Below, piece by piece: positions 1-64,000 of a stretch of DNA of 64,000 nucleotides. A program made the position numbers and the translations under genes. The notes under the pieces were generated by a model. That model was not told the origin of the DNA, ran no database searches, and was given only the letters and a program-made list of their open reading frames with translations. The stretch is from Artemia franciscana (taxonomy: Eukaryota; Arthropoda; Branchiopoda; Anostraca; Artemiidae), in NCBI RefSeq assembly GCF_032884065.1, contig NC_088880.1, forward strand, positions 28,981,298-29,045,297, written 5' to 3'. Numbering within the stretch: the stretch's first letter is position 1; each line of letters begins with the position of its first letter.

Positions 1-607
1 GGCTTAGTGGAGTAGTGAGTTGTTAGCAGCAGGAGTGTTGTAGATTCTTCATACAATTTTCTAATCAGCTGAAAGATTTTGGGAAAATTTTTATTGGTGC
101 TAATTAGCGCTAGCTAAATCTCAGCATTAGTAAAGTCTTATCGTGTTTGGGATTTAAAAAATGTAGAATGTAAACGAATATTTTAGTGTAAGTAGCAGAT
201 ATGTTTTAAACGTTTCTTTGAAAGAAATTCATCTGTTTAGTTTTAAGATAACATTTTTAAGGATGAAAGGAGATAAAACTTTCAAGCATCAATAGAATTC
301 TAATTTTATCAAATAAATAAGAGGGCTAGCTAACGAGCACAATCTTCAGTCGATGATAGTTAACCCTTCCAAGCTGCTGACATACGGTACTGTCGTCTCT
401 TTTTTGTTTGGCTTTAGATTGCTGATTGTGTTTCCGCAAGATGTCTCTTGATTGTTTAAATTTGAAATCTAATAAGATAAAAGTGATATTTTTCACTTCA
501 TCTTTAGACGATAGAATACTGAATTTAGAATAGAACATAATTTTATTTTAAAAATTCTTATAGCAACATGGTTGCTGAATTTGAATTTTACGTCAAACTA
601 GCACTAG

Positions 608-672
<65 letters not shown>

Positions 673-2600
673 TCGAAGGAATTTGAAGTTAACGTCAACA
701 TAATTCATTATATAAAATATATATAAAAAAAGAGTCAAACTTAATTAAAAACTCAAAAAGAAAAAATAAATAGATATCAATACAATTATCGGTACCGGTC
801 GCAATAGTTAAAAAGACATTAAGTTTCCAGAAATGATTTTTTTTTTTAAGTGAGTGAAAAACCAAAAAAAAAAAGTTTTTGGAGTTAATTAAAAGTTAGT
901 AACAATGGATACTCGAAGGATTGTTTTTTACGAACTCGAGAACATGATTGAAGGGCTTGAAGATAAGCCCCTCCTCCACTCCTAGCAAAAGGATCTGGTG
1001 GGGCCCGTGCTTGACGATGCTGGCAATCAGTCCATTTTTAGATGTTTTCAGGTAAACAAAAAACACAAATTTACAATTAGGTTCTTTTGACACTTAATAA
1101 TGACTTGTTATTTTAAAGTTAATTTGTGTCCATACTTCAGGGCATGATTGAGGGGCTTGAGGACAAGTTCCTCAGTTCCTCCCTTCGAGCATGGCTTACA
1201 AGGGCCATAAATGACAGTTTTATCGATAAAACTTAGTCTGACAACTTTGTCAACATCCGCGAAATTGAGAAATAACATATCTTAAAAAAACCGAATTTTG
1301 TCAAATAATACATTATGAAAACTGATAAGCTTAAATTTTTAATTATAATCTAGTCTTTTTAAAGGATTGAAATTTTGATCAGTTTCCTCCCTTTTTAAAA
1401 ATAATCAATGCGTAAGCTATTTTTACTATAATTTAAATTAAGCTCATTGTATATACTTAAAAACAAATAGTCTCGTAATAATCGCTCTCTCAATGCAACC
1501 AAACGCTAGCACTTAGGTCTACCTGAAAATTGCGGCTAAAGAATTTCTTAGTGAAAATATATTTAGAATACAGCAATTATGTTTTTTATATACAACTTCG
1601 TCTTTCAAATGGAAAATAAGGGCAACTTTCTCCAGGTCTGCTCTCTGGACGACGTTTGTCTAACAATTCTATAATGTTATCATTAAAAGGGTAGGCCATT
1701 CGTTGGTTATGGTAATATTTCAGCGAAAAACATCATTAAAAAAAAGTTCCTTAAACACACCGTAGATGCAATTTTTTTTTGTATCTGACTCAATAATTTA
1801 TTCAGGCCCTCCTTCTTGGTATCTCGTAATTTTGTAATTAACTCTTGCTTTCTTACATGTTTGATATAATTTTTCAGTTTTATTTTTCAGATACAAATTC
1901 CTCCCCCCCCCCTTCCTTTGGGACAAAATCCTTTGTCTGCGTGGGTTAAATGTAAAGAAAATAATATAAAAAAATTCAAATATGGCGGAATATCAAAACT
2001 TGTGTTTTATTGACTTACACGAGAAAAATTGCCTTACAAATTACAAAAGAAAATTACATAAAAGAAATAATATGCATAGGTTAAAAATACAATTGTAAAA
2101 AAAAATAATTTGCAGTGGTTAAAAATTAAATTGTTATAGAAAAAAATTATCTAATTAGTAAAAATAGTAGCAGTATCTTCCGTGCGACGCGCGGAATAGA
2201 ACCTGAAAACCCTCAAACAAGAGGCGTGGCCTCATCCACGGCGCTGTCATAAGTTATCTTCTATTTTGAATTTTCTGAGAAATTGTTTATACACTTTTGT
2301 TAAAAGAAATGCAGTTGCTGATAAATAGTTACTTCTTACTTAACGAATTATACTTATTCTTACTTACTTTAGGAATTATTTGAAATATCTGGGGAATGGC
2401 TGAAGAGATAATTGTAAAAATTTAACCCCCTATACTTTAACCACGACCCCCTCCCCTAATGTGCAAATATATAGATCAAATTTGTTTCTAAAGTAACGAA
2501 GAAACCGGTTTGTTCTCGAGTTTTACACAGCGTAAACTTGAGTGAGCGGCGTGTTATACACAAGTAACGGAATTTTTCCTGGCGAGAGAGTTGGATTTCC
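1..2600. other. No recognisable gene
   Basis: AT-rich sequence without an exon I can name. If MIPEP is intact this is probably intron, because the exon at 4333 needs an upstream exon ending in phase 1 and none is visible here. It contains an (AT)n tract, A/T homopolymers and two related short segments near 940 and 1145 that share the reading MIEGLEDK on the + strand. I cannot assign a function to any of it. Confidence 0.6.
610..670. repeat. (AT)n microsatellite
   Basis: About 30 uninterrupted AT dinucleotides. No transposon end abuts it, unlike the (AT)n tracts after 44 kb. Confidence 0.97.
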
Positions 2601-2633
2601 CGGTATTACTTAAAAAGATCGGAAATTTAATGC

Positions 2634-2715
2634 AAAAAAACAAGTTTTTTCAACTGAAAGTAAGGAGCAATAGCGAAACTTAAAATGAACAGAAACTTAC
2701 GTATATAAAAATACG
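2634..2715. repeat. Partial copy of the foldback-element family
   Basis: Contains the family's terminal signature (AACTGAAAGTAAGGAGC followed by an AACAGAAA-TTACGTATAT stretch) seen at 9660-9955, 10440-10500 and 61213-61530. Only one arm is present, so this is a fragment. Confidence 0.6.
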
Positions 2716-2759
2716 TATATAACAGCAGCCGCCCCTTCCACAAGACCTCGGTCTTTTAC

Positions 2760-4332
2760 CGTGTTTCGCTATTTACTGTGACCTTTGTGATGTTTGTTTG
2801 TGACGTTTATCGTTATATTAACTATTCTCTTTTAGTTGTGCACGCGCAAGAAGGCTTGCTTTGTTATATTTACTTTGAATTTTGTTTGTGACGTTTACTG
2901 TGATGTGTGACGTTATATTCATTATTCTTTCGTAGTTGTGCACGCACAAGAAGGATTGCTTGGTTATATTTACTGTGAATTTTGTTTGTGACGTTTACTG
3001 TGATGTTTGACGTTGTATTCGTTATTCTCTCGTAGTTGTGCACGCACAAGAAGGCTTGCTTGGTTATATTTACTGTGACTTTTGATTGTGACATTTGCTG
3101 TGATGTTTGACGTTATAATCATTATTATCTCGTAGTTGTGCACGCACAAGAAGGCTTGCCTGGTTATGTTTACTATAAACTTAGTTTGTGACGTTTACTG
3201 TGATGTTTGACGTTATATTCATTATTCTCTCGTAGTTGTGCATGCACAAGAAGGCTTGCTTGGTTATGTTTACTATAAATTTTGTTTGTGACGTTTACTG
3301 TGATGTTGACGTTATATTCATTATTCCCTCGTAGTTGTGCACGCACAAGAAGGCTTGTTTGGTTATATTTACTGTGGATTTTGTTTGTGATGTTTACGGT
3401 GATGTTTGACGTTATATTAATTATTCTCTCGTAGTTGTGCACGCACAAGAAGGCTTGCTTGGTTATATTTACTGTGACTTTTGATTGTGACGTTTGCTGT
3501 GATGTTTGACGTTATATTAATTATTCTCTTGTAGTTGTGCACGCACAAGAAGGCTTGCTTGGTTATATTTACCATGACTTTTGATTGTGACGTTTGCTGT
3601 GATGTTTGACGTTATATTCATTATTGTCTCGTAGTTGTGCACGCACAAGAAGGCTTGCTTGGTTGTGTTTGCTATAAATTTTGCTTGTGATGTTTACTGT
3701 GATGTTGACGTTATGTTCATTATTCCCTCGTAGTTGTGCACGCACAAGAAGGCTTGTTTGGTTATATTTACTGTGGATTTTGTTTGTGACGTTTACGGTG
3801 ATGTTTGACGTTATACTAATTATTCTCTCGTAGTTGTGCACGCACAAGAAGGCTTGCTTGGTTATATTTACTGTGACTTTTATTTGTGACGTTTGCTGTG
3901 ATGTTTGACGTTATATTAATTATTCTCTTGTAGTTGTGCACGCACAAGAAGGCTTGCTTGGTTATATTTACCATGACTTTTGATTGTGACGTTTGCTGTG
4001 ATGTTTGACGTTATATTCATTATTGTCTCGTAGTTGTGCACGCACAAGAAGGCTTGCTTGGTTGTGTTTGCTATAAATTTTGCTTGTGATGTTCACTGTG
4101 ATGTTGACGTTATGTTCATTATTCCCTCGTAGTTGTGCACGCACAAGAAGGCTTGTTTGGTTATATTTACTGTGGATTTTGTTTGTGACGTTTACGGTGA
4201 TGTTTGACGTTATACTAATTATTCTCTCGTAGTTGTGCACGCACAAGAAGGCTTGCTTGGTTATATTTACTGTGACTTTTATTTGTGACGTTTGCTGTGA
4301 TGTTTGACGTTATATTAATTATTCTCTTGTAG
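2760..4332 (+). repeat. 100-bp tandem array of MIPEP splice acceptor plus exon start
   Basis: About sixteen units of 99-100 bp. Each has the same order: a pyrimidine-rich stretch, an AG acceptor (CTCGTAG or CTTGTAG), then TTGTGCACGCACAAGAAGG and a stretch reading [15 protein letters not shown], then a TGA stop and a TTTGTGACG-rich spacer. The AGs end at 2835, 2935, 3035, 3135, 3235, 3334, 3434, 3534, 3634, 3733, 3833, 3933, 4033, 4132, 4232 and 4332. The last is the acceptor of the real exon. The units therefore look like repeated copies of the intron/exon junction itself. Bases 3535-3933 and 3934-4332 are almost identical, which points to a four-unit higher-order duplication. Minus-strand open frames across the array are by-products of the repeat. 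Confidence 0.93.
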
Positions 4333-4460
4333 TTGTGCACGCACAAGAAGGATTACTTGGTTATATTTACTGTGACTTTTTTGAACGACATGGAAAGCCG
4401 CATCAAGACTGTCATTTTACAATTGTTGGTGGACGAATGCTGAGCAATGGAAACTATCAG
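4333..4460 (+). CDS. MIPEP: Mitochondrial intermediate peptidase, internal exon
   Basis: Exon of the M3-family metallopeptidase that removes an octapeptide from imported mitochondrial precursors after the main processing peptidase. The 128 bases read [20 protein letters not shown] and then [22 protein letters not shown], which lines up with the conserved [12 protein letters not shown]...[14 protein letters not shown] segment before the zinc-binding domain of animal MIPEP. The acceptor is CTCTTGTAG; the donor is CAG|GTATGT at 4461. Two bases belong to a split valine codon, so the upstream intron is phase 1; the downstream intron is phase 0 and joins the exon at 14483. The first ~45 bases are the sequence repeated in the array just upstream. 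Identification rests on recalled family sequence, but the match is long and collinear. Confidence 0.93.
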
Positions 4461-5410
4461 GTATGTTAGATTCCGTTTCTAATTTTTTCATCTTTAGTAA
4501 TGATTAGGCTGCTTGGTGGTATTCCATGTTTGTTTTTTTTTAGTCCTAAAATTACCAAAGGTGCTCTAAGACAATATTCAAAGTACTGTGAAAAACGTCT
4601 AATTTATGGTTTTAGGCGTATTGTTTTTTGTTGTAACATTTAGAATAAATAATTATTATAGCAGCTATTTTATTATAATCATGCGTATTTTTATTATTAA
4701 GGTTTCAAATCAAGACTGTCAAAATACTCCCATTTGTATTGAATGCGTTCCTATTGAGCACATCTTCAGCCAAAAGTAAAGTGGAAGAAAAAAGTTTTTA
4801 TGACCAAAATTTTAAATAAGAAAAAAGAAAAAAACCTCTTGATTTATTAACGTAAAATATGTATTAATGTCATATACTGAAAATGGTCATTTAAATAAAA
4901 AGAAAAATTTAAATGCAATAAATTTTTTTTTGGTGGTCTCCACAACACTTTAAAGAATTTCGAAGTATTATAATATATCTAAATAAAATATATTTTCATA
5001 ATCTACTATTGAAATATGATTATGAATCTATCTAATTAAAAAGTAGCATAAACACTCTGATTGTCATATTAAAGTCATATAATATATGAAATTAATATAA
5101 TATATTAAATATAACATATAATATATATAATATAATATATAATATATATAATATAATATAATATATATAATATAATATAAGTCATATATAATATTACTAT
5201 ATTATATGACTTGTCTCAACTTTAATTATATAGAATGAAGCGTTTTTGTGCTTTTGCGATCAATGTTGGATGCACTCCATCCAAATGCTTTTGCGAGCAA
5301 TGTTGCTTAAAGCGACTCTAGAGAACTTCGGAGGAACAAAACGACCCTGTTACTTTTTAATATGGCGACTTGTTGGTTTACACAATTTATTTAGATTATT
5401 TTCTTTTACT
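4461..5410. other. MIPEP intron, left part
   Basis: No gene seen. AT-rich; 5085-5215 is a dense TATAATATA-type low-complexity stretch. Confidence 0.7.
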
Positions 5411-5450
5411 ATAACGAAAAGAGAAATCATCAATGCAACAGCACAAATAC

Positions 5451-5521
<71 letters not shown>

Positions 5522-5690
5522 AGATAGAAGGAGAAAGGGTAAACTGTTTTCCTAAATTAGTGATTAATATAGACCAGCACTTGAATGAGGCCTTAACCCT
5601 ACTCATCCATACAACCACATAGGTCAAACAGCATAGCCATACACAATCAACCATAAAGAATAATCCATGGACAGGCATTCATGTCGTCAA
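5411..5690 (-). repeat. Penelope-like pseudo-LTR, distal copy
   Basis: Shares GAAAAGAGAAATCATCAATG, an A-tract and the block from AGTGATTAATATAGACCAGC to AACAGCATAG with 9160-9315. It holds a 63-base A homopolymer at 5456-5518 (T on the element's strand) and an extra 40 bases after the tract that the other copy lacks. Confidence 0.85.
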
Positions 5691-6162
5691 TAAGTATAAG
5701 TCGTCATTTACCAAACAATAAGACAGTAAAGACAAATAATTCAGAGGCAACAATCCAACACAAGGGCTCATCAGGGAATACACTTGCCTATAGGGTTTCG
5801 GCACTTTAAATTCTCTACCCAGTCAAGTGTTGTGCCTACCACAGAATATCCATGGCATCCCCGTGTCAGGTATCACCCCCAAAATACATGCCTATGAAAA
5901 AAAAAGCCAGCAAATGTAGAACAACCAAGTAACACCAAAACAAGCTTATCCTGTTAATATACTCCTCTTTTTAGCAACAATAGGTAAACTAAATGTGATA
6001 AATTTTATCGAATCACAAATATTAACTCTTTGCAAAAAACCTGAATGACCTAACAATTATAGAATTCGTCATTACCATGTGGCTATTTTTGAAAAATCCG
6101 CTCTATTAGAAACACAATTCAAAATAGATGGCGCTGCGTCAACTTTTCGCGAACCTCCGAAA
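5691..6162 (-). other. Probable 3' untranslated part of the Penelope-like element
   Basis: No open frame. Lies between the RT end and the distal direct repeat. A piece near 5783-5815 (CTATAGGGTTTCGGCACTTT) also occurs in the truncated copy at 44041, which shows it belongs to the element. Confidence 0.6.
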
Positions 6163-6717
6163 TTAGCCGAAAATTTCCCTAAGTATTTCTAGATATTTTT
6201 TTTGGTATTTATTTATAAGTTCGTTATAATGAAAAATATTTTTTTTAAATTGCCAAGTTAATTTATTTGCAGAAAAACCTCTTAATATCAATTTTTGGCT
6301 TAAGATTTTAAATCTATTTTTAAAATCAATATAATTACTACAAATCCTTGCATAACGAAGTAACTGTGAGAAAAACGCCGAATATGTGATATTTGAGTGT
6401 ATATTACTTTCAGGGAATGGGAAACTAATCACTTCAAAGTCAAAATCATCCGTTTTATTATACATTTTAAAACTTAATTTATTATTATCAGAAATATTAA
6501 TATTTAAATCTAAGAAATGATCTTCAAGACCAGCGCCATGACTAGGTTCAAGAGTAAGCTCTGATGGATATATATTTTTTGAAATATCAATGAAATCCTT
6601 ACAATTTAAGACCAAAATATCATCTAAATATCTTTTATTATTTGATAAAACATGTTTTAAATTACTTGGATTATTCTTATCCATCATATATTTATATTCT
6701 GGTTGACTTAAAAACAA
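6163..6717 (-). pseudogene. Penelope-like reverse transcriptase, C-terminal part
   Basis: 184-residue frame in the same element as the endonuclease frame upstream. It starts just after RT motif B (IPMG...NASPFIADLF, read across the frame break at 6742-6753) and carries motif C as RYLDDIL at about residues 30-36, followed by GAGLEDHFLDLNI and the basic palm/thumb region ending KKYLEILREIFG. The RYLDD form is the usual Penelope-type catalytic motif. The missing start is explained by a 12-base C run that shifts the frame. It would polymerise cDNA at a nicked target if intact. Confidence 0.85.
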
Positions 6718-7167
6718 GTCAGCTATAAATGGGCTGGCATTCCCCCCCCCCCCATGGGAATTCTCACGATTTGCTTGTACAAATCACCACCAAATCTTAT
6801 ATAAGTATTGTATAAAACAAATTGTAATAACTCAAAAATCATATCCAAGCTGTAACATCTCAAGCTAACTGTAGTCTTAAAGCAATTTGTCCATATAGCT
6901 TTTTTATTATAAGTGTCTATTTTTAAGAACCTTTTACTAGATAAGAGGAAAGATTTCTAACACTACTTAAATTATCTAACACTACATTAAGTGATAAATT
7001 AGTATACATTGTCGCAAAATCGAAAGACTCAATTCTTTTAGCTGAAACCATTGTTAAAGAATCTATCACCTGCAGTGAATTATTAACACTCCAATATGGA
7101 TTAAAATTCGAAAATTTTTTAATACCAGAACAATAGGTTTTAAGTTTATTTATAATTTCCTTTAAAA

Positions 7168-8922
7168 TTAAAGAGAGGTCAGTAGCAGCAATGCGGGTTG
7201 GACATTTAGCTGCTCCAGCAATAAACCGTGGTTTAGGGGGATTCTTATGAAATTTTCAGTCCAATATAGGAAAGGGAACTTTTTATCATTGTCATTTATT
7301 TTAATATTAAAATTTTTAAAAAGTATTTCTTCAGTCTTTTCAATTAAATTCTCATCCTCTAAATTTACCTTTTCGTAAACATTAGTTGTGCATAACTCGG
7401 TTTTTAAGATATCACAATACAGCTTCTGACAAATTATGGCAAAATTATTATTAGCTTTATCCACCGGCACAATTACAAATTCATTCTGTAGATTAGCAAC
7501 TGCTTGTTTAATCTTAGCATTATAAAATAATGATTTAGTGTTACTATTTTTTAAGTTAGAATATATTTTATTTCGTATTCTACTAATAATTAAATTCTTC
7601 CAACTTTGAAAACTCTCTTTATTTTTATTCTCTTTCTTACAGCACTTATCAATAAATAAATCAAAATCATTTTCCAAGCCATCAAGAACACTCGATGGTT
7701 TCAGATGATGAGAAAGACGGAAATTAGCCCCTTTATTCATTATAATTTGAAGATCATCTTGCTTAATTATTGAAAAGTCCCCTGTTATAACATGTTTGTA
7801 AGTGGGATTTACAAATGGGCCAAGTTGCTTACAGTTACAAACCGGTTTCCAATTTATATCTATATCTAATCTTTTAAGTATTAAATTATAATTAAAAATA
7901 ATTTGCCCAATAGTTTTTGAAAATTTATAAGTTAAAACTGGACTATCATTATAATTCAAATTACTAGGAAGGGTCTGTTTCACATCCCGCTGATTTAAAA
8001 TTTCCGGTAAATTAATATCTTCAATCTGCTTACGAGTAAAATTAATAGGTAAATATAATCTGTTATCCTTATTACCAATCTTATCTAACTTTTTCTTTTT
8101 TGAAAGAAATTTAGTCTTAGATAGAATGCAAATTGTATCGCATATTACTTTAAAATTATATTCAAGAGCTGTATTATTCTTAACAGTCCAGAAAAGTTTG
8201 ATTAAATTCCTCTTGTATAAATTATTTAGACATTTTATTACAGAAATCATACCCCTAGATTCAAGTAGCTGGCATAGATTTATAGAAAACATATGTAAAT
8301 CTAATTGATTTTTTGTATTATTTTTCCTATGTCCTCTCGATCGTTTTTTACGTTTAGTAGGACAAGTAAAAGAAGGATGGTCCATAAAACCATCAATACA
8401 TTTAACAACAACCTGAGACATGTCACCATATTTTGCTACACGATCATTTAGCCCAAAAGGATAAGCTGTACCAAGAGTATGGATCCAGAAACCCTCCTGT
8501 TTACGTAGTCTATTATTCTTCTCTTCTTTATTTAAATTTTCTAACTCTAAATTTTCTAAAATTGTGACAGTTATATCTGATATGGAACATGTACTATTAT
8601 TGCAATGTTGAACTAGATAGTTATTAGTTTTTTCATTATTAACTGTTGTCTTGTGTCCAGAAAATCTTTTATAGATATTATTAGTTTTTTCCCTCACATA
8701 TTGTAGACAGCATTTACTACATTCTAATAGGTAAATTACATCGGTTGTTTTACAATTAACATTACCACGTAACTTGCATGCAAAATTTTTGTTATGCAAT
8801 GTACTCTTAACAGAAGTCCGTGGGATAAAGTGATCTTGGCAAAGAAAACAACGACTCTTACACTTACTAACTTTCAAAAAATCGTTCCGAGTTCCGAGGC
8901 TAATATTTGTATTTTGTTGCAT
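7168..8922 (-). pseudogene. GIY-YIG endonuclease plus RT N-terminus (Naiad-like PLE)
   Basis: 584-residue frame from ATG at 8922. Residues ~21-57 hold a Cys cluster (CKSRCFLC...C...C). Residues 62-76 are the GIY-YIG core in the form VIYLLECSKCCLQYV, with cysteines inside the core, and histidines at 90 (SGH) and 106 (VQH). This gives the CCHH pattern described for Naiad endonucleases. Residue 143 (KQEGFWIHTLGT) is the expected catalytic Glu, followed by PFGLND. A basic linker (TKRKKRSRGHRK, 189-200) leads to the RT N-terminal region with FVIVPVDKANNNFAI near residue 480. The frame goes wrong at about 7250. In another frame the RT continues with KPRFIAGAAKCPT, and FDFATMYTNL (motif A) near 7000-7030. 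Strong match in domain order and motifs; clade assignment is inference. Confidence 0.86.
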
Positions 8923-9159
8923 TAAAAGTTATTGAAAATAAATCCAAAAAATATGCCAAGGTCAATAGGTCAATAAATACATAAACATGAAAAAAAAAGT
9001 TGTTTCATGAAAACATGAAAAAACATGAAACTTGTATAAGTGCCATCTCACTAATAATTAACAATATCAGGTTTAAAACCTGGACCAGGGTAAAGGTCTG
9101 TCGGGGAGAAAACTAAAAAATTTTCCTCCACCAGCACTGGATCCAACCTGGAATAATAT

Positions 9160-9197
9160 AACGAAAAGAGAAATCATCAATGCAACAGCACAAAAAC

Positions 9198-9235
<38 letters not shown>

Positions 9236-9315
9236 GATTAATATAGACCAGCACTTGAATGAGGCCTTAACCACACTCATCCATACAACCACATAGGTAA
9301 AACAGCATAGCATTA
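9160..9315 (-). repeat. Penelope-like pseudo-LTR, proximal copy
   Basis: Same blocks as 5411-5690, with a shorter A-tract (~32) and without the GAGATAGAAGGAG insert. It lies upstream of the element's start codon on the minus strand. Confidence 0.85.
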
Positions 9316-9655
9316 TTTTTAGGCTTTAATGAAGTTAAAGGAACTTTTCAGTTGCGGAAGGAGCAGGGACGTATCCTGAATTTTTTCGGGGGGTAAAAAC
9401 TTTTAAAAACGCGTCAAAAGTTTGTTTATATTTCTTTTTGTTACGTCTTTACGAGTCGGAAAAAAAAATTGTTGGGGGGGATCAAACCCCCTACCATCTC
9501 CCCTGGATACGGCTTTGGGTAGGAGACAAGGAAAAATACTAAATTTTTAACCGAAAAAGTGTGATTAAGAAATGATTTTTGTGATTTATCATACGAGTTA
9601 CTTTGGAAGTCTCTTGTAGTCCTATATGGTCATGGATAGCTGGTTTTTAAATTTT
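9316..9655. other. Unassigned intronic sequence
   Basis: No gene seen; short G runs and a segment resembling consensus-poor repeat DNA. Confidence 0.4.
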
Positions 9656-9955
9656 ATTAAATAAAAAAAAAACAAGTTTTTTTAACTGAAAGTAAGGAGC
9701 GACATTAAAAATTAAAACGAACAGAAATTACTTCGTATATGAAAGGGGCTGCTTCCTCATCAACGCCCCGCTCTTTACGCTAAAGTTTGACTCTTTCTCT
9801 CAAATGTTCTTTTTAAAACAGTAAAACACTTTAGCGTAAAGAGCGGGCGTTGATGAGGAAGCAGCCCTTTTCATATACGAAGTAATTTCTGTTCGTTTTA
9901 AGTTTTAATGTCGCTCCTTACTTTCAGTTAAAAAACTTGTTTTTTTATATTTAAT
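9656..9955. mobile_element. Foldback MITE
   Basis: A near-perfect long inverted repeat. The left arm begins AACTGAAAGTAAGGAGCGAC and runs through CTCTTTACGCTAAAG; the right arm is its reverse complement, ending GCTCCTTACTTTCAGTT. Arms are about 120-130 bases around a ~40-base loop. T/A-rich runs flank both ends. Related fragments occur at 2634, 10260, 58690 and 61213. No protein is coded; it must have been moved by another element's enzyme if mobile. Confidence 0.85.
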
Positions 9956-10259
9956 TTCTGAACGTTTTTGAATCAATGCATGTTTTGATTTTTGCTCTCC
10001 GCAGAGAAATAATTAAAACGAAATTTGCATATTTTTTTTTTTTTTTTTTTTTGGCTAAATGGCTTTCTCATAGTTTTGATCGAATCATTTTGAGAAAAAA
10101 AGGAGCGGGGGAGGAAGCCTAGTTGCCCTCCGATTTTTTGGTTACTTAAAAAGACAACTAGAACTTTTAATTTTTTACGAATGTTTTCATTAGCAAAAGA
10201 TATACGTAACTTATAAATTAGCTTACGTAACGAACTTTTGTATTCTCATGTTTTTATTA
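9956..10259. other. Spacer between two foldback elements
   Basis: No gene; contains an 18-base T tract near 10030 and text related to the internal part of the 10430-11500 element. Confidence 0.4.
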
Positions 10260-11500
10260 CATATATATAGGGGTTCACCCCCACGTCAGTACCTCGCTCT
10301 TTACACTAAAGCTTAAATTTTGTCCCAATTCATTAAGAATGACCCCTGAATCACAAAAGCCGTAGAATAAATAGTTGAAATTACTAAAAATACTTTAGCG
10401 TAAAGAGCGAGGTATTAGGAGGAGGTGAGCCCCTCATATGCGTAATAATTTCTGTTCGTTTTAAGTTTTAATGCTCCTCCTTACTTCCAGTTGAAAAAAC
10501 TTTTTCATATTTATTTTTTCATTGTGTTTTTTTGAATAATGCTAGAAAATCCTGCGCTCCCTTCATGGAAATTTTCTTCCCCCATGACAAATTCCTCGAT
10601 GGAAAGTTCCCCCAACATATCCCCCTGTTCTCAACCCATTCCCCCAACCAAACAATCCCCATGACAAATTCCTCGATGGAAAGTTCCCCCAACATATCCC
10701 CCTGTTCTCAACCCCTTCCCCCAACCAAACAATCCCTCTGGAAACGTCTGTACGATTCCCAGTAACCATTACTATATGTAAGCACTGGTTAAAGTTTGTA
10801 ACTTGTAGCCCCTCCCACGGGGACTGTGGGGGAGTAGGTCGTCCCCAAAGACCTAGTTTTAAGGTTTTTCGACTACGCTGAATAAAATGGGAAAAATAAT
10901 TAGCGTGGGAGGGGGCCTAGGTGCCCTCCAATTTTTTGGTGACCTAAAAAGGGCACTAGAACTTTTCATTTCCGTTAGAATGAGCCCTCTTGCAACATTC
11001 TAGGACCACTGGGTCGATACGATCACCCCTGGGGAAAAAAAACAAATAAACACGCATCCGTGATCTGCCTTCTGGCAAAAAATACAAAATTCCACATTTT
11101 TGTAGATAGGAGCTTGAAACTTCTACAATTGGGTTCTCTGATACGCTAAATCTGATGGTGTGATTTTCGTTAAGATTCTATGACTTTTAGGGGTGTTTCC
11201 CCCTATTCTCTAAAAGAAGGCCAATTTTCTCAGGCTCGTAACTTTTGATGGGTAAGACTAAACTTGATGAAACTTATATATTCAAAATCAGCATTAAAAT
11301 GCGATTCTTTTGATGAAGCTATTGGTATAAAAATTCCATTTTTTAGAGTTTTGGTTACTATTGAGCCGGGTCGCTCCTTACTACAGTTCGTTACCACGAA
11401 CTGTTTGATTTTAAAATTCGAAAATGAGGGATCTAGGAACAGGTGCATGAACTTCTGTATCCATATCGTTCAACGTAAGATTTTTACGTTCGCCCCTTTT
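10260..11500. mobile_element. Non-coding ~1.2-kb element, foldback head plus conserved body
   Basis: A head with an imperfect inverted repeat (CCTCGCTCTTTACACTAAAG ... CTTTAGCGTAAAGAGCGAGG) and a body (about 10780-11430) that is recognisably the same as 58850-59475 and 61730-62362. The body includes GGGTCGATACGATCACCCC and ends CAGTTCGTTACCACGAACTG. The end has an inverted match to the head's AACTG-AGTAAGGAGC signature, so the whole behaves like a MITE-class element. It contains a 120-base tandem duplication at 10565-10735 (TTCCTCGATGGAAAGTTCCC). Open frames here are not conserved between copies. Confidence 0.75.
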
Positions 11501-11637
11501 TAATACCTGTTTTAGTGATAATCTGAAGCGTTCCATGCAGCTGTAATATAAGATAAATAATTATTTTTGTGTTCTAACGAAGTTAGAGAAAAATTTGAAA
11601 AATTTTCAAGAAAGAAGGCTAAGTAACAGCTTTAACT

Positions 11638-11960
11638 ACTAGTAGTAGCAACTCATTGCAGCGCTAAGCCGGCTGAGGCCAACACATCTACGCACAATCG
11701 CCTCTATCCCAATCTATGAAAAGCCTCCCTCTTTACATCCTCCCAAGAAGCTCCTATTTCCCTTATCTCTTTCATCAAGATATCTTCCCATCCTATTCGG
11801 TGGTAATCCCCTGTTCCTGACCGTTGGCCGAAAAGGACAATCTTCGGCAGTCCTTCATCCGCAGATCCTGTCCTAGCCATCTCATCCTGTCTCTCGGAAT
11901 GTATGATTTTGGACAGGATCGTCGTTTTTGGATACAGGTTACTTAGAAAGTCTATTGTAT
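11638..11960 (-). mobile_element. RTE-type LINE, 3' end fragment
   Basis: Minus-strand relic of the RTE C-terminus (LPKIVLFG-x-PSRA..GRPRIGW-type segment with frame breaks). It sits next to a TAGTAGTAG-like simple tail at 11640, and sequence reading CTAAGCCGGCTGAGGCCAAC recurs in the same place in the copies at 17392, 21365, 27120 and 35955. The pattern is typical of 5'-truncated RTE insertions. Confidence 0.7.
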
Positions 11961-12461
11961 TTGGCCATGGAAAATTGGAGAAGATATTGCCAATATTTCC
12001 GTAGAAATGAAAAAGAAACTTACAAGTGAAGTCTGAAAAACAAAAAAACTGAACGATAGTTAAAAACTTGCAAGATCCTCCAGGATATTAAGAAAATATA
12101 TCAATCCATTGCTCGATTTTTTGAAGGATTGAACTCATGAAAAACAATAAAAAAAATACTGCATATTTCGATCATATATACAGTTATCGTCACCAACAGT
12201 CTAATGTCTAAAAATAGGATATATCCCTGTTATCCCGAATTACTAATTATCGTCATGGAAAAGCAGCGTGATGTCTCCGTAAACACATACGTTTAACTGA
12301 CCTTATTGATTACAATAAAACGTTCTGACGAAACGAAGTGCCATTTGCAGCCATTTGGTATAAAATAAAATTTTAGGCTTAGGGTTGCCATATTCTATAG
12401 GGGGATTTAAAGTCATCGAAAGCTATATAATTGACTTTCCAGTTTCAGAGACAGTAGGGCC

Positions 12462-12690
12462 TTACGCTGTTGCTTTCGTAGTAGAAATTGAGCTCGAATC
12501 CTGACAATATTCTTTGTCTAAGACCTTAATATTCGTATGGGAGGTGATACAATCTCTCCCATTGCTACAATCATTTTTTATGTAGCATAAAAGATCACAT
12601 TCACATGCGTGCTGGTAGATAGGTAAAAAGTGTGAGCAGGGCATCATGATTGTCCTCAGAATCTCTATTTGGGTTTGGGTGACAAGTACA
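12462..12690 (-). other. Candidate Cys-rich exon, antisense in MIPEP intron
   Basis: A minus-strand frame includes HACECDLLCYIKNDC with further cysteines (RDC, EYC). The CxCDxxCxxxxDC spacing resembles a somatomedin-B-like domain. The frame is open upstream of the ATG at 12647 to at least 12690. No splice site is convincing and there is no second half of the domain. Could be chance or an exon of an antisense gene. Confidence 0.2.
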
Positions 12691-13824
12691 CCTTCCCCCT
12701 AACCCTCCTAATAAATATTCGAGCGATGATTTTTTTTTCAGGGATCAGTGTCATCCTCGAAGCATTGCTTTACGAATAGTAGCCTTGATTGTTAAAAAAA
12801 AAACTAAGTTGAAGGAGGGACTAGTAGCTCTCCTTAATGTTTAAGAAAGCCCTGGGTGAAATAACTCGTAGTAACAAATTACAAGTAAAGGGCAGTCCTT
12901 GCCAACAGAAATAAAAACTCTAAAAAAAAGAATTTGGTTTCGCATATGTAACTACAAAATTTATTATTCATGCTGATTGTGATAATGCAAAGTTTATTAG
13001 TTTTAAAACAGCTTATTGAAAGCTATTGAGCACTTGAAAATTTGCATAATTGTATCCAGATTTACATAATTGTACATCTTCATTTCTGCATTTTTTTTAA
13101 GGATTGTTAGTTTTAAAATTGAAAAAGAAGCAAATGTTTTTAAACACTGTATTTGGTACTTAAATTGTTTGGTTAAACTAGTTTAGAATTTGGACTAGCC
13201 AGGGGTCTTTAGTTTTAACCCCCTTGAGAAAGGCTTCAATAAAGACAAAGGAATGTTTGGTTTAGCGCCAATGCATGAATTTTAATGTGCGTTTCCTTTA
13301 GATTTATGGTTTATTGTGATGTTTTGTGCCGTTCACAAAACTGCTTTTAACTTCAAAATACCAAGTTCAACTTATGCATTTTTGCCCCTTAGAACCATCT
13401 TTGGTCCATTCATATCTGAAAACATCCATTTCTAATGTTTGTCTTGTGGTTCTTTCGCATTGTGAAGAGTGCTTTGTCATATTTTGGCAATGCTGCCACG
13501 TTAAACCGTCAAAATATATTAGCAAAACTAATTAGCTAAATTTACACCGCACTTTAGCCATAAAAAAATCAGTCATCAACAATATGTTGATTCTCGAAGA
13601 GTTTTTGGTACATATTATTTTGGCTCATTCTTTGTGGATTTTTCACCTGTGTTTCTTTTCTTTTTAATTTGGCAACCCATACTACCAAAAACTACATAAT
13701 GACATTTGGAGGTCGTTTTTCATGAAAAATTGAGTTTCCCAATTTCTCTTTTTCTGCTTAACGAATTTAAAAAAATAGATGTCATTATCGCTATCCTTGA
13801 TACTTCCGTCTAAAGATAGGGGCC

Positions 13825-14052
13825 TTAGTCGTGGTTCCGTCCTAAAAATTTTAAGCCATTGACCTTTGGTGTAAAGACTGTATAAACATAGCCTTCAAAA
13901 GATGAAACATATACATATGCATCATATGAAAGATCAAACATGTAAACATAGCTTACTATATGTAAATTTTTCGCTTTCGAAAGACGAATATCGATTCTTG
14001 GCATAGATCCTTGGAATATTTCTTTGAAACCATAGTACTGGTCCAGAGACAT
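13825..14052 (-). other. Unrecognised 75-residue open frame
   Basis: Starts MSLDQYYGFKEIFQGSMPRI and ends LKFLGRNHD. Composition is protein-like (Tyr, Val and Asp rich, low Lys/Asn runs), unlike the many AT-driven frames around it. No family recognised and no partner exon seen. Likely chance or a relic. Confidence 0.15.
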
Positions 14053-14482
14053 AAAGCTATTTAATGAAGGTGGTAAGTTGTGAATGATGTTGCCAATCTG
14101 TGTGACATTTGAAACATTTAGGGGTGTTCAAAATTGTGGATCTATCTTCGAAAATTTCGATATATGCACTATTTTTCTCTGTTGTTTGCGCACATATCAA
14201 TTTAAAAAACAAAAACCTGTTTTTGTTTTAAAAAAAAAAAAAGGTATGTTCTTATCGACGTCACTAGCATGGATTTTTTTTTTTTTTTTTTTGTTCAATT
14301 TCAAATATTAGATAGCATGTAATTGCAAGTATAGTATTAAATCATGGTGGTAAAGTCATGAAATACATTTCCTATTTATGCGGCATTTTTCAATCCGTTT
14401 TGTATTTTATGGCTTTATATCATAATTATCGTTTGTCAAAGTATTTTTGTATGATGAATCATATATATATATATATTTTTAG

Positions 14483-14938
14483 AATCCTGTTGTTGTTTTG
14501 ATGCTGAATTTGCCCGCACCCTCATGGAGAAAACCTAGTCTACTCACTCCATCAATGGTTGAAAATCTCTTTCATGAAATGGGCCATGCTATGCATTCAA
14601 TGCTTGCACGAACCACGTATCAACACATAACTGGAACACGTTGCTCGACAGATTTAGCGGAAGTACCCTCTGTTTTGATGGAGTTCTTTGCGTCAGATCC
14701 GCGGGTTTTATCGAAATTTGCGAAACATTATAAAACTGGGGAACCCCTTCCTGAAAAGGCAATCCGTTCGCTATGTGCAGCCAAGCATGCGTTTACGGCT
14801 TCTGAAACGCAGCTGCAAACGTTCTACGCAGCGCTGGACCAAACATATCATGGAAAACATCCATTAAATGCCACGACGACGGAGATCTTGGCTAACGTCC
14901 AAAAAGAATATTATACACTACCTTACGTACATAATACT
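14483..14938 (+). CDS. MIPEP: Mitochondrial intermediate peptidase, catalytic exon
   Basis: 152 codons between an acceptor (TTTTTAG|AATCCTG) and a donor (AATACT|GTAAGT), phase 0 at both ends. Exon residues 31-35 are HEMGH, the HExxH zinc site; Glu at residue 60 (TDLAEVPS) lies 29 residues after the first His, where M3 peptidases have the third zinc ligand. [15 protein letters not shown] and [11 protein letters not shown] are MIPEP signatures. It follows the exon at 4333-4460 ([14 protein letters not shown]) and precedes 30038 (LPYVHNT|AWQLRFSH). The encoded enzyme acts in the mitochondrial matrix. No frameshift or missing catalytic residue is seen. Confidence 0.97.
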
Positions 14939-15014
14939 GTAAGTGAAATACTTTGACTTTAATTTTTGTGACAAGAATTCAATTCATCGAAATCGTGCAT
15001 TGGTCATCGTTTGA

Positions 15015-15225
15015 GGGTAACGTTAGCTAAAAATTAAGTGAAACAACGGGATTAATTTAAATAAAGCAGTGACAAAGAATAAAAAACAAGTAACACATTA
15101 ATTAATACAAACAATCTGGATTTCTCTATTAATTAATGTTTTTTTTCTTTTATTTTTTATCACTGCTCTATTTAAACTAAAACCGTTGGTCCCGCTTAAA
15201 TTTTCGTGGACGGCGCAAAAGCAGC
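15015..15225. mobile_element. Foldback MITE-like inverted repeat
   Basis: Left arm from AAATTAAG through TTTAAATAAAGCAGTGA to ACATTAATTAATA; right arm is the imperfect reverse complement (TATTAATTAATG ... TCACTGCTCTATTTAAAC ... GCTTAAATTTT). Arms are ~80 bases. A partly related stretch with AGCAGTGTGGTCTA is at 18780. Confidence 0.7.
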
Positions 15226-17005
15226 GTGGTCTAAGAAATTATTTGGGTACGATTATTCAATATAAAAGAAAAAAACATTAAAAGACAGCGAAGGAGAATT
15301 GATGTTAAATTCTGGTTGTCCTCTCAATTGACTGAGTGATAAAAACTAGTGTAATGCGCATGCGCGTTTTGCCACAGCTCAAATCATAGCGCTCAATTAC
15401 GTATTCTTTGAATTGATACGTGCACGTAGGAATGTTTGGGGGGGGTGAAGATTTCACAGAAGATTTTTTGGTAGTGTAATTGTTCTGCACAAAAGTATCT
15501 AAGATCATATTACTACCCTATCTGATTTTGAAAAAAGAGTTGGTTTAATTTGTTGGGTGGGATTACTTACCGTCTGATGATAGCTGAAATATTTTTAGCT
15601 AAAACAATGAGCTGACTGACAGCAAATTATTGGTTACTTCGAGAAGGTAATTGGTCACAGGGGTGATACTTCGTGAAGATTAGTGATTTTCATGTTCGTG
15701 ACAATTAGCTATTGACAATTAGTGACAATTCTTTTACTCATACATTATTTGTTGGCTGTTTTTGCAGAGATGTCAAATTCAAGATAAAATTTTGTCAAAC
15801 ATAGGATTTATTTCTGAAAAATGTCTATCACAAGCCAAAATGCGCTGGTTTGTACTTTCGAGGCTAATAAACGCACATAAAAAATAATAAGCAAATTTAT
15901 TAGGGCTGGCCAGGAAAAGAAAATCCAAATTGTCAAAGAGCAGTAAAAAAAGATAGATAAAAAATTCTGCAAATTCTCTCGATATCTTCTGATCACAAAG
16001 GTCAGTTCTCACATAATCTGAAGATAATCCTTTCCCCGTTCCTCCGTATTCGTGTATAAAATAACATTTTTGTAATGTCTCCAATGGTTTCTTTATTTAT
16101 CTGCAAAATCTGTCTACGTTTTGTGTTCTTTGTGTTGATCCCCCTCCGCCCTGCGCGGGTTCCTCTATAAGAAAATTATGAAATAACCTTTCATATGCCT
16201 AACATTTATTCACCTTTTGAAAGTTAACATGTGAATATTTGGATTTTTAAGGTAAAATTCTGATTATCTCCAGTCTAACATTTCTGGCAACCATGGCTTG
16301 CGAACCATGAATAAATTTGATACGATTGAAATTAAGAAAGATTGTAAATTTGTTTACTTTTCTGTACATCTTATAGATGTATGTCAAATTTTTTTTTTTC
16401 TTCCACGAATTTTTCATTTTTATCTTCAGAGAAGGTTAGACTTCTACAGATTCATCATGATGATTTCATTGAATCTTATCGTTTTTATCATAGTCACAGG
16501 CAGCTAAAGATATACATATAAATAATAGCCTATTGTAGCCAGTGAAGTATGTGTAAATTCTGAGTGTTTCTTGTTCTACCGAAAGCTCATGAACCCAAAA
16601 CAAAGCAACAAATCTGTGATCCGTACCAAGGGATGAAAATGTCAAGATAAGGTAATTATTTACCGACATAAAGCAACATCCTCTGGAAACCCAAAGTCAA
16701 CATTATTCTTTTATTCTATATATCAGATATGGAAACTATGGACGCATCAGGGGAGGTGCTCGGAACTCCCCCAAATCCCAGTTTCCCATGATTTTGTGAA
16801 ATTTTTTTAAATTATCAAATAAAAAGTCCCCCCCCCCGAAAAAATCATATGTACGTGCCTGATAGAAACTGATATATCACATCTCAGCTTATAAATAGTC
16901 AACGCCATCTAGCACTACACTGCAAAACTATTAGGTGCCTAAATAAAAATATTGGTCTTGTATTTATTTTTTTTTTTTAATCTTTTTCTTTACTTTGCTT
17001 TACAG
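15226..17005. other. Intronic sequence without recognised gene
   Basis: No exon or repeat family identified; several T and C homopolymers. Confidence 0.4.
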
Positions 17006-17146
17006 TGGACTAAAGATACAAGAACAGCTTTTTACCTAAAGGGCATTGTAGGTGGTTTCTTGTCATTTTTAACTGTAGATAAGAAGAACTATGTTTGCCT
17101 ACTGTCTCAAAACTCAGATTGTATCCAAATAAACTTGGATCTCTAA
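17006..17146 (+). other. Candidate alternative or nested exon
   Basis: After a good acceptor (CTTTGCTTTACAG) the frame reads WTKDTRTAFYLKGIVGGFLS and then FLTVDKKNYVCLLSQ to a stop at 17144. It is less AT-biased than its surroundings. It lies in the phase-0 MIPEP intron and on the same strand, so a spliced product could end here instead of at 30331. I do not recognise the protein sequence and it does not match the known MIPEP C-terminus. Confidence 0.22.
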
Positions 17147-17391
17147 CTAAAATCTAATTAATTAAAATTCGTCATGTTTGGATCTTCTAGTTCTTCTGAG
17201 AACTGCTGTACTGTCATTAGTGTTAGTGTTTTTAATTCCCACCAAGCCCATTTGAATACCCCAAATAACGACGAAGGCCACCCTGTGTTCACACTTATTA
17301 CATTTAACAGTTTTTATTTTTTTGTTAGTTTTTGTGCAAATGATGGCCTTTTCTGAAAATTATGGTTTAAAGATTGTTGTATTTATGCTAC

Positions 17392-17720
17392 TATCACTGC
17401 TACTAACACGCCACTGCAGCACCAAGCCGCCTTAGGCCAATGCAGTACGTACGTTCCTTCTCCTTCCCAATCTCTTTAAAGCCTCACTCTTTACACCCTC
17501 CCAAAAAGTTCTAATTTCCCTTAAATTCTTCCTTGTAGCCTCGTCCCACCCAATTTGGAGATGACTTGCTTTTGGTTTGGCTCTAGATGCTTGACCTAAA
17601 AGGACTATCGTTGGGAATATTGAATCCCTCATCAACAGAACGTTTCTAGTGGCATCAACCTTTCTCTCACCGTGGACCTAGAAAGCGGGATAAAACCGTA
17701 TTTTTTGCATAGCCTTCTGT
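17392..17720 (-). mobile_element. RTE-type LINE, 3' end fragment
   Basis: Minus strand reads ...TIVLLGQASRAKPKASHLQIGW...LREIRTFWEGVKSEALKRLG, the conserved tail of RTE elements of this kind, then a (CTA)n-like simple tail. Strongly 5' truncated. Confidence 0.8.
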
Positions 17721-18560
17721 TTGAAATACGCTCAGTCAGACGGGTACCCAAAAATATCCAGTAGAAAAGTGGCTCCCAAAGTTGACTGGACTGCGACACG
17801 TCTAATAAAAATTTCCAATCTTGGGACCCACCTCATAGAAGAAGAGGTAGTAATATTATCCTCTACGACTAGATGAGTCTACTGACGTGCAGGGCCTATC
17901 TCGACTGCTTGGTTTTGTGCGCTTTATACGGCAGAATTTCGTATCTTAAGCATCAAGGTATCTTGTTCTGCAATCTAATGATTCGTGGAACTGTTGAGGT
18001 ATTTTTCAATAAAATTGATTCCCATATAAAAAGAAAAAGCTTTACAGCGGTTGGACGGGGTCGGTATATGCGCTAACGGTGCGTGGGCTATGCGCAAAAA
18101 AAAATAGTGTGGTTATGAGAGTCCTTAAACAAAGTTTGTGTGCTTTGGGGACACTCTGTAGCCTTCATTGAGAAGCACCGGTTTCCAAAGCATTGACCGA
18201 TTATTTAAAAACAATACTTGATATAGCTGTGAAAAACTCAAAATTATATCAACCCTTACAAGCCCATAATATCAGCCCATATACAAGCACTTACAATCTC
18301 ATAATGTAGCATATGACGAAAGCGGAATATTGCCTCATTATAATTTAGCATATTACCTCATTGCCAAAAGTGGAAGAGTTATTTTCCTCTCGAAAGGACA
18401 AAGACGAATCAGACCCGACAGGACCTTTACACAAGCCACACCACCAACGGTGGCTAAAATACTTCTCATCAAACAGTTAATCTGGGTAAAGTTTTGTTCA
18501 GAGATCCTAAAAAAATTAAATTATTTAAATATATTCAAATAAAATAAAATTATTTAAACT
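17721..18560. other. Intronic sequence without recognised gene
   Basis: No family recognised. Confidence 0.4.
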
Positions 18561-18564
18561 TTAT

Positions 18565-18705
18565 GTCCTGTGGTGGCGCAGTGGGTTTGACCTTAGCTTG
18601 GTAATACGGGACCCAGAGATCGAATCATGCTGCAGCAATGCACTGCAGGGCCGACGCAGGGACCTTAGTAGTCAAGAAGCGTCGTTAATCTGATACAATA
18701 CAATT
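18565..18705 (+). mobile_element. tRNA-derived SINE
   Basis: TGGCGCAGTGG fits an RNA polymerase III A box; about 45 bases on, GAGATCGAATC is a degenerate B box. The tail repeats ATACAATACAATT. Length and layout fit a short tRNA-type SINE on the + strand. Confidence 0.6.
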
Positions 18706-18924
18706 ATTTAAACTTTAAATAAAACCCGCATGGTAGCAGCTTTATTTAAAATAAACCCATTTTCTCTCTCTTTCATTTTTTTAAATGAAAAAGCAGTGTG
18801 GTCTAGAAATTACTATATATGGTATATAGAAGGTATAATATATAGTATAAGAAGATACAGCTGTAATAACTCTAAATTATATTAATACACAACCCTTACA
18901 ACCCCACCTATTTCAAAAACTGCG

Positions 18925-19735
18925 TGAAAAAATGAGTAGCAGCGGTACATCTCTTCTTCTTCATACAGAAGTTCGCAGGTTATTCAGGGGAAAAGTACTG
19001 ATATGATTATTGGAATTGTTTAATGGAATTACAATTTACTTTGAAGGAAAAACTGAATCTATTAAACATATATCTCGAGCTCACTTATTTGGCGGATATT
19101 TTTTTTCCAAATTAAACGAATTCAATTTGCAAGGTTGGCAGCTCACGATAAAGTTTGAACGTCTATGAAAATGCTTATGCTTTAGAAAAAATGCATTAAT
19201 AATGGCAAGTATGATTGTTTTGAAGCACTTGAATGTTTTATTGAAAACCAACTGCATCTTAAGATTAACTTACTGTTTGACGGCTTAGTTTTGACGACTA
19301 TTTTGTGGAAGAGATGAAAAAGTTTGATTCGTTGAGTTGGATTTGTAAACCATATCAGGATAATTTACCAACTAGTATGTCAACAAAAGGAAGTGAAGGA
19401 CTCGTTGGTTTATCAGAAGATATCTCACTGAAAAATAGTTTTAATCGGAAACAGTTAAGGAAATCCTGGCTCTGAGTTGCTGATAACTATCCTTGCCTGT
19501 TTGATGCAAGTCCTCCTCCTCTCTACTACCTCATATCTATGTGAGGCCGGATTTTTGGCTATGGTTTAAATTAAAATTAAGTGCAAAAATAAATCCGATA
19601 TATCAGGCTCACTGCTATTAAAAGTAACTGAATTAGAAGCTGATGCTGAAACTGTAATGGACAAAAATCTTAACCAAATACATCTTTCCCATTGAAATAA
19701 TTTCGCAAAGAAGACAAGCGGATATAGTTATTTAA
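18925..19735 (+). pseudogene. hAT transposase relic (ZBED5-like), copy A
   Basis: Interrupted reading with EVRRLFRGK, ESIKHISRAHLFGGYFFSKL, then KINLLFDDYFVEEMKKFDSL-type text, and the C-terminal dimerisation segment read as YLCEAGFxAM-xxIK. This is the order of the C-terminal half of ZBED5/SCAND3-like hAT transposases. Many stops and frameshifts. Confidence 0.75.
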
Positions 19736-19854
19736 GCTATAAAAAATTATTTGAGTCGTGTTTTATTATAATAGTATTTAATTCATATATATAACACTTC
19801 TATTTTTTTTTCATTATGGAACAAATTTTTTCATAGTGGAACAAATAAGTTCTA

Positions 19855-21160
19855 CTACTCGCAACTACTGAATCTCAGCATTACCAAGATTAATGCTCGC
19901 GACCGCAACCCACTCAATATTCGCTTGCTGCGACCCCTAGTTAGGGAACCACTTCTGCAGACCATTCTTCTCGTTTGAGAACCATGCTTAACCACTGTCA
20001 TCACTGTAGCTTCAAATATTTCAATCTTGGTTCGCAGGCTTGTATTCCTGTTCTTCCAACTTTCTTCAACTGTAAAAAAAAAACACACTCTTGGTCTCGA
20101 CTTTTCTACTTTGGACACCTTCACTGCATCCATAATTGTTACTAATAACAATACCTTGGTAAGTGAAGCTGTCTACTTGATCGATCTTCTCAATACCTAA
20201 TGAATTATGTTCACCTTCACTTGTTCTCAGCCAAAGCAACTCAGTTTTCTTAACAATAATTTTCAAGCCGTTTTTCGTGACCTGAACTCTCAAAACCTCC
20301 AAAAAATCATTCATTTGACTAATATTGTCATCTAGGACGGTCTAATCATCAATACAATTCAAGTCAGCGAGAGTTTTTTTTTTCCATTTGATGCCATGCT
20401 CTCACATAGTCTTTTTGGTGTTCCTAAGGACGAAGTCCGTCAAAATGATCCGTACTAATGGGGATAAAAGACAACCTTGCTTAACTTCTGATTCAATATG
20501 AAACCGGCTACTAACCTCATTTCCTACCTTAACCACAGCTATGTTATTATCGTATAACGCACTAGCCACTTCAGTGTCTTTATCCGATATGCCATACAGA
20601 GGGCCTTCGCTAAAGCTCTTCTATCGGCCGAATGAAACGCTTGCTCATGATCTATAGAGCTAAGGACTAAAGTCCTCCTCTACCCTTCCTTACATCCTCT
20701 CCCCTTCCTCTACCCTTCCTATAATAACACAGTTCTCCCCTTAAAACTCTATTTACAGCATCTCTAAGTCAAAAAGTATCATCTTATTAAGTAATTTACA
20801 TCCTACAGAAACCAAGCTAATGCCTCTATAATTAGTAAACTGACTCTTGTAATCTTTCTTATGGTAAGCTCTAATTAAACTCCAATATATCTCTAACTTC
20901 ACAACCACCATATTTAAAAACTCATATACCATACTGTCAGCACCCTTGCAAAATAAATCTTCTTTCCCTTCAAACTGTCACAAACTGTTTCATACCTTTC
21001 TATATAATTTCCTACAGCTTTTTCACGGTCTAAAATGTTCTGCCAATTTTTCTTTGACTCTTTCATTATCCCTAAATGCGTCCACGTTCCTATCTTTAAC
21101 CGGGACAAGTCCAGATTGACAGTTCCGTCTCAGTTTTTTTTTAAGTTCCAGTAGAATATT
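19855..21160 (-). pseudogene. RTE-type LINE reverse transcriptase relic, copy A
   Basis: Minus strand, in order: linker with YRGISLVSVG, the palm with EVKQGCLLSPL (motif B) and a degraded ADLNCIDD (motif C), then IDQVDSFTYQGIVIS, LKKV-WKNRNTSLRTKIEIFE and ATVMTVVKHGSQT. Multiple frameshifts. The family is the RTE group widespread in invertebrates. Confidence 0.82.
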
Positions 21161-21364
21161 TTATTATTATGCTGTCTGGCTACATCTTCTAGTTGTTCCG
21201 CAATTTCATTCATTGCTTCCAACTCACATCTTCTTAATTCATATTTTAATGCTTTGTCTGCTTCCTTTAGTTTCCTCTTATTCTCGTATGGTCATGCCCT
21301 CATTTTTGCTTAAAGCGTTGTCGCTAAGATTCCTAGTTGCGTTTCTAACTTTCCTCTCAAGACT

Positions 21365-21880
21365 TTCACCAAGCCGCCTTAGGCCAACACTGCTGCGTAC
21401 GCTCCTTCTCTGCCTGAATCTCGTCGAAGCTTCACTCTTCAAGCTCTCCACTTCTAATTTCTGTTAAATCTTTGTTTATGACCTCTTTCCACCCTATTCG
21501 GGGACGACCTTCTTTTCTTCTGGCTCTAGATGGATGGCCATGAATCACAATATTCGGTAATATGTCGTCCTTCATTCGTAAAACGTGACTAAGCCACCTT
21601 ATCCTTTCTTTTGTTGTTGCTCTAGAAAGTGGGATTGATCCACATTTTTTACAGAATATTATTTAATATATGTTCAGTCAAATGGGTACCTAAAATTAGC
21701 CTTTGACAATTACTCGGGAAAACATTACGTTGGCCTCCTAACTTTCTCAACAGTGAAAAATAACACCGTGCCCCTCGACTATCTTACTGTTTAAATCTCC
21801 ACTGCATCCACCATCTTTATTAAAAAAATATTTCTTTCGAAGTATAGGTTCTACTAACCTTAACCTCTTTGTTAATCGAA
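21365..21880 (-). mobile_element. Second RTE-type 3' fragment, copy A
   Basis: Minus strand reads KKCGSIPLSRATTKER then IRWLSHVLRMKDDILPNIVI and GRPRIGWKEV. It lies just upstream (on its strand) of the relic at 19855-21160, but it is a C-terminal piece, so it belongs to a separate insertion. Confidence 0.8.
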
Positions 21881-21939
21881 AACAACTATTTACAAATACT
21901 TATGGTTGAACTTTGTCTTCCCAACAAGTGTTGAATTCC

Positions 21940-23640
21940 GGCACTGTCTTGTCAATTACCTACTGATGATTTCCCACCTGCTTTCCCTCCCATATATCCG
22001 TCTGAGATCGAAATAAGAATTGGGGAACTACGAAAAACAAGTGTCTGCCCTTTAGATATCCCGTTCTCTCTCATTACTGTTTAGAGTGACTTCCTTCCAA
22101 AGCCCTTGTCTGTTCTTTTCAATGAGATTAATGAGTCTGGCCAATATCCACGAGCTTGGAAACAGGGTCTCATAACCCCCTTAAAAAAGAAAGACATATA
22201 ACCTGGTTTTGAAGGTGTTCGTCCTGTTTCTCTCACTCATATATTCTCTTAACTATATGAAGGATTCCTTGCAGATTGGCTAAAAGAAGATCCAACCTAT
22301 TATGGCCAGAGACAATTCGGGAACATGAAATCCACTTCTACTTCCCATTACCTTCTTTTTCTTATTGACTCAATTGGTATAATTCTAGGAAAAACCCAAT
22401 TGCTGGCTAAATTTAATTCCCATTGACCTTCAAAAAGCAATTTACCTTGTTAACCTCAATATTTCAGTTGAGAAACTTGTAACTGGTTTAAATATTGATT
22501 CTTTAATGGTTTAATTGGTTGCCTCCTTTTTCATCGAATAGATCATAGGTTGTCAATACCAGAATTATTATTCCAGTCTCCTCCCTGTCCTCAATGGAGT
22601 ACCCCAAGGAACTCTCCTTGATCCCCTCCTTTTTCTTTTATGATAAATAGCCTCGCTAAGGAATTCCCGACAGATGGAAATTTGAGGATGACCTAACGGT
22701 TGTTGAAACCTGCTACAGAAGCATAGTAAGCAACCCCATGAGCATCCTCAATGATATTTCAGATGACGCTGTGGACTTAGACGTGAGAGTAAACCCCTCT
22801 AAATCTATGATAATGCCAATATGTTTCCTTAAAACCTCGCCCCTTTTCCTCAACCCTGCCCCCCTCCCCCTCAGATATTTCTGTGTCGTCCTTTAAAGTA
22901 CTTGGGATTACAATTTCCTCTAATTTAAAGTGGGATATTCACGTTAAAGATATTGTCCATAGAGCTAATGCGTCCATGTCTCTCCTTAACCGTTGGAATA
23001 AGTTTAACGTCCTCCCATCCCATTCTTTAAGGGTATCTACTTCCTTTGTCCGCCCGCATCTTGAATATGCTTGTCCAGTTTAATATCCAGGTATGAAAAA
23101 CCTTTGTCCCCTTCATTACTGATCAAATAAACCGTATATTTTCCCTTTTTTCATTACTAGTTGTCTATGGAATGTCTCTCCTTAAGCTCTTGAATGAATT
23201 TTACGTCCCTCCATCCCATTTTTCACGGATCTATCCTTCCTTTGTCCGCCCGCATCTTGAATACGCATGTCCAATTTGGCATCCTGGCATCTCCCGTGAT
23301 GAATCCATTCAAAAATGGAATCCATTCAAAAAAGAGCCCTGAGAGTAATTTTTAAAGAAGCTAAGGTAACATCCTCGCTCCTTTTAAAAAAGGCCACGCT
23401 GGAAATTCTTGAGCACAGGAGAGGAACATTGTGCCTCCGTTTTGCAAAAAAAAATTGCAATAATAAACCTTTGTACGGAAAACGTTTTCCCCAAAAGGCA
23501 CTCCCCATCCAGACACCACCTGCCACGTACTGATTATGAACCCGTTCCTATCTTGTCCCGCATCCGTTGCTTAACCTCCAGGTATGAAAAAACCTTTGTC
23601 CCCTTCATTACTGATAAAGTAAACATCTAGTTTTCCTTTT
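21940..23640 (+). pseudogene. CR1/Jockey-like LINE RT relic, copy A
   Basis: Plus strand. RT N-terminal text (PLSVLFNEINESGQYPRAWK, LKKKD..PGFEGVRPVSLTH), degraded palm, then FKVLGITISSNLKWDIHVKD and SFVRPHLEYACPV, and the C-terminal KRALRVIFKEAKVT segment ending KTFVPFITDK. The 3' piece beginning near 23090 occurs twice (23090-23155 and 23580-23625), so a second truncated copy abuts the first. Confidence 0.8.
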
Positions 23641-23900
23641 TTTTTCTTTGGTAATGGTGATACCCTAGTTTTATGTTCGTTTGATTCTTTTGTTCCCTCG
23701 CCCTTTTTTTATGTTCTTTTATAAACTCTTAACGGTAATATTATTTAACTCTTTTTTAGTTTTTATCATTTTTAACTTTCTGACACTTTGCCGCTTAATA
23801 TTTTCGACTAATGAACGGTTTTGCCATTCTGATATTATTGTTCTGGCATTGTTTTGCCAGTTTTTTAGTTACTGTGCTTTTTATGAATTTTTCTTTGGTT

Positions 23901-24046
23901 TTATTGCTCTGAAACGTGAATTCGGTCCTTCAAGACTTGTGAAAAAATTGAAAGAAACATCTTATCTTAAATCATTGACACTAGCTCAAAATTGGTCATT
24001 GATTTGAACAAGGTCAAGCGCAAAGTAAAAAAAAAAACTCTGCATG
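23901..24046. other. Spacer after block A
   Basis: Continues beyond the duplicated block without a match in copy B. Confidence 0.4.
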
Positions 24047-24845
24047 TATGGTAAAATTCTCAGTTTGGATACTTCACTTACAGATACGTAGGCCAAAGAG
24101 GGGGAGGGATAAGTCTCTACCCAAATTAGAGGGAGCAAAGAAAAAATTTTAGGGAGGAGCCTCCCCTGTTCTGTGGCTCACAAATTAGTGGATCACTCCT
24201 TTTTACGTTGAAACACCTTTTGGTGAAATCAAGGAGCAAAAAGGTGTAAAAAAGGTGATCCATTTTTAAGAGCTGGATTGAATTTGCTAATTAACAAAAA
24301 AAATTGAAAAAGTTAATAACGGAGTCCCCATCGTCAGTGTTGTTATGGGTAAGCTTTAGTGCCTTTTCAGCGCTTCACCCTAGGACGCCGGGACGCTTTA
24401 GGGTCTTCATGGGCCATTTTTGAATAAACGCTTTAGTAGTTGTTTTTTAAGGCAAACCCTCAATAACACGTTGTTAACGCTCTTATCTTCTTCTAAGCAG
24501 TTACACATGCTAAATTTACTCCACTTACAGACACGTGCGCAGACGAGGGGGAGGGAGCAAATCTGTACCAAAATTAGAGGGAGCAAAGAAGTAAGCTCTG
24601 AATGTAATAGGGAGGAGCCTCCCCTGTTGTGTGGCTCACAAATTTGCCAGAACAAATCAGAAGGTCTAAGAAAAAGTAAGTTTTGCCAAATAAGAAACAA
24701 AGGTTCAAAAATTGTTCAAAGTTTGTTAGACTTGAATACATTTGATTATTTTAAATTATGTAGAAAGATAAATAAAACAAGAGCTAAGAGCTCATATGGC
24801 ACTTCTGACGAGGCAAGAAGAGCCAAGACATCATATGGTATGAGC
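24047..24845. repeat. Dispersed repeat, copy in MIPEP intron
   Basis: Same sequence as 30918-31730, including two related sub-blocks with CTTACAGA-ACG, GGGAGGAGCCTCCCCTGTT and GTGGCTCACAAATT. It ends with the GAGCTCATATGGCACTT motif that opens the satellite-bearing TIR element at 31666. At 24845 it is cut by the left edge of duplication block B. Confidence 0.85.
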
Positions 24846-24849
24846 ATTT

Positions 24850-25400
24850 TGGCAGCTCACGATAAAATTCGAACGTCTATGAAAATGCTTATGCTTTAGA
24901 AAAAATGCATTAATAATGGCAAGTATGATTGTTTTGAAGCACTTGAGTGTTTTATTGAAAACCAACTGCAGCTTAAGATTAACCTACTGTTTGACGACTA
25001 TTTTGTGGAAGAGATGAAAAAGTTTGATTCGTTGAGTCGGATTTGTAAACCATATCAGGATAATTTACCAACTAGTATGTCAACAAAAGCAAGTGAAGGG
25101 CTCATTGGTTTATAAGAAGATATCTCGCTGAAAAATAGTTTTAATCGGAAACAGTTAAGGAAATCCTGGCTCTGAGTTGCTGATAACTATCCTTGCCTGT
25201 TTGATGCAAGTCCTCCTCCTCTCTGCTACCTCATATCTATGTGAGGCCGGGTTTTTGGCTATGGTTTAAATTAAAATTAAGTACAAAAGTAAATCCGATA
25301 TATCAGACTCACTACGATTAAAAGTAACTGAATTAGAAGTTGATGCTGAAACTGTAATGAACAAAAATCTTAACTAAATACATCTTTCCCATTGAAATAA
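24850..25400 (+). pseudogene. hAT transposase relic, copy B (C-terminal only)
   Basis: Lacks the N-terminal part seen in copy A; otherwise the same text, including FDDYFVEEMKKFDSL and SYLCEAGF-type ending. Confidence 0.72.
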
Positions 25401-25569
25401 CTTCTTAAAGAAAACAAGCGGATATGGTTATGTAAGCTATAAAAAATTACTTGAGTCGTGTTTTTATTATAACAGTATTTCATTCATATATGTAACACCT
25501 CTATTTTTTTTTTCATTGTGGAACAAATTTTTTCATAGTGGAACAAATAAGTTCCACTACTCGCAACTA

Positions 25570-26925
25570 CTGAATTTCAGCATTACCAAGATTAATGCTC
25601 ACGACCGCAACCCACTCAATATTCGCTTGCGACCCACTGGTCGGTTGCAACCCCTAGCTAGGGAACCACTTCTGTAGACCATTCTTCAGGGAAGCACCTA
25701 AAAAATCCTTCCCTTGCTTTTTGGAGCCCCCTCGTTTGAGAACCATGCTTAACCACTGTCATCACTGTAGCTTCAAATATTTCAATCTTGGTTCGCAGGC
25801 TTGTATTCCTGTTCTTCTAACTTTCTTCAACTGTAAAAAAAACACACTCTTGGTCTTGGCTTTTCTACTTTGGACATCTTCACTGCATCCATAATTTTTA
25901 CTAATAACAATACCTTGGTAAGTGAAGCTGTCTACTTGATCGATCTTCTCAATACCTAATGAATTATGTTCACCTTCACTTGTTCTCAGCCAAAGCAACT
26001 CAGTTTTCTTAACAATAATTTTCAAGCCGTTTTTCGTGACCTGAACTCTCAAAACCTCCAAAAAATCATTCATTTGACTAATATTGTCATCTAGGACGGT
26101 CTAATCATCAATACAATTCAAGTCAGCGAGAGTTTTTTTTTCCATTTGATGCCATGCTCTCACATAGTCTTTTTGGTGTTCCTAAGGACGAAGTCCGTCA
26201 AAATGATCCGTACTAATGGGGATAAAAGACAACCTTGCTTAACTTCTGATTCAATATGAAACCGGCTACTAACCTCATTTCCTACCTTAACCACAGCTAT
26301 GTTATTATCGTATAACGCACTAGCCACTTCAGTGTCTTTATCCGATATGCCATACAGAGGGCCTTCGCTAAAGCTCTTCTATCGGCCGAATGAAACGCTT
26401 GCTCATGATCTATAGAGCTAAGGACTAAAGTCCTCCTCTACCCTTCCTTACATCCTCTCCCCTTCCTCTACCCTTCCTATAATAACACAGTTCTCCCCTT
26501 AAAACTTTATTTACAGCATCTCTAAGTCAAAAAGTATCATCTTATTAAGTAATTTACATCCTACAGAAACCAAGCTAATGCCTCTATAATTAGTAAACAG
26601 ACTCTTGTAATCTTTCTTATGGCAAGCTCTAATTCAACTCCAATATATCTCTAACTTCACAACCACCATATTTAAAAACTCATATACCATACTGTCAGCA
26701 CCCTTGCAAAATAAATCTTCTTTCCCTTCAAACTGTCACAAACTGTTTCATACCTTTCTATATAATTTCCTACAGCTTTTTCACGGTCTAAAATGTTCTG
26801 CCAATTTTTCTTTGACTCTTTCATTATCCCTAAATGCGTCCCCGTTCCTATCTTTAACCGGGACCAGTCCAGATTGACAGTTCCGTCTCAGTTTTTTTTT
26901 AAGTTCCAGTAGAATATTTTATTAT
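25570..26925 (-). pseudogene. RTE-type LINE relic, copy B
   Basis: Same segments as copy A, slightly better preserved at the thumb: VDSFTYQGIVISKNYGCSED then VQSRKAKTKSVFFLQLKKV. Confidence 0.82.
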
Positions 26926-27119
26926 TATGCTGTCTGGCTACATCTTCTAGTTGTTCCGCAATTTCATTCATTGCTTCCAATTCACACCTTCTTAATTCAT
27001 ATTTTAATGCTTTGTCTGCTTCCTTTAGTTTCCTCTTATTCTCGTATGGTCATGCCCTCATTTTTGCTTAAAGCGTTGTCGCTAAGATTCCTAGTTGCGT
27101 TTCTAACTTTCCTCTCAAG

Positions 27120-27720
27120 ACTTTCACCAAGCCGCCGTAGGCCAACACTGCTGCGTACGCTCCTTCTCTGCCTGAATCTCGTCGAAGCTTCACTCTTCAA
27201 GCTCTCCACTTCTAATTTCTGTTAAATCTTTTTTATGGCCTCTTTCCACCCTATTCGGGGACAACCTTCTTTTCTTCTGGCCCTAGATGGATGGCCATGA
27301 AGCACAATATTCGGTAATATGTCGTCCTTCATTCGTAAAACGTGACTAAGCCACCTTATCCTTTCTTTTGTTGTTACTCTAGAAAGTGGGATCGATCCAC
27401 ATTTTTTACAGCATATTATTTAATATATGTTCAGCCAAATGGGTACCTAAAATTAGCCTTTGACAATTACTCGTGAAAACATGTAACAAATCATTCTTAG
27501 CTTTTCGAAGCGTCCAGTTTTCAGGATCATTCTAGACTTGAGTCATTACGTTTGCCTCCTAACTTTCTCAACAGTGAAAAATAACACCGTGCCTCTCGAC
27601 TATCTTACTTTTTAAATCTCCACTGCATCCACCATCTTTAATTTAAAAAATATTTCTTTCGAAGTATAGGTTCTACTAACCTTAACCTCTTTGTTAATCG
27701 AAAACAACCATTTACAAATA
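27120..27720 (-). mobile_element. Second RTE-type 3' fragment, copy B
   Basis: As in copy A, with a ~60-base stretch at 27480-27541 absent from A. That stretch fits the normal RTE coding text, so A probably lost it. Confidence 0.75.
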
Positions 27721-27759
27721 CTTATGGTTGAACTTTGTCTTCCCGACACGTGTTGAATT

Positions 27760-29460
27760 CCGGCACTGTCTTGTCAATTACCTACTGATGATTTCCCACC
27801 TGCTTTCCCTCCCATATATCCGTCTGAGATCGAAATAAGAATTGGGGAACTACGAAAAACAAGTGTCTGCCCTTTTGATATCCCGTTTTCTCTCATTACT
27901 GTTTAGAGTGACTTCCTTCCAAAGCCCTTGTCTGTTCTTTTCAATGAGATTAATGAGTCTGGCCAATATCCACGAGCTTGGAAACCGGGTCTCATAACCC
28001 CCTTAAAAAAGAAAGACATATAATCTGGTTTTGAAGGTGTTCGTCCTGTTTCTCTCACTCATATATTCTCTTAACTATATGAAGGATTCCTTGCAGATTG
28101 GCTAAAAGAAAATCCAACCTCTTACTGACCAGAGACAATTCGGGAACATCAAATCCACTTCTACTTCCCTTTACCTTCTTTTTCTTATTGACTCAATTGG
28201 TAAAATTCTTGAAAAACCCAATCACTGGCTAAATTTAATTCCCATTGACCTTCAAAAAGCAATTTACCTTGTTAACCTCAATATTTCAGTTGAGAAACTT
28301 GTAACTGGTTTAAATATTGATTCTTTAATGGTTTAATTGGTTGCCTCCTTTTTCATCGAATAGATCATAGGTAGTCAAATACCAGAATTATTATTCCAAT
28401 CTCCTCCCTGTCCACAATGGAGTACCCCAAGGAACTCTCCTTGGTCCCCTCCTTTTTCTGTTATGATAAATAGCCTCGCTAAGGAATTCCCGACAGATGG
28501 AAATTTGAGGATGACCTAACGGTTGTTGAAACCTGCTACAGAAGCATAGTAAGCAACCCCATGAGCATCCTCAATGATATTTTAGATGACGCTGTGGACT
28601 TAGACGTGAGAGTAAACCCCTCTAGATCTATGATAATGCCAATATGTTTCCTTAAAACCTTGCCCCTTTTCCTCAATCCTACCCCCCTCCCCCTCAGATA
28701 TTTCTGTGTCGTCCTTTAAAGTACTTGGGATTAGAATTTCCTCTAATTTAAAGTGGGATATTCACGTTAAAGATATTGTCCATAGAGCTAATGCGTCCAT
28801 GTCTCTCCTTAACCGTTGGAATAAGTTTAACGTCCTCCCATCCCATTCTTTAAGGATCTCTACTTCCTTTGTCCGCCCGCATCTTGAATATGCTTGTCCA
28901 GTTTAATATCCAGGTATGAAAAACCTTTGTCCCCTTCATTACTGATCAAATAAACCGTATATTTTCCCTTTTTTTTTCAGTACTAGTTGTCTATGGAATG
29001 TCTCTCCTTAAGGTCTTGAATGAATTTTACGTCCCTCCATCCCATTTTTCACGGATCTATCCTTCCTTTGTCCGCCCGCATCTTGAATCTCCATGTCCAG
29101 TTTGGCATCCTGGCATCTCCCGTGATGAATCCATTCAAAAATGGAATCCATTCAAAAAAGAGCCCTGAGAATAATTTTTCAAGAAGCTAAGGTAACATCC
29201 TCGCTCCTTTTAAAAAAGGCCACGCTGGAAACTCTTGAGCACAGGAGAGGAACATTGTGTCTCCGTTTTGCAAAAAAAAAAATGCAATAATAAACCTTTG
29301 TACGAAAAACGTTTTCCCCAAAAGGCACTCCCCATCCAGGCACCACCTGCCACATACTGTTTATGAACCCGTTCCTATCTTGTCCCGCACCCGTTGCTTA
29401 ACCTCTAGGTATGAAAAAACCTTTGTCCCCTTCATTACTGATAAAATAAACAGCTAGTTT
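27760..29460 (+). pseudogene. CR1/Jockey-like LINE RT relic, copy B
   Basis: Same layout as 21940-23640, with FKVLGIRISSNLKWDIHVKD and a C-terminus ending KTFVPFITDKINS. Not functional. Confidence 0.8.
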
Positions 29461-29854
29461 TCCTCTCTTTTTTTCTTTGGTAATGTTGATACCCAAGTTT
29501 TATGTTCGTTTGATTCTTTTGTTCCCTCCCCCTTTTTCATGTTCTTTTTTCAACTCTTTTAACGGTAATTTTATTTAACTCTTTTTTAGTTTTTATCTTT
29601 TTTAACTTTCTGACACTTTGCCGCTTAATATTTTCGACTAATGAACGGTTTTGCCATTCTGATATTTCTGGCATTGTTTTGCCAGTTTTTTAGTTACTGT
29701 GCTTTTTATGATTTTTTTTTTCTAAATGCACCCCAACTCGGTTTTTAAAACTATTTTGTTTGAATAAGTCATTTTTAAATAAAAAAAAATATTTCTCATA
29801 TTTCCGTGAATTGATGCACCTATTCTATCCAAATTTATTTAGATCTATATTGAT

Positions 29855-29990
29855 CGGGGGTAATGTCTGTATTAGTCGGGGGTAATGTCTATATTTGTCG
29901 GGGGTAATGTCTATATTAGTCGAGCGTAATGTCTATATTAGTCGGGGGTAATGTCTATATTAGTCGAGGGTGATTTCTATATTAGTGAGG
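29855..29990. repeat. 22-bp minisatellite before the last MIPEP exon
   Basis: About six units of GGGGGTAATGTCTATATTAGTC with few changes. It ends ~47 bases before the splice acceptor at 30037. Confidence 0.93.
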
Positions 29991-30037
29991 GGGGTTCAAT
30001 CTATTTGCTTGGATCTATTTAAAATGTTTGTTTTCAG

Positions 30038-30331
30038 GCCTGGCAATTACGCTTCAGTCACCTTTTCGGCTATGGTGCAAAATACTATTCATATCTCCTG
30101 TCAAGGGCTGTTGCGTCTTGGATATGGCAAGATTTGTTTCGTGAAAATCCACTATCAAGAGATTCTGGTGAAAAATATAGACGAGGTCTATTAGCTCACG
30201 GAGGAGGAATGCCCCCTCCAGAAATTCTTGCCAAGTTTTTAAAGCAGGATATCTCAGCAAGTAATCTTGCCCGTTCCTTAATTAATGAAATTGAAAATAG
30301 AAGAATGGAAGTTAACAACATATCAAGATAG
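30038..30331 (+). CDS. MIPEP: Mitochondrial intermediate peptidase, last exon
   Basis: 98 codons including the stop. Acceptor TTGTTTTCAG|GCCTGG, phase 0, completing LPYVHNT|AWQLRFSHLFGYGAKYY. The text SYLLSRAVAS-WIW, GEKYRRGLLAHGGG and the short acidic/basic tail ending MEVNNISR match the C-terminal domain of animal MIPEP. The AHGGG loop and the Tyr-rich GYGAKYYSY helix line the active-site channel in this family. Total visible coding length is 292 residues of an enzyme that is normally around 700, so the N-terminal half is outside the window. No coding lesions. Confidence 0.97.
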   Translation, partial: AWQLRFSHLFGYGAKYYSYLLSRAVASWIWQDLFRENPLSRDSGEKYRRGLLAHGGGMPPPEILAKFLKQDISASNLARSLINEIENRRMEVNNISR

Positions 30332-30365
30332 TTCTTTTTTGTCGTTATAGTGTATATCTAATTTA

Positions 30366-30371
30366 AATAAA
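30366..30371 (+). promoter_or_regulatory. Poly(A) signal of MIPEP
   Basis: AATAAA 35 bases after the MIPEP stop codon, in an AT-rich short 3' UTR. Placement is appropriate; use is inferred. Confidence 0.55.
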
Positions 30372-30917
30372 ATTGTTTTTTATTCTTAGATAATGTATAA
30401 TTCAAGAATTTGTTGTCGGCGGATTGGAGTACCGGCGGTGAATTTTTTTCAGGGATTACAAAAAAAGAGTTTAATGTATTTAGGGAGAAAAGATAGATTT
30501 TGAAAATTTGAACGTTTTCCAATTTTTGGAGGGTTTAAGTATACCAAAACGCCATCATGCAAAACAAAGGGCAAGCTATTATGATCATTATTTTGCTCAG
30601 GCCTCAAAATTTGATGCCTTTTTATGCTCAAAGATTCACTATTTTATTATGTATGTATATTTACTCTTTATATGTATATTTCACAACAATAGTGAAGCAA
30701 TGTCAAATCAGTCACGGCTTGACTGATTTGAGGTGTTATAAAATATGTAATAAAACTGAATAAAATAGAATATGTAAATAAAATTGAGGGGAAAGCCGTT
30801 GTGGAATTCTCTAATGGAGGGTATAAGGTAGGCTCCAATTGTAACAATATGGCTTCAATTGACAACCCTATAATGGATCTGTAATTTGGACTCTCGAATC
30901 GTCAATCTTGCCATCAA
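30372..30917. other. MIPEP downstream flank
   Basis: No gene or repeat family recognised. Confidence 0.4.
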
Positions 30918-31665
30918 GTAAAATTCTCAGGTTGGATACTTCACTTACAGATACGTATGCCGAAGAGGGGAGGGATAAGTCTCTACCCAAATTAGAGGGA
31001 GCAAAGAAAAAATTTTAGGGAGGAGCCTCCCCTGTTCTGTGGCTCACAAATTAGTGGCTCACTCCTTTTTACGTTGAAACACCTTTTGGTGAAATCAAGG
31101 AGCCAAAAGGTGTAAAAAAAAGGTGATCCATTTTTAAGAGCTGGATTGAATTTGATAATTAACAAAAAAAATGAAAAAGTTAATAACGGAGTCCCCATCG
31201 TCAGTGTTGTTATGGGTATGCTTTAGTGCCTTTTCAGCGCTACACCCTAGGACGCAGGGGCACTTTAGGGTCTTCTTGGGCCGTTTTTGAATGAAACGCT
31301 TTAGTAGTTGTTTTTTAAGGCAAACCCTCAATAATACATTGTTAACGCTCTTATCTTCTTCTAAGCAGTTACATATGCTAAATTTACTCCACTTACAGAC
31401 ACGCGCGCAGACGAGGGGGAGGGATTAAATCTGTACCAAAATTAGAGGGAGCAAAGAATGAAGCTCTGAATGTAATAGGGAGGAGCCTCCCCTGTTGTGT
31501 GGCTCACAAATTTGCCAGAACAAATCAGAAGGTCTAAAAAAAAGTAAGTTTTGCCAAATAAGAAACAAATTTTCAAAAATTGTTCAAAGGTTATTAGACT
31601 TTAATAAATTTGATTATTTTAAATGATGCAGAAAGATAAATAAAACAAGAGCTAAGAGCTCATAT
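30918..31665. repeat. Dispersed repeat, intergenic copy
   Basis: Matches 24047-24788 over its length with small indels. It contains an inverted pair near 31045-31130 (GTGGCTCACTCCTTTT / AAAAGGTG-GATCC). Confidence 0.85.
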
Positions 31666-34092
31666 GGCACTTCTGACGAGGCAAGAAGAGCCAAGAGATC
31701 ATATGGTATGAGCTCTAGCAAAATTCTATGAGTCAATAGATTGATTTAAAAGGAAAATAAGAGACTTAATGCCGGTCAGGATTTAAAATAAGAGCTCTGA
31801 GTCACGATGTCCTTCTAAATATAAAAATTCATTAAGATCCGATCACCCACTAGTATGTTATAAATAAATAATTTTTTCTAATTTTTCCTCTCCCTTTAGC
31901 CCCCCAGATGGTCGAATCTGGGAAAATGACTTTGTCAAGTCAATTTATGTAGCTCCCTGACACGCCTACCAATTTTCATCGTCCTAGCACGTCCAGAAGC
32001 ACCAAACTCGCCAAATCACTGAACCTCTCCCCCCAACTCCACCAAAGAGAGCGAATCCAGTACGACTCCGTCAATCACGTATCAAGGACATTTGCTTATT
32101 CTATCCACCAAGATTCATCCCGATTCCTCCACTCCAAATGTTTTCCAAGATTTCCCCCTCAAACTCCCCCCAATGTCAAAAGATCTATTCGGGATATGAA
32201 ATAAGAGCTCTGAGACATGAATTCCTTCTAAACATCAAATTTCATTAAGATCCGATCACCTAATCGTAAAATAAACATACCCCAATTTTCACGTTTTCCA
32301 AGAATTCTGGTTTCCCCTCCAACTCCCCCCAATGTCACAGGATCTGGTCGGAGTTTAAAATTAGAGCTTTAAAGCGCAAGACCCTTTTAAATATCAAATT
32401 TCATTAAGATCTGGTCACCGTTTCGTAAGTTACGAATTCCTCAATTTTCAAAATTACCGCCCCCCCCCCTCCGACTCCACCAAAGAGAGCAGATCCAGTC
32501 CGATTATGTCAGTCACGTGTCTTAGACATGTTTTTGTTCTTCCCATCCAGTTTCATCCTGATCTCACCGCTTTAAGTATTTTCTAAGATTTCCGGTTCCC
32601 CTCAACTGCCCCCCCCAATTACGCTGGATCCGGTTGAGATTTAAAATAAGAGATCTGAGTCACGAGGTCCTTCTAAATATGAAGTTTCATGAAGATCCGG
32701 TCACTCCTTCGTAAGTTAAAAATAAGTCATTTTTTCTGATTTTTCAGAATTAACTCCCCCTCCCCCAATAGAGCGGATCCGTTCTAATTATGTAAATCAC
32801 GTATCTAAGACTTCTGCTTATTTTTCCCACCAAGTTTCATCCCGATCCCTCCAATCTAAGCGTTTTCCATGATTTTAGGTTCCCCCACCCCAAACTCCCC
32901 CCAATGCACCAGATCTGGTCGGCATTTAAAATAAGGGCTTTGAGACACGTTATCCTTCTAAATGTAAAATTTTATTGAGATCCGATCACCCAGTCGTAAG
33001 TTAAAAAATACCTCATTTTTTCTAATTTTTCAGAATTAACCCCCCCCCCCAGCTACCCCAATGAGAGCGGATCCGTTCCGTTTATGTCAGTCATGTATCT
33101 AGGACCTGTGATTATTTTCCCCACCAAGTTTCATCCCGATCCCTCCACTCTAAAGTGTTTTACAAGTTTTAGGTTTCCCCCTCCCAGCCCCCCCCCCCCC
33201 CATGTCACCAGATCCGGTCGGGATTTAAAATAAGAGCTCTGAGACACGATATCCTTCTAAATATCAAATTTCATTGAGATCCGATAACCCGTTCGTAAGT
33301 TAAAAATGCCTCATTTTTTCTAATTTTTCAGAATTACCCCCCCCCCCCAACTACCCCAAATAGAGCGGATCCGTTCCGGTTATGTCAATCATGTATCTAG
33401 GACTTGTGTTTATTTTTCCCACCAAGTTTCATCCCGATCCTTCCACTCTAAGCGTTTTTCAAGTTTTGGGTTTCCCCCTCCCAACTCCCCCCCCAATGTC
33501 ACCAGATCTGTTCAGGATTTAAAATAAGAGCTCTTAGACACGATATCCTTCTAAATATCAAATTTCATTGAGATCCGATCACCAGTTCGTAAGTTAAAAA
33601 TACCTCATTTTTTCTAATTTTTCAGAATTAACCCCCCCCCAAAAAAAAAAACTACCCCAAAGAGAGCGGATCCTTTCCGGTTATGTCAATCATGTATCTA
33701 GGACTTGTGCTTATTTTTCCCACCAAGTTTCATCCCGATCCCTCTCCCAACTTCCCCCCCCCCAATGTCACCAGATCCTGTCGGAATTTAAAACAGCTCT
33801 GAGACACAATATTCTTCCAAACATCAAATTCCATTAAGATCTGATCAACCGTTCGTAAGTTAAAAATACTTCAATTTTTCTATTTTTTCCGAATTAACGG
33901 ACCCCCCCCCCGCACTGGTCAAATCGGGAAAACCACTATTTCTAATTTAATCTGGTCCGGTCCCGGATACGCCTGTCAAATTTCATCGTCCTAGCTTACC
34001 TGGAAGTGCCTAAAGTAGCAAAACCGGGACCGACAGACCGACAGAATTTGCGATTGCTATATGTCACATGGTTAATACCAAGTGCCATAAAA
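31666..34092. mobile_element. TIR element carrying a ~270-bp satellite, copy 1
   Basis: Opens with CATATGGCACTTCTGACGAG and closes with TAATACCAAGTGCCATAAAA, an inverted terminal pair (TATGGCACTT / AAGTGCCATA). A short palindrome (AGAGCTCAT ... ATGAGCTCT) sits at the left end. Inside are about eight degenerate units of ~270 bp with the order GAGCTCTGAGACACGATATCC, CATTGAGATCCGATCACC, a C tract, AGAGAGCGGATCCGTTCCGG, CCACCAAGTTTCATCCCGAT. The right end has a conserved tail with GACCGACAGACCGACAGAA. No coding capacity. Confidence 0.8.
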
Positions 34093-34428
34093 ACTGAAAT
34101 TTTTACAGTTTTAAACAAGTAATTCGGGATTAGTCAGTTATTTTGAGCCAGAATTAACGAGTAACAAGGTTTCTCTCTGGAAATGATCGTAATATTATTA
34201 AATTTATGACAATTTTTGCTTGGGAGTTATATTATCATATAGTTATAATATCGTGTACGTATTTCTCAGAACACGGTTTACCCTCCGACATCTTATGCCT
34301 TATATTTGTTGTTATTTTTATTTGTAGCACACTCTCACAAGCGGCGCTTGTTTTACTGCCGATTGATTTTGTTTATGGGCTTGAAAATTATTATTACGAC
34401 TCCCAAACAGGGATTTGAGCATACTCAA
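34093..34428. other. Short intergenic spacer
   Basis: No gene recognised. Confidence 0.4.
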
Positions 34429-35280
34429 CTTCTCAGGAGTAGTCTTTTTCTGCTTCACTTACAGACATGTCGGCAAGGGATTAACCAATGTCCAAATTAG
34501 ATATCGGTGAGGGACTTTGGACTTACCAACAGAAAGAAGGGTCTCAAGAATAAATACAAAACTTCTCAGGAGTAGTCTTTTTCTGCTTCACTTACAGACA
34601 TGTCGGCAAGGGATTAACCAATGTTCAAATTAGATATCGGTGAGGGACTTTGGACTTACCAACAGAAAGAAGGGTCTCAAGAATAAATACAAAACTTCTC
34701 AGGAGTAGTCTTTTTCTGCTTCACTTACAGACATGTCGGCAAGGGATTAACCAATGTTCAAATTAGATATCGGGAAGGGACTTTAAACTTACCAACAGGA
34801 AAAAAGTTCTCAAGAATAAATACAAAACTTCTCAGGAGTAGTCTTTTTCTGCTTCACTTACAGACATGTCGGTAAGGGATTAACTAATGTTCAAATTAGA
34901 TATCGGGGAGGGACTTTGGACTTACCAACAGAAAGAAGAGTCTCAAGAATAAATACAAAACTTCTCAGGAGTAGTCTTTTTCTGCTTCAATTACAGACAT
35001 GTCGGCAAGGGATTAACTAATGCTCAAATTAGATATCGGGAAGGGACTGTGAACTTACCAATAGAAAAAAGGGTCTCAAGAATAAATACAAAGCTTCTCA
35101 GGAGTAGCCTTTTTCTGCTTCACTTACAGACATGTCAGCAAGGGATTAACCAATGTCCAAATGTCGGGGAGGGGTTAGACCAATGTCCAAATTAGACAGA
35201 GCAAAGAATAAAGCTCTGAATATGCTGAGGCCTAGGGTCCTCCTCTGCTTTGTGGATGTGGTTCATAAATTTTCCCAAGC
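34429..35280. repeat. 133-bp tandem array
   Basis: Units start at 34429, 34562, 34695, 34828, 34961 and 35094 (CTTCTCAGGAGTAG), giving an exact 133-bp period. Each unit contains TTCACTTACAGACATGTCGG and GGACTTACCAACAGAAAGAAG. The array ends with a block related to the 3' part of the 24047/30918 repeat family (GCTCTGAATATGCTGAGG ... GTTCATAAATTT), so it probably grew inside an element of that family. Confidence 0.93.
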
Positions 35281-35950
35281 TACCTGTATTTAAACCATAG
35301 TATTTGATTAGAACAGGTTAACCGTCGCTTTTCTGGTGAGTACAATTTATAAAGGGTATAATTTTCCAGTTTATTTAAAATCAATCGCGATACATGCAGG
35401 AAAATGGAATATAATTAAAATTTCAACGGTTTAAATAAGTAATTTGGACTTACCAATAGAAAGAAGGGTCTGAAGAAAAATGTTAACTTTATATTCCATG
35501 CATTTTGCCAAAATATGACAGTCAGGATGATTGAAATGATATACTATAATGACAATTTAAATATATGAAAAATCTCAGTCACGGGTTTAAGGGCTCTTTT
35601 CATTAACAATCCAAATCATAAATAATTTTAATCGAATGAATTATTAATAGACATTTCGCCTTTTAAATCAAAATTTTTTTAACCTGTATATTCCAGTAAT
35701 TCAGAATACTTTCTGAAAAATTAATTATCTCAAAACTTTCAGATAATTCCGGAGAACAAATTTAAGAAAATCGCCATTTTGTTCTCAAATTATGTTTGAT
35801 TTTCAGCAATCCTTAATCCTCCATAATATTATTTTGTACGATTTGTTTTTGAACTTTTCGACTCGAAGATCAGGAATTGACGATGCTAATATTTTGGTTG
35901 ATCCTCGGCAGTCAAACTAAAAAGGAACGACAAAAAGGTCATCTATTCTT
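35281..35950. other. Intergenic AT-rich sequence
   Basis: No gene. A second fragment of the 133-bp unit (GGACTTACCAATAGAAAGAAGG) occurs at about 35446. Confidence 0.4.
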
Positions 35951-35954
35951 ACTT

Positions 35955-36370
35955 CTACTCGTACTAACAACACACTATAGCACTAAGCTGCCTGAGACAC
36001 AGCTGGATATGCTCCTTCTCTAGAACCTAATCAACTTCAAACAGAATCTAATAAACAGGAAAAGCCATTTTGTTTCAAAAGAACTTCACACTTCGCTCAT
36101 CTATCAGCCTTTCGATTACTACTACTACTAATAGCTTACTACAGGATGAAGCCGCCTGAGACGAAAACAACTACGCACGCTCTTCATAACGTTTAAATCT
36201 ATTCCGAGCGTCTCTCTTTAAACCCTCCCAAGAAGTTTTGATGTCATTTAAATCATTTTTTATGATCTCTTCCCACCCCATCCGGGGGACCCCCCCCCCC
36301 CCCGAATGGCCCTAAAAAAAATGTTTTCGTTTGGCCCTAAATGGATGGCCGAAAAGGATAATCTGTATAT
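35955..36370 (-). mobile_element. RTE-type LINE 3' fragments
   Basis: Two adjacent pieces (35955-36030 and 36118-36370) of the same RTE tail seen at 11638 and 17392, each beginning with a simple CTACTACTA or TACTCGTACTAAC stretch, minus strand. Confidence 0.65.
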
Positions 36371-37022
36371 GGATAAAAACAAAATTTGCAACTCTAAGAA
36401 TTAATAATTTTCTTCCGATACTTCAAGCAAAAAAAGGGAAACAAAAATAAATTACCCAATAAACAAGGGAGCTACCGCTTTTTTAGTTCATTTTAGAGAT
36501 TTTCTTGACATTAACATTCAGCAATTCGGATTATCGATAAACGGACTATCTGTGGACAAAAAAACTTGCAAATATAAAACAAAGAGATTTTATTTAGACA
36601 GAAGAAAAAAACTGAAAATAAAATGTAAATTAATAATTGAAATACACAGTTTTTTAATTTACTTAAAAACTGTTCTTCGGCAATAAATTCCAAGGATTCA
36701 GAAACCCCTACAAAAAAACGATCAAATATGGACAAAAACAACTTTTGCAAATATAAAATAAAGAATTTTCTTTAGATATTCCAAGCACAAAAGAAGCGAT
36801 CCTGAAAATAAAATAAAAATAAACAAGTGAACTACCAATTTTTAATTCATTTAAAATCGTCTCTTCGACAATAAAAAATTCAAGAATGCACATGACCGAC
36901 AATAAGGCTATCAAATATGCAAAAAAAAACTTTTGCAAATATAAAAATAATTTTTTTATTTTACTTAAATACTCCAAGCAAAAAAATGAAACAAAAAACA
37001 AATATACAAATAAAAAAGTGAA
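36371..37022 (-). repeat. Degenerate tandem copies of the GGPPS 3' end
   Basis: Units of 172-191 bp with equivalent points at 36471, 36643, 36831 and 37022. On the minus strand each repeats the end of the GGPPS coding region and the following 3' UTR: the true end reads LLDELKTW*, and the copies read ILNELKIG and FLSKLKNC, then a decayed one. Shared UTR text is CTTTTGCAAATATAAAA and ATTCCAAGCA on the + strand. Open frames within are shadows. Confidence 0.75.
36955..36960 (-). promoter_or_regulatory. Possible GGPPS poly(A) signal
   Basis: AATAAA on the minus strand about 63 bases after the GGPPS stop. Further signals occur in the downstream tandem copies, so alternative ends are possible. Confidence 0.4.
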
Positions 37023-37213
37023 CTACCAAGTTTTCAATTCATCTAGAAGCTTTTGGAGATCAGGATTACCACCTAGGCGTTTTATTTCACATCGTGCAGA
37101 ATCATCAAGGCCCATCATAGTTTTTCTAGTATATTCAAGCGACCCGAACTTCTCCAGCAAATTGACACAGTACAGTTTTACTTCAGGATTGGTCGTTCGT
37201 TGTCTCAGAATAT
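37023..37213 (-). CDS. GGPS1: Geranylgeranyl diphosphate synthase, last exon
   Basis: Minus strand, acceptor CATTTTTAG|ATATTC, stop TAG at 37023-37025. Reads ILRQRTTNPEVKLYCVNLLE, then KFGSLEYTRKTM and RLGGNPDLQKLLDELKTW. This aligns with the C-terminus of animal GGPPS (NILRQRT, GS.EYTR, GGNPEL). The first two bases complete an Asn codon with the A that ends the exon at 43800, which confirms the phase-1 junction. GGPPS makes geranylgeranyl diphosphate for protein prenylation. The C-terminus is shorter than in mammals. Degenerate copies of its end follow immediately. Confidence 0.94.
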
Positions 37214-39527
37214 CTAAAAATGAATTGAGTTTAAACAAAAAAAAAATGTTTGCTTAAAATAATACTAAGAGCAAGAAGCAAAGACTTTTGGACGGTGCCA
37301 AATTAGCAAGTTTTTGCTATGTTTCCAATATGGCTCCTGCAGAATTTCCTCCGGAAAATTTCTCCCAGAGTAAATTACCCACCACCCCCCACGGCGAAAA
37401 TTTACCCTACGTTTAAAATTCAGCAGCCAAAGGGATAGTATGACAAATAAAATGATTGCGGGAGGGGGGTCACAGAAAAATGCGCTGGGCCCTAGAAAAC
37501 GTGGTTACTACAGTATTTTTTAGGAGAGGGTAGTGTATGGTTGTGAAAATCTTAGCTGCGTTTCCTTGGTGCGCAGCAGGGTGGGGTTATGGCGTCTGGC
37601 CATTTTTATATCCGATATTTTTGACAAGGCTGCTTGTTGATAGTTATTAGGACGAAGAGAAATGTACTGACAAATGTGGCCCCTACTAGGAAAAATGTTA
37701 TGGATAAGTTTCTTTTAGGATAATTTTGTACATATTCAAAGCAAAAGTAAAAATATACTTTAAATACAATACATTAAATGTACATTTAGGGAGGTGGGTG
37801 TATTTCCTCTTCGACAACGTTTGGTTATGACCCTTTTTTCAAATATACATAATGTCATGATTCCCTTTTGAATTATTAACCATTTTTTATTGTTTATACG
37901 TGTACCTTATCCTTTTCAGTGACAGCACGGATAATCGAGTTACACATTGGAGAGATGTGGCCTTTACTATAGGCAACGCTATAACGTTGCCTTTGATGCT
38001 TAAACCAATCAAGAAATTGGCCACGAGCTCCAATACGCTCCTAGGCATCGAGGTTTGGTTTACCTCGAGACCATAGAGTAAGAGCTCGGATAATCAAGTA
38101 ACACATTGGAGCCGTTTGGCCTTTACTATAGGGAACGCTATAACGTTGCCTCTGATACTTAAACCAATCAAGAAATTGGCCACGAGCTCCAATACACACC
38201 TAGGCATCGAGGTATGGTTTACCTCGAAGAGCACAGGTAATCGAGTAACACGTTAGAGAATGATTCACTTACGGGGCCAAATAGCTAGATCCCCTCAAGA
38301 TATCAAGGTGCAACTTAACTCCAGGCCTAACTGATCACTATTAGTTCATTTTATTTTCGTATAAACTGCATGACGAAGTTAAAGTACAACTGACTTCAAG
38401 GCAAAATGCTTGAAATCATTCTAAGGAACTTTATAAATGAGAACATAATAAAAACGGGTGCAATGTTTTATACAAAGCAGTGGATAAAACAAAAAAAGCA
38501 ACAAATTTTAAATGATGAAAAAGAAATCTGAATATTTCGGCTTCACATTCTGAAGTTTTTATTACCAGTAAAAAAAAGGAAAAAATGAATTAAGCTAAAT
38601 TAAACAAAACATACAAAGAAAAGGAAAGCAAAAACAATAAACAAAGCTCACATCTTAATGACTACCAATATCACCATACAGCACAGATAAGCAATACACA
38701 ACAATAAATTAGGCTCTCTCTGGTATGGTTAGAGTTCGAAATATTTTTGTTTTGTCCACTGCTTTGATTAAGATATATACCCGTTTTTACTACATTTTCA
38801 TTTGTTACATTGTCTGTAAATGGAAAGACAATGGAAGCTAAAAAATCATTTATTCTAAGGATAAAGTTAAGAGTAAGAGTACGATTCAATTCGAAGCCGA
38901 TGAGTCAGGCCACCCCAAAGACTCAAGGTACAATTATCCCTGAGACTTAACCAATTCACACTAGTCAGTTTTACTCGAATAAACTGTTTTATTCGAATAA
39001 AATATAAAGTTTAATTAGATTCACCTTGGGGCACAACTGATCTCTATAAGTTTTTTTTTTGTCCCGAGTGAACGATAATATGAAGTAAGAGCACCCAGGA
39101 AAAACTTGATTTGAACTTCAAAATGAAGTAAGAGTGACAGTTACTTGAAGTCATAGAACATCATGAACTGATAAGAGAGGAAACTTTGGTACCAAGCCAT
39201 GGGTTTAATAGTATTTAAAGATTATTAGAGCCACTGAAAGCCCTATGCTACATAGTAGGACTAGAGAAATTCAAAGTAAGACTTTTAACTTTACCTTTTA
39301 AACAAATCAATTGATTTGATTCCTCAAGATATCATACTGAGTCGACTTTGGCTCAGCTTATAGAGTCACACCACTGACCCCCATTCCAAGCCAAATAATT
39401 AACGATAAAGAACACCTGCCCAGAAGAACAAAGGATTGCAAGTCAAGCAAAAAGTATATGAGGCAGAAGATGAAAAGCGTTCCCATTACTGGATACCCCT
39501 TCCCAAAATAAACAAGAGCTAAGAGCT
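37214..39527. other. GGPPS intron, left part
   Basis: No exon recognised. Includes the duplicated block listed at 37924 and unassigned AT-rich DNA. Confidence 0.5.
37924..38262. repeat. ~170-bp tandem duplication
   Basis: Two full units and a start of a third, each with AATTGGCCACGAGCTCCAAT, CTAGGCATCGAGGT and GGTTTACCTCGA. A short inverted repeat (ACGCTATAACGTTGC) is in each unit. Confidence 0.85.
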
Positions 39528-41095
39528 CATATGGCACTTGTGACGAGGCGAGAAGAGCTAAGAGCCAAGAGATCATATTTTATGAGCTCTAACAAAATTC
39601 TATGAATCAATAGATTGAATTAAAAAGGAAAATAAGAGGCTTTATGCCGGTCAGGATTTAAAATAAGAGCTCTGAGTCACGATGTCCTTCTAAATATCAA
39701 AATTCATTAAGATCCGACCCCCCCTCCAATTCCACCAAAGAGAGCAGATCCGGTCCGGTTATGTCAGTCACGTATCTTAGACAGGTTTTTATTCTTCCCA
39801 TCCAGTTTCATCCTGATCTCACGCTTTAAGTATTTTCTAAGATTTCCGGTCCCCCCCAACTGCCCCCCCAATTACGCTTGATCCGGTTGAGATTTAAAAT
39901 AAGAGATCTGAGTTACGAGGTCCTTCTAAATATGAAGTTTCATGAAGATCCGATCACTCCTTCGCAAGCTAAAAATACGTCATTTTTTTTCAGAATTAAC
40001 CCCCCCCCCAATAGATCGGATCCGTTCCAATTATGTAAATCACGTATGTAAGACTTCTGCTTTTTTTCCCACCAAGTTTAATCCCGATCCCTCCAATCTA
40101 AGCGTTTTCCATGATTTTAGGTTCCCCCGCCCAAAACTTCCCCCAACGTCACCAGATCCAGTCAGGATTTAAAATAAGAGCTTTGAGACACGATATCCTT
40201 CTAAATATCAAATTTCATTGAGATCCGATAACCCGTTCGTAAGTTAAAAATACCTCATTTTTTCTAATTTTTCAGAATTAACCCCTCCCCCAACCACCCC
40301 AAAGAGAGCGGATCCGTTCCGGTTATGTCAATCATGTATCTAGGACTCGTGATTATTTTTTCCTCCAAGTTTCATCCCGATCCCTCCACTCTAAGTGTTT
40401 TTCAAGTTATAGGTTTCCCCCTCCCAACTTCCCCCCCAATGTCACCAGATCTGGTCGGGTTTAAAATAAGAGCTTTGAGCCACGATATCCTTCTAAATAT
40501 CAAATTTCATTGAGATCCGATCACCCGTTCGTAAGCTAAAAATACCTCATTTTTTCTAATTTTTCAGAATTAGCCCCCCCCCCCCCCCAATTACCCCAAA
40601 GAGAGCAGATCCGTTCCGATTATGTCAATCATGTATCTGGGACTTGTGCTTATTTTTCCCATCAAGTTTCATCCCGATCCCTCCACTCTAAGTGTTTTCC
40701 AAGATTTAGAGGTTTCCCCCCTCCAACTCCCCCCAATGTCATCAGATCCGGTCGGGACTTAAAATAAGAGCTCTGAGACACAATATCATTCCAAACATCA
40801 ATTTTCATTAAGATCCCTTCACCCATTCATAAGTTAAAAATACTTCATTTTTTCTATTTTTTCCGAATTAACCGGCCCCCCACTCCCCCCCCCCCCAGAT
40901 GGTCAAATTGGGAAAACGACTATTTTTTAATTTAAGCTGGTCCCGTCCCTGATACGCCTGCCAAATTTCATCGTCCTAGCTTACCTGGAAGTGCCTAAAG
41001 TAGCAAAACCAGGACCGACAGACAGACAGACAGACCGACAGAATTGGCGATTGCTATATGTCACTTGGTTAATACCAACTGCCATAAAAATTGGG
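39528..41095. mobile_element. TIR element carrying a ~270-bp satellite, copy 2
   Basis: Same structure as 31666-34092: opens CATATGGCACTTGTGACGAG and closes ATACCAACTGCCATAAAAA. It holds about five satellite units and the same PGACAGACAGAC-type tail (GACCGACAGACAGACAGAC). Fewer units than copy 1, so unit number varies between insertions. Confidence 0.8.
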
Positions 41096-41499
41096 TGGAA
41101 CTGGCTGAGCTTCCTTGAAGTAAGAATGTTAGGACTGTTTTTAAAAAGATTTTAGAGTGCATGGTCATATTTTAATGTGAGTTTATTTTATATTTTCATT
41201 CGTTGTTTCGCTGAGTACGGCCCTTGGATATGGGTCAAAATATTCATTTAAGGTTAAACTCCCTTGTCCTAAAAACAAAGTCCCTGTTGTTTCTACTTGT
41301 TTTTTACAGCCCACATCCAAGAGACCCTTCTCTTTTTAATAGGGTCCTGATTATAACCCCGAAGAAAAGATCAAGAGTGGCAGCGGTTTTCGTAAAAAAA
41401 GGGTAAAGGATGCGGCACTAGACCCTTAAGATCTGAACCGGCAGTGCTGATGTCCGTCTCATGGCCCTTCAGCCAGGAAGTGCGATGGAGGGATGAGGG
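41096..41499. other. GGPPS intron spacer
   Basis: No gene recognised. Confidence 0.4.
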
Positions 41500-42690
41500 A
41501 ACTAACTGTAGCTCATTATGTAACTAATGAGCACATGCATAAATCTTAGTTCATAGAGTTATTTTACTGTCAAACAGTTCGTGGTAACCAACTGTAGCTC
41601 ATTATGTAACTAATGAAAACATGCATACATCTTAGTTCATAGGGTTATTTTACTGTTAAACAGTTCATGGTAACTAACTGTAGCTCATTAGGTAACTAAT
41701 GAGCACATTCATACATATTAGTTCATAGAGTTATTTTACTGTCAAACAGTTCAAGGTAACTAACTTTAGCTCATTAGGTAACTAATGAGCACATGCATAA
41801 ATCTTAGTTCATAGAGTTGTTTTACTGTCAAACAGTTCATGGTAACTAACTGTAGCTCATTAGGTAACTAATGAGCACATTCATACATCTTAGTTCATAG
41901 GGTTATTTTACTGTCAAACAGTTCGTGGTAACCAACTGTAGCTCATTATGTAACTAATGAGCACATGCATACATATTAGTTCATAGAGTTATTTTACTGT
42001 CAAACAGTTCATGGTAACTAACTGTAGCTCATTAGGTAACTAATGAGCACATGCATAAATCTTAGTTCATAGAGTTATTTTACTGTCAAACAGTTCATGG
42101 TAACTAACTGTAGCTCATTAGGTAACTAATGAGCACATGCATACATCTTAGTTCATAGGGTTATTTTACTGTCAAACAGTTCGTGGTAACCAACTGTAGC
42201 TCATTATGTAACTAATGAGCACATGCATACATCTTAGTTCATAGGGTTATTTTACTGTCAAACAGTTCATGGTAACTAACTGTAGCTCATTAGGTAACTA
42301 ATGAGCACATGCATAAATCTTAGTTCATAGAGTTGTTTTACTGTCAAACAGTTCATGGTAACTAACTGTAGCTCATTAGGTAACTAATGAGCACATTCAT
42401 ACATCTTAGTTCATAGGGTTATTTTACTGTCAGACAGTTCATGGTAACTAACTGTAGCTCATTAGGTAACTAATGAGCACATGCATAAATCTTAGTTCAT
42501 AGAGTTGTTTTACTGTCAAACAGTTCGTGGTAACTAACTGTAGCTCATTAGGTAACTAATGAGCACATGCATACATCTTAGTTCATAGGGTTATTTTACT
42601 GTCAAACAGTACAAGGTAACTAACTGTAGCTCATTAGGTAACTAATGAGCACATGCATACATCTTAGTTCATAGAGTTATTTTACTGTTC
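41500..42690. repeat. 86-bp satellite array
   Basis: About fourteen units of 86 bp, e.g. AACTGTAGCTCATTAGGTAA ... CATGCATACATCTTAGTTCA ... TTTTACTGTCAAACAGTTC. Each unit contains a palindrome, GCTCATTA-GGTAAC-TAATGAGC. Alternating variants (CATGCATAAAT/CATTCATACAT; GAGTT/GGGTT) suggest a two-unit higher-order period. Confidence 0.95.
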
Positions 42691-42719
42691 TCCTAAAATT
42701 TATTTTTAACTCGGAAAAA

Positions 42720-43010
42720 AGCTACAATATCTTTGAAAACGACAGAGAAAAAGAGTAATATACCCTTTTTGAAGGTAATGGGTCAACAGATGAAAATGTC
42801 AAGGACAATTTCTACGAAAAATTAAAGGCTGTCAATAAAAACATCCCCAGGCATAATGTAGAGTGTTTTCTTGGTAATTTAATGCAAAAGTGGGAAATGA
42901 TCGCCAATATTCTCCTCTGCGTCTTAGGACCACATGGACTTGGTAACATAAATGACTCATTATTAGTTTAAAACTTGTTTTTTATTAATCGTTACGATGT
43001 CACACCTGTA
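42720..43010 (+). pseudogene. RTE-type endonuclease fragment
   Basis: Plus strand reads STDENVKDNFYEKLKAVNKN, then IPRHNVECFLGNLMQKW and GPHGLGNINDSLL. This matches the APE-type endonuclease of RTE elements (...FYxQLQ..., IPKHD...GDxNAKVG, GKHGLGE.N). The GDMNAK catalytic segment is degraded to GNLMQK. Confidence 0.78.
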
Positions 43011-43799
43011 CAAAGCGAGGGGATAGTAAGACCTTCTGAGATTTGCTCAAAGGATTAGATTTTTACCAATTGAAAATAAAAAATTTTTGGCCTTAAATGC
43101 ACATTTTTCCTTCCCCCTTCCCCACAAAAAAATTCTTAACACACGTAGTATAACGTATTCAGACAAACTAATGTTAGCAATATGTCTTTATAAGTGTATT
43201 GAATTTCACTTTTTCAATTAAATTTTTTCTATTCAGTTTAAATTAATAGATATAAAATTGTTGCATTAAATTTATTAATAACGATTTAATTATGCATTAA
43301 ATTAATTTTAATTTTCATTAGTCTAAACAATAATTTGAAACATTATTATGAGAAAAGACACAAATGGCACACAAAAATAATTAAACAAACAAAATTAACA
43401 AGTCCCTCCGAATCTGTTTTCGTTTTTTTGTATTGCGTTTATGCTTTTCACTCTTTTTAAGTATGAGTTAATATATTTAAGTTATTTTTTTTCTCACCTC
43501 ATTTTTTCCATTCTTCGTGCTGATAAAGCGTCCGGATGTAATCCAAAGGAACTCAATTATTATTTAAGCAAAAAATTATGTTTTTTCTTTCTTTCAAAAT
43601 TAACAATATTATTCAAAGTTTTAGCCATTTTCAAAATTCCAATTTCATTTTTATTATAACCTCGTTAACTAAAACAATTGAAAAAAAAAACATGAATACT
43701 CCCCTCTGAAGGCCGTCAATAGCGAGTAAAACAAAATAATTAAATAAACGAATAGCAAAAAAGAAATTAATAGTGAAAGTAAGAAAATAAAACACATAC
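43011..43799. other. GGPPS intron, right end
   Basis: AT-rich, no exon seen. Confidence 0.5.
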
Positions 43800-43902
43800 T
43801 GATTACTTGATTATCATCTGGTTGCGTTCGAATTGCATGAATAATTGGAAAACTGAATTTCCCTTCCGTCAGATCTTCACAAAAGGACTTGTTTTCTGCA
43901 TA
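43800..43902 (-). CDS. GGPS1: Geranylgeranyl diphosphate synthase, penultimate visible exon
   Basis: Minus strand, acceptor TTTTCTAG|TATGCA, donor ATCA|GTATGTG. 34 codons plus one base read [20 protein letters not shown] then [14 protein letters not shown], the segment that follows the second Asp-rich motif in GGPPS ([23 protein letters not shown] in animals). Starts phase 0 and ends phase 1, in step with the exon at 37213. The exons with both Asp-rich substrate-binding motifs are not in the window. Confidence 0.95.
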
Positions 43903-43936
43903 CTAGAAAAGTAAATTGATTATTTAAATTGTTTTC

Positions 43937-43998
43937 CAAACTGAACTAACAAAGGAAAACTCAATTTACTTTCTGTCAGGTTTTTCACATACAAGAAT
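43937..43998 (-). pseudogene. Decayed duplicate of the GGPPS exon
   Basis: Just upstream (on the minus strand) of the real exon. It reads VKNLTESKLSFP where the exon has [12 protein letters not shown], with the same TTTTCC ending and flanking bases. Splice sites and the rest of the exon are lost. Confidence 0.6.
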
Positions 43999-44040
43999 TT
44001 TTTTTAATGAAATTTTTTTTAATGACTTTTTTTATGCAAA

Positions 44041-44489
<449 letters not shown>

Positions 44490-45044
44490 TAGCTGTTGGG
44501 GTAACACCTAGTTGGTGGGGCGCTTCGCGCCCCCCCAAGCCCCCCCGCGCGCGTAAGTCGTTACGCGCCATATTAGTTACGCGCCATTGTAGCTGTGTCC
44601 CACCTGTGAATAGAGATAGATATAAATATATATTTTTAACTACGTAAAACATGCGAATATACAACATTCTTCGCTGTCCCATTGTCTGTGCATATAAATA
44701 GCATTTATATTTATATGTCTGTGCATATACAAAGCCTTATGTACTAATAATGACGTCATATGCAAACGCTCTTTTTACAAACAAACAAACATGCATACAC
44801 ACAACTCGCTTCGCGCCACCCCAACACCTAGTTGGTGGGGCGCTTCGCGCCCCCCCCCAAGCCCCCCGCGCGCGTAAGTCGTTACGCGCCATATTAGTTA
44901 CGCGCCATTGTAGCTGTGTCCCTGTGTCCCACCTGTGAATAGAGATAGATATAAATATATATTTTTAACTACGTAAAACATGCGAATATACAACATTCTT
45001 CGCTGTCCCATTGTCTGTGCATATAAATAGCATTTATATTCCCT

Positions 45045-45400
45045 GTGTCCCGGTCGTCATTTGTGTCCTGGTGTCCCAGTTTGTATTTTCTCTTTGAGTG
45101 TCCCGGTCGTCATTTATATTCCCTGTGTCCCAGTGTCCCCGTCGTCATTTGTGTCCCGGTCTGTAATTTCTATTCAAACAATCCCTGTGTCTCAGTCGTC
45201 AATTATATATCCCGCCTGTGCCCCCGGCGTCCCCGTTGTAGTTGTGTCCCTGCGTCCCGGTAGTCATTTATATTCCCGGTCGTGATTTGTGTCCGGGTGT
45301 CCCAGTCTGTAATTTTTCTTTGTGGTTCCTGGTCGTCATTTATATTCCCTCTGTGTCGGTCGTCATTTGTGTCCCGGTCTGTAATTTATCTTTGAGTGTT
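45045..45400. repeat. GTCCCGGTCGTCATTT minisatellite
   Basis: Irregular units built of GTGTCCCGGTCGTCATTT, ATATTCCCT and CAGTCTGTAATTTCT. The same arrays recur at 47280-47410, 47850-47985, 49350-49490, 49915-50055, 52140-52330, 53545-53955, 56340-56705 and 58160-58560. Confidence 0.88.
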
Positions 45401-45478
45401 TTTTCTTTTTAGTTTTTTTTTAGTTTTTTACATGAGCGTCACTATGAAGTACATATCGCCGAACCTTTGTTTTTTAAC

Positions 45479-45934
45479 TTAAATCTGGTATGCATTGATG
45501 ACCTTATCCAAGTCAAAATCCCAAACCCAATCATCATCGCTATCATTTTCAGTTTTGATATGTTTTGACTCTCGCTTTCCAGGTGGATTTTCATCTAACT
45601 GCGCGGTTTTGCGTTCTTTAGCCGCAAGCCTGTTTTCTTGCTGTTCTTGTGATTCCTCGGCACGCTTTCTTTTCTTACTTTCTCTATCAGCTGCAAGCCT
45701 GTTTTCTTGCTGTTCTTGTGATTCCTCGGCACGCTTTCTTTTCTTACTTTCTCTATCAGCAGCAAGTTTTTTGGCATAGACTCTTTGATCAGCTTCCTCG
45801 GCTGTTGCCATTGTAGGTTCTTCAGTCATTTTACAATTAAATATTTTTCCGTGAACGCATGTCTTAAATACCATTAATGACGTCACCGTCAAAGCAAAAA
45901 TGACGACAACTAACTTCATGACGTCAGTCGACAC
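45479..45934 (-). CDS. Helitron N-terminal-like protein
   Basis: 151-residue frame; the likely start is MTEEPTMATAEEA (36 residues in), since upstream text is TGACGTCA repeat. Two copies of LAADRESKKRKRAEESQEQQ-ENR follow, then KERKTAQLDENPPGKRESK and an acidic end NDSDDDWVWDFDLDKVINAY. The basic repeat resembles the N-terminus of animal Helitron Rep/helicase proteins, which carry similar AAERE...ESQEQRE repeats. The Rep and helicase domains are missing. Four residues differ from 55768-56223 on the other strand. Confidence 0.7.
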   Translation of the reverse strand: MSTDVMKLVVVIFALTVTSLMVFKTCVHGKIFNCKMTEEPTMATAEEADQRVYAKKLAADRESKKRKRAEESQEQQENRLAADRESKKRKRAEESQEQQENRLAAKERKTAQLDENPPGKRESKHIKTENDSDDDWVWDFDLDKVINAYQI

Positions 45935-46079
45935 AGAAACATGACGTCACCTGACAGACAGACACACAGACAGACAACTTATTTATATATATATAGATAT
46001 ATATATAAGCCCCTCCGCGAGCGTAAGTTGTTACGCGCCATATTAGTTACGTGCCGTTGTAGTTGTGTCCCTGTGTCCC

Positions 46080-46215
46080 ACTACAGGTTTACCGACTCTT
46101 GAACATGCAACATATAATTGTCCATGGGAACAACAATCCGTATTCAGATCTATACCTCATTATTCTAATGATTGCACTTGAGTTTTGTTGATGGTGATTG
46201 CTAATCAAACATTCC
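46080..46215 (-). pseudogene. Helitron helicase C-terminal relic
   Basis: Minus strand reads ITINKTQVQSLE and GQLYVACSRVGKP with breaks: motifs V and VI of the Pif1-like helicase. Confidence 0.78.
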
Positions 46216-46439
46216 CTGTGTCTCCATCGTCATTTATATATCCCCCTGTGCCCCCACCGGCGTCCCCGTTGTAGTTGTGTCCCTGTGTCCCAGTCGTCAT
46301 TTATAGTCGACAAACATGACGTCAGTCAACACACAAACATGACGTCAGTCGACACACAAACATGACATCAGTCGACACACACGTCCCAGTCGTCATTTGT
46401 ATCCCGGTGTCCCAGTCTGTAATTTCTCTTTGAGTGTCC

Positions 46440-46880
46440 CGGTCGTCTTTTTTTTTCTTTTTTCTTTTTAGTTTTTTTTGTAGTTTTTCCCTTTTTTAGT
46501 TTTTTTATTTTAATTTTTTTAGTTTTCTTTTTCTCCTTTAATTGTCAGTTTTTTTCCTTTTTTTAGTTTTTTTCTTTTTCAGTTTTTTTTTGTTTTTCAT
46601 TAGTTTTTATTTTTTTCTTTTTTACCTTTTTTTAGTTTTTTTTTCTTTTTTAGTTTTTTTCTTCTTTTGTATTAATGCTAAAGCCAACATTCGAACCTAG
46701 AACCTCGGACCTTCTCTGTGTCCCCGTCGTCATTTATATATCCCCCTGTGCCTTTTTTTTTGGTTTTTACATTTTTTTTTGCTTTTTTAGTTTTTTTTCT
46801 TTTTTCTTTTTATTTTTTTGTAGTTTTTACCCTTTTTTTTAGTTTTTTATTTTTATTCTTATTTTTTAGTTTTCTTTTTC
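46440..46880. repeat. T-rich CTAAAAA-type low complexity (reverse)
   Basis: Repeats of TTTTTTAGTTTTT on the + strand. Mirror copies on the A-rich strand are at 51295-51890, 52575-53530 and 54545-55250. Confidence 0.9.
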
Positions 46881-46902
46881 TCCTTTATATGACTTATATG
46901 AC

Positions 46903-47020
<118 letters not shown>

Positions 47021-47103
47021 CTAGCTGTTGGGGTGGCACTTCGCGCCCCCCATCCCCCCGCGCGCGTAAGTCGTTACGCGCCCTGTCCTATCGTCTGTGC
47101 ATA

Positions 47104-47245
47104 TAAATAGATTGTCAGGTTTACCGACTCTTGAACATGCAACGCATAATGGTCCATGGGAAAACAATCCGTATTCAGATCTATACCTCATGATTCTATT
47201 GATTGCCCTTGAGCTTTGTTGATGGTGATTGCTAATCGACCATTT
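47104..47245 (-). pseudogene. Helitron helicase C-terminal relic
   Basis: Minus strand reads LAITINKAQGQSIE.. and HGPLCVACSRVGKPDNLFIC: motifs V and VI, with a stop and frame slip. Confidence 0.82.
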
Positions 47246-47414
47246 CCTTTGTTGCCGTCATCATTTATATATCCCCCTGTGCCCCCCGGCGTCCCCGTTG
47301 TAGTTGTGTCCCTGTGTCCGGGTCGTCATTTATATTTCCTCTGTCCCCGTCGTCATTTGTGTCCCGGTGTCCCAGTCTGTGATTTCTATTTGAGTGTCCC
47401 GGGCGTCATTTATA

Positions 47415-47545
47415 TTCGTCAGGATATTGTAGGGCATCGTAGCATCGATGAGTTTAAGCAATTCTTGTCAACTGATTGTTTCGCCTATAAAGAATATTAT
47501 CTCGAGGTAAGAACTGATCACCGACCACAACGATTGCCACTTTGT
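47415..47545 (-). pseudogene. Helitron Rep-proximal relic
   Basis: Minus strand reads VAIVVVGDQFLPRDNILYRR then NNQLTRIA-THRCYDALQYP. The HRxYDALQYP block precedes the Rep domain in animal Helitrons. The + strand frame here is a shadow. Confidence 0.7.
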
Positions 47546-47720
47546 TGATAGTTGCGTATCAGGAGGCATCAATTCGATTGCTGTTTTTAAGCAGAAGCAC
47601 TAAATTATTATTTTTGTGGAAAAGATGATATATATAAATATATATATATATATTTTCTTTTTAGTTTTTTTGTAGTTTTTACCTTTTTTAGTTTTTTTCT
47701 TCTTTTGCATTAACGCTAAA

Positions 47721-47797
47721 GCCAAGGTTCCAACCTGGAGCCTCTCGGACCTAGAACCTAAAACATAACGCTTTACCAACTCAGCTACTTCGGCGTG
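47721..47797 (-). ncRNA. tRNA-like segment inside Helitron
   Basis: Minus strand has TAGCTGAGTTGGTAAAGCG (A box) and, ~45 bases on, CCAGGTTGGAACCTTG (B box, one change from GGTTCGAACC). Copies at 49793-49868 and 54490-54558, and a partial one at 54975-55026. Not a functional tRNA: no acceptor-stem pairing found by eye. Confidence 0.5.
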
Positions 47798-48057
47798 AAT
47801 ACATTCGTTTTGAGAAGCTTCCTCGGGTGTTGCCATTGTTGTCCTGGTCGTCATTTATATTGCCTGTGTCCCGGTCGTCATTTGTGTCCCGGTATCCCAG
47901 TCTGTAATTTCTCCTTGAGTGCCCCGGTCGTTATTTATATTCCCTCTGTCCCGGTCGTCATTTTTGTCCCGGTCTCTAATTTGTCTTTGAGTGTTTTTTC
48001 TTTTTAGTATTTTTTAGTTTTTTGCATTTTTTCTTTTTTCAGTTTTCTTTTTCTTCT

Positions 48058-48408
48058 TTATTTTTCAGCTTCACTATGAAATACATATCGCCGAACCTTT
48101 GTTTTTTTAACTAAAATCTGGTAGGCATTGATGACCTTATCCAAGTCAAGATCCCAAACCCAATCATCATCGCTATCATTTTCAGTTTTGATATGTTTTG
48201 ACTCTCGCTGTCCAGGTGGATCTTCATCTAACTGCGCGGTTTTGCGTTCTTTAGCCTCAAGCCTGTTTCCTTGCTGTTCTTTTGATTCCTCGGCACGCTT
48301 TCTTTTCTGACTTTCTCTATCAGCAGCAAGTTTTTTGGCATAGACTCTTTGAGCATCTTCATCGGCTTTTGCCATTGTAAGTTCATCAGTCATTTTAAAC
48401 TTAAACAT
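48058..48408 (-). CDS. Helitron N-terminal-like protein, shorter version
   Basis: 116 residues. One LAADRESQKRKRAEESKEQQ unit instead of two, then DEDPPGQRESKHIKTEND and DWVWDLDLDKVINAYQILVK. Identical to the product of 50130-50480. Confidence 0.7.
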   Translation of the reverse strand: MFKFKMTDELTMAKADEDAQRVYAKKLAADRESQKRKRAEESKEQQGNRLEAKERKTAQLDEDPPGQRESKHIKTENDSDDDWVWDLDLDKVINAYQILVKKTKVRRYVFHSEAEK

Positions 48409-48567
48409 TAATAGATTTCTACGTGAACATATATGTCTTAAATATCTTTAATGACGTCACCGTCATAGCAAAAATGACGACAACTAACTTCATGACGTCA
48501 GTCGACACAGAAACATGACGTCACCTGATCCACAGACAGACAACTTATTTTTATATATATAGATAGA

Positions 48568-49021
48568 TATAATTCTAAAATTGTCAGGTATTTTTCTATT
48601 TTGAAATAAAAACTAAAAATTATTGCTCAGACAAGATAAATATTTTTGATATTTACATAATAGCTTTAGTGGTTCTGGACTAAAAACTAAATATGCTAAT
48701 CAAATTGGGAATTGCAATCTTTTAGGTTGAAAAGGCAGATCCATTGGAATCATGAGAATGCGTGGAATAAGAAAAGCCTCACCCTCAAAAGGCCGTGTCA
48801 AGATTGTTGCCTCTATTACGTTATAACACGTCATTTGTGTCCCGGTGTCCCGGTCTGTAGTTTCGTTAGTCTACAAACATGACGTCAGACGACAAACAAC
48901 TTCATGACGACATACAGCTCAATCCTTATAATGACGTCAGTCGACAAACATGACGTCAGTCGACAAACATGACGTCAGTCGACACAAAAACATGACGTCA
49001 GTCGACAGACAGACAAACAAC
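48568..49021 (-). mobile_element. Helitron fragment with helicase piece and TGACGTCA array
   Basis: Holds the helicase relic at 48695-48840 and five TGACGTCA units at 48880-49005. Same as 50640-51070. Confidence 0.75.
48695..48840 (-). pseudogene. Helitron helicase relic (between motifs IV and V)
   Basis: Minus strand reads NVIEATILTRPFEGEAFLIP then RILMIPMDLPFQPKRLQFPI, the conserved LTG...FIPRI.MIP.DLPF...RLQFP region. Confidence 0.85.
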
Positions 49022-49022
49022 T

Positions 49023-49125
<103 letters not shown>

Positions 49126-49185
49126 TTTAACTACGTAAAACTTGCGAATATACAACATTCTTTGCTGTCCCATCGTCTGTGCATA

Positions 49186-49327
49186 TAAATAGATTGTCAG
49201 GTTTACCGACTCTTGAACATGCAACGCATAATGGTCCATGGGAAAACAATCCGTATTCAGATCTATACCTCATGATTCTATTGATTGCCCTTGAGCTTTG
49301 TTGATGGTGATTGCTAATCGACCATTT
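49186..49327 (-). pseudogene. Helitron helicase C-terminal relic
   Basis: Same as 47104-47245. Confidence 0.82.
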
Positions 49328-49487
49328 CCTTTGTTGCCGTCGTCATTTATATATCCCCTTGTGCCCCCCGGCGTCCCCGTTGTAGTCGTGTCCCTGTGTC
49401 CGGGTCGTCATTTATATTCCCTGTGTCCCTGTCGTCATTTGTGTCCCGGTGTCCCAGTCTGTGATTTCTATTTGAGTGTCCCGGGCG

Positions 49488-49617
49488 TCATTTATATTCG
49501 TCAGGATATTGTAGGGCATCGTAGCATCGATGAGTTTAAGCAATTCTTGTCAACTGATTGTTTCGCCTATAAAGAATATTATCTCGAGGTAAGAACTGAT
49601 CACCGACCACAACGATT
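49488..49617 (-). pseudogene. Helitron Rep-proximal relic
   Basis: Same as 47415-47545. Confidence 0.7.
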
Positions 49618-49792
49618 GCCACTTTGTTGATAGTTACGTATCAGGAGGCATCAATTCGATTGCTGTTTTTAAGCAGAAGCACTAAATTATTATTTTTGTG
49701 GAAAAGATGATATATATAAATATATATATATTTTCTTTTTAGTTTTTTTGTAGTTTTTACCTTTTTTAGTTTTCTTTTGTATTAATGCTAAA

Positions 49793-49868
49793 GCCAAGGT
49801 TCAAACCTGGAGCCTCTCGGACCTAGAACCTGAAACATAACGCTTTACCAACTCAGCTACTTCGGCGT
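49793..49868 (-). ncRNA. tRNA-like segment inside Helitron
   Basis: Second copy; here the B box reads CCAGGTTTGAACC. Confidence 0.5.
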
Positions 49869-50129
49869 GAATACATTCGTTTTGAGCAGCTTCCTCGGGT
49901 GTTGCCATTGTTGTCCTGGTCGTCATTTATATTGCCTGTGTCCCGGTCGTCATTTGTGTCCCGGTATCCCAGTCTGTAATTTCTCCTTGAGTGTCCCGGT
50001 CGTTATTTATATTCCCTCTGTTCCGGTCGTCATTTGTGTCCCGGTCTGTAATTTCTCTTTGAGTGTTTTTTCTTTTTAGTATTTTTTAGTTTTTTGCATT
50101 TTTTCTTTTTTCAGTTTTCTTCTTCTTCT

Positions 50130-50480
50130 TTATTTTTCAGCTTCACTATGAAATACATATCGCCGAACCTTTGTTTTTTTAACTAAAATCTGGTAGGCAT
50201 TGATGACCTTATCCAAGTCAAGATCCCAAACCCAATCATCATCGCTATCATTTTCAGTTTTGATATGTTTTGACTCTCGCTGTCCAGGTGGATCTTCATC
50301 TAACTGCGCGGTTTTGCGTTCTTTAGCCTCAAGCCTGTTTCCTTGCTGTTCTTTTGATTCCTCGGCACGCTTTCTTTTCTGACTTTCTCTATCAGCAGCA
50401 AGTTTTTTGGCATAGACTCTTTGAGCATCTTCATCGGCTTTTGCCATTGTAAGTTCATCAGTCATTTTAAACTTAAACAT
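50130..50480 (-). CDS. Helitron N-terminal-like protein, shorter version
   Basis: Same protein as 48058-48408. Identity at protein level over 116 residues shows the duplication is recent or converted. Confidence 0.7.
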   Translation of the reverse strand: MFKFKMTDELTMAKADEDAQRVYAKKLAADRESQKRKRAEESKEQQGNRLEAKERKTAQLDEDPPGQRESKHIKTENDSDDDWVWDLDLDKVINAYQILVKKTKVRRYVFHSEAEK

Positions 50481-50771
50481 TAATAGATTTCTACGTGAAC
50501 ATATATGTCTTAAATATCTTTAATGACGTCACCGTCATAGCAAAAATGACGACAACTAACTTCATGACGTCAGTCGACACAGAAACATGACGTCACCTGA
50601 TCCACAGACAGACAACTTATTTTTATATATATAGATAGATATAATTCTAAAATTGTCAGGTAATTTTCTATTTTGAAATAAAAACTAAAAATTATTGCTC
50701 AGACAACATAAATATTTTTGATATTTACATAATAGCTTTAGTGGTTCTGGACTGAAAACTAAATATGCTAA

Positions 50772-50920
50772 TCAAATTGGGAATTGCAATCTTTTAGGTT
50801 GAAAAGGCAGATCCATTGGAATCATGAAAATGCGTGGAATAAGAAAAGCCTCACCCTCAAAAGGCCCTGTCAAGATTGTTGCCTCTATTACATTATAACA
50901 GACATAACACGTCATTGGTG
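50772..50920 (-). pseudogene. Helitron helicase relic (between motifs IV and V)
   Basis: Minus strand reads CYNVIEATILTGPFEGEAFL then IPRIFMIPMDLPFQPKRLQF. Better preserved than 48695-48840. Confidence 0.85.
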
Positions 50921-50954
50921 TCCCGGTGTCCCGGTCTGTAGTTTCGTTAGTCGA

Positions 50955-51195
50955 CAAACATGACGTCAGACGACAAACAACTTCATGACGACATACAGCT
51001 CAATCCTTATAATGACGTCAGTCGACAAACATGACGTCAGTCGACACACAAACATGACGTCAGTCGACAGACAGACAAACAACTTATTTTTATGACGTCA
51101 GACGACAAACAACTTCATGACGACATAAAGCCGAATTCTTATAATGACGTCAGTCGACAAACATGACGTCAGTCGACACACAAACATGACGTCAG
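50955..51195. repeat. TGACGTCA-GTCGAC array
   Basis: Eight TGACGTCA palindromes in about 240 bases, within units such as CATGACGTCAGTCGACACAC. Each unit also has GTCGAC, so it is palindromic twice over. Confidence 0.9.
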
Positions 51196-51294
51196 TCGAC
51201 AGACAGACAAACAACTTATTTTTATATATATCTTCTATCTATATAAAAATAAGTTGTCTGTCTGTGGATCTGTGTATGGATCAGGTGACGTCAT

Positions 51295-51890
51295 GGAAAA
51301 AACTAAAAAAAGGCAAAAACTACAAAAAAACTAAAAACTAATAAAAAAAAATAAAAAGGCTAAAAAACTAAAAAAACTAAAAAAAGGTAAAAAACTAAAA
51401 AAAACTAAAAACTAAAAAAAAAACTAAAAAAAAGGAAAAAACTGAAAAATAGAAGAGAAAAAGAAAACTAATAAAATTTTAGGCTAAAAAAGGTAAAAAA
51501 CTAAAAACTAAAAAAAAACTGAAAAAACTAAAAAAAGGCAAAAACTACAAAAAAACTAAAAACTAATAAAAAAAAATAAAAAGGCTAAAAAACTAAAAAA
51601 ACTAAAAAAAACTAAAAAAAGGTAAAAAACTAAAAAAAACTAAAAACTAAAAAAAAACTAAAAAAAAGGAAAAAACTGAAAAATAGAAGAGAAAAAGAAA
51701 ACTAATAAAATCAAGAATAAAAATAAAAAAAAAATAAAAAAGATAAAAACTAAAAAAAAAAGTAAAAAGAAAAAACGAAAAAAAACTAAAAAAGCTATAA
51801 AAAAAAAGGTAAAAACCAATAAAAAACTAAAAAAAAACTAAAAAAGGTAAGAACTAAAAAAGAAAAAAATAAATGACGACACTCAAAGAG
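51295..51890. repeat. A-rich CTAAAAA low-complexity tract
   Basis: Repeats of AAAAACTAAAAAAGG with a ~230-base internal duplication (51330-51480 against 51560-51710). Confidence 0.9.
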
Positions 51891-52319
51891 AAAGCGACCG
51901 GGACAAAAGGAATGTTCGATTAGCAATCAACAAAGCACCGGGACACGGAGTATAAATGACGACCAGGACATAAGTAAAAAAAAAAATAAAAAAACTAAAA
52001 AGAAGGTAAAAACTACAAAAAAACTAAAAAGAAAAAAAAACCTAAAAACTAATAAAAAACTAAAAAATCTAAAAATCTAAATAAACTAAAAAAGAAAAAA
52101 GGAAAAAAATAAAGGAGAAAAACAAAACTAAAAAACAAATGTATATACAGACCGGGACACCGGGATACAAATGACGACCGGGACACAGGGAATATAAATG
52201 ACCATACATAAGCCATAATGATCAGGACATAAGTAAAAAACATAAATGACGACCGGGACACAGGGACACAACTACAACGGGGACGCCGGGGGGCACAGGG
52301 GGATATAAATGACGACCGG

Positions 52320-52495
52320 GACAGGGAATGGTCGATTAGCAATCACCATCAACAAAGCTCAAGGGCAATCACTAGAATCATGAGGTATAGATCTGAATAC
52401 GGATTGTTTTTCCCATGGACAATTTGTGGACATATGTTGCATGTTCAAGAGCCGGTAAACCTGACAATCTTTTTGTATGCACAGACAATGGGACA
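52320..52495 (+). pseudogene. Helitron helicase C-terminal relic
   Basis: Plus strand reads RLAITINKAQGQSLE and, after breaks, [17 protein letters not shown]-for-A change replaces the RVG context (GAGCCGG). Confidence 0.8.
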
Positions 52496-52503
52496 GCAAA
52501 GAA

Positions 52504-54329
52504 TCTATATATATAAAAATAAGTTGTCTGTCTGTGGATGTGTGGATGGATCAGGTGACGTCACCTGAAAAAACTGGATCAGGTGACGTCAAAACTGAAA
52601 AAACTAAAAAAAGGCAAAAACTACAAAAAAAACTAAAAACTAATAAAAAAAATAAAAAAGCTAAAAAACTAAAAAAACTATAAAGGTAAAAACCAATAAA
52701 AAACTAAAAAAAAAACTGAAAAAACTAAAAAAAGGCAAAAACTACAAAAAAAAACTAAAAACTAATAAAAAAAGTAAAAAAGCTAAAAAACTAAAAAAAC
52801 TAAAAAAACTAAAAAAAGGTAAAAAACTAAAAAAAATAAAAAATAAAAAAAAACTAAAAAAAAGGAAAAAACTGAAAAATAAGCTAAAATAAAGGTAAAA
52901 ACCAATAAAAAACTAAAAAAAAAAAAGGAAAAAACTAATAAATGACGACACTCAAAGAGAAAAAAAAGGCAAAAACTACAAAAAAAACTAAAAACTAATA
53001 AAAAAAATAAAAAAGCTAAAAAACTAAAAAAACTAAAAAAAGGCAAAAACTACAAAAAAAACTAAAAACTAATAAAAAAGCTAAAAAACTAAAAAAACTA
53101 AAAAAAAGGCAAAAACTACAAAAAAACTAAAAACTAATAAAAAAAATAAAAAAGCTAAAAAACTAAAAAAACTAAAAAAACTAAAAAAAGGTAAAAAACT
53201 AAAAAAACTAAAAACTAAAAAAAACTAAAAAAGGTAAAAACTAAAAGAACTAAAAAAGAAAAAAATAAATGACGACACTCAAAGAGAAAGCGACCAGGAC
53301 AAAAGGAATGTTCGATTAGCAATCAACAAAGCACCGGGACACAGGGAGTATAAATGACGACCAGGACACAAGTAAAAAAAAAAATTAACAAAACTAAAAA
53401 GAAGGTAAAAACTACAAAAAAACTAAAAAGAAAAAAAAACTAAAAACTAATAAAAAAACTAAAAAATCTAAAAATCTAAATAAACTAAAAAAGAAAAAAA
53501 AAGGAAAAAAATAAAGGAGAAAAACAAAACTAAAAAACGAATGTATATACAGACCGGTACACCGGGATACAAATGACGACCGGGACACAGGGAATATAAA
53601 TGACGACCGGGACACAGGGACACAACTACAACGGGGACACCGGGGGAAACAGGGGGATATAAATGACGACCGGGACAAAAAAACTAAAAAGAAAAAAAAA
53701 CTAAAAACTAATAAAAAAACTAAAAAATCTAAAAATCTAAATAAGCTAAAAAAGAAAAAAAAAGGAAAAAAATAAAGGAGAAAAACAAAACTAAAAAACG
53801 AATGTATATACAGACCGGGACACCGGGATACAAATGACGACCGGGACCCGGGACACAGGGAATATAAATGACGACCGGGACACAGGGACACAACTACAAC
53901 GGGGACACCGGGGGAAACAGGGGGATGTAAATGACGACCGGGACACCGGGACAGGGAATGGTCGATTAGCAATCACCATCAACAAAGCTCAAGGGCAATC
54001 ATTAGAATCATGAGGTATAGATCTGAATACAGATTGTTTTCCCATGGACCATTATATGTTGCATGTTCAAGAGTCGGTAAACCTGACAATCTATTTATAT
54101 GCAAAGACAATGGGACAGCAAAGAATGTTGTATATTCGCAAGTTTTACGTAGTTAAAACCATATATATATATCTATCTATATTCACAGGTGGGACATAGG
54201 GACACAACTACAATGGCGCGTAACTATTATGGCGCGTAACGACTTACGCGCGCGGGGGGGCTTGGGGGGGCGCGAAGCGCCCCCACCAACTAGGTGTTGG
54301 GGTGGCGCGAAGCGCCACCCCAACAGCTA

Positions 54330-54330
<1 letters not shown>
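52504..54330 (+). mobile_element. Non-autonomous Helitron H5
   Basis: Complete ends: A|TCTATATATATAAAAATAAG at 52504, 3' hairpin GGTGGCGCGAAGCGCCACC then CCAACAGCTAG|T at 54330. Inside are A-rich tracts, GTCC units (with a 250-base tandem copy at 53410-53830) and a helicase relic, but no N-terminal frame. Confidence 0.9.
53955..54160 (+). pseudogene. Helitron helicase C-terminal relic
   Basis: Plus strand reads RLAITINKAQGQSLE, stop, then VACSRVGKPDNLFICKDNGT. One T is lost in the CTGTTTTCCC context relative to other copies. Confidence 0.83.

Positions 54331-54390
<60 letters not shown>
54331..54390. repeat. (AT)n microsatellite between Helitrons
   Basis: AT repeat on the 3' side of H5. Confidence 0.97.
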
Positions 54391-54395
<5 letters not shown>

Positions 54396-54489
54396 GTTGT
54401 TTGTGGGTTATGTCTGTCTGTCTGTCTGTCCGCATATGACGTCTGAATTATTTCATCATATACCAATTCAAAAACGAAAGTATAAAAGC

Positions 54490-54558
54490 TGATGTAGCTG
54501 AGTTGGTAATGCGGTATGTTCCAGGTTCTAGGTTCGAGAGGTTCCAGGTTCAAACCTT
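54490..54558 (+). ncRNA. tRNA-like segment inside Helitron
   Basis: Plus strand GTAGCTGAGTTGGTAATGCG (A box) and GTTCCAGGTTCAAACC (B box). Confidence 0.5.
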
Positions 54559-55484
54559 ACAAAAACTACAAAAAAAAACAAAAAAAAGAAAAATAAAAAA
54601 GCTAAAAAAAGTAAAAAAAAGGTAAAAAACTAAAACCTAAAAAAGAAAAAAACTAAAAACTAATAAAAATAACTAAAAAAAAAAGTAAAAACTACAAAAC
54701 AAACCAAAAACTAAAAAAAAACTAAAAAAAGGTAAAAAACTAAAAAAAACTAAAAACTAAAAAAGAAAAAAAAACTAAAAAAGGAAAAAACTGAAAAATA
54801 AAGGAGAAAAAGAAAACTAAAAAATAAGAATAAAAATAAAAAACTAAAAACAAGGGTAAAAACTACAAAAAAAACTAAAAAGAAAAAAGAAAAAAAACTA
54901 AAAAAGCAAAAACAAAGGTAAAAACCAAAAAAAGGCACAGGGGGATATACAAATGACGACGGGGACACAGAGAAGGTCCGAGGTTCTAGGTCCGAGAGGT
55001 TCCAGGTTCGAATGTTGGCTTTAGCATTAATACAAAAGAAGAAAAAAAACTAAAAAAGAAAAAAAAACTAAAAAAAGGTAAAAAGAAAAAAAATAAAAAC
55101 TAATAAAAAACAAAAAAACTGAAAAAGAAAAAAAACTAAAAAAAGGAAAAAACTGACAATTAAAGGAGAAAAAGAAAACTAAAAAAATAAAAATAAAAAA
55201 CTAAAAAAGGGAAAAACTACAAAAAAAACTAAAAAGAAAAAAGAAAAAAAGACGACCGGGACACTCAAAGAGAAATTACAGACTGGGACACCGGGATACA
55301 AATGACGACTGGGACGTGTGTGTCGAATGATGTCATGTTTGTGTGTCGACTGACGTCATGTTTGTGTGTTGACTGACGTCATGTTTGTCGACTATAAATG
55401 ACGACTGGGACACAGGGACAAAACTACAACGGGGACGCCGGTGGGGGCACAGGGGGATATATAAATGACGATGGAGAAACAGGG

Positions 55485-55620
55485 AATGTTTGATTAGCAA
55501 TCAACATCAACAAAACTCAAGTGCAATCATTAGAATAATGAGGTATAGATCTGAATACGGATTGTTGTTCCCATGGACAATTATATGTTGCATGTTCAAG
55601 AGTCGGTAAACCTGTAGTGG
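55485..55620 (+). pseudogene. Helitron helicase C-terminal relic
   Basis: Plus strand, mirror of 46080-46215. Confidence 0.78.
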
Positions 55621-55704
55621 GACACAGGGACACAACTACAATGGCACGTAACTAATATGGCGCGTAACAACTTACGCTCGCGGGGGGGCTTATATATATA
55701 TATA

Positions 55705-57272
55705 TCTATATATATAAAAATAAGTTGTCTGTCTGTGTGTCTGTCTGTCAGGTGACGTCATGTTTCTGTGTCGACTGACGTCATGAAGTTAGTTGTCGTC
55801 ATTTTTGCTATGACGGTGACGTCATTAATGGTATTTAAGACATGCGTTCACGGAAAAATGTTTAATTGTAAAATGACTGAAGAACCTACAATGGCAACAG
55901 CCGAGGAAGCTGCTCAAAGAGTCTATGCCAAAAAACTTGCTGCTGATAGAGAAAGTAAGAAAAGAAAGCGTGCCGAGGAATCACAAGAACAGCAAGAAAA
56001 CAGGCTTGCAGCTGATAGAGAAAGTAAGAAAAGAAAGCGTGCCGAGGAATCACAAGAACAGCAAGAAAACAGGCTTGCGGCTAAAGAACGCAAAACCGCG
56101 CAGTTAGATGAAAATCCACCTGGAAAGCGAGAGTCAAAACACATCAAAACTGAAAATGATAGCGATGATGATTGGGTTTGGGATTTTGACTTGGATAAGG
56201 TCATCAATGCCTCCCAGATTTAAGTTAAAAAACAAAGGTTCGGCGATATGTACTTCATAGTGACGCTGAAAAATAAAGAAGAAAAAAACTGAAAAAATGT
56301 AAAAAACTAAAAAAAAAACTAAAAAGAAAAAACACTCAAAGATAAATTACAGACCGGGACACAAATGACGACCGACACAGAGGGAATATAAATGACGACC
56401 AGGAACCTCAAAGAAAAATTACAGACTGGGACACCCGGACACAAATCACGACCGGGAATATAAATGACGACCGGGACGCAGGGACACAACTACAACGGGG
56501 ACGCCGGGGGCACAGGCGGGATATATAATTGACGACTGAGACACAGGGATTATTTGAATAGAAATTACAGACCGGGACACCGGGACACAAATGACGACCG
56601 GGACACTGGGACACAGGGAATATAAATGACGACCGGGACACTTAAAGAGAAAATACAAACTGGGACACCAGGACACAAATGACGACCGGGACACAGGGAA
56701 TATAAATGCTATTTATATGCACAGACAATGGGACAGCGAAGAATGTTGTATATTCGCATGTTTTACGTAGTTAAAAATATATATTTATATCTATCTCTAT
56801 TCACAGTTGGGACACAGGGACACAGCTACAATGGCGCGTAACTAATATGGCGCGTAACGACTTACGCGCGCGGGGGGGCTTGGGGGGCGCGAAGCGCCCC
56901 ACCAACTAGGTGTTGGGGTGGCGCGAAGCGAGTTGTGTTTATGCATGTTTGTTTGTTTGTAAAAAGAGCGTTTGCATATGACGTCATTATTAGTACATAA
57001 GGCGTTGTATATGCACAGACATATAAATATAAATGCTATTTATATGCACAGACAATGGGACAGCGAAGAATGTTGTATATTCGCATTTTTTACGTAGTTA
57101 AAAATATATATTTATATCTATCTCTATTTACAGGTGGGACACAGGGACACAGCTACAATGGCGCGTAACTAATATGGCGCGTAACGACTTACGCGCGCGG
57201 GGGGGCTTGGGGGGGCGAAGCGCCCCACCAACTAGGTGTTGGGGTGGCGCGAAGCGCCACCCCAACAGCTAG
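55705..57272 (+). mobile_element. Non-autonomous Helitron H7
   Basis: A|TCTATATATATAAAAATAAG at 55705 to CCAACAGCTAG|T at 57272, with the hairpin GGTGGCGCGAAGCGCCACC. Mirror of H1, including the duplicated 3' segment (56710-56930 and 57040-57272). Confidence 0.92.
55768..56223 (+). CDS. Helitron N-terminal-like protein
   Basis: 151 residues with two LAADRESKKRKRAEESQEQQ units and the acidic WVWDFDLDKVINA end. It begins at a TGACGTCA unit; the initiator at MTEEPTM (55876 region) is more likely. The mirrored frame 45479-45934 differs at four residues; 57570-58028 is a more diverged copy. Retained although Rep and helicase are gone. Confidence 0.72.
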   Translation: MSTDVMKLVVVIFAMTVTSLMVFKTCVHGKMFNCKMTEEPTMATAEEAAQRVYAKKLAADRESKKRKRAEESQEQQENRLAADRESKKRKRAEESQEQQENRLAAKERKTAQLDENPPGKRESKHIKTENDSDDDWVWDFDLDKVINASQI

Positions 57273-57435
57273 TATATATATATCTATATTCACAGGTGGG
57301 ACATAGGGACACAACTACAATGGCGCGTAACTAATATGGCGCGTAACGACTTACGCGCGCGGAGGGGCTTGGGGGGCGTGAAGTGCCCCCACCAACTAGG
57401 TGTTGGGGTGGCACGAAGCGCCACCCCAACAGCTA

Positions 57436-57436
<1 letters not shown>
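57273..57436 (+). mobile_element. Solo Helitron 3' end
   Basis: Only the terminal ~160 bases, with hairpin and CTAG at 57436. Confidence 0.85.

Positions 57437-57506
<70 letters not shown>
57437..57506. repeat. (AT)n microsatellite between Helitrons
   Basis: AT repeat. Confidence 0.97.
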
Positions 57507-57509
<3 letters not shown>

Positions 57510-58655
57510 ATATATATAAAAATAAGTTGTCTGTCTGTGTGTCTGTCTGTCAGGTGACGTCATGTTTCTGTGTCGACTGACGTCATGAAGTTAGTTGTCG
57601 TCATTTTTGCTATGACGGTGACGTCATTAACGGTATTTAAGACATTTGTTCACGGAAAAATGTTTAATTGTAAAATGACTGAAGAACCTACAATGGCAAC
57701 AGCCGAGGAAGCTGCTCAAAGAGTTTATGCCAAAAAACTTGCTGCTGATAGAGAAAGTAAGAAAAGAAAGCGTTCCGAGGAATCACAAGAACAGCAAGAA
57801 AACAGGCTTGCAGCTGATCAGATAGAAAATAAGAAAGGAAAGCGTGCCGGGGAATCACAAGAGCAGCAAGAAAACAGGCTTGCGGCTAAAGAACGCAAAA
57901 CCGCGCAGTTAGATGAAAATCCACCTGGACAGCGAGAGTCAAAACATATAAAAACTGTAAATGATAGCGATGATGATTGGGTTTGGGATTTTGACTTGGA
58001 TAAGGTCATCAATGCCTACCAGATTTAAGTTAAAAAAACAAAGGTTCGTCGATATGTACTTCATAGTGACGCTGAAAAATAAAGAAGAAAAAGAAAACTG
58101 AAAAAAGAAAAAAGAAAAAAGGTAAAAAACTAAAAAAAAAACTAAAAAGAAAAAACACTCAAAGAGAAATTACAGACCGGGACACAAATGACGACCGAGA
58201 CAGAGGGAATATAAGTGACGACCGGGAACCTCAAAGAGAAATTACAGACTGGGACACCCGGACACAAATCACGACCGGGACACAGGGAATATAAATGACG
58301 ACCGGGACACAGGGACACAACTACAACGAGGACGCCGGGGGCACAGGCGGGATATATAAATGACGACCGGGACACAGGGATTGTTCAAATAGAAATTACA
58401 GACCGGGACACCGGGACACAAATGACGACCGGGACACCGGGACAGAGGGAATATAAATGACGACCGGGACACTCAAAGAGAAATTACAAACTGGGACACC
58501 GGGACACAAATGACGACCGGGACACAGGGAATATAAATGACGACCGGGACACAGGGACACATCATTAGAATAATGAGGTATAGATCTGAATACGGATTGT
58601 TTTTCCCATGGACAATTATATGTTAACTAGGTGTCGGGGTTCCTCCAACAGCTAG
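57507..58655 (+). mobile_element. Non-autonomous Helitron H8
   Basis: A|TCTATATATATAAAAATAAG at 57507 to CCAACAGCTAG|T at 58655; the hairpin is reduced to AGGTGTCGGGGTTCCTCC. Confidence 0.88.
57570..58028 (+). CDS. Helitron N-terminal-like protein, diverged
   Basis: 152 residues. The second basic unit reads LAADQIENKKGKRAGESQEQ, so it has gained a 3-base insertion and several changes while the frame stays open. Confidence 0.7.
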   Translation: MSTDVMKLVVVIFAMTVTSLTVFKTFVHGKMFNCKMTEEPTMATAEEAAQRVYAKKLAADRESKKRKRSEESQEQQENRLAADQIENKKGKRAGESQEQQENRLAAKERKTAQLDENPPGQRESKHIKTVNDSDDDWVWDFDLDKVINAYQI

Positions 58656-58689
58656 TATATATATATATACATACATATATATACGTTAA

Positions 58690-59480
58690 CATTTTATGTT
58701 CATTTTAATTTTAATGCTGCTCATTACTTCCAGTTGAAAAAAAAATTATTTATTTTCTAATTTTTTTAAATAATGCTAGAAAATCCTGTGCCCCCTTCAT
58801 GGAAATTCTCTTCCCTCATGAAAAATTCCGCCATGGAAAGATGTAGTCCCTCCCCCTGGGACTGGAGGGATAAGTCATCCCCAAAGACATATTTACTGAC
58901 TAAATTGAACAGAATGGCTATCTCAAAATTTTGATCTGGTGACTTTGGGGAAAAATGTACGTGGGAGGGGGACTAGGTGCCCTCCAATTTTTTGGTCACT
59001 TAAAAAGGGCACTAGAACTTTCAATTTCCACCGGAATCAGCCCTCTCGCGACATTCTAGAACAACTGGGTCGATACGATCACCCCTAGGGAAAGAAAACA
59101 CAAAAACACAAATGAACAAACATCTGTGAATTGTCTTCTGGCAAAAAATCCAAAAATCCACATTTTTGTTGATAGAAGCTTGAAACTTCTACAGTAAGGT
59201 TCTCTGATACGCTGAATCTGATGGTGTGATTTTTTGTTAATATTCTATGACTTTTAGGGGATGTTTCCCCCTATTTTCTAAAACAAGACAAATTTTCTCA
59301 GGCTCGGAACTTTTGATGGGTTTGAATAAAGTTGATGAAACTTATATATTTAAAATCAGCATTAAATTGCGATTCTTTTGAAGTGACTATTGGTATCAAG
59401 ACTCCGTTATTTTGGAGTTTCGGTTACTACTGAGACAGGTCACTCCGTAATACAGTTCGTTGCCACGAACTGTTTGATCG
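58690..59480. mobile_element. Copy of the ~1.2-kb non-coding element (head truncated)
   Basis: Shares its body with 10780-11500 and 61730-62362, including GGGTCGATACGATCACCCC and the end TTGCCACGAACTGTTTGAT. The foldback head is missing except for a TTCAT-TTTAATTTTAATG stretch. Confidence 0.8.
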
Positions 59481-59720
59481 ATTTCTTTACAACCTATTCA
59501 TTTTTATTTACAACGTGCCTAAGCTAGTGTTTCGTTTGTAAAGCATGGGTAAAATACTGTAAATACATGGTAAAATACTGTAAATATATTGGTAAAATAT
59601 ATTATTTATTGGTAAAATATATAGGTCATTTATAGGTAATATTATTTGTAAAATTAGCTGGAATTTCCTATGTGTTCTAAGAGCCTTGGATATTTTAGTT
59701 TTCGTCAATTTTGTATGTTT
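59481..59720. other. AT-rich sequence
   Basis: Several GGTAAAATA-type short repeats; no gene. Confidence 0.4.
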
Positions 59721-60510
59721 TTTCGAATGTTTTTTTAATGCTATATTTTCTTCGACAAACTTCGTATGATGTTGTTACGGAATTAGTTTATAATCCCTTC
59801 AGATGTTTCGATTTTCCTTAATTTCATGTTCTTGAATTTTCCGTTAATTCGATGGTTTTGGCAATTGAAATTTCTAGGATTAATTTTCAATTTAACGGTT
59901 GAATTTCACTGCAGGCAAGGGTTTTAATAGTTTTAGATACTTTTTTTCTAATGCTATATTTTCTTCAACAAAACTTTGCATAAAAGTTTTACGGATTTGG
60001 GTTCTAATCCCTTCAGATGTTTTGGTTTTCATTAATTTCATGTTTTTTGATGTTTCGCTCATTTTAAGTTTATGATCATCGACGATTGCTAATTTGATGT
60101 TTTATCAAACAATTTAGTTATTTACTGAAAGAAACAGTTTAGTTATTTCTGAAAGCGGCTAACTAGAAAAAAGTTCTTTTTCTTTTGAGGAGATATGACA
60201 GTCGTACTAAAAAAAAAAAAATGATATTTTACGAGCTTTTATTTTTTTTTTTTTTTTGTTATGGTTATGGTTATGGTTATTTTGTTATTTGTTATGGTTT
60301 ATTAGTTATGGTTATCATTTTAGGTTTATTTTGCTCATCGATGTTTGCTAATTTGATTTTTTTATCAAACAGTTTAGTTATTTACTGAAAGAAACAGTTT
60401 AGTTATTTCTGAAAGCGGCTAACTAGAAAAAAAGCTCTCTTTCTTTTGAGGAGATATGACAGTCGTAGTAAAAAAAAAAAAATGATATTTTACGAACTTT
60501 ATTCTTTTCA
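59721..60510. repeat. Two local tandem duplications
   Basis: First pair 59735-59840 and 59945-60055 (ATGCTATATTTTCTTC ... AATCCCTTCAGATGTTT). Second pair 60075-60240 and 60320-60500 (TTTACTGAAAGAAACAG, GAGGAGATATGACAGTCGTA). A TTATGG run occurs at 60258-60282. Confidence 0.85.
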
Positions 60511-60835
60511 ACACATACAACGCCCTCTACGTTCGTCACACATCTAGGTTTTAGTTTCAAGATGTAGATGGTAGTGTTAGAATGTTACCTGAGAACATTA
60601 TCTCAGTAGTAAAAACCCTGAAGAAGAACACAATTAGTGTCAGTGCCTTATATAGTAAACCGGTCTACTATTTATTCGCGCCGTTTTACTAGTGCCCTTA
60701 ACAAAATGTCATAGGACTAGGATATCCAGAAGCAGTGCCATATGGCAACGCTGAACCTGAAAATGGTCTAGTTTCATTGTGATTTTTCTCCCTGAGTTTA
60801 TTTTTAATCCTAGTAAGCGACTAGTATACGACAAT
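60511..60835. other. Unassigned sequence
   Basis: No gene recognised. Confidence 0.4.
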
Positions 60836-61212
60836 CTTTGCCCGGATTTACCTTTACTCGAAGGCTATTTCCACGTGGCTCATTTAGAAGATATGGCTTA
60901 TTTCGACTTTGCATTTAAAGCTAAAATTAACAATGTGGCTCACTTAAAAATAAACTCATACAGAAAAAAATTTTCCGTGTGTATCATTTAGATTATATGT
61001 CTCATATAAATTTAGCATTTAACACAAAAATTCCCAATATAGCTCATTTAGAAGATCAGCTCATTTGGAAAAAATCATATAGTTCATTAAAAAAATGACT
61101 TACTCAAAATTAGAATTTAAAGCTGAAAACTAGCAATGTGGCTCACTTAAAAAATGAATTCATAGAAAAAATTTCCATGTGCCTCATTTAGATTATGTGT
61201 CTCATACAAGTT
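60836..61212. repeat. GTGGCTCATTTAGAA-type tandem repeat, left part
   Basis: Irregular units with GTGGCTCA(T/C)TTA, GCATTTAAAGCTAAAA and AGATCAGCTCATTT. Continues at 62363 after an inserted element. Confidence 0.8.
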
Positions 61213-62362
61213 AAATAAACAACACAAGTTTTCTCAACTGAAAGTAAGGAGCACAATTAAAACCTAGAACAAACAGAAACTATTACGTATATGAGAGGGA
61301 TCACCCCCTCGTCAATACCTCGCTCTTTACGCTAAAGTTCGAATTTTGTATCAATTCTTTAAGAATGACTCCTGAATCACCAAGACCATTTAATCAGAAT
61401 AAAAAGCTCTTTTAACAGTGCTATAACAACTTTAGCATTAAGAGCGAGGGGTTGACGAGGGGATGATCTACCTCATATACGTAATAATTTATGCTTGTTT
61501 GAAGTTTTAATGTTGCTTCTTTCAGTTGAAAAAACTTGTTTTTTTAATTAATTTCTGATCGTTTTTAGTTAATGCTGGGGAATCAGGGTCTCCCTCCATG
61601 GAAAATTCCCTTCTCCATGAAAAGATCCTCCAACGTAACCTCACCCCCTCCACCAGAAAAATTCCCTCTGAAAACGTCTGTATACTTCCCAATAACTAAT
61701 ACTATATGTAAACAACGGGCAAAATTTATAACTTGCAGCCCTTCCCCCGGGGACTGTGGAAGGTCAAAATCATCCTCAAAGACATAGCTATTAGATCTTT
61801 TAACTATGCTGAACAAAACGGCTATCTCAAAATTTTGATCGGGTGACTTAGGGGAAAATGAGCATGGAAGGAGTACTAGCTGCCCACCAATATTTCTTGT
61901 CACTTTAAAAGGGCATTAGAACTTTTTACTTCCAATCAAATGAGCCCTCTAACAATCTTCTACGATCACTGGTTCGACATGATCACCCTGAAAAAAGTGA
62001 AAAAAAATTGACACCCATCAAGATCTTTCTTCTGGCAAAAAATGCAAAATTCCACATTTTTGTACATAGGAGCTTGGAACTTCTACAGTAGTGTTTTCTG
62101 GTATGCTTAAACTGATGGTTTGATTTTTGTTAAGATCACTTGATGTTTTTTGGGTGTGTTCTCCCTTTTTTCAAAAATTAGGCAAATTTTCTCAGGCTCC
62201 TAAAATTTGATGGATACAATAAATTTGACGAATTTTACATATTTTGAATAAACATCAAAATTCGATTCTTTTGATGTACTGTTGTTATCAAGACTCTGTT
62301 TCTTAGAGTTTAGGTTGCTATTGAGCCGAATTACTCCTTTCAGTTCTTTACCACGAACGGTT
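61213..62362. mobile_element. Full ~1.15-kb non-coding foldback-headed element
   Basis: Begins CTCAACTGAAAGTAAGGAGC; head inverted repeat CCTCGCTCTTTACGCTAAAG ... CTTTAGCATTAAGAGCGAGG; body as in 10780-11500; ends TTTACCACGAACGGTTTGAT. It splits a tandem repeat, which defines its edges. Confidence 0.83.
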
Positions 62363-62535
62363 TGATTTAGAATTTAAAGCGAAAATTTCATTTAGAAGAT
62401 CAGCTCATTTAAAAAAAAAATCCATATGGTTCATTAAAAAATGTGGCTTATTCAAAATTAGCATTTAAAGCTAAAAATGTACAACGTAGCTCATTTAGAA
62501 AAAATTCCACATGGCTCATTTAGAACATTCTAAAT
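62363..62535. repeat. GTGGCTCATTTAGAA-type tandem repeat, right part
   Basis: Resumes with TTAGAATTTAAAGCGAAAAT and AGATCAGCTCATTTAAAA. Confidence 0.8.
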
Positions 62536-63011
62536 GTTCTTAGGACATTCTACTCTACTAGGAACTTTCTACAAAGAACTTTCTGGACATTCTACTTAGA
62601 AGCAGGACAAATTGGAAAGGATACATCTATTAGGATAAACTAGATGTACGTTGTATGGGCAACATGAGGTGTTGCGGCAACGTTTGTTCGGCTTCACTGA
62701 GCAAAGTGTTGCGAGAGCAAAACTTTGGTTTTGTTTCCTCGCTTCGATTAAACGCTGACATTGTTAATCTGTAAGGATCTTAAAATAAAAAGACACCTAC
62801 ATGTCTTAACACTGGAACCAAATTGGCCTTACCATCAAATACACCGAAAAAAATAATAGGTACACCAACTAGCAAAAGTTGCGAACCCCTCATTACCGAA
62901 GGTGATTATGAGCTAACAGCCGACTGTTACTTAAAAGTCTCTTATATGTCTCACAATTGGTATCGGCCTATTTTTGGTTTCAGTGTGTACCTTACTAATG
63001 AAGTTTTCAAC
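62536..63011. other. Unassigned sequence left of the LINE
   Basis: A short frame at 62823-63017 is not recognised; it may be the LINE's 5' region or chance. Confidence 0.4.
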
Positions 63012-64000
63012 CTTTGAAAACAGAAGTTTTTGATTCCTTTTATGATTTAGTTAAAGAAGGAATCCTGGAAATTTGCAATCGGGGTCCAGCGCCCCATACT
63101 TCGAAAAGGATAGCACCACTGAATCCATGGATGACTCCAGGTCTCCATATAAGCTGAAAAAGGCAAAATTATTTGTGGAAGCTTTACAAGGCTTCACCAT
63201 CTTTAGCTCATCACGAACGATTCAAGGCCTATAGGAATATATTTAACTCTCTGTGTCGGAAGGCCAAGTCTCAGTATTATCATAGGAAATTTTCTGAATG
63301 TGGGAAGGATGTAAGGAAGACATGGTATTTAATTAATTCAGTTCCTAGACCTACTCCCCCTCTGCCTTCAGTTTTATCAATGCTCAAAATCGATGGTAAA
63401 ACCGTCCAAAGAGATGTAGATGTTCAGCTAGAGCTTACCTCTTATTTTGCTAATATAGGAAAGGTAACTGGTTCCTCTGCAAGCTCAGCAACTTCTCGTT
63501 GCGATTCCAGAGCCTTTCTTGGACCCTCATGTTTGAAGTCGATGGTCTTGAATTCTGTTTCTGAATTTGAGGTAGCTCGTATCGTGAATACTCTTGAAGA
63601 ATCATCCTCTTCAGGACCAGACGAAATTCCTATAAGGGTTATCCGTGCCATTCTGCCTGCTATTCTGTCACCACTGACTAAGCTCGTCAATCTGTCTTTC
63701 GAGAAAGGTATTTTCCCTGAATCTCTCAAGCGAGCTAAGGTTATAGTACTCGAGTTATAGTACCGGTTATAGTACCGAGAACCGCCTACAAAGGCGGTTC
63801 TCGGAGTGATCCTGCTAATTATAGGCCAATTTCTCTCCTATCTGTTTTCAGCAAAATTTTTGAGAAGATTATGCTATCCAGGCTTCTTAGTTTTCTGGAT
63901 GCAAAGGATTTTTTGCATGATTTCCAGTTTGGATTCCGAGCGAGTCACTCTACGGAGCATGCTTGCGCAGCTTTATCGAATTTCATTCATTTGGTAATAG
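63012..64000 (+). pseudogene. CR1/Jockey-like LINE, endonuclease-RT junction and RT N-terminus
   Basis: Plus strand. Reads PLNPWMTPGLHIS, a stop, KRQNYLWKLYKASPSLAHHE and RFKAYRNIFNSLCRKAKSQY, then SSSSGPDEIPIRVIRAILPA, IFPESLKRAKVIVL, and (after a break at 63757) DPANYRPISLLSVFSKIFEK and FQFGFRASHSTEHACAAL. This is the usual order of the endonuclease-RT linker and RT motifs 0-2 in the CR1/Jockey group. The first break is a stop near 63157; the second is a ~35-base insertion with a hairpin. It continues past the window edge, so the palm is not visible. Confidence 0.88.
63755..63804. repeat. Quasi-palindrome inserted in the LINE frame
   Basis: GTTATAGTAC occurs three times, followed by CCGAGAACCGCC-TACAAA-GGCGGTTCTCGG, a perfect 12-bp stem. 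Confidence 0.9.

Follow-up and report, generated by a model that had tools for sequence, protein, structure and literature searches.

Three coding exons of a gene for mitochondrial intermediate peptidase (MIPEP) lie on the forward strand of the window, by which we mean the whole 64,000-nucleotide stretch of Artemia franciscana DNA that was analysed: exon A (4333-4460, 128 nt, entered in phase 1 and followed by the donor CAG/GTATGT), exon B (14483-14938, 456 nt) and exon C (30038-30331, 294 nt with the stop codon), which is the last coding exon. Together with exon 0, which lies upstream of the window at 28977054-28977264 of the same scaffold (C18), they form one open frame to the stop codon, and the intron between exon 0 and exon A is 8,365 bp long, with its start outside the window. 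All three exon pieces in the window match Peptidase_M3, at E=2.4e-48 for exon B and E=1.9e-19 for exon C, with exon A alone falling just below the curated cut-off (24.5 versus 27 bits). Among the best 120 of 650 matches of the joined protein, most of those that carry a name are mitochondrial intermediate peptidases, including those of a termite, ants, a fly and vertebrates, which, along with the single frame across the four exons, bears out the assignment of the exon to MIPEP in an earlier reading of this DNA (the sequence-only reading). The relatives among those 120 are at most 67% identical, with Anopheles dirus first and one cladoceran present, in a search whose length limits placed longer proteins outside its range.

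The introns and flanks hold several other repeated elements. Downstream of exon A, the intron leading to exon B contains retroelement ORFs on the reverse strand (6163-8928), the largest of which has PF01541, presumably the GIY-YIG domain as found in Penelope-like elements, in 8 of its 12 matches; the best match is 92% identical and has 158 members, and all 12 are without a name (11 from ENA and 1 other). Between exons B and C, a near-identical 115-aa ORF occurs at 21120-21467 and again at 26878-27225, both on the forward strand and about 5.8 kb apart, which from its sequence appears to be an intronic duplication. Five related ORFs, at 45479-45946, 48058-48447 and 50130-50519 on the reverse strand and at 55756-56223 and 57558-58028 on the forward strand, have DSDDDWVWDxDLDKVINA in common and lie in both orientations amid AT and A/T-rich simple arrays; they are probably copies of a repeated element. 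Further long minisatellites were found at 32325-33744 (294-bp unit), 34427-35162 (133 bp), 39735-40882 (292 bp) and 41500-42688 (86 bp, 13.8 copies at 93%), so that the region as a whole is rich in minisatellites.

The intron upstream of exon A ends in a minisatellite that runs across the splice junction. At 2784-4380, TRF reports a period of 100 bp with 16.0 copies and 89% matches, and in the same stretch a second period of 399 bp with 4.0 copies and 95% matches, i.e., a four-unit higher-order period. Delimited by its acceptors, the array occupies 2784-4332 on the forward strand and consists of 16 units of 99-100 bp (u1 to u16), each with the acceptor TAG/TTGTGCA at a spacing of 99 or 100 bp. 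The last AG, at 4331-4332, is the presumed working 3' splice site of exon A (predicted), and we refer to the 15 upstream copies as decoys. Each unit is made up of about 52 nt of intron end, comprising a branch-like motif, a pyrimidine tract and the AG, to which the decoys add about 48 nt of exon start. The sequence-only reading had described sixteen units preceding the exon, each repeating the acceptor AG and each still readable as the same peptide. The unit count and the AG in 16 of 16 units stand, but only 15 units precede the exon, the sixteenth being the real acceptor, and the exact peptide is kept in four of the 15 decoys (u3, u7, u11 and u15) and lost in the rest. As the peptide GYIYCDF is conserved in the MIPEP protein and none of 120 aligned homologues (120 listed of 650) has extra residues at the array junction, we infer that the exon came first and that the array was made from it.

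The most diverged unit is u1, with its acceptor at 2834-2835 and the pyrimidine tract TTCTCTTTTAG, which differs from the other 15 units by 14-23 changes, while u9 and u13 are identical to each other, as are u11 and u15; the left edge thus escapes homogenisation. Units 6-9, 10-13 and 14-16 form the 399-bp higher-order repeat (3335-4332, forward strand), with identity at 612 of 617 positions when the sequence from 3335 onwards is aligned to itself at an offset of 399. The array evolves in concert in its interior and excludes its boundary units, except that on the right the exclusion is limited to the exon part: in the 16-acceptor copy, the working acceptor matches decoy u12 exactly over 257 nt, 238 upstream and 19 downstream, and so evolves in concert with its decoys.

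The longest word common to the left flank and the exon is the 13-bp TATTTACTGTGAC, found at 2770-2782 on the forward strand and at 4364-4376 in exon A, and also within decoys at 3067, 3466, 3865 and 4264. It may be a slippage seed or a partial first unit. A match of this length was reached by none of 2000 composition shuffles but by 174 of 2000 pairs of real genomic windows. The word would fit slippage between short repeats, a general model for the birth of minisatellites; since it is not rare among genomic pairs and may itself be a partial first unit, a slippage origin is only suggested here. We picture about 100 bp around the MIPEP 3' splice site being tandemly duplicated, perhaps by slippage between flanking short repeats, and the array then being amplified, homogenised and turned over, with the latest step probably involving four units (399 bp) at a time.

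A DNA search of the 1.27-Gb genome for the array, in which very common words are skipped, found it in two places, the window and C18:28887764-28888985, 96 kb upstream. The sequence-only reading had raised the possibility that in relatives the same satellite lies elsewhere; in this genome the search found no place beyond the second copy, and its two matches give no sign of a dispersed satellite family. The second copy has 12 acceptors, and exon A follows them as it does in the window. When one 399-bp four-unit block is removed from the 16-acceptor version, 9 mismatches are left over 1,291 bp of 2771-4460, a minimum that is reached with starts of the removed block from 3696 to 3953. Eight of the mismatches are in the array, and the ninth is a nonsynonymous difference in exon A (4438 T/C, ATG/ACG, Met/Thr). 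Units u1, u2, u4, u6 and u7 are identical between the copies and the other units differ by 1-2, exon 0 is identical, and mismatches in the 5' flank number 61 over 7,096 positions (0.86%), alongside 102 gap columns. For the working acceptor of the 12-acceptor copy, decoy 8 is the best match, over 26+19 nt. Both copies belong to a collinear block of 84-87 kb (28808646-28892371 versus 28901782-28989141 on C18), the second instance of which includes window positions 1-7844. Its aligned pieces (at least 400 bp, more than 90% identity kept) are 91-98.6% identical, and one 1.5-kb piece is at 89%.

The second copy most likely represents the alternative haplotype, retained as a false duplication where contig ends were not merged in the assembly. 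The first block ends at a 100-N gap (28892372-28892471) and the second starts just past another (28901682-28901781), and because both overlap ends fall on such gaps the two blocks read as overlapping contig ends of different haplotypes; this layout suggests that the copies are alleles. The alternative, a true tandem segmental duplication of 84-87 kb that would put 12 and 16 acceptors in paralogous copies, gains something from the collinearity of the two blocks, which share a scaffold at a distance of 92-100 kb, and from the block pieces that are only 89-95% identical. Against it stand the exact placement of both overlap ends on gaps, the flank mismatch of 0.86%, which is within the range of heterozygosity, and a Pfam search (13 matches) that found exon 0 twice and exons B and C once each, with the short exon A undetected at either place. 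We therefore regard a segmental duplication as unlikely, and it bears on the variation only, not on the nature of the array. A further concern is an artefact of assembly, either in the array itself, as foreseen in the sequence-only reading, or in its unit number, given that assemblers easily expand or collapse near-identical repeat blocks such as those of 399 bp. The array is carried, however, by two stretches parted by scaffold gaps, each with its own unit number and private substitutions, which makes an artefact very unlikely.

Anatomically, the array is what had been described as a row of truncating decoy acceptors built from the gene's own junction. When spliced to exon 0, every one of the 15 decoys runs into a stop codon in frame, either 48 or 54 nt past its AG. 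The earlier claim that this stop is a TGA directly after CDF applies to two of them (u3 and u7). Under the usual rule for NMD, a stop 50-55 nt upstream of a junction is sufficient; the decoy stops precede the next exon junction by 172-1569 nt, which should make decoy-spliced transcripts NMD substrates. The forward strand of 2784-4332 contains no GTRAG and no GTRNGT donor, which leaves the decoys hardly able to form exons of their own. With crude donor scores, the best GT donor in the array scores 1.33, compared with 6.10 for the exon A donor and 2.86 for that of exon B, and the exon 0 donor, which each of the 16 acceptors would have to use (C18:28977265, CTG/GTATTC), is weak, at -0.92.

A similarly crude acceptor score gives 4.11-6.56 for the decoys and 5.97 for the working site in the 16-acceptor copy; u2 (6.56) scores above the working site, u8 and u12 equal it, and the other 12 are lower. 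Branch-like motifs are present as CTAAT in u11 and u15 and as TTAAC in u1. Judged by these scores, local signal strength would hardly select among the acceptors. Use of a decoy would lengthen exon A to 228-1625 nt, and exon definition most likely directs splicing to the last acceptor, since this is the only AG whose distance to a strong donor, 128 nt, corresponds to an ordinary exon. In line with this, beta-globin model pre-mRNAs with a duplicated 3' splice site are reported to splice exclusively to the distal one, albeit very inefficiently (PMC5389562). Any decoy that were used would give a transcript with an early stop, which NMD should remove. We infer this choice of AG and this fate of decoy products from the arrangement of the sites, and some decoy use, or a cost of the array, is possible.

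Minisatellite-like duplications of intron/exon boundaries have been described in amphioxus under the name of mirages, in Adh3, globin (BflGb6 and BflGb9) and TnC genes (PMC3087553, PMC3902484), and similar imperfect repeats are reported there for PGBD5 (PMC3087553, PMC3902484). As in mirages, the end of the host gene's intron, the splice signal and the start of the exon all lie within the MIPEP unit. The closest known system appears to be the globin gene BflGb6, in which the repeats likewise comprise the 3' end of the intron and the 5' part of the exon and for which haplotypes with 6 and 3 units are described (PMC3087553), to be set beside the 12 and 16 acceptors of the presumed MIPEP alleles. 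In amphioxus mirages, inner units are reported as homogenised and boundary units as not (PMC3087553, PMC3902484), whereas in MIPEP the intron side of the working acceptor takes part in homogenisation. The MIPEP array also differs in being in another gene, in its 15 decoys and 399-bp higher-order repeat, and in a host genome whose MIPEP is closest to those of insects among the matches listed. Somatic instability is reported at the Adh3 mirage (PMC3087553, PMC3902484), and the Adh3 data together with globin RT-PCR are taken in PMC3087553 to suggest that regular splicing is undisturbed by mirages. No arthropod or MIPEP mirage appeared by title among the matches listed in the literature on splice-junction minisatellites. 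The array looks like a longer mirage in a different lineage, that is, an instance of a known but little-studied kind and not a new mechanism.

Two human systems offer further comparisons. Intron 7 of the factor VII gene has, like the array, a variable number of highly homologous repeats (37 bp) at a splice site. Normally, the 5' site lying furthest upstream is described as the only one in use, with oriented scanning reported for donors and with disease resulting from a first-repeat mutation (PMC6627357). The MIPEP units carry 3' splice sites and no GTRAG and are not repeats of this 5'-site type; factor VII intron 7 is the donor-side analogue. Genes in human segmental duplications also have tandem repeats of minisatellite size at exon-intron boundaries, able to alter splicing, but these average 30-bp units in four copies and are reported to have produced novel introns with transcript support (PMC2812944).

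On balance, we consider with good though not complete confidence that the array is mainly a neutral, mirage-type minisatellite that arose from the duplicated MIPEP 3' splice site and is spliced to its last acceptor. A neutral minisatellite formed across the junction was one of two options in the sequence-only reading and is the better supported. Minisatellites with a period of at least 50 and at least 3 copies (n=15, the array included) make up 10.0% of the 163,516 bp examined, and at this density one that spans a junction needs no special cause. Divergence between the two copies also counts in favour of this reading, at 9 differences in 1,291 bp for array plus exon A compared with 0.86% for the 5' flank. 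The other option, that unit number tunes expression, would have decoys competing for U2AF or U2 snRNP, or being used and leading to NMD, so that more units mean less MIPEP and selection may hold the array in place. The AG and the stop kept in 15 of 15 decoys and the existence of two array lengths, 12 and 16 acceptors, are in keeping with this, as are model substrates in which a duplicated 3' splice site was bound by U2AF twice over and spliced weakly (PMC5389562). Variability is also lower around the AGs, with 3 events in the 23 columns from -3 to +20 versus 44 in the 78 elsewhere, and the least-variable 24-column window has a post hoc shuffle p of 0.017 (0.011 on raw counts), which could hint at constraint. 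However, the identical tract of the working acceptor ends at +19, and exchange between acceptor and decoys could produce such low variability without function. The recent 399-bp amplification alone suffices to keep the AGs, and changes in the exon-derived parts of the decoys look neutral, 13 of 17 distinct substitutions being nonsynonymous and the remaining 4 synonymous (0.79 nonsynonymous expected). RNA structure at the junction was no better than that of shuffles in three 100-nt stretches (z -0.23, 0.01 and -1.06), and a fourth stretch of 28 nt gave z 0.55. With regular splicing reported for amphioxus mirages (PMC3087553) as well, we hold a regulatory role of unit number to be improbable. 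Splicing within the array, adding peptide repeats or new mini-exons as an intermediate of intron gain, follows a model put forward for amphioxus globins (PMC3087553). The array is without a GTRAG donor, and extra residues were found in none of the 120 homologues, though those listed, at most 67% identical, are too distant to be from this species; we consider this reading highly improbable.

In the papers cited here mirages are reported from amphioxus, and a long array with 15 decoys in an apparently different lineage suggests that genomes rich in minisatellites may generally contain them. The locus is also a natural experiment on how a spliceosome picks out the correct AG when 16 nearly identical ones are on offer. 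Its 12- and 16-acceptor versions can be compared, and it may serve as a test case for introns gained through duplication of a boundary. More speculatively, and in our view improbably, the working acceptor could ride a conveyor belt, being repeatedly replaced from or copied into the decoys, with unit number setting MIPEP output, through decoy use and NMD, like a dial that is both heritable and mutable. Were this true, the splice site of the gene would evolve by minisatellite turnover.
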